NCBI GenBank assembly: GCA_903838995.1
Contig: CAIMAP010000021.1
Location: forward strand, 1 to 36,809
Direction of reading: 5' to 3'
Origin: an uncultured bacterium
GTDB lineage: Bacteria; Bacteroidota; Bacteroidia; Sphingobacteriales; Sphingobacteriaceae
Length of the DNA stretch: 36,809 nt
Below, one piece after another: positions 1 through 36,809 of this stretch (position 1 is its first letter; each line of letters opens with the position of its first letter). A model generated the notes under the pieces. It made no database searches, had not been told where the DNA came from, and saw only the letters and a program-made list of their open reading frames with translations. Both the position numbers and the translations under genes were made by a program.

Positions 1-48
1 AAAGGACTGAAAATCCTTGTGTCCCTGGTTCGAATCCAGGTATCACCA
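1..48 (+). tRNA. tRNA-Phe (GAA), 3' part
   Basis: Partial tRNA cut by the left edge. The anticodon arm is 2-18: stem AAGGA/TCCTT around the loop CTGAAAA, with anticodon GAA at 9-11, which reads Phe codons. The variable loop is 19-23. The T arm is CCTGG / TTCGAAT / CCAGG (24-40). The 3' acceptor strand TATCACC is 41-47 and the discriminator A is 48. CCA is not encoded, so it must be added after transcription. The D arm and 5' acceptor strand lie outside the window. Confidence 0.93.
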
Positions 49-50
49 CA

Positions 51-79
51 AAAACCTCACAGACATGTGGGGTTTTTTT
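51..79 (+). terminator. Rho-independent terminator after tRNA-Phe
   Basis: Stem CCTCAC (55-60) pairs with GTGGGG (67-72), with one G-T pair and a six-base loop, followed by seven T at 73-79. It begins a few bases after the tRNA 3' end. Confidence 0.8.
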
Positions 80-142
80 GTTTTCGGGCAAGTCTTTTTT
101 TTTAGCGCAATAGCTATTACATTTAGTAAATATTAAATTTCA

Positions 143-3013
143 ATGATCAACAGGTGTTATTTCGTTTTAAAGTCATCTAGGTATTTAGCCTTGTTAATTT
201 TGATGCAATTGTTTGCTTCCATTTCTTGTGCTCAAAATTATACTACCAAGGTGTACGACGAAAGCCTAGGGCTTTATCAAAAGGCTATTTCCGAAATACT
301 GAAAGATGATGATGGGTTTTTATGGCTAGGTACCGAAAATGGTTTAGTGCGTTTTGATGGCAGTAATTTCAACGAGTTTTTTCCTAAAGAAAGCAAGTTT
401 AAATATTTAGGCATTAGTAAAATTAAAAAACTCCAAAATTTTATTTATTTAAACTATGAAAAAAACGGATTGCTTGTTTTTGATTTAAATAAATATCAAT
501 ACAAACAATTACTGGATGAATCAATAATTGATATGCAGCCTATCTCCGATAGTGCTTTTGTTGTTATTACAAATTCGGGCTTTCTTAAAAAGATCATCAA
601 TGGGAAAATAGTGCAGCAAATAAAAGTTGCCGTTAGTGAAGGAAGTCTGCTCGCGCTTTTTAGAGGTAATCTATATGTCTCCTTGCCAGAAATAGGAATC
701 AACACATATAATACAGGACATTTAAAATTACTTAAAAGCAGTAATCGCATAATTCCAGATGGCTATAGAGAAATCTTTGACGCAGGAGATAAGAATTTAG
801 TATTTGTATCCAAAGCGGAAGTTAAAATTGTAGCAGGTGATTCATTGTATTTAGCTAATATTAAAAACGCTTTAGTTGGTGCTAATCCAATAGATAACAT
901 TTCTTATTATAAATATGTAGCGCCTAATAGTCAGTTTTTTTTTATTCAGAATAAAAATATATCTCAGGTTTTACCTACTGGTATTCGTAATTTATATTTT
1001 AAAGATATTATCAATTACGAATTATTGTCTTTGTTATCTATAGATTCGAATAGTTTTTTTGTAGGAACTGGACAGGGATTGATATTAGTACGTAAAAATG
1101 ATTTCCCAAATTCCGTTATCGATGACAACATTCCACTTTGGGGAAATGCATTAAGGGTTCGTCGTTCAATTCTAGAAAAAAAAGACGGTACGCTTATTTT
1201 AATGGGTTATCCTCAAAATATTAATTACAGAAATCAGCGTTTTAATAAAATTGGGGATTTGGTTAGTTCTACAAACCATTCTATTTTATTAGGCGATGAT
1301 ATTTATGCAGGTAATGATATGTTAGGTTTTCTCAAGATAAATAGCATTACGGGCATTCCAGAGGTATTAGCGCACAGTGCCGATAAGCAAAGCTATTTCG
1401 GTATTTATCATGACACGGTTAATCGAATTATTATTGCAGGAGGCAATGGGTTTTTAGCAATACATGATCTTCAAACACAGCAAACAAAAGTGTTGACAAT
1501 ATTTAAAGAACGAATTAGTATTCGGGCAATTGCTTATGAACCCATTACGAATAATTATTGGTTAGCTACGGCAAATGGTTTGTATATATGTGATCATAAA
1601 TTTAAAATTATTAAACATTTTGCTAGCAAATTTAAAAATACCAATGGTGATTATTATTCTGCACTCTTAATTCCAAATGGGGATAAAGAAATTTGGGTTG
1701 CGCATAATGAAGGAGTATCTATATTTAATTTACAGACTCAAAAATTAATTAAAAACCTGCCAAGTAACCTGTTTTTAAAAAGAAAAACAGTGAGTTTAAT
1801 TGAAGATGATTTTCATCGAATATGGATGGGAACTTATCAAGGAATTATAGGTTTTGATCCTAAAACAAAGCAATACATTCGATTAACGCGTAAAAATAAT
1901 TTAGTTAATTCCGAGTTTAATTATGCATCAGCTACAAAATTAGCGAATGGAAATTTGATTTTCGGCGGTTTAAATGCTTATGATATAATCAATCCTGCTA
2001 ATTTTAATTTTGATACAACATTAATTCATCCTATTATTTCTGGATATGCAATTTATGGTAAAAATGATACTGCATTTTACAAAACAAATAGCAATGAACT
2101 GTCTATTAATATCGATAATCAGTTTGTTAAAATATTTCTTGCCACTAGTAATTTAATTAGTACCAATAACACCACATTAGAATATCGTATAGATAATGGG
2201 CCTTGGTTGAGTACGAATGAACTAAAACAAATTTCACTATTTAATTTAAATCCAGGGGAGCATTTACTTCATATTAGGGCATTTGATGAATATGGTGCAG
2301 TTTCTGAAATGACACCATTTCTTATCATTGCATATGTTAGTTTTTATAAATCAAATCTTTTTTTGTGGACCTTAATTGTGTTGACATTAACAGGTTTTGC
2401 ATTGTATATCTATTCAAACTATCGAAATAAACTCATCCAGAAAATTACCAAAGAGAATATTGCGATGGATTTGCACGATGAAGTAGGTACCATGCTTACC
2501 CGTGTGTTATATTTAATGAAATTAGAATCTAAAGAAACTAAGTTGATTTCCTATTTGAGTGATGCATTGTTTAGTCTGCGTGTATATATTAATACGATGA
2601 ATAAATCTAAATTTGGAATAGAACAATTATTAGATGAGCTAATTGAATTATCAGCTAATATTTTAGGGGAGGATAAAGTAAATATAAAAGTTACCGACAA
2701 TCAGCAGCAATATTTTGAAATTAATTCTGATTTATTTAGAGACATTAAACTATGTATATACGAGGTTTTGAACAATATCCAAAAACATGCATTCGCAAAC
2801 GAAGTTCATCTTGATTTTACAATAGTTGAAAATACTATAAAACTTCGAATTAAGGATAATGGCTGCTATGATATAACACTTCAAAAGCCCTCAAATGGAA
2901 ATGGATTTGATAATATTAAAAAGCGAGTTGCAAGAAATCAAGGAATTGTTAAATTTGAACAGAATACCGAAGGGACAGGTTTGCAGGTTAGCTTAAGTAT
3001 TCCTTTAAAATAA
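143..3013 (+). CDS. Sensor histidine kinase with periplasmic beta-propeller
   Basis: Membrane sensor kinase of the NarL/LuxR-coupled class. Residues 1-31 look like a signal peptide or anchor. The next ~620 residues carry two-component-regulator propeller repeats, recognisable by blades such as FLWLGTENGLVRFDG and RIWMGTYQGIIGFDP. A Y_Y_Y-like beta-sandwich follows (~660-730), then one membrane helix (~737-760). The cytoplasmic part has a HisKA_3-type H-box with DLHDEVG (predicted phospho-acceptor His778) and a HATPase domain with N-box EVLNNIQKH (from 874), DNG (905-907) and GNGFDN (919-924). The periplasmic half resembles the sensor half of the hybrid two-component systems that control polysaccharide loci, but no REC or DNA-binding domain is fused. 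Its partner is the regulator gene 9 bases downstream. The ligand is unknown. The start at 143 is the only one that includes the hydrophobic leader. Confidence 0.9.
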   Translation: MINRCYFVLKSSRYLALLILMQLFASISCAQNYTTKVYDESLGLYQKAISEILKDDDGFLWLGTENGLVRFDGSNFNEFFPKESKFKYLGISKIKKLQNFIYLNYEKNGLLVFDLNKYQYKQLLDESIIDMQPISDSAFVVITNSGFLKKIINGKIVQQIKVAVSEGSLLALFRGNLYVSLPEIGINTYNTGHLKLLKSSNRIIPDGYREIFDAGDKNLVFVSKAEVKIVAGDSLYLANIKNALVGANPIDNISYYKYVAPNSQFFFIQNKNISQVLPTGIRNLYFKDIINYELLSLLSIDSNSFFVGTGQGLILVRKNDFPNSVIDDNIPLWGNALRVRRSILEKKDGTLILMGYPQNINYRNQRFNKIGDLVSSTNHSILLGDDIYAGNDMLGFLKINSITGIPEVLAHSADKQSYFGIYHDTVNRIIIAGGNGFLAIHDLQTQQTKVLTIFKERISIRAIAYEPITNNYWLATANGLYICDHKFKIIKHFASKFKNTNGDYYSALLIPNGDKEIWVAHNEGVSIFNLQTQKLIKNLPSNLFLKRKTVSLIEDDFHRIWMGTYQGIIGFDPKTKQYIRLTRKNNLVNSEFNYASATKLANGNLIFGGLNAYDIINPANFNFDTTLIHPIISGYAIYGKNDTAFYKTNSNELSINIDNQFVKIFLATSNLISTNNTTLEYRIDNGPWLSTNELKQISLFNLNPGEHLLHIRAFDEYGAVSEMTPFLIIAYVSFYKSNLFLWTLIVLTLTGFALYIYSNYRNKLIQKITKENIAMDLHDEVGTMLTRVLYLMKLESKETKLISYLSDALFSLRVYINTMNKSKFGIEQLLDELIELSANILGEDKVNIKVTDNQQQYFEINSDLFRDIKLCIYEVLNNIQKHAFANEVHLDFTIVENTIKLRIKDNGCYDITLQKPSNGNGFDNIKKRVARNQGIVKFEQNTEGTGLQVSLSIPLK

Positions 3014-3022
3014 AATTATATT

Positions 3023-3643
3023 ATGAAGCCTAAATACAAAGTAGTCATCATTGAAGATGATCGGATAATTTCAGAAGTATTAAAAAATAAGATCAACGAG
3101 CTAGCAAGTTTTTCTGTGGTGAACACCTATGAAAACCCATTGCTTTTTTTAACTGATAATATTGAGTTTGATATTATTCTTTTAGATATAGTGATGCCAG
3201 AAATGAATGGTTTAGATGCAATAGAACCAATATTGTTAAAATTCCCTGAAGCATTGATCGTGATGAATACGATTAAAAATGATCAAGAAACAATCTTTAC
3301 TGCTTTAAAGCGTGGCGCTTTAGGGTTTATAGATAAGCAGAGTTTTGAAGTCAACTTCGAAGAAGTTTTGCAAGTTGTTGCCAATGGCGGCGCTTATATG
3401 ACGCCAAGCATTGCTCGAAAAGTGGTAGCTAATTTTCAAAAACCAACTAATTCATTGGAGAAACTTTCGCCTCGCGAAAAAGAAATTGCAAATGGTATTT
3501 TAAAAGGGCTATCATATAAATCAGTGGCAATGGAGTATGGCATTTCTATCGATACAGTTAGAATACATATTAAAAATATTTATAGAAAATTAAAGATAAA
3601 TAGTAAGTCGCAATTATTTAAATTGATCAATCAAAGATTTTAG
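3023..3643 (+). CDS. LuxR/NarL-family response regulator
   Basis: Cytoplasmic transcription regulator. The REC domain (1-120) has the acidic pair E11-D12-D13, the phospho-acceptor Asp55 (in LLDIVMPEMNG), the conserved Thr83 and Lys105. The C-terminal part (148-200) is a LuxR-type helix-turn-helix beginning LSPREKEIANGILKGLSYK. It lies 9 bases after the sensor kinase, so the two form a cognate pair, and HisKA_3 kinases normally pair with this regulator class. Target genes cannot be read from the sequence. The thioredoxin-fold gene 54 bases downstream is the nearest candidate. Confidence 0.93.
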   Translation: MKPKYKVVIIEDDRIISEVLKNKINELASFSVVNTYENPLLFLTDNIEFDIILLDIVMPEMNGLDAIEPILLKFPEALIVMNTIKNDQETIFTALKRGALGFIDKQSFEVNFEEVLQVVANGGAYMTPSIARKVVANFQKPTNSLEKLSPREKEIANGILKGLSYKSVAMEYGISIDTVRIHIKNIYRKLKINSKSQLFKLINQRF

Positions 3644-3697
3644 ACTTAGTTTTGTAGTCTTATAAGTATAATATTAAGATATTTAATAAAAATTAAA

Positions 3698-5167
3698 ATG
3701 AAGAAAATGAAATTTGCATTCAGCTGCTTAATATTTTTAGTAATTAATATTCAAATCGTAGATGCAATTAATTTACCTTCCATCTCAACAACAAAACAAG
3801 AGGGTTATCAAATTACATTTAAATCTAAAGAAAGCAAATCCAAGCGAGTTTATTTAGGAAACTTCTATGGCAAGTTTAATCAGTATGTTGACAGTGTAAA
3901 CTTAGACTCTAATGGAAATGCTATTTTCAAGGCAGCTACTAAATTAAGTCCAGGCATTTATTTTCTACAAGACCATCGTAAAATTCAATTATTAGATTTT
4001 ATTGTAGCTAACGATGATCAGCAAATTGCAATTGAAGAAATCAATTACGAAACGGCAAATTATAAAGTACAAGGTGGTAACGATAATTTACTTTACGGTG
4101 CTTATAACGAATTTGTAAGAAAAGTGGTACCAGAAATTAATCAATATAGAGCAGAATTATTATCAGCAAAATCAAAAGCAGATTCTTTGAAAATTCAAAG
4201 TAAAATTCAAGTTATAACACAATCCATCGATCAATACAGAATTAGTATCATTAAAGAACAGCCGAAGAGTTTATTGGCACAATTTTTTATTGCTATGGAA
4301 AGGCCTAAGCTCCCAAGCCCATTGCCTAAAACACTCTCAAGCCAGTCTGCACAATTAGCTTATTTTAAAATGCATTATTGGGATGGTATCGATTTAACAA
4401 ATTCAGCCTTTATTAAAACACCATTTTTTGAACCCAAATTAGAAGAGTTTTTTAAATATTATGTATCACCAACTGTAGATTCTATTATTCCAATTGTTGA
4501 TCAAATGCTAGCAGATGCTAAGCCAAATGCCGACATGTATTTTTATTTATTATCTAAGTTTAGTAATAAATTTATGAATCCTGCCTATTTAGGGCAAGAC
4601 AAAGTATTCGTTCATTTATATCAAAATTATTATTTAAAAGGCGACACCATTTTGTTAAATTCAAAGGATAAAAAAACAATTATTCAAACAGCAAATAAGT
4701 TAATCGCCAATCAATTAGGAGTGAAGGCTGCTAATTTTGATTTAATTGATGTGAATGGAAATCCTCAATCACTTTATTCGATAACAGCAAATTATTCATT
4801 CGTTATTTTTTGGGACCCAACTTGCGATGTATGTCAAAAAGAATTACCTAGAGTAGACAGTATTTATAGAGCATCATGGTATAAATATGGCATAAAAATA
4901 ATTACCGTTAATAATGAGGCAGCTCATGAAGGGGAGTGGCGAAAATACTTGGCGGAGCATGATTTAAAAAATTGGATTAATTTATACGAACCACTTATAG
5001 AGCGAGAATTAAGAACTAAAAAAGGCTTGGCTAGCTATCAGCAATTATACAATGCGTATCAAACTCCAACCATGTATTTATTAGATAAGGACAAAAATAT
5101 TTTAGCTAAAAGATTAAGCTTAGAGCAGTTCGATAATATGCTGAAAGAACTCAATCGAAAAAAGTAA
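3698..5167 (+). CDS. DUF4369/DUF5106-like thioredoxin-fold (TlpA-type) protein
   Basis: Exported protein of 489 residues. A signal peptide (1-23) is followed by a beta-rich N-terminal region resembling DUF4369, a helical middle region resembling DUF5106 (containing MHYWDGIDLTNSAF), and a thioredoxin-like domain from ~345. The predicted redox motif is C376-D-V-C379 in WDPTCDVCQKEL, and a cis-Pro-type TPTMYLL lies near the C-terminus. The family is common in Bacteroidota and is thought to act in periplasmic or envelope thiol-disulfide exchange; its substrates are unknown. It follows the two-component pair on the same strand after 54 bases without an obvious terminator, so it may be co-transcribed or controlled by that pair. 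It ends two bases before the convergent permease gene. Confidence 0.82.
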   Translation: MKKMKFAFSCLIFLVINIQIVDAINLPSISTTKQEGYQITFKSKESKSKRVYLGNFYGKFNQYVDSVNLDSNGNAIFKAATKLSPGIYFLQDHRKIQLLDFIVANDDQQIAIEEINYETANYKVQGGNDNLLYGAYNEFVRKVVPEINQYRAELLSAKSKADSLKIQSKIQVITQSIDQYRISIIKEQPKSLLAQFFIAMERPKLPSPLPKTLSSQSAQLAYFKMHYWDGIDLTNSAFIKTPFFEPKLEEFFKYYVSPTVDSIIPIVDQMLADAKPNADMYFYLLSKFSNKFMNPAYLGQDKVFVHLYQNYYLKGDTILLNSKDKKTIIQTANKLIANQLGVKAANFDLIDVNGNPQSLYSITANYSFVIFWDPTCDVCQKELPRVDSIYRASWYKYGIKIITVNNEAAHEGEWRKYLAEHDLKNWINLYEPLIERELRTKKGLASYQQLYNAYQTPTMYLLDKDKNILAKRLSLEQFDNMLKELNRKK

Positions 5168-5169
5168 GT

Positions 5170-6015
5170 TTAAGCAGCTAATTGATAAAAGGCAAAAGCA
5201 ATAAAAATAAGCACATTGCTGATAATTTCTAATTTGCTTATTTTTTCTTTAAAGAGGAGTTGACTCACTAATACAGTGATTGGCAAGAAAATTAAATTTA
5301 ACCATCCAATGTTGGTTATTTGAAAATGTTTATAGCTGTAATTCAACATATACGAACCTATCACTGTAATTGCTGCAATTAAAATCACCGGTTTTGGAAT
5401 GCGACTTTGAATAAATGCTTTTGCATTTTTTTGAATTAACAGACCAAAGATTGCCATGCTTAATATAGTGCCTTCTACAATTAATACGCTCCAAACCATT
5501 TCGGTATTTTTAAGCGGAATAGACATTAAACTATAACCCAAAGTCCAGGAAATAATACTAATTAATGCAAGACTTATGCCTTTTGTATTTTTAGGTATTT
5601 TAGATTGAATTAATACACCAATAATTGCAATAATAAAGGAAATTTGTAAGCTCCAATTGCTTGGTTCGTTAAATAAATACTTGCCAATAACTTGCTGTAC
5701 AATTGGCCCTAAAGATTGAATCAGCAATAAGTTTGTAAATGCAAGGTGCTTTGTTGCTTCAATAAAAGTAAACAAGCCTATTCCGCAAATCAATGCGCAT
5801 CCAACCATTTGAAGGGTAGTTTTAGGGTCAATCGGAATTTTAAAGCCATCTATCAACCACATCCAAGCTAATGTAAAGCATACGGTAAGCGTGCTTCTTT
5901 GGGCTATATATTGAGCAGAATTTACATTTAAACTCGTTTTTCTAATCATCAAATCGACAATTGTAAAACAAATGTTAATAGTTAAAATGCAAAAAAACAG
6001 GGAATGAAAAAGCAT
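5170..6015 (-). CDS. EamA/DMT-family membrane transporter
   Basis: Integral membrane protein of 281 residues with about ten hydrophobic segments in two similar halves, the usual size and layout of the drug/metabolite transporter superfamily (EamA fold). The second half begins near the segment GISLALISIISWTLGYSL. No signature gives a substrate; relatives export amino acids, purines or other metabolites. The gene is convergent with the thioredoxin-fold gene (two-base gap) and divergent from the S8 protease. I see nothing linking it functionally to either neighbour. Confidence 0.83.
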   Translation of the reverse strand: MLFHSLFFCILTINICFTIVDLMIRKTSLNVNSAQYIAQRSTLTVCFTLAWMWLIDGFKIPIDPKTTLQMVGCALICGIGLFTFIEATKHLAFTNLLLIQSLGPIVQQVIGKYLFNEPSNWSLQISFIIAIIGVLIQSKIPKNTKGISLALISIISWTLGYSLMSIPLKNTEMVWSVLIVEGTILSMAIFGLLIQKNAKAFIQSRIPKPVILIAAITVIGSYMLNYSYKHFQITNIGWLNLIFLPITVLVSQLLFKEKISKLEIISNVLIFIAFAFYQLAA

Positions 6016-6040
6016 GCAAATAATTCTTTTTTGGTATTTA

Positions 6041-6069
6041 AAGCCAAATTAATAGATTTTTTTTGGCTT
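6041..6069. promoter_or_regulatory. Inverted repeat in divergent intergenic region
   Basis: AAGCCAAA (6041-6048) and TTTGGCTT (6062-6069) form a perfect 8-base inverted repeat with a 13-base spacer, between the divergent DMT transporter and S8 protease genes. It could be an operator or an RNA hairpin in the leader of one gene. The region is very AT-rich, so function is uncertain. Confidence 0.3.
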
Positions 6070-6139
6070 ATTTCCATTTTATGAGCTAAAAAAATTATAT
6101 TTAAACTTATAAAAAATGTTAAATCTAAATAAAAAATAA

Positions 6140-9019
6140 ATGAAATTAAATTTTACTAAGGCCATTTTAGGTTGCACTTTGTTTTTTTCAGCACAATTTG
6201 TAGCTGCAACAAATCCAACACAATTAAATGTTAATCGAAATGTTTTAGCTCGAAGCTATGCATTACCTGCAAAAGTAACTACTAAAGATTATATAGCTGG
6301 AGTAGTAATTGTAAAAATTGTAGCTACACAAAAGAGTAATTGTACTCCAAATAGTATCGCTATTCCTAGTTTACAAAATGCTTTTTCCAAATTAAATGTT
6401 ACAAAGGTTAGGCAGTTGTTCCCTAATGCATTACCATTGCAATCAAAATTAATGAATGGTCAGCAAGCGCCCGATTTGACTACACTCTATGAGTTACATT
6501 ATGTTTCTGCTATGTCGATCACTCAAGCTATAGAGGAGTTACTTACATCTAAAGCAATCGTTTATGCGGAGCCTTCTTTTATATACCATTTGTCTTATAC
6601 GCCAAACGATCCAGATACTTTATCACCCAAAAATTATTATCAAAAAATTATTAAAGCTTATCAAGCTTGGAATATTTCTAAAGGAGATACCAATACCGTA
6701 ATTGGAATTGTAGATACAGGAGGAGATTTAGATCATCCAGATTTGGCAGCCAATGTGAAATATAATCATGCCGATCCTATTGATGGTATAGACAATGATA
6801 ACGATGGCTATATTGATAACTACAAGGGTTGGGATATGATTGGAGCATCTGGAACGAATTTTGTCCCAGATGGTGATCCAAATGTGCAAGTGGGCGGAAA
6901 CGACCACGGAGTGCATGTTGGCGGTGATGCTTCGGCCGTAGCCGATAACAATACGGGCATAGCGGGTATTGGTTTTAAGTGTAAATTATTATTCGTTAAA
7001 TGTGCGCCAGATGCATACGACAATGCAATTTATTCGGGTTACGAAGGTATTGTATATGCGGTAGATCATGGAGCATCAATAATTAATTGTTCTTGGGGTG
7101 GTGCAGGTGGCGGTACCTTTGGGCAAGATGTAATAAATTATGCTGCAGCCAAAGGCGCATTAGTTGTGGCCGCTGCGGGAAACGATGGTATAGATGCTGC
7201 GCAATATCCTTCATCTTATGACAATGTATTTTCGGTAGCTTCTTCTACTGCAACCGATAAAGCTTCAAATTTTACCACCTATAATTATAGTGTAGACGTA
7301 TCTGCTCCAGGATCTGGAATTTACAGTACTACCTATAATAATTCTTATAATTCTTACGATGGAACTTCTATGGCCTCGCCTATTACAGCGGGTGCTGCTG
7401 CCATTGTAAAATCATATTATCCAAATTACATAGGCATTCAAGTGGGCGAAAAACTAAGAGTGACTGCCGACGATGTGTATTCGAAAAGTGCCACACGTTA
7501 TAAAGATAAATTGGGTAAAGGGCGTATTAATTTATACAGAGCCTTAACCGAAACTTCTCCATCCATTCGTATAGTTCAAAAAGATTTTATTGATAAAAAT
7601 AATGGTGCATTCGTGATTGGAGATACCATTACGATGAACCTAAGATTGGTCAATTATTTAGATCCAACAAGTAATTTAATGGCAACGATTAGCTCTACCT
7701 CGGCTGCTGTTACGCTATTAAATACGAGTATCAATTTGGGAGTGATGGGAACTTTGCAACCCCTAGATGTTGCTCCTATTAAATTTATTGTAAAAGCTGG
7801 TACTGCAGAAAACACCAAAGTAAATTTTAAAATTGCATATGCAGACGGTGCTTATGTAGATGCAGAATTCTTTAGTGTAGAAGTAAATGTATCTTCTTTA
7901 AATATTGTGGTAAATCAATTACAAAGTACCGCAACGGGAATTGGTAGAGTAGGCTATCGTAATGGTGATGGAACAGGCGGTTTAGGGATCGTTTACAAAG
8001 GCGTAAGCATGTTATACGAAGCAGCCTTAATGATTGGTCAAAACAGTACTACGGTTTCTAATAACGCAAGATCTGAAGCAACTACACCCGACGAAAATTT
8101 TGTGGCCACCAAAAGAGTAGCCAAAGTAAATAAACAAGGTTTTGATTTTTATTCTGAAGGTGAATTCAATGATGCCGCAGCATTACCATCGCAACAATTA
8201 TTGATTGCGCACCGGGAAATGGCTTGGAGTCAAATGCCAAACGATAAATTTATTATTGTAGAATATAAAGTAAAAAATACGACTGCCACTAAGCTTACAG
8301 GCATGCATATTGGTTTATTCTTAGACTGGGATATTGTCAATTCTGCAACTAATAGAGTTTTATGGGATTCTACTAATAAAATGGGTGTGGCTATGTCTAC
8401 TACGGCAGGAGATCCAATGGGCGCTGTTAAATTATTATCGCACGAGGCTTCTGCTAATTTTTATGGACAATCTTATTCCATCCCTGGCGACCCACAAGAA
8501 AATGGTTTTTCTATTGCAGAAAAATATTTGACCATGTCTAGTGGAATTGTAAACGATAGTTTAGGTTTTACGGGAACTGGATTAGATGTGCAATATACTA
8601 TTGCAGCTGGTCCATACGAAATTGATTCTGCGGCAGAAGCAACTGTTGCCTTTGCATTTATTGCAGGCGATAGTTTAGCAGACTTGCAAGCAAGTGCGCA
8701 AGCAGCCCAAGCAAAATACAACTCTTTATCAGCTATTTCATCTGTTGGTGCTAACTCTTCACTTTTACCTAGCATGAGCCTATCTCCTAATCCAGCAAAT
8801 CAACAAGTTGTATTGGTATTAAATTTTGTAAAGCCATGTGTAGCTAAAATAATTATCCGAGATCAATTAGGAAGAGTCATTCAACAGTTGAACGATCAAC
8901 ATTGGATGGCTGGTAAAACGCAACAAACCATTAACCTTGTTGGCTTTAAGCCTGGTATTTATTTTGTAACGATGCAGGCAGATGGAGCAAACATAACCCA
9001 GAAGCTTGTTATTTATTAA
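6140..9019 (+). CDS. S8 family subtilisin-like serine protease, T9SS cargo
   Basis: Large secreted protease of 959 residues. A signal peptide (1-23) precedes an inhibitor-like prodomain (~45-155). The catalytic domain (~165-470) has Asp192 (GIVDTGGDLDHPDL), His256 (NDHGVHVGG), oxyanion Asn348 (AAAGNDG) and Ser410 (YDGTSMASP), so the complete catalytic set is present. About 400 residues of beta-rich sequence follow. The C-terminal ~80 residues are a type A T9SS sorting domain (LSPNPANQQV start, GIYFVTM near the end), which implies passage through the type IX secretion pore. The His motif reads HGVHVGG where HGTHVAG is usual. The gene stands alone and ends at the bidirectional terminator shared with the glucan operon. 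The in vivo substrate is unknown. Confidence 0.93.
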   Translation: MKLNFTKAILGCTLFFSAQFVAATNPTQLNVNRNVLARSYALPAKVTTKDYIAGVVIVKIVATQKSNCTPNSIAIPSLQNAFSKLNVTKVRQLFPNALPLQSKLMNGQQAPDLTTLYELHYVSAMSITQAIEELLTSKAIVYAEPSFIYHLSYTPNDPDTLSPKNYYQKIIKAYQAWNISKGDTNTVIGIVDTGGDLDHPDLAANVKYNHADPIDGIDNDNDGYIDNYKGWDMIGASGTNFVPDGDPNVQVGGNDHGVHVGGDASAVADNNTGIAGIGFKCKLLFVKCAPDAYDNAIYSGYEGIVYAVDHGASIINCSWGGAGGGTFGQDVINYAAAKGALVVAAAGNDGIDAAQYPSSYDNVFSVASSTATDKASNFTTYNYSVDVSAPGSGIYSTTYNNSYNSYDGTSMASPITAGAAAIVKSYYPNYIGIQVGEKLRVTADDVYSKSATRYKDKLGKGRINLYRALTETSPSIRIVQKDFIDKNNGAFVIGDTITMNLRLVNYLDPTSNLMATISSTSAAVTLLNTSINLGVMGTLQPLDVAPIKFIVKAGTAENTKVNFKIAYADGAYVDAEFFSVEVNVSSLNIVVNQLQSTATGIGRVGYRNGDGTGGLGIVYKGVSMLYEAALMIGQNSTTVSNNARSEATTPDENFVATKRVAKVNKQGFDFYSEGEFNDAAALPSQQLLIAHREMAWSQMPNDKFIIVEYKVKNTTATKLTGMHIGLFLDWDIVNSATNRVLWDSTNKMGVAMSTTAGDPMGAVKLLSHEASANFYGQSYSIPGDPQENGFSIAEKYLTMSSGIVNDSLGFTGTGLDVQYTIAAGPYEIDSAAEATVAFAFIAGDSLADLQASAQAAQAKYNSLSAISSVGANSSLLPSMSLSPNPANQQVVLVLNFVKPCVAKIIIRDQLGRVIQQLNDQHWMAGKTQQTINLVGFKPGIYFVTMQADGANITQKLVIY

Positions 9020-9044
9020 TCCAATAAATAAAACAATTGGAAAC

Positions 9045-9078
9045 AAAAAAAGGCTCGAACATTGTTCGAGCCTTTTTT
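9045..9078. terminator. Bidirectional Rho-independent terminator
   Basis: Perfect 9-bp stem GGCTCGAAC (9052-9060) / GTTCGAGCC (9064-9072) with loop ATT, flanked by seven A on the left (9045-9051) and six T on the right (9073-9078). It can end transcription of the protease gene from the left and of the eight-gene minus-strand operon from the right, and it fixes the 3' boundary of the glucan locus. Confidence 0.92.
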
Positions 9079-9099
9079 ATGATATATAAATTACAATGA

Positions 9100-11418
9100 T
9101 TAGTTTTTAACTACTCTTGCAACTTTTTCATTTACTTTCACTAAATAAATTCCATTTGTGAAATTTGCTAAGTCAATTGTTCCGTTTGCAGAAACATTTT
9201 GTGTAGCAACTAATTTTCCTTCAATAGAATAAATTTTTGCGATGTTAATTTCATTCACGTTTAAACCTTTTATCGTAACTGTGTTTGCAGTAGGATTAGG
9301 ATAAACATTTAAGCTAACCGCGCTTGTATTATTAATACCTACAGCAGGTTTGCTGAAGTAAACGTTGTCGATATAACAAATACCTGCACCTGTTGGCGCT
9401 CCTGATAAAATAAGTTGAGCAATATGTGATTTGTTGGTCAAGTTAGTAAAGTCAGTTAAAGGAATGTTAAGACTTACCCATCCATTTTGTGTAGGTGTAA
9501 ACGTTAATTCGTGCTCTGTATCATCACCACCACCGTAACCAGCATCAGCACCAAAGTCAACTAATTTAATTCTTAAAGTAGTCATGTTTGGCGTCCATAC
9601 ATCTAAGTTGAAATGAGACATAGTAGAAGCATTGATTAAATTAGCTCCTGTAGTTTCGATACCTACAAAATCTAATGCCGAATATTTTTTTACATCATTA
9701 CCTGCCACTTGCATGTCAGTTAAAGTTGCATTCGACCAAGCAGTTCTCCAAGTATCTACACCCACATTAGTATAAGCATTACTGAACATAGAAATTACAT
9801 TAGCTGCTAATGCAGTAGGTGTAGGTGCTGCAGTAGTTGGCTCTAAAATAGTAGCTGGTTTGCTGAAATAAACATTATCGATAAATACAGTTCCTGTTCC
9901 TGCTGGATTACAAGAGAATATTAATTGAGCAATGTGACCTGTGGTAGTTAATCCAACAAAGTCTGTCAATGGAATATCAAAGCTGTTCCAACCTGCAATA
10001 ATTGGGGTAAAAGATAATTCGTGTTCTTTGTCATCACCACCACCAAAAGCAGCATCAGCACCAAAGTCCACTAATTTAATTCTGAATGTAGTCATGTTAG
10101 GTGTCCAAGCATCTACATGGAATTTAGTCATATTAGCTGCATTGATCAAGTTTGGACCAACGGTTTCAATTCCAACAAAGTTTAAATCAGTATATTTTTT
10201 TGTATCGTTACCAGCAACTTGCACATCAGTTAAAGTAGCCGCAGACCATGAAGTTCTCCAAGTATCTACACCCACATTGGTATAAGCATTACTGAACATA
10301 GAAATTACGTCAGCTGCTAATGCAGTAGGAGTAGGAGCTGCAGTAGTTGGTTCTGTTGCCACAACAGCAGGCTTATCGAAATACACATTATCAATATAAA
10401 CTGTTCCAGCAGCAGTTGGCAAGCCAGAGAAAATTAATTGTGCAATGTGTGCAGTTGTGGTTAGATTAGTAAAATCAGATAAATTAATGTCATAGCTATT
10501 CCAAGCATTTTGCGTTGGTGTAAAAACTAATTCATGGTCTTTATCATCACCACCACCGTAAGCACCATCAGCACCAAAGTCAACTAATTTAATTCTAAAA
10601 GTAGTCATGTTTGGCGTATAGGCATTCACATGGAATTTAGTCATTGCAGATGCATTGATCAAGTTTGGTCCAGTAGTTTCAATACCTACGAAATCTAAAG
10701 AAGAATATTTTTTAGTATCGTTACCTGCAATTTGAATGTCGGTTAATGTAGCGTTAGACCACGAAGTTCTCCATGTGTCAACACCTACATTGGTATAGGC
10801 ATTACTAAACATAGAAATCACATCTGCAGCAGCAGCAGTAGGAGTTGGCGCTGCAGTAGTTGGATCCGAAGAAACAGAACCAGCACCAAAAGTAATGTTG
10901 TCTACATAAGTAATGTTGTCTGTTGTTCTTGCTTGAAAGTCTGGGAAAATAATTATTTGATCATTTGTTTCGCCAACTTTAGTAGCAAAGTTAAAAGTCA
11001 ATTCTTCCCATTGGTTAATTACCGTATTCGCTACTTTAATTTCACCAGTTGATCCACCACTTGCCGTAGCAAATTTAATTCCAACATCAGAAAGTACTGA
11101 TTTGTAAACCATCATTTTAACTACACAGTTTGAAGCAGATAAAGTGAAAGTACCAATACCAGCTCCATGCGAGCTTTCGTAACCAGCCCAAGGCTGACCA
11201 GCTGCAGTAGCTGTAAATTTACAAACAGTTGCTGAACTGTTTATACCAGTTGTGCTTGGGTTTGCAACCATTGTAATAGCAGGGTTTGTTGTGCCATTTT
11301 CAAAAGTTGTCCAAGTCCATGCGTTTCCATATGCACCTGTTTCAAAGGTGATGGGCGCGTTTTGAGCAAATGCCATACTTGATAGCATCATCAAAAATAA
11401 AAAGGAGATTTTTTTCAT
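9100..11418 (-). CDS. Multi-modular secreted (putative glycan-binding) protein with three tandem repeats, T9SS cargo
   Basis: Exported protein of 772 residues with no recognisable catalytic motif. A signal peptide (1-19) precedes a jelly-roll, CBM-like domain (~20-180, with an AGYESSHGAGI region). Three near-identical ~170-residue modules follow (186-356, 357-526, 527-691), each with a Thr/Pro-rich linker PTTAAPTPT, then SMFSNAYTNVGVDTWRT, NMTTFRIKLVDFGAD, a Gly/Asp stretch GGGDDKxHEL and YIDNVYF. A T9SS type A sorting domain lies at ~698-772 (NVYPNPTANTVTI to GIYLVKV). The modules have a beta-sandwich, carbohydrate-binding character, and similar modules occur beside GH16 catalytic domains in Bacteroidota (from memory). 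It is the last gene of the operon, 36 bases after the GH16 gene. Inference: a surface-anchored or released glucan-binding protein. Confidence 0.8.
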   Translation of the reverse strand: MKKISFLFLMMLSSMAFAQNAPITFETGAYGNAWTWTTFENGTTNPAITMVANPSTTGINSSATVCKFTATAAGQPWAGYESSHGAGIGTFTLSASNCVVKMMVYKSVLSDVGIKFATASGGSTGEIKVANTVINQWEELTFNFATKVGETNDQIIIFPDFQARTTDNITYVDNITFGAGSVSSDPTTAAPTPTAAAADVISMFSNAYTNVGVDTWRTSWSNATLTDIQIAGNDTKKYSSLDFVGIETTGPNLINASAMTKFHVNAYTPNMTTFRIKLVDFGADGAYGGGDDKDHELVFTPTQNAWNSYDINLSDFTNLTTTAHIAQLIFSGLPTAAGTVYIDNVYFDKPAVVATEPTTAAPTPTALAADVISMFSNAYTNVGVDTWRTSWSAATLTDVQVAGNDTKKYTDLNFVGIETVGPNLINAANMTKFHVDAWTPNMTTFRIKLVDFGADAAFGGGDDKEHELSFTPIIAGWNSFDIPLTDFVGLTTTGHIAQLIFSCNPAGTGTVFIDNVYFSKPATILEPTTAAPTPTALAANVISMFSNAYTNVGVDTWRTAWSNATLTDMQVAGNDVKKYSALDFVGIETTGANLINASTMSHFNLDVWTPNMTTLRIKLVDFGADAGYGGGDDTEHELTFTPTQNGWVSLNIPLTDFTNLTNKSHIAQLILSGAPTGAGICYIDNVYFSKPAVGINNTSAVSLNVYPNPTANTVTIKGLNVNEINIAKIYSIEGKLVATQNVSANGTIDLANFTNGIYLVKVNEKVARVVKN
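9346..10863 (-). repeat. Three tandem ~510-bp coding repeats
   Basis: Inside the last operon gene: unit 1 is 10351-10863, unit 2 is 9841-10350 and unit 3 is 9346-9840 (shorter, running into the sorting domain). The DNA is highly similar between units; for example, the stretch for the linker and SMFSNAYTNVGVDTW recurs almost base for base near 9780, 10290 and 10800. This points to recent duplication or continuing homogenisation. Confidence 0.9.
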
Positions 11419-11454
11419 AATTGTTTTTTTTAAGTTATTCTTTGATTATTTATT

Positions 11455-12288
11455 TTAATTGGGTAAGTATTTAAAATTTTTAAGGATTATTTCGTGTGCT
11501 AAGCCGTTGTTTGGTGCGGCGCCGTTCAACAACCAAAAATTAAATCGAATTTTTGTTGAATCGCCAGGTGCCGGAATCACCATTGGATCCGAAACCCTAC
11601 TGCCCTCTATTTTAGTTCGGCTAATATTGTTTTTTGTAAACACATGGTGTGAAATTTGTTGCGTGCCAAAAATACTTTCTCCAACATAACTTTTCCAAAC
11701 AATACTGTCTGGCGTCCATTGCATAGTATAGGTACAAGTACTTGCATTGTATTTAGTTGGAATATTGGGTTTGTGCGTGCGTTCTGCATATGGCGCAGGA
11801 TTGCTAAAAATAACTGGTTGTACACTATAAGTTACTGGCAAAGTATCATTTGCATCACCCCATTTTGCAAATTCAATATCTACTTCCGAATTACCAGATT
11901 TTTGGAAAGAGTAATCATCCCAAGTAAAAAAACCAAACACTGTCATGGGGTCAAAATTTCTAATGTCTGTTTCGCAGGTTAATTGATAGGTGCCATAACC
12001 AAATCTTTTGGTACTGACAATTTCACTGCATTGCCAAAATCCATTTTTTTGTTGAATTTTTAAATGCAATTTTTGTTGATTGTCTACCCATGCAGCAGTA
12101 CTATCTCCTAAAAAACGATTAGGGCCTGGACCAACGGGTGTTATTTTGTTTTTGTAATTAAAATAAAAACCCGAAAAATACAAGTCGCCTTTTTCTTCAT
12201 AGATGTTTGCAGGCGCAGACTGTTCGCAGCCATATCCTAGCGCAACCAAAGCAAGTAAACTAAATATTTTATATTTTTTAATTAACAT
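11455..12288 (-). CDS. Glycoside hydrolase family 16 lipoprotein (endo-beta-glucanase-like)
   Basis: Protein of 277 residues with a lipoprotein-type leader ending GYGC (Cys21). The GH16 active-site signature ExDxE is present as E135-V-D137-I-E139 in NSEVDIEFAKWG: Glu135 is the expected nucleophile and Glu139 the acid/base. The upstream segments GYGTYQLTCET and FGFFTWDD fit the jelly-roll strands lining the cleft. GH16 enzymes cut beta-1,3, beta-1,4 or mixed-linkage glucans and galactans internally; the exact specificity cannot be read here. The company of GH3 and the TIM-barrel enzyme favours a beta-glucan. Its start overlaps the end of the GH3 gene by 11 bases, so translation is probably coupled. 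Location: outer membrane or periplasm, lipid-anchored. Confidence 0.88.
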   Translation of the reverse strand: MLIKKYKIFSLLALVALGYGCEQSAPANIYEEKGDLYFSGFYFNYKNKITPVGPGPNRFLGDSTAAWVDNQQKLHLKIQQKNGFWQCSEIVSTKRFGYGTYQLTCETDIRNFDPMTVFGFFTWDDYSFQKSGNSEVDIEFAKWGDANDTLPVTYSVQPVIFSNPAPYAERTHKPNIPTKYNASTCTYTMQWTPDSIVWKSYVGESIFGTQQISHHVFTKNNISRTKIEGSRVSDPMVIPAPGDSTKIRFNFWLLNGAAPNNGLAHEIILKNFKYLPN

Positions 12289-14521
12289 AAATTCTTTTGG
12301 TTTCGTTTTGTATCATTAAATCAAATTCGCCAGCTTCTGTTACTCTTTTTAATTGCTTGTTTACAAATGCCAATTCATTTTTATGAATTTGGAAAGTGAT
12401 TGTTTGTTGCTCGCCTGCTTTTAAGTTTATTTTTTTAAATGCCAATAGTTTTTTAACAGATGGTGTTATGGAAGCAACTAAATCTGCATAATAGATTTGT
12501 ACTACTTCTTTACCTTCTATTTCACTATTATTTTTTACCACTACACTTACTCCAATCGAATCGTTTTCGTTTAAAGTGATTTTAGAGACCGCCATGCCGC
12601 TATAGATAAAGTTACTATAGCTCATTCCAAAACCAAAATCAAATGCAGGGTTGTAGCCTTTGTTACTAAAATCTACATTAATATTTTCCGCATATTTACG
12701 ATCATAATGTAGCAAACTATTGGCATCGGCCGGGTAACTAAACGGTAATTTACCACTCGGGTTTGTTTCGCCACAAATAACCGATGCAATGGCTTTTCCG
12801 CCTTCGTCACCTGGTAAATAGGCATATACAATGGCATCAACTAAAGGGATAATATTTTTTAAAATTCTTGGTCTATTAAAGGTGCAAACTAAAATAATTG
12901 GTTTATTTAATTTGCTCAATGCAAATACCAAGTCTTCTTGTGCTTTTGGTAAATATAAATTATCAATATTTCCTGGTATTTCTGTCGAAGGAGTTTCTGC
13001 TAAACAAATAATAATTTTGTCTGCGTTTTTTGCTTTTGCTAAACAATCATCAATATTAATGATTTGATCAATACTACTGCCTGCAGCGAAGGCAACGCGA
13101 TTGGCGCCAGCAAATTTTTGGATAGCAGCTAGTGTGGTTAATTTATTTTTAGTATTAAAATTAGTATCGACGCCTTGCCATGTATGCGTCCAAGCGCCAT
13201 TTAAATAATTCAAACTATTGGCTCCAGGTCCGCAAACAAAAATCGATTCGTTTTTATTTTTCAGAGGAAGTGTTTGTTTATTATTTTTCAAGAGTGTAAT
13301 ACATTCGCTTGCCACTGCTAAACTTTTTGCAGCATGTTCGGATGAACCAAACAGCGGATACTTGGTTTGGGTATCTTTAGTCTCAAATAAACCTAACTCA
13401 TATTTCAAGGTTAATATTCTGCTTACCGAACTATCAATTCGAGTCATTGGAATACGGCCTTCTTTTATTAATTCAATGAGTAATTCTGTATACTGGTAAT
13501 CGTTCGGTGTCATACTCATATCTATGCCAGCCATAATGGCCATATAAACCGCTTCTTTTTTGGTGGCAGCTACATGGTGCATATCTACTAGTTTATAGAT
13601 GTCTTCCCAATCTGTAACAGCAACACCTTTAAAGCCCAATTCTTTTCTTAATAGCGTAGTTAAAATATCGTAATTCGCATGTACAGGTGTTCCGTTTATA
13701 TCGGCAGAATTGATCATGACTGTTTTGGCGCCTTGATCTATAGCTGTTTTAAAAGTAGGTAGGTAATACTCCCGCATTTCTCTTTCGGAAAGCCAAATTG
13801 GAGTTCGGTCTTTTCCACTCAATGACATGCTATAACCTAAGAAATGTTTCATGCAAGCCGCCACATGGTAAGGACTGTATTTGTTATCACCTTGCAAACC
13901 ATTAATGGCTGCTTTGCTCATGCTATTGGCTAAGCAAACATCTTCTCCAAATGTTTCAAAAAAGCGTGACCATAAGGGTTGTCTGCCTAAATCTAAAACT
14001 GGCGAAAAATTCCAAGGAATTCCAGTTGCCCTAGCTTCGTATGCTGTTACTTCGTAGCCTTGTTTTACTAAGTCGGGGTTCCAAGTTGCTGCTTGTGCAA
14101 TTTGTTGTGGAAATAAAGTGGCACCAATGGTGTAGTTGTTTCCGTGAATGGCATCAATGCCATAAATGACTGGGATCTGTAATTTTGTATTTTTCGTTTC
14201 TGCCCCGATGGCTGCAAATATTTTTTGCCAATTCTCCCGGCTAATTGTACCACTGCCGCAGCCAACATTTAAAAACGATCCAATATGGTATTGATTAATG
14301 GCTTTCTTTAATTTGGCTTGATTAATAGATTGCGGTTGTGTTAAATTGCATACATCGCCATTGGCAATCACACCTAAGTCAAGCTGCGTCATTTCTCCGG
14401 CCTTTTCTTCGATGCTCATTTTGCCAATTAAAGCGGCAATATCAATTTGTTTTTTTTGTGCAAAAACCGTTAGGTTACAAAAAATCAAAGCAAAGAATAA
14501 GGTATTTTTAATGCGATTCAT
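12278..14521 (-). CDS. Glycoside hydrolase family 3 beta-glucosidase
   Basis: Exported enzyme of 747 residues. A signal peptide (1-21) is followed by the GH3 N-terminal TIM-barrel domain with KHFLGYS (from 225) and the nucleophile Asp304 in VAVTDWEDI. The C-terminal alpha/beta domain contains the segment ending NPSGKLPFSYP, and a fibronectin-III-like domain covers the last ~100 residues. Length and domain order are those of standard beta-glucosidases of the BglX type. It should release glucose from oligosaccharides made by the GH16 and TIM-barrel enzymes, probably in the periplasm. It lies one base after the preceding lipoprotein gene in the operon. Confidence 0.93.
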   Translation of the reverse strand: MNRIKNTLFFALIFCNLTVFAQKKQIDIAALIGKMSIEEKAGEMTQLDLGVIANGDVCNLTQPQSINQAKLKKAINQYHIGSFLNVGCGSGTISRENWQKIFAAIGAETKNTKLQIPVIYGIDAIHGNNYTIGATLFPQQIAQAATWNPDLVKQGYEVTAYEARATGIPWNFSPVLDLGRQPLWSRFFETFGEDVCLANSMSKAAINGLQGDNKYSPYHVAACMKHFLGYSMSLSGKDRTPIWLSEREMREYYLPTFKTAIDQGAKTVMINSADINGTPVHANYDILTTLLRKELGFKGVAVTDWEDIYKLVDMHHVAATKKEAVYMAIMAGIDMSMTPNDYQYTELLIELIKEGRIPMTRIDSSVSRILTLKYELGLFETKDTQTKYPLFGSSEHAAKSLAVASECITLLKNNKQTLPLKNKNESIFVCGPGANSLNYLNGAWTHTWQGVDTNFNTKNKLTTLAAIQKFAGANRVAFAAGSSIDQIINIDDCLAKAKNADKIIICLAETPSTEIPGNIDNLYLPKAQEDLVFALSKLNKPIILVCTFNRPRILKNIIPLVDAIVYAYLPGDEGGKAIASVICGETNPSGKLPFSYPADANSLLHYDRKYAENINVDFSNKGYNPAFDFGFGMSYSNFIYSGMAVSKITLNENDSIGVSVVVKNNSEIEGKEVVQIYYADLVASITPSVKKLLAFKKINLKAGEQQTITFQIHKNELAFVNKQLKRVTEAGEFDLMIQNETKRIYVN

Positions 14522-14522
14522 T

Positions 14523-15164
14523 TTACAATCTCACAATTTTAATATCATCTAAATATATTTCTCCATCACCTTCTAGCTGAATGATAAATTGCTTTACTTT
14601 TTCAAGGTCGAAGTTTTTAGATTTAAAATCAAATTTTTTCAAAGGAATACTAACTGTTGTCCAGTTTTCTGAATTAAATTCGCCAGATGCTTGGCTCATT
14701 TGAAAACCAACATAACTTTGCACACCCGAGTAATCTTCGAAAGCAAAAGCAACTGGAAAATTTTTAAAGTTTCCATTCACCGATTTTACTTTCATTTGCA
14801 CTGCGCAGTCTTCACTTACATCTAGCATATCTTTAGCCATCCAGCTATTCCAGCCAAATCCAATACCAATCCATTTGCAGCCACCAGCAATTTTATCCCA
14901 CTTTACTTTTAAGCCAGCCTTCCCATTATATACATAATTTCGTTCTGTACTTAAACTTACACAATTCCGTTCGGGCGAAACCCAAACACTATTATCGTAA
15001 TCATCTTTAAAAATATGAACCGCTTTGAAACCGTTAATTTCTTCTGTATTAATTTGAGCGTTTAGGTCGTATAAAGATTTTTCTTGCACTTGAACCATGG
15101 TGCTACAAGCACTCATTGTAAGTGTGAGTAAAACGAAACTAGCTATGTAAATTATTTTGTTCAT
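14523..15164 (-). CDS. Lipoprotein with beta-sandwich, CBM-like domain
   Basis: Protein of 213 residues with a clear lipobox (TMSAC, Cys20). The mature part is one predicted beta-sandwich domain with KAGLKVKWDK, an aromatic-rich IGIGFGWNSW stretch, and a terminal GEIYLDDIKIV strand. This pattern is shared by CBM11/CIA30-like and other galactose-binding-fold domains. There are no catalytic residues. Its start codon overlaps the stop of the upstream lipoprotein gene by one base, and its stop is one base from the GH3 start. Inference: a glucan-binding lipoprotein that feeds the neighbouring enzymes. I do not recognise a named family with certainty. Confidence 0.72.
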   Translation of the reverse strand: MNKIIYIASFVLLTLTMSACSTMVQVQEKSLYDLNAQINTEEINGFKAVHIFKDDYDNSVWVSPERNCVSLSTERNYVYNGKAGLKVKWDKIAGGCKWIGIGFGWNSWMAKDMLDVSEDCAVQMKVKSVNGNFKNFPVAFAFEDYSGVQSYVGFQMSQASGEFNSENWTTVSIPLKKFDFKSKNFDLEKVKQFIIQLEGDGEIYLDDIKIVRL

Positions 15165-16177
15165 TAAAGGTCTAGCGCTTTATTTTGGGTAAAAGAAATT
15201 AAATCAATTTTACACCTAGCAAAACCCAAATTAGGATCTGCTAATTGCAAGAAAGATATTTTGCCTATTTTATCAGGGTTATGTTGTTTATTACCATTAG
15301 GACTTGCAGGATTTCCATTTACCAAGGTTACGATATCTGCGTATTTTACCGAAACTAATCTCCATCCAATCCAATTTACATCTATGCTGTAATCGTATTC
15401 GTCTTCTTTTGCTGCATCAAAAACACCATCACTATTTTCATCTTCTTTAAATTGAAACAAGGCTTTGGTCATGTTTGTTTTTGGATCTGGATCACCATAA
15501 ATCAAAACGTTAAAATATTCCGCCTCTGGGTTGTTGCTCAAAGGGAAAGTGACATTGTTATTATAAGCATTGGCATTGAAATCGACTAAGCCTATTAACC
15601 AATCCCAATTTACAGTACCACCCATGTTTAAGTATTTTGTACCTTCTGGCGCAAAATTATCTGCTTTAACCAGGCATTCCATGCTTGCGCCAGATTGAAA
15701 AAACTTGGTCCATTTTGGATCTAAGCCATTTTCAAAATTGGCAATCATTCTTGCACCAGTAGGAAGTAGTTTAGTTTTTGATATACTAATAGTAGTGCTT
15801 GCGCTATCGTTTTCGCTAGCGATTAAAAGCGTTGCAGTGCAATTCTCCGTTTTAAATAAAGGGAATAAAGTAGTCGATCCATTCCAAGTGGCATTGCTAG
15901 CATCTATTACTTTACTTTCGCCGCTAATAATTTTTGTTGCTTTTGAAATAGAACCTTTGATGGTAATTTTCCAAGAAACTATTTTATTAAAGCGAGCTGA
16001 AAAAATAGCGTTGCTATTTTCAAAATCTGCCGTTGCTTTATCAACCTTAAATGATTCGATAATCGCAAACTTGCTATTAATTTCATTGATACTTGGTCCG
16101 TCGAAAGTATTTTCTTTCCTGCATGCGCTCAGTCCAATGCTCACTAAGCCAACGAATAATAATAATGTCTTTTTCAT
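15164..16177 (-). CDS. Putative surface glycan-binding lipoprotein
   Basis: Protein of 337 residues with lipobox LSAC (Cys19), followed by RKEN; a charged Lys-Glu patch just after the Cys resembles the surface-export signal described for Bacteroidota lipoproteins. Residues ~35-140 form an Ig/PKD-like beta domain. Residues ~145-337 form a second beta-sandwich with several Trp (NWDWLIGLVDF, VNWIGWRLVSV) and a calcium-loop-like DENSDGVFD. The architecture, an Ig-like spacer and a C-terminal aromatic binding domain, is that of SGBP-type proteins in glycan utilisation loci. It sits between the barrel genes and the second lipoprotein in a tightly packed operon. The glycan-binding function is inferred; the specific family was not recognised. 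Confidence 0.72.
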   Translation of the reverse strand: MKKTLLLFVGLVSIGLSACRKENTFDGPSINEINSKFAIIESFKVDKATADFENSNAIFSARFNKIVSWKITIKGSISKATKIISGESKVIDASNATWNGSTTLFPLFKTENCTATLLIASENDSASTTISISKTKLLPTGARMIANFENGLDPKWTKFFQSGASMECLVKADNFAPEGTKYLNMGGTVNWDWLIGLVDFNANAYNNNVTFPLSNNPEAEYFNVLIYGDPDPKTNMTKALFQFKEDENSDGVFDAAKEDEYDYSIDVNWIGWRLVSVKYADIVTLVNGNPASPNGNKQHNPDKIGKISFLQLADPNLGFARCKIDLISFTQNKALDL

Positions 16178-16178
16178 A

Positions 16179-17906
16179 TTATAATAGAATATTATAGATT
16201 AATCCAAATTGATTGATTTTAAAATCAGCCATAGCTTTATTGTTGATGGTCGACCGATCTTGATAACTGCTTTGTTGTAATAAGGCACATAAATAAGCTT
16301 TAGGGCTAAAATTAATTCGCAAACCCACTGCCGCTATTTGTTGGCTAAGGTTATAATTGCTATTCCTGAAATAAGTGACTTCCGAATATTCGTTTCTTTC
16401 GGTAATAAAACTATTTCCATTATTTTGTTGTTGCACAAAACCCGCTAACAATTCAAGGTCAGGAATAATTTCATAGTTCATGCCCAAGCTTACTTGCAGG
16501 TTTTTATAATCAATATTTTCAGTGGCATAAATACTATTTCTAGTGGTTTGTTGTAAACGCAATCCTAATTGAACTTCGAATTTATTAGCTAATCCGATGA
16601 GTGTATGGAATGGAATTTTGCTATTTAACTTTACTTGGCTAAAAGCTTTCAATGCATCCGAACCTTGACCTCTAATTTCGTTTAATCGATATACTTCTGC
16701 TTGAATATGGATATTGTTTTTGCTTTGGAATTGTAATTTACCATAAGCACCTACTCTATTAAAAGTAGCTAAACCATAAGGTAGAATATCATTAAAAACT
16801 TCGTTCTCCGCAGCAAGCGAGGTGCTGATCGTTCTATTGTAAATATTTTCATTACCAATCATATCAATTAAAGTGATAGGTCTTAATTGTTGATTGTTGG
16901 TAAAGCGATTGAAAAACAATGTTGGTGCATTGTAGTTCACATCTTTGCTTTGCGCTCCAATACTTCTAAAATCTGGGCCTACATTTAAGTAGCCAACACT
17001 AATATTGGTATGAAAATATGCTAAATAAAGTTTAGCATAGGCATTCACGAAATAATCATTTAATACAGGTGCCAAAGTATCTGCCGAATAATTCCAATTG
17101 CTAATACCCGCTTCGCCAGCAAGTTTCAGGGTGTTTTGTGCAATGGCATGATTGATAGACCAATCAAAAGTATGTATGGTATTACTGAATAAATTATTAT
17201 TAGCGGTAGTTGCTTTTAAATCGAAGGTAGAATTGTAGGTATATCCAAAACGGAATTGATTGCTTTGAACAATATTGATATTTCCGCCAGTCATCAATCG
17301 CTCGTTTACATTCGCAAAATTGGTGGCATTTAATCGAGTAACAAAACCATTGAAATTAATTTCTTTTAAGAATTTGGAAAAGCTTAAACCAAAATCAACA
17401 TTGGCACCTTGCATTCTCCAAGTATTATTTTGATAAAATTGTTCGTAAGAAACTATATTTTGTTGCAATTTAAAAACGCTCGGCATGGAATCTAATTGAT
17501 CTGCATGCTGATTGTATAAAGTGAATGGGCTTTGTCTTAAATTTAAATCACCAATTTGGTATCTCAAAGCATTACCAACAACTCCTTTCACCCAAAGCTG
17601 TCTTACATCAAATTGCACACCCGAACCCCAAAAACCACCGTAATTATTTTTAATACGGAACATGCCCATAATTTCGGTTTGTTTATTCGGTTGAATATTG
17701 AAGCCTAAATCGAGTAGCGTATAACCACCATAGTTATTTTTAGCCGTTGTGGTATCTGCAAGCGTATCGCTCACGCTCAGGGCATTGCTAAATACAGAAG
17801 ACCTAGCGCCGCCTATAAAACTAAGCTTCCTTGCTTTTTGTGCATATCCTTGTAAACTTGCTAAAGCAAGTGCAAAGAAAAATATCGTTTTTTTGTTCAT
17901 CATCAT
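16179..17906 (-). CDS. Outer-membrane beta-barrel protein of unknown family (575 aa)
   Basis: Signal peptide ending GYAQ (~residue 22). The rest is an alternating polar/hydrophobic pattern with many Asn, Gln, Tyr and Phe and repeated short strands with aromatic ends (for example YGKLQFQSKNNIHIQAEVYR and LQVSLGMNYEIIPDLELLAGF), ending in FGLIYNILL. This is the look of a transmembrane beta-barrel of roughly 20 or more strands. No TonB box, carboxypeptidase-like N-terminal domain or plug domain was seen, so it is not a SusC. It lies three bases after the other barrel gene and one base before the SGBP-like lipoprotein gene. Inference: outer-membrane porin or scaffold for the glucan machinery. Confidence 0.72.
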   Translation of the reverse strand: MMMNKKTIFFFALALASLQGYAQKARKLSFIGGARSSVFSNALSVSDTLADTTTAKNNYGGYTLLDLGFNIQPNKQTEIMGMFRIKNNYGGFWGSGVQFDVRQLWVKGVVGNALRYQIGDLNLRQSPFTLYNQHADQLDSMPSVFKLQQNIVSYEQFYQNNTWRMQGANVDFGLSFSKFLKEINFNGFVTRLNATNFANVNERLMTGGNINIVQSNQFRFGYTYNSTFDLKATTANNNLFSNTIHTFDWSINHAIAQNTLKLAGEAGISNWNYSADTLAPVLNDYFVNAYAKLYLAYFHTNISVGYLNVGPDFRSIGAQSKDVNYNAPTLFFNRFTNNQQLRPITLIDMIGNENIYNRTISTSLAAENEVFNDILPYGLATFNRVGAYGKLQFQSKNNIHIQAEVYRLNEIRGQGSDALKAFSQVKLNSKIPFHTLIGLANKFEVQLGLRLQQTTRNSIYATENIDYKNLQVSLGMNYEIIPDLELLAGFVQQQNNGNSFITERNEYSEVTYFRNSNYNLSQQIAAVGLRINFSPKAYLCALLQQSSYQDRSTINNKAMADFKINQFGLIYNILL

Positions 17907-17909
17907 TTT

Positions 17910-19829
17910 TTAAAAAAACATTTTTACTTCTACTGTAGTTTCAAATCCCTTGTATTGGTCATTGGCATAACTACTGTCTTGATAATCCATCCAGCGTTGT
18001 CTTAGGTATAATCCCGCCGATTTACTCAACTGTATATCTAAACCTGTTGCAAAACTATAACCCGTTTGATTTTTTGGTCTGCTACTTTGCACATCAATTG
18101 CGGTTTGGTAGTTCGCAATAATTCTTTCGAAACTCAGGTAGTTATTCCAAATTAATTTTGGATTAATAACATAGTAAGATTCTATTTGATGGCAATAATT
18201 ACGCACTAAGGCTCTTTCTGTAAACACCAATAATCCACCATCTTTCAGGCTACTCATACTAGAAAAGTTTTGAACAGAATTAAAGGAACCTAAATAAAAC
18301 AAATACAAATCTTTGTTTGCTAAAATGGTTTTGTATTTTGAATTAATTTCTAGCGTATTGAAATACTTTTTTTGATTCGGCAAACCTGTTGCAGGATTGA
18401 TATCCGTTATATTTAATGTTTCAAAAACATTACGATAAATTTTATTTAGGTTTTTGTATGGACCTACATTGCTTGGAAATCCCCATCTCCAAAATCTCGA
18501 TAAGGCTAAACTATTAAAGGCATGCGAATAAGTAATACCTGGCGAAAGGTTTTCTAATTCCATGGAAGAACTGTAGCCAATAGAATTTTTTAATCTTCCA
18601 AAATTCAATTGCGAATTTATTTCTATTCCTTGTCTGTTATTGGCTAGTTGCCCTATTGGCAAAATAGCACTCGACACCGGAATCAAAACGGCTTGTGTTA
18701 AATTTGAATTAGTTTGAACGCTTTGCTGTATAGAGGAGTTAATAAACACGGCATTATTATTGAAAACGCGCGGGCTTACTCTGTAAAAATGAATTTCTGT
18801 TGGAAATTGATCTGCAATGGGGTAGGCTAGTTTAATAGAAATCGCTTCCCCGTATTTGGTATAGTTTTGATTAATATGGGTATTACCCATCCCAATTTCT
18901 GCCCATATTTTTAATCTTTCAATGTAATGGGTAATTTCTAAAGTGTGCACCGAAAATCCAGTCGTATTTTTAGCAAGGGAATCTAGGTAAGTATTGTTAT
19001 TGAATGAATTGGCCGAAATGGCATTTTGATGTTGCTTGTAAAACTTAGTTAGTTTGCCGCCAAAAGAATTATTAGGTAAAGCAAGCACGCCGCCATCAAA
19101 TTGTGTTTTACCAGTCATTAAACTAAAAGCAAAATCATTTGGTAGTTGGGCGCCGTCTATAATTAAACCTTGAAATGCTTGATTTCCCCAGCGTTGGTCT
19201 TGGTTAATGGCACCCGAGTTAAAAAAATCAACATACCTCGAATCCATCGAGGGTGTATTTGGATCCCATGGATTTCTTTCAAATAAACTGTAACGATTAT
19301 AACCTTTATTAGCTTGAAAAGTAAATGGAGAAAGTAAATGCCAATTAATACCACCCGTTCTAACATTAAAGGTTCCAAATGAGGTATTAAAATTACCAAA
19401 TAAATTTACACCTAAATTGAGTCCTTTCACATTTTCTGTTTGACCTAATCCAGTCATCGGTGCCCACATATATAAGTCGGTACCAAAAGAAGTTTTACTC
19501 GACGCAAAACCTTTAATGTTGAGCATTAATTGTGGAATTTGACTATCGTCGCCTACAAAAATATTTCTTTTGTTATTTTCTAAATGAGGGTAAATAACAG
19601 ACATATCTCTATAGTTTGTAATAAAGCGATAATATCCATTTACTTCTAGCCCTTCTAAAACTGCTTGCGCTGATTTTGGAAATACGCCTTGTGCATTATT
19701 TTCAACCGAAACAATGGTTACTATGGAATCTGCTTTTTGCTTTTCTTTAATTTCAAAAGCATTCGCATACGCAGAAACCCCCGCACTCAGGATATAACTC
19801 ATTAAAACAATTTTTTTCAATTGTCCCAT
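17910..19829 (-). CDS. Outer-membrane beta-barrel protein of unknown family (639 aa)
   Basis: A signal peptide (ending near AYANA, ~residue 24) is followed by ~50 residues and then a long beta-barrel pattern starting at LEVNGYYRFITNYRDM and ending in a typical C-terminal strand with terminal Phe (TVEVKMFF), as expected for BAM-dependent insertion. The first third is rich in Gly, Asn and Trp (MWAPMTGLGQ, FERNPWDPNTPS), which may form extracellular loops. There is no plug domain or TonB box. Gaps to its neighbours are one and three bases. It and the 575-residue barrel are of different lengths and I see no clear similarity between them by eye. Inference: oligosaccharide porin or enzyme-anchoring barrel. 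It is not assigned to a known family. Confidence 0.72.
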   Translation of the reverse strand: MGQLKKIVLMSYILSAGVSAYANAFEIKEKQKADSIVTIVSVENNAQGVFPKSAQAVLEGLEVNGYYRFITNYRDMSVIYPHLENNKRNIFVGDDSQIPQLMLNIKGFASSKTSFGTDLYMWAPMTGLGQTENVKGLNLGVNLFGNFNTSFGTFNVRTGGINWHLLSPFTFQANKGYNRYSLFERNPWDPNTPSMDSRYVDFFNSGAINQDQRWGNQAFQGLIIDGAQLPNDFAFSLMTGKTQFDGGVLALPNNSFGGKLTKFYKQHQNAISANSFNNNTYLDSLAKNTTGFSVHTLEITHYIERLKIWAEIGMGNTHINQNYTKYGEAISIKLAYPIADQFPTEIHFYRVSPRVFNNNAVFINSSIQQSVQTNSNLTQAVLIPVSSAILPIGQLANNRQGIEINSQLNFGRLKNSIGYSSSMELENLSPGITYSHAFNSLALSRFWRWGFPSNVGPYKNLNKIYRNVFETLNITDINPATGLPNQKKYFNTLEINSKYKTILANKDLYLFYLGSFNSVQNFSSMSSLKDGGLLVFTERALVRNYCHQIESYYVINPKLIWNNYLSFERIIANYQTAIDVQSSRPKNQTGYSFATGLDIQLSKSAGLYLRQRWMDYQDSSYANDQYKGFETTVEVKMFF

Positions 19830-19830
19830 A

Positions 19831-21171
19831 TTATTCGTTGAAATTATTCATGTCGGTGTATTTGAATTCAATGAATTTACCTTGAGGTTCATTTGCGCCC
19901 CTAGCTATTACTTTGAACGGAATGTTTGCATAAGCCATTTTGTTTTGATAAGTAACCGAAACAAAAAGCCTATATGCGCCTGCATTTTGTGGTGCTCTAA
20001 ATTTTATTAGATTTTTTTGTGAAGTCTTTTTAATTAATCCAGTTATTTCTGATGCCGCATCTTCCACATCACCGCCCGATTTTTTATCGGTACTTTCTTC
20101 TATAATACGCCAGTTGTAACTTGCTTTTTCCATATTTGCATTTCCTGCAAGTTGAATATTGATATTGGCATCGAAAATTCCAGATGCTTTTAATTCAATA
20201 TTGTCTGTTGCTTTTTGTTGCTCAACCTGAAAGCTTAGAATAGTGGGAGCGGGGTTTGTTAAAACCTTACCGGTAAAAACTTCTTCGAGTGCATCGATGG
20301 GTTCGGTTGGAATATTATTTTTTGAAAACAAGCCATACCATGTTTCGGTATACTCTTGTTTGGCGCCCCATAAAAATGCATAAGAGCCTAAACAAGTATT
20401 GGAATTTTTCTCGATGTAATTTTTATATCGGCTGAAATAGACTTCTTTTTTTTCTGTGCTATTTTGCTCTATCGAAACACCCCATTTAGTTTGTGGTGAT
20501 TCCCAATGACCATTAGGACCCCATTCGGTAATCATATATGGGCCATTCCATCCAAACTTTGCAATATGATTGGGCACATTGCCAATATCACCATAGGTAT
20601 TAATGGAATAAATATCGATATCTGGACAACGAGCGGTAATAAAAGCTACTTCTAAAGAGTCTAAGCCTGCTGTAACCGTAGTGGTTGGATGATTAGGATC
20701 GGTTTCGTGAATGTATTTAGCAATATCTTGAATGGCGTTCCAAACATTCGGGTTGGTATAGTTTAGATCTACTTCGTTCCCCACGCCCCAAATTAATAAG
20801 GCAGGATGGTTTTTAAATCGGTCAATAACAGTTTTAAAATAAGCCAATTGTTTCGCTACTTTTTCTTTATTGTTATAATCGAAACCATGTCTTTCATGTT
20901 GCACCCAAAGACCAAGCATGACTGTTAATCCATTGCGTTGCGCTTCGTCTAATACTTCTTGTGCACGCTCCACACCCCATGTTCTAAGGGAGTTTGCGCC
21001 TATGGCCACCATTTTTTCCATGTTCACATCGCCACCCACACCTTTTATATAATAAGGCTTTCCATTTCTTTGCATTTCAAAACCGTTACTTGTTTTCACA
21101 ACTTTGGTTTGTGCCGCAAGAGAAATTCCTATCAACAAAAAAAGACTTAAAATGATTAATTTTTTATTCAT
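19831..21171 (-). CDS. TIM-barrel glycoside hydrolase (GH158/GH2-C-like, putative endo-beta-1,3-glucanase)
   Basis: First gene of the operon, 446 residues. A signal peptide (1-20) is followed by a (beta/alpha)8 domain (~35-310) with KGVGGDVNMEKMVAIGAN and LRTWGVERA, acid/base Glu133 in WGVGNEVD and predicted nucleophile Glu216 in MITEWGPNG. An Ig-like C-terminal domain follows (~315-430). The fold and two-Glu layout are clan GH-A. The size, the C-terminal Ig domain and the 83-residue spacing of the two Glu match, as I recall them, the Bacteroides laminarin endo-beta-1,3-glucanase of family GH158. A general GH2-type TIM-barrel annotation is the safe alternative. Partners GH16 and GH3 are the same enzyme set known from beta-1,3-glucan loci. 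The start is set by the signal peptide. Confidence 0.78.
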   Translation of the reverse strand: MNKKLIILSLFLLIGISLAAQTKVVKTSNGFEMQRNGKPYYIKGVGGDVNMEKMVAIGANSLRTWGVERAQEVLDEAQRNGLTVMLGLWVQHERHGFDYNNKEKVAKQLAYFKTVIDRFKNHPALLIWGVGNEVDLNYTNPNVWNAIQDIAKYIHETDPNHPTTTVTAGLDSLEVAFITARCPDIDIYSINTYGDIGNVPNHIAKFGWNGPYMITEWGPNGHWESPQTKWGVSIEQNSTEKKEVYFSRYKNYIEKNSNTCLGSYAFLWGAKQEYTETWYGLFSKNNIPTEPIDALEEVFTGKVLTNPAPTILSFQVEQQKATDNIELKASGIFDANINIQLAGNANMEKASYNWRIIEESTDKKSGGDVEDAASEITGLIKKTSQKNLIKFRAPQNAGAYRLFVSVTYQNKMAYANIPFKVIARGANEPQGKFIEFKYTDMNNFNE

Positions 21172-21176
21172 GCTAA

Positions 21177-21191
21177 ATCAAATATAACATT
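21177..21191 (-). promoter_or_regulatory. Candidate -7 promoter element of the glucan operon
   Basis: Read on the minus strand, the sequence is AATGTTATATTTGAT, containing the Bacteroidota -7 consensus TAnnTTTG (21179-21186). The same 15 bases occur in the promoter of the Asp-box protein (32469-32483). The element ends only seven bases before the ATG, so the transcript would start at or beside the start codon. No TTG at the usual -33 distance was found, which lowers confidence. Confidence 0.45.
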
Positions 21192-21444
21192 AAAATATGT
21201 AAAAATGTATTAAATACACTAAGCTATATTTTTTTGATTTAATATATTGAATATCAATACATTGGTCTATTTATTATTAATAAATCAGGGTTAGACGATC
21301 AATGCCTTAAAATCCTTCGGATTAAAATAAATCATTCAAAAATGCTATAAGCCAACTATATAACATGTCAAATTGACTTCTTGTTTTTTTATTCTTATTT
21401 AATGTTCAAATAAAATATATTTACAATTCAATCAATTAAAATAT

Positions 21445-23118
21445 ATGCAACAAAACAATCCTTCCAATGCTGCAAAAATGCAAGCAACAAATTACGGCGC
21501 ATTAAGTACCCTTATTACCGTATTTTTTTTCTGGGGCTTTATTGCTGCAGGAAATGGTGTTTTTATTCCTTTTTGTAAAGATTATTTCCACCTCGATCAA
21601 TTTCAAAGTCAATTAGTCGATTATGCATTTTATGTAGCTTATTACATTGGCGCATTAGTTATTTTCATGATCAGTAGTGCTACTGGAAAGGATTTGGTTG
21701 GTTCTTGGGGTTACAAAAAAAGTATCGTTTATGGCTTATTGTTTAGTGCAATTGGCGCAGTTGCTATGATTATTGCAGTAAATGCAAATACATTTGCAGG
21801 CATGTTGGTTGGCTTATTTATAGTTGCACTTGGCTTTAGTTTACAGCAAACTGCAGCCAATCCATTTGCCATTTCATTAGGCGATGAATCAACTGCAACA
21901 GGAAGAATAAGTTTAGGTGGTGGAATCAATAGTTTTGGAACCATGATTGGTCCAATCATTGTTTCTTTGCTTTTATTTGGTACAGCTGCAGCAACAGAAG
22001 AACAAACAAAAAATCTGGGTTTAAATAATGTGAGTTTTATGTATGCCGGTGTTGGCGCCTTGTTTATTGCCGCCGCCGCATTATTTAACTTTAGTAAAAA
22101 AGTGCCAGCAGGCTTAAATATCGAAAAGCAAGAACCTGCAAATAAAGCATTGAATGTTTTATTAGTCATAACAGGGCTATTAATTTTCATGTTTATTCCA
22201 GTGTTTAAAAGTTATATTGGATTAGCCACAGATTTATCTGCATCACAGCAATATGATTTAGAATTGTATCGATTCAAATGGTTATTAGGCGCATTGTTTG
22301 TGATTATTTTCGGCATGTTATTTTCTTTTCAATCTGCCAAAAAAAATCCACATGGTTGGGGTGCCATGCAATATCCTCAATTGGTATTAGGCATGTTAGC
22401 CATATTCACTTATGTAGGTGTAGAAGTAGCTATACAAAGTAATTTAGGTGAATTATTAAAACAAGATTATATGGGAGGTTTTGCCTCTTCTCAAATCTCT
22501 CCTTATATCAGCATGTATTGGGGAAGTTTAATGATTGGTAGATGGGCCGGAAGTATCAATGTTTTCAACTTGTCTAATCAAATCAAACGTTTATTATTAT
22601 TGGTGGTGCCATTGCTTGCGTTCGGTATAATTATTGGCGTGAATGTATTGGCGCAAAAAGACATGTCGCCTTTATATGCCTATGTACTTTGCGTAGCCAT
22701 ATTAATTGCCGCATTTTTTATCTCAAACGATAAACCCGTTAAAACTTTATTAACCTTTAGCGCATTAGGAATTGTTTCTATGTTAATTGGTTTGTTTACA
22801 CAAGGACAAATTGCAATTTATGCATTATTGAGTGGCGGTTTATGGTGTAGTATTATGTGGCCAAGTATATTCAGTTTATCATTGGCTGGTTTAGGAAAAT
22901 ACACTACCCAAGGTTCTGCATTTTTAGTGATGATGATTTTAGGCGGAGGAATTATTCCACCACTACAAGGTAAGCTAGCCGATATGATTGGCATTCATCA
23001 GTCTTATTGGGTTACGGTCATCTGCTTTACTTATATCGCATTTTTTGCCATCGCGGTTAAAAGAATTTTAACCAAGCAAGGAATCGAATACGATAGCCCT
23101 GCTACAAGCGCACATTAA
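21445..23118 (+). CDS. FucP-like MFS sugar permease
   Basis: Inner-membrane transporter of 557 residues of the fucose/glucose/galactose:proton symporter (FHS) type. The N-terminal segment [21 protein letters not shown] and the downstream [16 protein letters not shown] and [15 protein letters not shown] are characteristic. It is longer than the ~430 residues of classical FucP. The extra length is central (about residues 230-310) and contains two further hydrophobic stretches ([18 protein letters not shown] and [15 protein letters not shown]), giving about 14 predicted helices. It diverges from the glucan operon, so it most likely imports the glucose released by the GH3 enzyme. The start was chosen just before the hydrophilic leader; the gene ends at a strong terminator. 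Confidence 0.88.
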
Positions 23119-23159
23119 AAAAAAGAGCGGTCAATAATCATTGGCCGCTCTTTTTTTTT
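23119..23159. terminator. Bidirectional Rho-independent terminator
   Basis: A 12-bp stem, AGAGCGGTCAAT (23124-23135) / ATTGGCCGCTCT (23140-23151) with one G-T pair and loop AATC, flanked by an A run (23117-23124) and nine T (23151-23159). It lies between the convergent permease and thymidine kinase genes and can serve both. Confidence 0.92.
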
Positions 23160-23171
23160 GAAAGAAAAAAA

Positions 23172-23747
23172 TTAGGGTTTTAAAAAACAAGTTCTGCATC
23201 GAGGTTCGTAGTTTTCTTTCTCACCCAATAAAACTTGCGTATCAATATTTACCGTTCTAAATGAATGACTAGCCGGTTGTCCACATTGCACACATACCGC
23301 TTGTACTTTAGTCACTTGTTCTGCAATGGCCATCAATGCTGGCATTGGGCCAAATGGCATGCCTAAATAATCCATGTCTAATCCTGCAACAATTACGCGA
23401 ATACCTTTACTTGCTAGTTGTTCGCATACAGCAGGTAAGGCCTCATCAAAAAATTGTGCTTCATCTATTCCAACTACTTCGGCATTATTTAATAATAATA
23501 AAATAGCTTCTGCGTTATTTACAGGAGTCGCGTTAATCGTATTTGCATCATGAGATACAATGGCTGTTTCGTTGTATCGAATATCTAAGCTTGGTTTAAA
23601 AGTTTCAATATTTAATTTAGCATATTGCGCTCTTTTTAAACGGCGAATGAGTTCTTCTGTTTTACCCGAAAACATGGAGCCGCAAATCACTTCGATGCTA
23701 CCTTTGTGTTGTAACATGCGTGGTTGGTTTTCTTGAATGGAGGTCAT
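23172..23747 (-). CDS. tdk: Thymidine kinase (type II)
   Basis: Salvage enzyme that phosphorylates thymidine to dTMP with ATP in the cytoplasm. With this start it has 191 residues: Walker A GSMFSGKT (23-30), the Mg-binding segment GIDEAQFF with Asp95-Glu96, and four zinc Cys (152, 155, 184, 187) as CVQC and CRTC. An open frame continues upstream to 23903, but that extension is hydrophobic and unlike the family, so it is rejected. The ATG at 23747 gives the usual ~15-residue lead before GSIEVICGSM. The ATG at 23717 is a real alternative, because the promoter-like TATATTTG (23752-23759) ends only four bases before 23747. Divergent from the conserved hypothetical gene. Confidence 0.94.
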   Translation of the reverse strand: MTSIQENQPRMLQHKGSIEVICGSMFSGKTEELIRRLKRAQYAKLNIETFKPSLDIRYNETAIVSHDANTINATPVNNAEAILLLLNNAEVVGIDEAQFFDEALPAVCEQLASKGIRVIVAGLDMDYLGMPFGPMPALMAIAEQVTKVQAVCVQCGQPASHSFRTVNIDTQVLLGEKENYEPRCRTCFLKP

Positions 23748-23751
23748 CTCA

Positions 23752-23759
23752 CAAATATA
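23752..23759 (-). promoter_or_regulatory. Candidate -7 element for tdk
   Basis: Minus-strand TATATTTG, a perfect TAnnTTTG match, four bases before the ATG at 23747 and about 34 before the ATG at 23717. No TTG was found at the usual -33 distance. It implies either a leaderless message or use of the inner start. Confidence 0.45.
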
Positions 23760-23794
23760 ATAATTGAAATCGCAGGAAAATGAGATTTTTGAAT

Positions 23795-23802
23795 TAAATT
23801 TG
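23795..23802 (+). promoter_or_regulatory. Candidate -7 element for the hypothetical gene at 23824
   Basis: TAAATTTG, a perfect TAnnTTTG match, about 21 bases before the ATG at 23824. No TTG at the optimal upstream spacing. Together with the tdk element it forms a compact divergent promoter region. Confidence 0.45.
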
Positions 23803-23823
23803 CTTTGCTGAATAAATAAAACA

Positions 23824-24438
23824 ATGATGAATAAAGAAATATTAATAGATAAGATTGCGTTTATTTCGGAAGAATTACAAGTGCAATCAATGGATTGGCT
23901 CAAAAGAGGCTATCAAATTACGCCACTCGAAGTAGGGGTATTTCTTTCTAATATCAATTATTTAGCAGAACAGGCTAATTATTTAAATCATTTTTTAAAA
24001 ACAGTAGAAGGCTTACCAGCTGTTCCAGTTCCAGCAATGCCAATCATCAATACGGCGGTAACTGTAGAGTCGCTTTCTGCTGCAATAGCCAATGCAGCTC
24101 CATCTAATCAATCAAATGCCAGTCAACAGCCCGAAATCACTTTACACGAACGCTTGAGCGAGCAAACTAGCACTACCTCATTAGCCGATACACTAAAAAG
24201 ACAAAGCAGCATCAAAGATTTGTCTTTCAGTGTCAACGATAAAATGTTTATTGTTTCCAATTTATTCGACGAAAATCAAAATGATTTCAATAGAATAATG
24301 ACCCATATTGCCACACTAGATGCATGGGACGAAGTAGAAATTTATTTAAATGAAACCTGCACTATTCCTTATCAATGGGAAAATAAAGAGGCAGATAAAA
24401 AACATTTCTTTAGAATTTTAAAACAAAGATTCGCGTAA
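23824..24438 (+). CDS. Conserved hypothetical protein (cytoplasmic)
   Basis: Protein of 204 residues without signal peptide or membrane segment. The N-terminal ~70 residues look helical (KIAFISEELQVQSMDWL). The middle (~70-120) is low-complexity, rich in Ala, Ser, Gln and Pro. The C-terminal ~75 residues form a conserved-looking block (LSFSVNDKMFIVSNLFDENQNDFNRI, then IPYQWENKE). I recall the NDK.F..NLF..N...F pattern from small Bacteroidota proteins of unknown function. The start could also be the next codon, Met2. It ends one base from the convergent ABC binding-protein gene. Confidence 0.7.
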   Translation: MMNKEILIDKIAFISEELQVQSMDWLKRGYQITPLEVGVFLSNINYLAEQANYLNHFLKTVEGLPAVPVPAMPIINTAVTVESLSAAIANAAPSNQSNASQQPEITLHERLSEQTSTTSLADTLKRQSSIKDLSFSVNDKMFIVSNLFDENQNDFNRIMTHIATLDAWDEVEIYLNETCTIPYQWENKEADKKHFFRILKQRFA

Positions 24439-24439
24439 A

Positions 24440-26074
24440 TTAATTTTTTTGAACGCGCTTCAAGTCTAGTATATTCAAGCCATTGCTGGGTAATCCGCTA
24501 ATATTATTTTGTATTAATTTAACAGATTGATCGTAATATAATATAACGACAGGTGCTTCTTCCATAATAATATTGTCCATTTTTTGGTAGATGCGATAGC
24601 GAGCAGAGTCGTTCTTCTCTTTAAAAGATTGTTCGAAAAGAGCATCGTATTTGGCATTGCTAAAATGTGTATAATTAGGGCCATTGGGTACAAAGTTTTT
24701 AGAATAAAAAACCGCTAAATAATTTTCTGCATCTGGATAATCTGCAATCCACGAACCCCTAAAAAAGCTCACATTTTTCTTCGCAATTAATTCTCTTAAA
24801 CTAGATCCTTGGTGAATTTCAATTTTAGTATTGATGCCTACCGCACTTAATTCATTTTGCACAAACTCAATTAAATCTCGGTAGGTATTGGTGGTATTTA
24901 AAGTTATAATTGGCAAGCCTTTTCCGTTTGGAAAACCAGCTTCGGCTAATAATGCTTTTGCTTTTGCAGGATTATACGAATAGCCTTTTATTTTTTGCGC
25001 ATCAAAGCCTGGCATGCCTTTAGGAATGAAGCCTGCGTGGCCAGGCGTTCCTATGTTATTTTGTAAATAGGCAACCATTTTTTCTTTATCAATGGCGTAA
25101 TTAATAGCTTGTCTAATGCGTTTATCTTTGGTGGCAGATTGCTGTACTATTGGCAAGGTGGTGTCTAGCAACATACCTAAATATTCAGTGTTTAAATAAG
25201 GCGCTTTTGTTAATTTAAATCGACCTATATATTTTTCTCTTAGCTCACCTTCTTTTGTCAATACATCATTTCGGTAGCTACCATCAATACCAAAAAAACA
25301 ATCTAGATTCTTTTTTACAAATTCTAAAAATGCCGTTTGCTTATCATTAATAAATGAAATTTTTACCGCATCTAAATACGGAAGGCGATGCTGTTTTTCT
25401 TTTTCAAAATAATTTTCGTTTTTCAGGAATGTCATTACTTCACCTTCCTTCCAATAAGAAAAGCGAAAAGGACCAGTACCAATTGGGTGATTCCTAAAAT
25501 CTTTTCCATAAAAATCTACAATTTCTTTTGGAACAACAGAGCAGTATTGTACCGTTAATAGACTTAAAAATGCAGGAAAAGTTTTGCTTAAGGTAATTTG
25601 AAAAGTACTGTCGTTGATGGCTTGAAAGGCACTGCTATCGGCCACTTTATCGTTAAAAATCCAAGCACCAGAAGAAGCGACTTTGGCATCAATTAAACGC
25701 CTAAAACTATATACAAAATCTGAAGCAACTACTTTTCTGCCTTTGCCATTTAAAAACTTTTCGTGGTTATGAAAATATACATTCGATCTTAAATGAAAAG
25801 TATAAACTAAACCACTTTGGTTGATATCCCAAGATTGGGCAATGGCTGGCTGTGTTTGCGAATTACTATCTAATTGTGTTAGTCCATTAAATAATTGGTT
25901 TACGCACCAAATATTCATTTGGTTTCTAGCAAAAGCAGGATCGAGCGAAGTTACTCCCACATCAATATTCATTTTGAATACTTTTTTGGGGTTGCTAGCC
26001 TGATGTTTGCATCCTATAGCCATTAAAGTAAGGGCTAAAAAGCTTATTTTTATTTTTTTGAAAATTGCTCGCAT
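24440..26074 (-). CDS. ABC transporter substrate-binding lipoprotein (family 5, peptide-type)
   Basis: Protein of 544 residues with a lipoprotein leader (LMAIGC, Cys22). The mature part is a standard SBP_bac_5 (OppA/DppA) domain: DPAFARNQMNIWCVNQLFNGL near the start, the HPIGTGPFRFSYW segment, RQAINYAIDKEKMV, and FFRGSWIADYPDAENYLA near the C-terminal third. The family binds oligopeptides, nickel or glycosides for ABC import. No permease or ATPase gene is next to it, so the ligand is open. Divergent from the BtuF-like gene, with only 34 bases between start codons. Confidence 0.88.
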   Translation of the reverse strand: MRAIFKKIKISFLALTLMAIGCKHQASNPKKVFKMNIDVGVTSLDPAFARNQMNIWCVNQLFNGLTQLDSNSQTQPAIAQSWDINQSGLVYTFHLRSNVYFHNHEKFLNGKGRKVVASDFVYSFRRLIDAKVASSGAWIFNDKVADSSAFQAINDSTFQITLSKTFPAFLSLLTVQYCSVVPKEIVDFYGKDFRNHPIGTGPFRFSYWKEGEVMTFLKNENYFEKEKQHRLPYLDAVKISFINDKQTAFLEFVKKNLDCFFGIDGSYRNDVLTKEGELREKYIGRFKLTKAPYLNTEYLGMLLDTTLPIVQQSATKDKRIRQAINYAIDKEKMVAYLQNNIGTPGHAGFIPKGMPGFDAQKIKGYSYNPAKAKALLAEAGFPNGKGLPIITLNTTNTYRDLIEFVQNELSAVGINTKIEIHQGSSLRELIAKKNVSFFRGSWIADYPDAENYLAVFYSKNFVPNGPNYTHFSNAKYDALFEQSFKEKNDSARYRIYQKMDNIIMEEAPVVILYYDQSVKLIQNNISGLPSNGLNILDLKRVQKN

Positions 26075-26084
26075 GTTTTTTAAT

Positions 26085-26097
26085 ACTTTCGCAAAGT
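26085..26097. promoter_or_regulatory. Palindromic divergent promoter candidate
   Basis: ACTTTCGCAAAGT is a palindrome with 5-base arms (ACTTT/AAAGT) around CGC in the 34-base gap between divergent genes. On the plus strand it gives TACTTTCG (26084-26091); on the minus strand it gives TTACTTTGCG. Both resemble -7 boxes. A TTG at 26065-26067 or 26058-26060 is a possible plus-strand -33 element, though neither spacing is ideal. Confidence 0.4.
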
Positions 26098-26108
26098 AAA
26101 ATATAAAA

Positions 26109-27032
26109 ATGAGTTATAAAAGGGTAATTTCTTTATTGCCGGCAGCCACAGAAATCATCTGTGCTTTGGATTCGGAAAATTGTTTAGTTGGCATTTCACA
26201 CGAATGTGATTTTCCCGCACACATTTCGCATTTGCCAAAATGTACCAGTACAGTAATTCACAACAACCTTTCGAGCCTCGAAATAGATCAAATGGTTGCT
26301 CAGCAAGCCTTAGCAGGCTTATCACTTTACCAGCTAAATTGGGAGCTCATCAAATCTTTGCAACCCGATTTAATTATTACACAAGATCAATGTAAGGTTT
26401 GTGCCATACACCTAGACGACCTAAAAGCGCATATCCAATTAGCTTTGGGTTATCCAGTCGCAATCATTTCTATCAATCCTAGTACCATCGAAGATATTTT
26501 TTTAAACATCAAAGAAATAGCTAAGGCATTATCGAAAGCCGAATTAGCCGAAACGCTGCTCGAAGATTACCAAGACCGATTAGACCTTATTGCCCACAAA
26601 GTAAAACATGTGAAACAAAAGCCTAGCTTGGTTTTTATTGAATGGCTCGATCCATTAATGACGGCTGGGCATTGGACGCCTTCCTTAATTTCACTAGCAG
26701 GCGCGCATTGTATGCTGTCAAATCCAGGGCAAAATTCTCAAAAAAATAATTGGTCCGACTTACAACAAGCTGATCCAGATTTTATTGTCATTGCCCCATG
26801 TGGTTTTAATTTGGAGCGAATCAAACAAGAAATTCATTTATTGCAGACAAACCCACATTGGGCAGATTTAAAAGCGGTAAAAGAAAATCGCGTTTTTATA
26901 GCCGATGGCAATGCCTTTTTCAATAGACCAGGGCCACGAATCATCGATTCTGCCGAAATTATAGCGGAAATCTTGCAAGTAAACCAGTTTTATTTCGGTT
27001 TAGAAGGAAGTGCATGGGAATGGACCAATTAG
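26109..27032 (+). CDS. BtuF-like periplasmic-binding-fold protein without signal peptide
   Basis: Protein of 307 residues of the helical-backbone metal/cobalamin-receptor family (BtuF/FhuD type). It starts directly with the first strand (YKRVISLLPAATEIICALD), so there is no signal peptide or lipobox. Family features include VGISHECDFP, LQPDLIITQDQCKVCAI, VFIEWLDPLMTAGHWTPSLI and DPDFIVIAPCGF. The family usually delivers B12 or iron-siderophore to an ABC permease, but no btuC, btuD or TonB-receptor gene lies nearby. A cytoplasmic location is therefore expected and its role there is unclear. The start is firm: no upstream in-frame extension was offered, and the palindromic promoter sits just before it. 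Confidence 0.85.
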   Translation: MSYKRVISLLPAATEIICALDSENCLVGISHECDFPAHISHLPKCTSTVIHNNLSSLEIDQMVAQQALAGLSLYQLNWELIKSLQPDLIITQDQCKVCAIHLDDLKAHIQLALGYPVAIISINPSTIEDIFLNIKEIAKALSKAELAETLLEDYQDRLDLIAHKVKHVKQKPSLVFIEWLDPLMTAGHWTPSLISLAGAHCMLSNPGQNSQKNNWSDLQQADPDFIVIAPCGFNLERIKQEIHLLQTNPHWADLKAVKENRVFIADGNAFFNRPGPRIIDSAEIIAEILQVNQFYFGLEGSAWEWTN

Positions 27033-27101
27033 CCATCTAAAAGTCTAAATAATTTCGTATTTTAGCCATTAGCAGGAATCAATCAAAAATGCTTTAAATA
27101 G

Positions 27102-27124
27102 CTGTTAAACCCTGTTTTTAACAG
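27102..27124. promoter_or_regulatory. Inverted repeat in the parA leader
   Basis: CTGTTAAA (27102-27109) and TTTAACAG (27117-27124) form a perfect 8-base inverted repeat with a 7-base loop, 25 bases before the parA start. There is no T run after it, so it is not a terminator. It could be an operator for autoregulation or an mRNA hairpin. It does not match the usual parS core (CACGTG). Confidence 0.4.
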
Positions 27125-27148
27125 GCTAATTCAAAATTAAATAAATAA

Positions 27149-27952
27149 ATGGGTAAGATCATTGCGTTAGCAAACCAAAAGGGGGGCGTTGGAAAAACAA
27201 CTTCGTCTATCAATTTAGCAGCAAGTTTGGCTGTTTTAGAATATCGCACACTATTAGTAGATGCCGATCCTCAAGCCAATGCGACTTCAGGAATTGGTTA
27301 CGATCCTAGAGAAATCAAAGCGAGTATATACGAGTGCATTATCAATAGTGTTGAACCTAGAGATGCAATCTTAGCAACCCATACACCAAACTTAGATTTA
27401 TTACCTGCCCATATCGATTTAGTGGGTGCCGAAATAGAAATGATCAATTTACCCGATCGAGAACATAAAATGAAAGAAGTCTTTGCAAAAATCAAAGACC
27501 AATACGATTTTATTATCATCGATTGTTCACCATCGTTAGGCTTAATTACTATTAATTCCTTAACTGCTGCCGATTCGGTCATTGTGCCGGTTCAATGCGA
27601 ATATTTTGCACTAGAGGGTTTAGGTAAATTATTAAACACCATTAAAATTGTACAATCAAGGTTAAATCCAAATTTACAAATCGAAGGCATTTTACTAACC
27701 ATGTACGATGTCAGATTGCGTTTATCAAATCAAGTAGTCGAAGAAGTAAGAACACATTTTCAAGGCTTAGTATTTGATACCATCATTCAAAGAAATACGC
27801 GTTTAAGTGAGGCGCCAAGTTTTGGAGTGTCTGTTATTATGCACGATGCATCCAGTAAGGGAGCGATTAATTACCTCAACCTTGCCAAAGAAATTTTGCA
27901 AAAAAACGGTTTAACCAAAGAAGTAGAAAACACTGATTTAAAAAATAATTAA
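27149..27952 (+). CDS. parA: Chromosome partitioning ATPase ParA (Soj)
   Basis: Protein of 267 residues with the deviant Walker A KGGVGKTT (11-18), the LLVDADPQANAT switch and the FIIIDCSPSLGL Walker B strand, all classic for chromosomal ParA. It uses ATP-dependent DNA binding to move ParB-parS complexes and segregate origins. Its stop codon shares one base with the parB start (TAATG at 27950-27954), so translation is coupled. First gene of the conserved parA-parB-DUF5683-dapB-lepB run. Confidence 0.97.
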   Translation: MGKIIALANQKGGVGKTTSSINLAASLAVLEYRTLLVDADPQANATSGIGYDPREIKASIYECIINSVEPRDAILATHTPNLDLLPAHIDLVGAEIEMINLPDREHKMKEVFAKIKDQYDFIIIDCSPSLGLITINSLTAADSVIVPVQCEYFALEGLGKLLNTIKIVQSRLNPNLQIEGILLTMYDVRLRLSNQVVEEVRTHFQGLVFDTIIQRNTRLSEAPSFGVSVIMHDASSKGAINYLNLAKEILQKNGLTKEVENTDLKNN

Positions 27953-28875
27953 TGAGTAGCGCAACGAAACGAAACGCTTTAGGGAGAGGTCTTGGAGCAT
28001 TATTAACTGATAACGATATTGTGAATCCTAAAAGTACAGGGTTGCCTCCAATTGTTTCCAATAATAACAGCATCGATAGCATTGATATCAATTTAATCGA
28101 AACCAATCCTTATCAGCCCCGCGATACTTTCGAAACAGAAGCTTTGAAAGAATTAGCAGCTTCTATAAAAGCACAAGGAATTATTCAACCATTAACCGTT
28201 AGAAAATTATCGAATAATGCGTATCAATTAATTTCTGGCGAACGCAGATTGCGCGCCAGTAAATTAGCTGGTTTAACCGAAGTGCCGGTTTATATTAGGG
28301 CTGCGAATGATCAAGAAATGTTAGAAATGGCATTGATTGAAAACATACAAAGAGAAAATTTAAATGCCATTGAAGTAGCCATTTCATTTCAACGCATGTT
28401 AGATGAATGCAGTTTAAAGCAAGAAGAATTAGGCGATCGGGTAGGAAAAAATAGGTCGACCGTTACCAATTATTTGAGACTATTAAAGTTGCCACCCGTA
28501 ATTCAGGCTGCCTTAAGAGATTCAAAAATATCGATGGGTCATGCAAGGGCAATGATCTCTATGGACTCTATAGATAAACAGTTGTATGCCTTCGAAGAAG
28601 TTTTAAAGAATGATTTATCGGTTCGTAAATTAGAAGATTTAGTGCGCAGCATGTCTGATAAAAACACAATTAAATCAACCGATAAAACAAAGAGTCCTGC
28701 AGCCAAAGCAGAACAAGCATTTTCTTCAGAATACCAAAGAATTCAATCCGATTTAGCTGCCAAATTTGATGCTAAAGTTAGTTTGAAAGCAGATAAAAAC
28801 GGGAGCGGAAATATTCAAATTCCATTTATTTCTACCGATGATTTAAATAGAATATTAGAAATGTTAGATTGGTAA
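27952..28875 (+). CDS. parB: Chromosome partitioning protein ParB (Spo0J)
   Basis: Protein of 307 residues. The N-terminal GRGLGALL motif that contacts ParA is at 11-18. The ParB/Srx nuclease-like domain has NPYQPR and the CTP-binding GERRLRASKLAG, followed by IENIQRENLN and a DNA-binding HTH region (VGKNRSTVTNYLRLLKLP). A short C-terminal dimerisation region ends the protein. It binds parS and slides on DNA as a CTP-dependent clamp. I did not see a CACGTG-centred parS in this window. Confidence 0.97.
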   Translation: MSSATKRNALGRGLGALLTDNDIVNPKSTGLPPIVSNNNSIDSIDINLIETNPYQPRDTFETEALKELAASIKAQGIIQPLTVRKLSNNAYQLISGERRLRASKLAGLTEVPVYIRAANDQEMLEMALIENIQRENLNAIEVAISFQRMLDECSLKQEELGDRVGKNRSTVTNYLRLLKLPPVIQAALRDSKISMGHARAMISMDSIDKQLYAFEEVLKNDLSVRKLEDLVRSMSDKNTIKSTDKTKSPAAKAEQAFSSEYQRIQSDLAAKFDAKVSLKADKNGSGNIQIPFISTDDLNRILEMLDW

Positions 28876-29436
28876 ATGATGCATAAATGGCTACTGTTTT
28901 TCAGTTTGTTTGTCATTAGCTTTACCCATGCGAAGGCTCAATCATCAACACCTTCGGTTGTTTTACTGAATCCACATTCGCCAAACAAAGCAGCTAATTT
29001 ATCTGCTTTGTTGCCAGGTTTAGGGCAAGTCTATAACAAGCAATATTTAAAAGTGCCTGTTTTTTATGCAGGTGCTGCGGGTTTGATTTACGGTATTCGT
29101 TGGAATAACTTACAATATAAAAAGTATTTAAATGCGTATCGACTAGATGCCGATACCAGTGCCAGCACGCAATCCGAATTTTCCGGTTTGTATTCTGTGG
29201 CTAATCTTATTGTCTTAAAAGATTTTTACAGAAGAAACCGAGATTTATCGGCAATTGTTTTGTCGTTGTGGTATGCAGCTAACATTGTAGATGCTTATGT
29301 TTATGCACAATTTTATAATTTCGATGTCAGTGATAATTTAAGTTTGAATGTAAAGCCTTATATCTATCAGCCCGCGTTTACTGCGAGTTCTGGAGCTTTG
29401 GCAACTGGTTTAACGCTTACCCTACGTATTAAATAA
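28876..29436 (+). CDS. DUF5683-family membrane protein
   Basis: Protein of 186 residues that starts on the base after the parB stop. A signal peptide (1-21) is followed by the family core NPHSPNKAANLSALLPGLGQVYNK, a hydrophobic stretch FYAGAAGLIYGI, then a second hydrophobic segment (LSAIVLSLWYAANIVDAYVYA). Function is unknown. Its position between parB and dapB is conserved across many Bacteroidota (from memory), so it is part of a long-lived operon. Met2 (28879) is an equally possible start. Confidence 0.85.
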   Translation: MMHKWLLFFSLFVISFTHAKAQSSTPSVVLLNPHSPNKAANLSALLPGLGQVYNKQYLKVPVFYAGAAGLIYGIRWNNLQYKKYLNAYRLDADTSASTQSEFSGLYSVANLIVLKDFYRRNRDLSAIVLSLWYAANIVDAYVYAQFYNFDVSDNLSLNVKPYIYQPAFTASSGALATGLTLTLRIK

Positions 29437-29437
29437 A

Positions 29438-30181
29438 ATGAAAATTGCATTAATTGGTTTTGGTAAAATGGGTCAAGAGATTGCGAATCTTGCCATTGCA
29501 GATGGACACGAAATTGTTTTGAAAATCAATTCGGAGAATGCCGCAGAATTAACAATTTCCAATTTGCAAAAGGCAGAGGTGGCCATCGAATTTTCTAAGC
29601 CTACATTAGTGGAGTCGCATATTCAAATTTGTTTAGCAGCTGGAGTGCCTATTGTTGTTGGTACTACTGCTTGGTACGAAAATTACGATAAAATGGCAAA
29701 AGAAGTACAGGCACAAAATGGCACATTATTTCATGCTACCAATTTCAGTATTGGTGTAAATTTATTTTGGAAAATAACCCAAACAGCTGCAAAACTCATT
29801 TCGAATTACGATTACCAAGTACATATAGACGAAATTCATCATACACAAAAATTAGATGCACCCAGTGGTACAGCCATCACAACTGCTGAATTGATTTTAC
29901 AAGAAATGCGTAGTTTGTCTGCTTGGACTAACGAAATCGTTACAAAAGAGGACTTAACTATTCGAAATAATTCTTCAAATTCGGAGTTATTAATTCGGTC
30001 TGTGCGCGAAGAGCAAGTGCCCGGCACACATACCGTTATTTTTGAAAACGAAATCGATCAAATTTCGGTATCACATATTGCACATAACAGAAAAGGTTTT
30101 GCGGCTGGAGCCATTCAAGCAGCAAAATTTATTAGCAATAAAAAAGGAATTTTTAACATGAACGATTTATTGTCGTTATAA
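29438..30181 (+). CDS. dapB: 4-hydroxy-tetrahydrodipicolinate reductase
   Basis: Cytoplasmic enzyme of the lysine/diaminopimelate pathway that reduces the DapA product with NAD(P)H. It has 247 residues: nucleotide-binding GFGKMG (7-12), VVGTTAW (73-79), ATNFSIGVNLFW, and the catalytic segment EIHHTQKLDAPSGTA with His134-His135 and Lys138. The C-terminal SHIAHNRKGFAAGAI is also typical. It follows the DUF5683 gene with a one-base gap. Confidence 0.96.
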   Translation: MKIALIGFGKMGQEIANLAIADGHEIVLKINSENAAELTISNLQKAEVAIEFSKPTLVESHIQICLAAGVPIVVGTTAWYENYDKMAKEVQAQNGTLFHATNFSIGVNLFWKITQTAAKLISNYDYQVHIDEIHHTQKLDAPSGTAITTAELILQEMRSLSAWTNEIVTKEDLTIRNNSSNSELLIRSVREEQVPGTHTVIFENEIDQISVSHIAHNRKGFAAGAIQAAKFISNKKGIFNMNDLLSL

Positions 30182-30192
30182 AAAAATAAAAA

Positions 30193-31293
30193 ATGAATTG
30201 GAAATTTTGGAATAAAAAAAATACAAAAGTAGCAAAGCAAAAAAAATCAGCCACTCGCGAGTGGGTTGATGCCTTGTTGTTTGCAGTTATTGCTGCCACT
30301 ATTATTAGGGGTTTATTTATAGAAGCCTTTACCATTCCAACACCTTCTATGGAGCGTTCTTTATTAGTCGGTGATTTTTTATTTGTGAGTAAAGTGAATT
30401 ACGGTGCTCGAACACCAATCACACCCATTGCATTTCCATTTGCGCATCATACCATGCCGATTATTGGCACCAAATCTTACCTAGATTTTATTCAATTACC
30501 TTATTTTAGATTACCGGGTTTTCAAAAAATTAAAAGACACGATGTCGTAGTTTTTAATTATCCAATGGAAGACTTTAGACCCATCGATAAACAAGAAAAT
30601 TATATTAAAAGATGTATTGCTATTGCAGGCGACACCATTCAATTAAAGAATATGTCGGTTAGTGTAAATGGAGTGGCAGAAGAATTACCTGTGGAGTCTC
30701 AAACAAATTACTTAGTCAAAACAGACGGTACTGCTTTTAACGACAAAGCCTTAATGGCATTGGATATTTACGAGTATGGTAGGGTTTCGGAAGATGGCGA
30801 TTATATTTTTACCTTAACTAAAGCCAATGCCGAAAAGTTGCAATATTTTGCCAATGTAAGAAGTGTATCTCCTGCATTTAGAGAGCATGGACAATATGCC
30901 GATTATGTATTTCCTTTTGATCCAAAGTTAGGTTGGAACGAAGATAATTTTGGACCATTAGTAGTGCCTGCAAAAGGCATGAACATCAATATTACTGGAA
31001 CAAATTTAGGTTTATATAAAAGAGCAATTACCGTTTACGAAGGAAATACTTTAGAAGAAAAAGCAGATGGTATTTATATTAATGGACAAAAATCCGATAC
31101 CTATACTTTTAAAATGGATTACTATTTTATGATGGGTGATAATCGCCACAACTCTTTAGATTCGAGGTTTTGGGGATTTGTACCAGAAAATAGAATTGTA
31201 GGGAAAGCTTTATTTATTTGGATGAGTTGGGATACCAATGGCTCTTTCTTGAATAAAATTAGGTGGTCAAGAATTTTCAACGGCATCAATTAA
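30193..31293 (+). CDS. lepB: Signal peptidase I
   Basis: Membrane-bound peptidase that removes signal peptides from exported proteins. It has 366 residues with one membrane helix (~25-45), the catalytic Ser52 in [10 protein letters not shown], and the general base Lys139 in [13 protein letters not shown]. The C-terminal box [16 protein letters not shown] follows after a ~190-residue insertion, which is long, as usual in Bacteroidota. It lies 11 bases after dapB. Its stop overlaps the stop of the convergent LDH2-family gene: the palindrome TTAA at 31290-31293 supplies TAA to both strands. Confidence 0.96.
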
Positions 31294-32375
31294 AAATCCA
31301 TATTCACTTTTAATTCTGCGGCTAATTTTTTCAAGTCTTCGTATACAATTTGATTAACAGGAATACCTGTTTTCGAAAAGTTTTTAAAGGCCATCATTTC
31401 TGGTTCTCCAGGAATAATCAGGGGTTGATTTGCATCTTTGGGTTTCGCTGCTTTGAATCTTTCAATCCAAGTGTCTATAGATTGGTAATAATCTTCTTTC
31501 GCTCTAAAACCATCTATTCGCATTGCACCAAAAAAGTGGCCAATCCCTTTGCCAACAGGGTTTTCGGCTGGTTCTAAAAAGCTCACAAATGGAGGAACCC
31601 ATGGGCCAAAATTTGCGCCCGATAACACAGCCGATAAAATATCTACGGTTGCACTTAATCCAAAACCTTTATGACTTCCATGTGCCATATCGCTGCCTAA
31701 TGGCAAAAGTGATCCACCATTTTTTAATTCGTTAGGATCGCTAGAAGCATTGCCCTCTTTGGTTTGTAGCCATCCTGCAGGAATTTTTTTATTCGCTCTT
31801 TGCGCAATTTCTAATTTCCCATTGGCTGCTGCAGCAGTGGCCATATCAATCACAATGGGATCATATTTATTTGCAGGAAAAGCAAAACACATCGGATTGG
31901 TCCCTAACATTCTTTCGATCGAAAAAGTAGGAGCTACTAATGGGCTGGCATTGGTCATGGCTATGCCAATCATATCTTCGGGCAAAGCTTTCATGGCATG
32001 ATAAGCAGCAATACCAAAATGATTCGAGTTTTTTACGGCTACCCAGGCGCTACCATATTGCTTGGCTTTGCTAATGGCTAAATCCATTGCAAATGGGGCA
32101 ACCACAAGCCCTAAGCCCTCATCTCCATCCACGGTAGCAGTTGTAGCTAATTCATGAACTACGCGTATGTTGGGCCTTACATTGATTCTATTTTTCTCCC
32201 ACAAACGAATATAACCGCTCAAACGAGCCAATCCATGCGATTCTACGCCTCGCAAATCGGCTGCTAATAAAACCGCCGCTGCCTGCTTTTGGTCGGCTTC
32301 GTCGAGTCCAATTTCGGCAAAAATACGACAGATAAAGCCGTTTAAGATCTCCTGAGGTATATTTATAATGTTCAT
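31290..32375 (-). CDS. LDH2-family (Ldh/malate/lactate-type) NAD(P)-dependent dehydrogenase
   Basis: Cytoplasmic oxidoreductase of 361 residues in the YlbC/MDH type-2 family. The conserved [13 protein letters not shown] carries the expected catalytic His47. [11 protein letters not shown] (His119), [11 protein letters not shown] and the substrate-site GSHKGFGLS are present. Family members reduce or oxidise 2-oxo/2-hydroxy acids such as malate, lactate, ureidoglycolate or sulfolactate; the substrate cannot be fixed from sequence. The gene stands alone, overlapping lepB tail to tail by four bases. Confidence 0.92.
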
Positions 32376-32450
32376 TTCTAGTGGTTTAAGAATTTTTAGC
32401 TGCTTTAATTCCTAATTTTCTTGCAAATTATTCATTTAAAGCAATATTTT

Positions 32451-32481
32451 TTGGTTTTTTTTAAATCAAATGTTATATTTG
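32451..32481 (+). promoter_or_regulatory. Strong Bacteroidota-type promoter
   Basis: TTG (32451-32453), a 20-base spacer and TATATTTG (32474-32481) match the Bacteroidota -33/-7 consensus well. The expected transcript start is near 32488, giving a leader of about 33 bases before the ATG at 32521. An inverted repeat ATCAAAT/ATTTGAT (32465-32471 and 32477-32483) overlaps the -7 box. The promoter lies inside a longer open frame starting at 32470, which argues against that upstream start. Confidence 0.7.
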
Positions 32482-32520
32482 ATATTAATAGATTTTGCAA
32501 ATAAACAATTAAAAAAAATT

Positions 32521-34356
32521 ATGATGAAAAAACTACTTTTATTAAGCATGGGAGCTGTAATGGCTTTACAAGCTTCTGCGCAAGACGTAACGCGTCTTTC
32601 AACGAACTTATTGGATGGCCAAAAGCAAAATTCAGTAAGCGTTGTAAAAAGAAATCCAAACATTAAAACAACTGCTAATTCAGTTTTAACTGTTACGCCA
32701 ATTACAATTGGTTCTGCGGTAAATGCATTTACACAAATTGGTCAAAACAGAAGAAGAGTTTCTGTTGATCAAGATTTAAACACAGTTGTATTTGTTCACC
32801 GTGGCGATCCAGCTGTTACAGGTTCATCAGGAAACAAAGCAATGTTCGATATCTCTTCAGATGGTGGAGCTAATTGGACTTCAAACCTTGGTCCAGTTAT
32901 CGACTTAGAGCCAGCTGCTCCGCACACTCGTTACCCACAAGGTGCACTTATGAACCCAACTGCAGGAAATACCAACGCGGCTAATGCACGTATTATTGGT
33001 ATGGCTCCAAAAGCAGACGGTGTAAACAATGGTTGGGGTGGTTTAATGCAAGGTACTTGTAAATTAGATGGTACAGGTTCTGTTAAAACTTATTTCAATT
33101 CTGGTAACGCTTTCATTCCACAATCTTTAACAAAAAGAGTGAATGGCGAATTCTGGGCTACAGATGACACTACAACTAATGGTAACATCATTCTTTACAA
33201 AGGTGTTTATTCGGCAGCAGGTGATTCAATGACTTGGTCAATTGGTAAAACTTTAGGTAAGCCAGCTGATTTATTTGATAATTCAATTGATACAGCTACT
33301 CATTACTTAGATGTATTAGTTGCTTTTGATAAAACTGGTAACAAGGGTTGGGCTGCAGTTTCTTGCGAGTCTAAAATTGGTGCAGTAGATACTGCTTTCA
33401 ATCCAATTTTCTGGAAAACTACAGATGGTGGTGCAACTTGGACTGGTCCAGTTGAAGCTAACTTAGCATCTATGACAAATGTAATGTCTGATCCAAACTT
33501 AGGTGGTTTAAAACCATCAATGGGTTTTGATACAGGTTTAGCAGTTGATAAAAACGGTAACCCACATTTCTTCGGAGTTACTTGTGGTGCTTCTGCATCT
33601 ACAGCATATTCTTTAGCTACTGGCGCACCATTGTCTATGTATGATGTAACAATCAATGGACAAGGTAACTGGGTTGCAAATTATGTAGATACTGTTTCTT
33701 CTTTCCGTGGTGCTTCATTCGGTACTTTAACTCATGATAATGAGTGTGCTGTTGCAGTTTCTACAGATGGTGAAGCAATTTTATATTCTTGGACAGATAC
33801 TAAAGTAGCTAACCAAACTACTGCAGGTGCTAACGATTTCCCAGATTTATTTGTGAAAGGTTACTATGTTTCTTCAGGTACAATGGGAACTACAATCAAC
33901 GCAACAGAAGGTTCTTCTGTAGAGTCGGTTGCTTACTTACCAGCTCGTGCTAACGAAGCATTAGTTTCAACAGGTGGTTATACTTTAGCTACTGTTATTG
34001 CAGTACCTACAGGTGACGAAAACGTAACTGTTGGTTTCGCTTACTTAGATGGTATCGTTTACCCTAAATTTACAGGTGTAAATAATGTTAAAAATACTTT
34101 ATTCAACATCTCTAATAACTATCCAAACCCATTCTCTGGTTCAACTTCATTCGATATGAACTTGAATTCATCAGCTAATGTGGTAGTTACTATTACTAAC
34201 TTATTAGGTCAACAAGTAAAAGAAGCAGTTAATGCTACTTATACTGCTGGTGCACATACAATTAAAATTGATGCATCTAACTTAAACGCTGGTGTTTACT
34301 TCTATAATGTAAATGCAGGTGGTTTCGTAATGACTCAAAAAATGATCGTGAAGTAA
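32521..34356 (+). CDS. Secreted Asp-box (sialidase-like propeller) protein, T9SS cargo
   Basis: Exported protein of 611 residues. A signal peptide (MMKKLLLLS to ASAQ, ~21) is followed by ~500 residues of beta-rich sequence with two Asp-box motifs, SSDGGANW (~112-119) and TTDGGATW (~300-307), which mark BNR/sialidase-like propellers. No sialidase active-site arginine triad was recognised, so an enzyme function is not claimed. The last ~75 residues are a T9SS type A sorting domain (NYPNPFSGSTSF, then AGVYFYNV and a final MIVK). The start at 32521 (or 32524) is preferred over 32470 because a promoter and A-rich leader fall between them. The codons are richer in AAC, TTC and GGT than those of the neighbours, suggesting high expression. 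Confidence 0.87.
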   Translation: MMKKLLLLSMGAVMALQASAQDVTRLSTNLLDGQKQNSVSVVKRNPNIKTTANSVLTVTPITIGSAVNAFTQIGQNRRRVSVDQDLNTVVFVHRGDPAVTGSSGNKAMFDISSDGGANWTSNLGPVIDLEPAAPHTRYPQGALMNPTAGNTNAANARIIGMAPKADGVNNGWGGLMQGTCKLDGTGSVKTYFNSGNAFIPQSLTKRVNGEFWATDDTTTNGNIILYKGVYSAAGDSMTWSIGKTLGKPADLFDNSIDTATHYLDVLVAFDKTGNKGWAAVSCESKIGAVDTAFNPIFWKTTDGGATWTGPVEANLASMTNVMSDPNLGGLKPSMGFDTGLAVDKNGNPHFFGVTCGASASTAYSLATGAPLSMYDVTINGQGNWVANYVDTVSSFRGASFGTLTHDNECAVAVSTDGEAILYSWTDTKVANQTTAGANDFPDLFVKGYYVSSGTMGTTINATEGSSVESVAYLPARANEALVSTGGYTLATVIAVPTGDENVTVGFAYLDGIVYPKFTGVNNVKNTLFNISNNYPNPFSGSTSFDMNLNSSANVVVTITNLLGQQVKEAVNATYTAGAHTIKIDASNLNAGVYFYNVNAGGFVMTQKMIVK

Positions 34357-34372
34357 TTAAACTCACATCAAT

Positions 34373-34407
34373 AAAAAAGCCCTTCGATTTTTCGAAGGGC
34401 TTTTTTT
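34373..34407. terminator. Bidirectional Rho-independent terminator
   Basis: Perfect 11-bp stem AAGCCCTTCGA (34377-34387) / TCGAAGGGCTT (34392-34402) with a four-T loop, flanked by A at 34373-34378 and T at 34401-34407. It sits between the convergent Asp-box and bshC genes. Confidence 0.93.
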
Positions 34408-34440
34408 ATGCTTTCTATTTTGCTTAATCTATAGCTAAAT

Positions 34441-36030
34441 TTAATCTATAGTTAAAATAGTAAAGTGCTTAATTAATGGCTCGCTATTATTTTTTATCAA
34501 TTGAATAAATGAATCGTGGTGCATATACCAATAACAAAAATTTTCCTGGCGTTCTTGTAAAATTCCATTAGGGAAAAATGCGCTTTTTAATTTTTCGATT
34601 TGTTGAATAGCCACCGTATGATTTTTCTTTTCGGCCTTTTGCATTTTTTTCTCTAAGCCTTTTAGCAAATTGGCAATTTTAGTGGTTGCCGCTGCCGAAC
34701 TAGCTAGTAATGTTTGGTCGATGTTTTGCAGTTTTGTTTGAATAGCTTGTATTTGCTCGTTTATCATTTGCTGCTCTGTGTCGAGTGATAATATATTTTG
34801 GCTATTCGTCTTAACATATGCATCTATAAGCTCCTGAAGAGGCTTAAAAATGCTTTCTACGCTAGGTAATAGCGCTTCAATGGTTTTCAAATGTTTTTGA
34901 TTGCTCAAGGCAAAAGAATTTCGCCAAGCAAGCATCGGGAATGGAATTTGATAATGTGCGAAAGTGCTTTTCAATTGTAACCAATAAGCCATTTCGCCTG
35001 GTCCGCCAATATAGGCCAAGTTGGGTAAAATAAATTCTTGGTACAATGGACGCATCAAAACATTAGGACTGAATTTTTCTGGATGTAATTTAATTGCAGC
35101 TTGCAGTTCTTCGGCACTGAATTGATTTTTTTGATCTGCCGTTTCAAATCCTGTTTCGGTTTGAATGATTCTGCTTCTCGTATTTTCAGAAAGATAAAAG
35201 AAATTTATTTCCCTTGGATTTACTTGAATTGGATATTGTTTTTCCAATAAGGTATTTGTTTCGGAAACCTGATGAAAACTGTTTTGTTCAAAAATATCGC
35301 TGCGTATAATTTCTGAAAATTCTTTTTTCAATAATGGGTGGTTTGCATCTATTATTACCAGGCCATATTGTTTAAATAATTCGTTCACTAAAATACGCGT
35401 GGCAGCTGCTAAAGATTTTTGCTCGGTATAGGCTAATTTGAAAAGAGAAATAATTTTTTCTTTACCAGCTTGATTGCCTAAATAGTGATCGATTGAATCT
35501 ATGATTTGATCAATGCCGCTAGTAGCTAATTCGCCAACGGCACCGCCACTTTGCGCTTTCCATTCAAATGTGGTACCTGCAATGTTTGCGTGGTTTATTT
35601 CTTCAAAATCGTGGTCTTCGCTGGCCATCCAAAAAACAGGAACTACTTTGTTTCCAGGATTTGCTGCCGCCGCTTTTTCGGCTAAATTAATGCAAGTAAT
35701 AATTTTATAAATAAAATAAAGCTCGCCCGTAAATAAACTTAATTGATGACCTGTAGTAATCGTAAAAGTATTTTCGTTTGCTAGCGCGGCAATATTTTGT
35801 AAGGTTAATTCGGAAGCATCAATCGATAGATATTGTTCATTCAACACTTGCAAAAGAACGGTACGATTGATTGATTGTTTTTTTCGATGAGCAATAATGC
35901 TTTCAAAAGAAGCAATGTTTGGCGAATAAGTGTAAAACGGTTTTAGTTTTTGCCCTTCGTTTAAGTAATCAAGAAAAATAGAACCGAAGCTGCCAGTGGA
36001 AGCATAAGGTATTTGAATCGTATTTTCCAT
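34441..36030 (-). CDS. bshC: Bacillithiol biosynthesis cysteine-adding enzyme
   Basis: Cytoplasmic enzyme of 529 residues that adds cysteine to glucosaminyl-malate in the last step of bacillithiol synthesis. Family hallmarks are FTITTGHQLSLFTGELYFIYK, VPVFWMASEDHDFEEIN, and a C-terminal coiled-coil region (~400-480, rich in Lys, Gln and Glu). Length is normal for BshC. It starts 11 bases after rimO on the same strand, so the two are probably co-transcribed. It implies bacillithiol as the low-molecular-weight thiol of this organism; bshA and bshB are not in the window. Confidence 0.95.
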   Translation of the reverse strand: MENTIQIPYASTGSFGSIFLDYLNEGQKLKPFYTYSPNIASFESIIAHRKKQSINRTVLLQVLNEQYLSIDASELTLQNIAALANENTFTITTGHQLSLFTGELYFIYKIITCINLAEKAAAANPGNKVVPVFWMASEDHDFEEINHANIAGTTFEWKAQSGGAVGELATSGIDQIIDSIDHYLGNQAGKEKIISLFKLAYTEQKSLAAATRILVNELFKQYGLVIIDANHPLLKKEFSEIIRSDIFEQNSFHQVSETNTLLEKQYPIQVNPREINFFYLSENTRSRIIQTETGFETADQKNQFSAEELQAAIKLHPEKFSPNVLMRPLYQEFILPNLAYIGGPGEMAYWLQLKSTFAHYQIPFPMLAWRNSFALSNQKHLKTIEALLPSVESIFKPLQELIDAYVKTNSQNILSLDTEQQMINEQIQAIQTKLQNIDQTLLASSAAATTKIANLLKGLEKKMQKAEKKNHTVAIQQIEKLKSAFFPNGILQERQENFCYWYMHHDSFIQLIKNNSEPLIKHFTILTID

Positions 36031-36041
36031 TGCTTATTTAT

Positions 36042-36809
36042 TTAGCTTACAACATCGCCGTAAAGGTCGAATTCGGTGGCTTTGCTAATCTTCGCCTGCA
36101 CAAAACTACCGACACTAAGGTATTGATCTTTTGCCGAAAGTAAAACTTCGTTGTCTACTTCTGGCGAATCAAATTCGGTTCTGCCAATAAAATAATCTTT
36201 TTCTTTGCGATCAATCATTACTTTAAAAGTCTGGCCTACTTTAGCCTGGTTGAGTTGTAAAGAAATATCTTGTTGCACTTCCATTACCCTGTCTGCACGG
36301 TTTTGTTTTTCTTCTGCCGTTAGCGTATCGTTCAAAGTATGGGCATGGGTATTTTCTTCGTGCGAATAAGTAAATACGCCTAATCGATCAAATTTACTTT
36401 GTTCTACAAATTCGATTAACTCTGCTACATCTTGTTCAGTTTCGCCAGGATAGCCTGCTATCATGGTGGTTCGCAAAGCAATGTTTGGCACTTTTGCCCT
36501 TATTTGCTCTACCAATTCAATGGTTCTTCTTTTGGTAATTCCACGACGCATCGATTTTAACATGTTATCGCTAATGTGTTGCAAAGGCATGTCTAAGTAT
36601 TTACAAATATTACTGCGTTCGTTCATGACATCTAACACATCCATGGGGAATTGAGAAGGGTAGGCGTATTGTAAACGAATCCATTCTAATCCTTCTACGT
36701 CAGATAAATGTTTTAATAAATCTGCTAATTTACGGTCGTTGTAAATATCCAATCCGTAATAAGTTAAATCTTGCGCAATTAAAATAAGTTCTTTAGTGCC
36801 TTTGTTTAC
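36042..36809 (-). CDS. rimO: Ribosomal protein S12 methylthiotransferase RimO (5' end missing)
   Basis: Radical-SAM enzyme that methylthiolates an Asp of ribosomal protein S12. Only the C-terminal ~255 residues are present; the frame stays open to the right edge and begins with VNKGTKELILIAQDLTYYG, so the Cys cluster lies outside. Visible parts are the SAM-barrel segments (CKYLDMPLQHISDNML, LRTTMIAGYPGET) and the C-terminal TRAM domain with GRTEFDSPEVDNEV, which distinguishes RimO from MiaB. The TTG at 36752 is internal and is not the start. Followed by bshC. Confidence 0.94.
   Translation of the reverse strand, partial: VNKGTKELILIAQDLTYYGLDIYNDRKLADLLKHLSDVEGLEWIRLQYAYPSQFPMDVLDVMNERSNICKYLDMPLQHISDNMLKSMRRGITKRRTIELVEQIRAKVPNIALRTTMIAGYPGETEQDVAELIEFVEQSKFDRLGVFTYSHEENTHAHTLNDTLTAEEKQNRADRVMEVQQDISLQLNQAKVGQTFKVMIDRKEKDYFIGRTEFDSPEVDNEVLLSAKDQYLSVGSFVQAKISKATEFDLYGDVVS

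Follow-up and report, generated by a model that had tools for sequence, protein, structure and literature searches.

A beta-glucan locus of a freshwater Bacteroidota bacterium with a pair of outer-membrane barrels related to the Cytophaga hutchinsonii cellulose cluster and without SusC/SusD

How beta-glucan may be taken up by a cell whose glucan gene cluster does not encode the sugar-import pair customary in its phylum is the question raised by a locus of a freshwater bacterium, found in the window analysed here (that is, the whole stretch of DNA, 36,809 nucleotides long). The cluster consists of an operon of eight minus-strand open reading frames (9100-21171), separated by 1, 3, 1, -1, 1, -11 and 36 bases, and of a divergent permease gene; its elements are the following.

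9045-9078: terminator hairpin with a T run on each strand, lying between the operon and a convergent protease gene (fold z -8.0 and -6.8)
9100-11418, minus: 772-aa secreted protein, CBM11-like in places and carrying a C-terminal sorting signal of the T9SS
11455-12288, minus: GH16 beta-glucanase-like protein, 277 aa (Pfam Glyco_hydro_16, E 6.5e-7)
12278-14521, minus: GH3 beta-glucosidase-like enzyme, 747 aa (Pfam GH3, E 1.3e-73)
14523-15164, minus: CBM30/SGBP-B-like lipoprotein, 213 aa (Pfam CBM30, E 3e-7; SGBP_B_XBD, E 6.4e-6)
15164-16177, minus: lipoprotein, CHU_1278 homologue, predicted glycan-binding, 337 aa
16179-17906, minus: OMP-B, predicted outer-membrane barrel without recognisable plug, CHU_1277 homologue, 575 aa
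17910-19829, minus: OMP-A, predicted outer-membrane barrel without recognisable plug, CHU_1276 homologue, 639 aa
19831-21171, minus: GH158 endo-beta-1,3-glucanase-like enzyme, 446 aa, with a signal stretch without Cys (by eye)
21445-23118, plus: 557-aa sugar permease, MFS, gluP/fucP type, encoded divergently to the operon
23119-23159, plus: hairpin with a T run, terminator 3' of the permease gene (fold z -7.1)

Coordinates and gaps bear out the first-pass annotation, which had described eight tightly packed minus-strand genes and a divergent permease; the strong terminators that it had placed at both ends are confirmed by folding, positions 9040-9085 reaching -20.8 kcal/mol (z -8.0) and positions 23115-23165 reaching -24.8 kcal/mol (z -7.1), in both cases with T following. 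Neither flanking hairpin is listed by a simple terminator scan. The permease matches the NCBIfam model gluP with E 6.6e-53 at 180 bits, under the cut-off of 202.55.

The GH16 and GH3 calls made at first pass hold by Pfam, and the enzyme called GH158/GH2-like there is GH158 by sequence match to PDB entries, of which 9oro ('Glycoside hydrolase family 158') is the best (E 3.8e-88) and 6pal another (E 1.2e-69). Besides the similarity of its catalytic domain to these solved members, the GH158 enzyme carries the Asn-Glu and Glu residues that the available part of PMC7157763 names as catalytic in BuGH158; indeed N132-E133 and E216 are invariant in six of six aligned sequences, the assignment as catalytic being made by motif and not by structure. 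No GH9 match is found in the locus by Pfam and PDB sequence searches, GH158, GH3 and GH16 being present instead. The GH3 enzyme, whose signal stretch has no Cys by eye, also matches NCBIfam BglX (E 5.9e-132, below that model's cut-off), while the GH16 protein is predicted to be a lipoprotein from a Cys, judged by eye, following the signal stretch. The 772-aa secreted protein matches Pfam CBM_11 (E 4.4e-8) and Por_Secre_tail (E 2.2e-12); the 337-aa lipoprotein has no match in Pfam or PDB.

The absence of SusC/SusD from the locus, already stated at first pass, is confirmed by Pfam and NCBIfam scans: none of the ten window proteins scanned matches a SusC-type transporter with plug or receptor domains, and the locus encodes no SusD-type lipoprotein. 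This absence is local, since the same genome has elsewhere a canonical starch locus with both SusC and SusD; its SusD-type proteins were detected on contigs C106 and C99 only. The presence in this genome of two SusC-type receptors over the cut-off, together with other TonB-dependent receptor candidates, could suggest that the barrel pair is the accessory of a TonB-dependent transporter encoded elsewhere, which would make the system SusCD-light and not SusCD-independent. This appears quite improbable, given that one SusC/SusD pair lies in the starch locus and the second adjoins genes that look phosphonate-related by eye; moreover, home-made profiles give a single SusC match and no SusD match across 76 regions carrying the barrels, as read with profiles grown from two seeds each, which may miss distant members.

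Neither OMP-A nor OMP-B of the window is recognised by a confident Pfam or NCBIfam model; the sole Pfam entry below E 1 for the two is Beta-prism_lec on OMP-B (E 0.12, under its cut-off), and the same libraries give no plug, SusC or SusD match in either. A profile scan of nine homologues of each barrel finds no plug or receptor domain, and three of the nine OMP-B homologues weakly match OMP_b-brl (best E 6.5e-4). The AF2 models, built from 4-row alignments, are poor (pLDDT 47 and 44); they consist of beta structure throughout, with about 22 and 20 strands respectively, they show no globular plug at the N terminus, and Foldseek returns generic outer-membrane barrels for them. That both proteins are barrels is a prediction from these weak models, and no specific claim is based on the models or on their generic matches. 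The description of the barrels as plug-less stands in every sequence test run, with nothing plug-like in the poor models, and the SusC match with a plug domain, for which a check had been proposed, appears in neither protein. Profile searches of both families against PDB sequences return nothing credible, and a relation between OMP-A and OMP-B is undetectable (hhalign probability 1.2%).

The further claim that the barrels belong to an unrecognised family is not supported, because they are homologues of the experimentally studied CHU_1276 and CHU_1277 of Cytophaga hutchinsonii. The cluster used for comparison (L245) is identified as that of C. hutchinsonii because its gene order (OMP-OMP-lipoprotein-375 aa protein-GH9), the 375-aa length and the six aromatic residues named for CHU_1279 in PMC12016534, all found at the same numbers in the L245 protein, agree. 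By BLASTP, OMP-A aligns with the product of its first gene, CHU_1276 (28% identity over 693 columns, E 2e-60), OMP-B, encoded directly downstream of OMP-A after a gap of 3 bases, with that of the second, CHU_1277 (30% over 600 columns, E 2e-77), and the 337-aa lipoprotein with that of the third, CHU_1278 (29% identity, E 5e-34). The two loci share homologous OMP-A, OMP-B and lipoprotein in the same order, followed by a protein of surface glycan-binding type, and each has a glucan hydrolase in the cluster and no SusC/SusD. They differ in the position and family of one hydrolase (GH158 upstream in the window, a GH9 endoglucanase downstream in chu_1276-chu_1280), in the GH16, GH3, MFS permease and CBM11-like secreted protein added in the window only, and in the predicted substrate, beta-1,3-glucan in the former and cellulose in the latter; moreover, homology between the 213-aa lipoprotein and CHU_1279, which occupy slot four in both clusters, is undetectable by direct comparison (E 0.083, not significant).

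According to the available part of PMC12016534, chu_1276-1280 is an 'atypical PUL' of C. hutchinsonii, important for cellulose use, reported as required for growth on it, and found also in two other cellulolytic species; CHU_1276, CHU_1277, CHU_1279 and CHU_1280 matter for this use, whereas SusC/SusD are described there as not mattering, and the structure prediction of CHU_1276 retrieved TBDT hits.

The distribution of the barrels was surveyed in 76 Bacteroidota regions with OMP-A, neighbouring genes being counted within a scored span. OMP-B follows OMP-A in 73 of the 76 copies, and the lipoprotein comes next in 69 of these 73. This pairing bears on the proposal that the barrels are outer-membrane scaffolds which assemble or present surface enzymes and lipoproteins, sugars entering elsewhere: CHU_1276 and CHU_1277 are reported to be important for cell-associated beta-glucosidase activity in C. 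hutchinsonii (PMC5553014, in the part available), which could mean an organising role and not transport, and the physical presence of CHU_1279 was counted above its cellulose binding (PMC12016534). Such a role seems unlikely, however, because two large barrels without detectable relation to each other, kept together while their partner enzymes act on different sugars, are better accommodated by a substrate-specific pore.

As to these partners, GH158 accompanies 38 copies, sulfatases 6, GH9 4 and GH5 mannosidase-like enzymes 2, while none of the four is seen with the remaining 26. In 62 of the 76 the scored span holds at least one gene recognised as glycan-related (GH158, GH9, GH5-mannan, sulfatase, GH3 or CBM-type protein), so that the pair does not occur mainly outside glycan loci, an outcome that the first pass had proposed to check for. 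Fourteen of the 26 unpartnered copies have no GH3, GH16 or CBM-type gene in the span either; five of them are on contigs that end there, and nine have no nearby contig end as an evident reason. Members of the family occur in at least two Bacteroidota classes, and in a sample of the phylum all six OMP-A genomes have GH158, compared with 47 of 395 genomes overall (chance 2e-6 assuming independent genomes, which they are not).

In a GH158 tree (matches shorter than 300 aa and the near copy L022 dropped), nine barrel-linked proteins fall on one side of a branch with support 96/89, against 40 other rows, which represent 39 genes since one G573 gene enters twice (L046 and L116). The OMP-A tree sorts its labelled rows by partner enzyme with three changes, the fewest possible; it keeps 70 of the 76 rows (sequences shorter than 540 aa, containing more than 10 X or scoring below 100 bits were left out, as was L022), of which 18 are unlabelled. 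The mannan label of L251 was given by hand from its neighbours, and the label of L180, L181 and L190 was changed to GH158, whose gene sits just past the scored span there; open reading frames with many X (masked stretches) are omitted from two lists.

That the barrels are a general feature of GH158 loci was rejected: 41 genomes have GH158 but no OMP-A, and in 35 regions from 34 of them, searched with 4-row barrel profiles, the pair is never found. The same regions give a SusC profile match in five and a SusD match in two; the majority of these GH158 genes therefore have no SusCD beside them either. A 22-bit OMP-B match, G590, was dismissed as noise, and a tblastn search of OMP-A against plasmids found nothing.

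Taken together, the locus is probably a member, for beta-1,3-glucan, of a locus type that is independent of SusCD and diversified by substrate, glycan import by the barrel pair being our best reading. The glucan would be held at the cell surface by the T9SS-sorted CBM11-like protein and the two lipoproteins and cut there by the GH16 lipoprotein; the oligosaccharides would reach the periplasm through the barrel pair, probably complexed with lipoproteins, to be finished to glucose by GH158 and GH3, and the glucose would be taken in by the MFS permease. A locus working in the opposite direction, building or remodelling the cell's own surface beta-glucan with the barrels exporting it, could be read from Foldseek, whose generic matches to the OMP-A model include AlgE and LptD; it is hardly credible in an operon where hydrolases, binding proteins and a sugar permease are found and no glycosyltransferase family is, and whose homologous cluster serves cellulose use (PMC12016534). 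Of the SusCD-independent glucan capture and uptake proposed at first pass, independence is favoured by the missing SusC/SusD, the plug-less barrel sequences, the glycan neighbours and the C. hutchinsonii homologues, which are reported to matter while SusCD there does not; uptake itself we infer, as we do localisation, exact substrate and complex formation. The TonB independence that it put forward is not supported in that form.

Since locus finders for Bacteroidota rely on SusC/SusD as marker, such loci would be missed, among them loci for beta-1,3-glucans such as laminarin, and the use of cellulose by C. hutchinsonii without SusCD, so far an isolated puzzle, is now tied to a wider family. It may even be, although we would place this slightly on the doubtful side, that a plug-less, TonB-independent barrel pair with its own lipoproteins is a second phylum-wide glycan importer besides SusCD, with beta-1,3-glucan, cellulose, mannan and sulfated-glycan branches and the C. 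hutchinsonii cluster as one twig. In the literature searched, where the primary reports on CHU_1276/CHU_1277 are represented through citing papers, no report of a wider distribution of the pair was found; one laminarin PUL of an NS4 MAG is said to be without susCD (PMC10108472, in the part available).

Among known systems, the sugar porins (maltoporin, sucrose porin, chitoporin) resemble OMP-B as barrels without a plug, with weak generic Foldseek matches, but the OMP-B profile matches none of the PDB chains by sequence; the barrels of the window are longer, paired and accompanied by surface lipoproteins. The beta-1,3-glucan locus 1,3GUL of Bacteroides uniformis (BACUNI_01484-01490), as presented in the available part of PMC7157763, shares with the window GH16, GH158, GH3 and an SGBP-B protein, but it has SusC and SusD homologues, whereas in the window's locus both are missing and the barrel pair is present.

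The beta-glucan locus lies on contig C21 of a genome of 2.0 Mb in 214 contigs, is bounded at both ends by strong hairpins and is composed of two units:

9100-21171, minus strand: eight-gene block, intergenic gaps of -11 to 36 bases
21445-23118, plus strand: divergent permease, opposite in direction to the block

In the order of transcription, the operon encodes GH158, the predicted outer-membrane barrels OMP-A and OMP-B, a 337-aa lipoprotein, a CBM30/SGBP-B-like lipoprotein, GH3, GH16 and a T9SS-sorted CBM11-like protein; neither SusC, SusD nor a plug domain was found in the locus, which bears out the description of this packed arrangement in the first-pass annotation as a beta-glucan locus devoid of SusC/SusD. 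Since the same genome has, on contig C106, a starch locus in which SusC and SusD accompany GH13 enzymes, and a further SusC/SusD pair on contig C99, their absence here is particular to the beta-glucan locus. A subtilase gene with a T9SS sorting signal (6140-9019) converges with the operon and shares with it the hairpin at 9045-9078; a ParA-ParB pair (27149-28875) and a signal peptidase gene (30193-31293) are also present in the window.

The cluster chu_1276-1280 of Cytophaga hutchinsonii is described in PMC12016534 as encoding a pair each of outer-membrane and glycan-binding-type proteins plus one endoglucanase, and as important for cellulose use, with SusC/SusD playing no part there. An OMP-A profile of 27 rows, none of them from a genome of the two groups concerned, picked up members in 5 of 48 genomes from the order of genome G642 and 17 of 19 from the family of genome G1063. 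The region recognised as the published cluster, L245, has the gene order OMP-A, OMP-B, lipoprotein, 375-aa protein and GH9, and its 375-aa protein shows W89, F92, F180, Y253, F256 and F343, in agreement with the numbering given for CHU_1279 (PMC12016534). The window's OMP-A, OMP-B and 337-aa lipoprotein match its first, second and third genes (E 2e-60, 2e-77 and 5e-34, respectively), so that the two barrels can no longer be regarded, as at first, as being of unrecognised family.

The OMP-A scan matched seven loci: in L021-L024 and L027, near relatives at 79-99% identity and in some cases contig fragments, gene set and order are as in the window; L025 (a MAG labelled Bacteroidales; 48-63% identity) keeps the order GH158, both barrels, both lipoproteins, GH3 and GH16, while L026 (a MAG labelled Flavobacteriales; 35-47%) keeps it from GH158 to the lipoproteins, with GH3 close by on the opposite strand. 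In all, 76 regions were read: the window, L022, L023, L025, L026 and regions sampled from OMP-A-positive genomes of the orders of G443 (32 of 75), G573 (8 of 10) and G642 (5 of 5) and of the family of G1063 (9 of 17), the last two lists having two genomes in common. They contain 76 OMP-A ORFs, followed directly by OMP-B in 73, the others being L218 and L223, at contig ends, and L225, a weak 46-bit match lacking OMP-B; in 69 of these 73 the following gene encodes a CHU_1278-type lipoprotein, and the four exceptions are three contig ends and one split OMP-B gene (L254). These regions contain one match to the SusC profile (L048, about 5 kb upstream) and none to that of SusD. The weak ORF of L225 (2152-4110), which by eye adjoins a hemE-like ORF, is the sole copy without OMP-B for which a contig end is no explanation.

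The association of the barrel pair with GH158/GH3-type glycan genes, for which a neighbourhood check had been proposed, is indeed seen: within the scored span GH158 is the partner in 38 of the 76 copies (8 also with sulfatase), six have sulfatase without GH158, four have GH9 and two a GH5 mannosidase-like gene. All four are absent from the span in 26 copies, three of which have GH158 a little farther away; twelve of the 26 have a GH3 or CBM-type gene and 14 neither, five of these with contig ends close by and nine for which no such cause is evident, mostly in the family of G1063 and in genome G1078. L220, L247 and L251, where the barrel pair accompanies GH5 mannosidase/mannanase-like enzymes, are probably (galacto)mannan loci, because L247 matches exo-beta-1,4-mannosidase (E 1.2e-96), L220 matches endo-mannanases (E 8.3e-37), and L220 and L251 both have a ROK kinase, joined in L220 by a mannose-6-phosphate isomerase and in L251 by an alpha-galactosidase. 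Sulfatases were confirmed by Pfam in L162, L164, L171 and L183. Six cassettes with sulfatase, no GH158 in span and divergent barrel pairs (L164, L166, L168 second copy, L171, L197, L217) probably serve a sulfated glycan; five also have GH3, four stand in tandem with a GH158 cassette, and T9SS-sorted CBM4_9 proteins occur near those of L164 and L171. The GH158 cassettes with sulfatase in span (L162, L170, L172, L173, L183, L194, L195, L196) may act on a sulfated or mixed glucan.

The OMP-A tree comprises 70 rows, and 52 of them are labelled by partner. Its four labelled groups each fall on one side of a branch, well supported for GH9 (100/94), mannan (100/100) and sulfatase (100/100), and weakly for GH158 (65/60). 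A small branch comprises L178, L179 and L189; the latter two have GH3 and CBM30-like genes, and no GH158 within the fetched stretch. Among 395 genomes of the phylum, 4-row profiles detected OMP-A in six and OMP-B in seven, the six being common and the seventh OMP-B match weak; the five further OMP-A regions all have the barrel pair and lipoprotein, and, bar L047 (contig end), a CBM30-like protein and GH158. GH158 occurs in 47 of the 395, including all six OMP-A genomes, a coincidence of chance 2e-6 if genomes were independent, which they are not, since a single order accounts for four of the six. The GH158 proteins linked to barrels are set apart from the rest by a branch (support 96/89; 98% of 200 bootstrap trees). 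In G573, G612, G624 and G732 (L046, L115-L118), the cassette-type GH158 gene is accompanied, at a distance of about 4-10 kb, by a second one from another branch; G612 carries the two on contig C89 and the barrels apart on C49. A 9-row OMP-A profile matched 10 of the 114 genomes in the order of G573 and 75 of the 199 in that of G443. A single-protein search found OMP-B in 3 of 400 genomes of the window's own order, all within its own genus, which, together with the OMP-A tree, suggests that this genus acquired the cassette. G1098 (L250-L253) gives twelve OMP-A matches, a number that includes pieces of a single gene and contig-end fragments; several cassettes are present in this one bacterium, few with an assignable substrate.

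The window system is best read as an importer independent of SusCD: the barrel pair and surface lipoproteins would pass oligosaccharides inward and GH158 and GH3 would finish them in the periplasm. CHU_1280, periplasmic in earlier reports and also found in the extracellular fraction (PMC6247017), offers a loose parallel for GH158 here. The main rival, that the barrels act as a scaffold, stems from an effect of CHU_1276 and CHU_1277 on cell-associated beta-glucosidase (PMC5553014). As to the importer, TonB independence of the barrel pair is putative, being deduced only from the absence of any recognisable plug. Cassettes also differ in which inner-membrane sugar importer they carry:

window 21445-23118: MFS importer; similar-looking ORF at L186 10295-12127
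L045 12824-14512: sodium:solute symporter (Pfam); similar-looking ORF at L026 3844-5496

Possible regulators vary too (window 143-3643, L025 5409-8300, L045 16090-18960, L046-L049): propeller or Y_Y_Y-type sensors in the window, about 5.5 kb past the operon's end, and L045 (both Pfam) and in L025 (by eye), and LacI-like ORFs (by eye) in L046-L049.

The atypical cellulose cluster is already in print, two further cellulolytic species carrying it (PMC12016534), and a search of the open-licence literature, a body outside which most subscription journals fall, turned up nothing on its occurrence in beta-1,3-glucan, mannan or sulfatase loci; the window locus is therefore a variant of a published cluster type, whose wider spread is apparently unreported. 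Its CBM30/SGBP-B-like lipoprotein gives, in direct comparison, no significant match to the fourth protein of L245; the locus resembles chu_1276-1280 in lacking SusC/SusD and in carrying homologues of the first three genes of that cluster in the same order.

Follow-up and report, generated by a model that had tools for sequence, protein, structure and literature searches.

In Bacteroidota, SusC and SusD are the basis for finding polysaccharide utilization loci (PULs) and for understanding glycan uptake. A beta-1,3-glucan PUL of this SusC/SusD type, the 1,3GUL of Bacteroides uniformis, carries GH16, GH158 and GH3 (PMC7157763). A different arrangement is the chu_1276-chu_1280 cluster of Cytophaga hutchinsonii, which encodes two outer-membrane proteins, the presumed glycan binders CHU_1278 and CHU_1279, and an endoglucanase; cellulose cannot be used without it. 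The cluster has no SusD and was termed an atypical PUL, and it was reported in three species, of Cytophaga and Sporocytophaga only and for cellulose only (PMC12016534). Mutants of CHU_1276 and CHU_1277 do not utilize cellulose. CHU_1277 is linked to cellooligosaccharide assimilation, and cell-surface beta-glucosidase activity is lost in chu_1276 and chu_1277 mutants (PMC5553014); the title of Zhou 2016, as cited in PMC12016534, links CHU_1276 to glucose uptake.

The locus described here lies on a 36,809-nucleotide stretch of DNA (the window) from an uncultured bacterium of the Sphingobacteriaceae. Eight genes form an operon running from 21171 to 9100 (GH158, barrel 1, barrel 2, lipoprotein A, lipoprotein B, GH3, GH16 and a 772-aa binder), with a transporter gene diverging from it:

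21445..23118, + strand: MFS sugar transporter, inner membrane, divergent; likely imports the released sugar
19831..21171, - strand: GH158 endo-beta-1,3-glucanase, 446 aa, first operon gene, SPI signal (PDB 9oro, E 3.8e-88; 6pal, BuGH158, E 1.2e-69)
17910..19829, - strand: barrel 1 (P0002, family A3), 639 aa; signal peptide, ~35-aa flexible N-terminus, predicted ~22-24-strand barrel, C-terminal Phe
17907..17909, - strand: gap between barrel 1 and barrel 2, 3 bp (TAA-aaa-ATG)
16179..17906, - strand: barrel 2 (P0001, family A4), 575 aa; signal peptide, 22-strand barrel model
15164..16177, - strand: lipoprotein A, 337 aa, invariant lipobox Cys19, Ig/CBM11-like; core partner of the pair
14523..15164, - strand: lipoprotein B, 213 aa, CBM30/SGBP-B-like glycan binder
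12278..14521, - strand: GH3 beta-glucosidase (Pfam)
11455..12288, - strand: GH16 endo-glucanase, predicted lipoprotein (GYGC)
9100..11418, - strand: 772-aa surface binder, three CBM11-like repeats and a T9SS C-terminal sorting domain

A first-pass annotation of the sequence had described the barrels as neighbouring genes with a three-base gap, placed between a glucanase and glycan-binding lipoproteins. Both open reading frames were found at these coordinates and on this strand, with GH158 upstream and the two lipoproteins downstream. A protease of the subtilase family that carries a T9SS sorting domain (6140-9019, + strand) adjoins the 3' end of the operon, and a protein with a Reg_prop propeller and a histidine-kinase-like ATPase domain, having no obvious partner, is encoded at 143-3013 (+ strand). 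The pair was also considered as T9SS components, an idea that was dropped for want of any linked T9SS machinery gene.

The presence of GH158 with GH16 and GH3 makes this a locus of the beta-1,3-glucan type. It has in common with the B. uniformis 1,3GUL the GH16/GH158/GH3 set, a surface glycan-binding protein, a surface lipoprotein endo-glucanase and the predicted substrate (PMC7157763). The susC/susD gene pair of a canonical PUL is absent from the window operon, however, and in place of a TonB-dependent SusC and a SusD there are the plug-less pair and lipoprotein A. Gene order matches chu_1276-1280 as far as the second lipoprotein and is then followed by GH3/GH16; the CHU_1279-like two-CBM binder is absent from the window, where lipoprotein B is instead CBM30-like (its relatives often have an extra CBM9 domain). 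With GH158, GH16, GH3 and a T9SS binder, the window is a beta-1,3-glucan version of what chu_1276-1280 is for cellulose. The pair is read here, with a probability of roughly 0.6, as the outer-membrane channel of a SusC/SusD-free PUL, in this case for beta-1,3-glucan.

Signal peptides are visible in the N-terminal sequences of both barrels. The 639-residue protein, for which a terminal-Phe barrel signal had been claimed, does end in ...VKMFF; barrel 2 ends in ...NILL in the window and in F in most relatives. AlphaFold2 with family alignments gave a beta-barrel for the 575-aa protein (pLDDT 88.7, pTM 0.84, 22 strands by DSSP) and, at moderate confidence, for the 639-aa protein (pLDDT 79.3, pTM 0.78, ~22-24 strands). 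The SusC/TonB-dependent transporter barrel has 22 strands, to be set beside 22 in the barrel 2 model and ~22-24 in the less confident barrel 1 model. Searches of Pfam, NCBIfam and PDB sequences with single sequences and profiles found no family match above noise for either barrel. Porin_10 (PF14121) had no Pfam match and reached E 0.004-0.005 over 24 columns in profile comparison, the TonB-dependent transporter (TBDT) profile reached E 7e-3 and 5e-4 against the two barrel families, and Foldseek against the PDB returned only generic porins (chitoporin, maltoporin, MOMP) and TonB receptors at TM 0.25 to ~0.5, so that Pfam, profiles and Foldseek place neither barrel in a general porin family. The annotation had also seen no TonB box or plug, and in agreement with this Pfam matched no plug (PF07715) or TonB domain in the window proteins or in A1/A2 members; in the model of barrel 2, the first strand begins at residue 27, directly after the signal peptide. 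In being plug-less with conserved loops turned inward, the barrels resemble Porin_10, maltoporin, chitoporin and MOMP, whereas they differ from general and sugar porins in having no sequence-family match, at least 22 strands rather than 16-18, an obligate hetero-pair and a Bacteroidota PUL context. With facing set by hydrophobicity, conservation in each barrel is higher at lumen-facing than at lipid-facing positions (p 5e-4 and 2e-3), which fits two channels better than a channel and a scaffold.

The two proteins had been called dissimilar barrels with no clear similarity between them, a view with which the profile comparisons disagree. Alignment of 37- and 41-member profiles by hhalign gave Prob 96.5 and E 7.8e-10 over 416 collinear columns, against E 0.2-0.5 for reversed-profile controls and E 5e-4 to 7e-3 for the barrel families compared with TBDT and Porin_10 profiles; the score is to be read with caution, as Porin_10 and TBDT profiles themselves align at E 3e-7. 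On subsampling to half size, the signal was weak in two of four cases (E 1e-4 and 5e-3), with the register unchanged. The argument for paralogy is one from profiles, because single-sequence hhalign of family 1 with family 2 did not rise above background. The aligned part covers 15 strands in both models, and long conserved loops stand at equivalent places in the two barrels, after strand 5 (with SPFT inside) and after strand 13 (with NRxG at the end). Barrel 1 and barrel 2 are therefore probably ancient, distant paralogues of similar predicted strand number.

Pairing was evaluated in 395 evenly drawn Bacteroidia genomes, in which family 1 was found in 48, family 2 in 49 and both in 48; the sole unpaired family 2 copy (G411) lies at a contig end, with its start at base 23. 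The hypergeometric probability of this overlap is ~3e-61 if relatedness is ignored, and counted by genus the pairing stands at 31/197. In a set of 150 relatives, both proteins occur in the same 8 genomes. Where neighbourhoods were read (80 named loci), the partner is directly downstream in 75/80 and the remaining 5/80 end at a contig edge; spacing in relatives has a median of 1 bp and is at most 30 bp in 120/122. Neither the 395 genomes nor the 80 named loci showed a solo copy away from contig ends. Distances within the two families correlate at r 0.90, which partly reflects shared phylogeny. The pair occurs in ~12% of the 395 sampled genomes, spans at least 14 families and differing enzyme sets, and is patchily distributed, being confined within the window's own family to the window's genus. 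Co-occurrence had been named as one check and independent occurrence as one finding that would tell against the proposal; the families are strictly paired (48/48 genomes), and adjacency together with context strongly supports a fixed two-barrel unit within a glycan-enzyme operon.

What surrounds the pair is constant in one part and variable in another. Of the 68 contexts that are complete, 66 include lipoprotein A, 60 a CBM-lipoprotein or GH3 cluster member and 51 GH158. The core of pair and lipoprotein A is accompanied by GH158/GH16 (beta-1,3-glucan), by GH18 (chitin) or by GH9 (cellulose). In the chitin type, GH18 is accompanied by a fusion of NagB and PIG-L; in the cellulose type, a CelD_N-GH9 endoglucanase stands with a lipoprotein of 380 aa. 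Another large family has the GH158 type in eight genera. Both barrel trees place the chitin-type pairs and the cellulose-type pairs in supported clades of their own, the chitin clade of both including one pair of no assigned flavour. The fusion, a ~575-aa glucosamine-6-phosphate isomerase/PIG-L deacetylase downstream of the pair at L137, L146, L151, L158, L163 and L167, suggests GlcNAc-oligosaccharide catabolism in the chitin-type loci. Several pair loci encode a two-component-propeller protein of ~960 aa that has a LuxR-type HTH (cluster c8; L182:4380-7262), and at others a NUDIX/NrtR-AraR-like regulator takes its place; both are likely glycan sensors.

The GH9-type loci connect the family to C. 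hutchinsonii. The exact order OMP-OMP-lipoprotein-SGBP-B-like-endoglucanase is found at L136, L144, L154 and L157 (the second barrel of L157, missing from one gene call, was placed by another analysis), and the fourth gene of such loci encodes a CHU_1279-like 380-aa two-CBM lipoprotein in which the six aromatics reported for CHU_1279 (W89, F92, F180, Y253, F256, F343) are matched within a few residues. Of 145 similar-sized proteins, four carry this six-aromatic fingerprint, and they are exactly those of L136, L144, L154 and L157. Because the GH9-type loci share both the gene order and the CHU_1279 aromatics, the barrel family very probably includes CHU_1276/1277, an assignment made from gene order and the CHU_1279-like neighbour rather than from barrel sequence. 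The suggestion that the pair might be a new transporter or complex holds only in part as regards novelty: the same layout was already described as chu_1276-1280 (PMC12016534). On the best reading of these data, the pair system reaches far beyond the reported cellulose system in both distribution and range of substrates.

Other functions for the pair were weighed. The first-pass annotation had offered a porin plus an enzyme-anchoring barrel as an example. The idea that one barrel imports and the other is an outer-membrane platform anchoring or displaying enzymes and binders is kept alive by the chu_1276 and chu_1277 mutants, which lose their cell-associated beta-glucosidase activity (PMC5553014); loss of surface enzyme is not something that a pure channel requires. 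No specific support for anchoring was found, however, and the division seems unlikely given that the two barrels are probable paralogues, alike in their conserved lumen and in the arrangement of their conserved loops, and that the GH16 and the binders have anchors of their own, a lipobox or a T9SS tail. Two ordinary porins sharing an operon for dosage, with no complex formed, would agree with Foldseek matches to generic porins only (TM 0.25-0.5) and with the finding that no fused version of the two barrels was seen, yet this is a still more doubtful account of one-to-one co-occurrence in 48/48 genomes with fixed order and ~1-bp spacing, of the nearly constant presence of lipoprotein A, of the lack of solo copies away from contig ends, and of barrels that match neither Porin_10 nor TBDT profiles.

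An export or assembly machine, flipping for example glycan-binding lipoproteins or enzymes to the surface, would suit the position of the pair, which is always upstream of surface lipoproteins. Such a role is nevertheless very improbable, the enzyme cargo varying by flavour while the barrel core stays constant and the published phenotypes being uptake defects; in Bacteroidota, moreover, the export of lipoproteins to the surface is not known to be tied to particular loci.

With the pair taken as the outer-membrane channel, a route for the polysaccharide can be proposed. The 772-aa T9SS protein and lipoproteins A and B would hold it at the surface, where the GH16 lipoprotein would cleave it outside the cell, and the two barrels would together form a hetero-oligomer through which the oligosaccharides cross; its inward-facing residues and the long loops conserved after strands 5 and 13 may select and constrict. 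Lipoprotein A would probably sit on the pair in the way that SusD sits on SusC, as a cap or a docking partner. Transport is probably by facilitated diffusion and not TonB-driven, since there is no plug and barrel 2 has no room for a TonB box. GH158 and GH3, placed in the periplasm because they have SPI signals and no T9SS tail, would complete digestion there, and an MFS/SSF carrier would bring the sugar inside. What the data show are the genes, their pairing and context, the barrel predictions and the lumen conservation; complex formation, import, substrate and TonB independence we infer.

SusD was found in none of the examined pair neighbourhoods, and a TBDT in two pair loci only, on the opposite strand. 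The window's own genome (G000), a streamlined 2-Mb Bacteroidota genome, has 14 TonB-receptor barrel matches and one weak SusD match. Another genome (G401), from a family with more than 100 genera, has a canonical SusC/SusD PUL. A further canonical SusC/SusD PUL (L214:8468-13986) encodes a 983-aa protein with 28.6% identity to the CHU_1279-like binder, as well as a weakly lipoprotein-A-like gene; these binder relatives imply that glycan binders are shared between SusC/SusD PULs and barrel-pair PULs. A broader proposal, offered tentatively and at a little under even odds, is that the pair represents a second, independent class of Bacteroidota outer-membrane glycan importer parallel to SusC/SusD, consisting of obligate heteromeric, paralogous, plug-less 22-strand barrels with a dedicated surface lipoprotein; this modular, TonB-free chassis would serve beta-1,3-glucan, chitin and cellulose in different loci.

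In summary, the puzzling cellulose cluster of C. hutchinsonii becomes one probable instance of a general system, for which laminarin and chitin oligosaccharides offer easier, testable substrates for transport work. Loci without SusC/SusD escape those PUL predictors that key on susC/susD, and many Bacteroidota probably take up beta-glucan, chitin or cellulose through this poorly known pair machinery instead of SusC/SusD.
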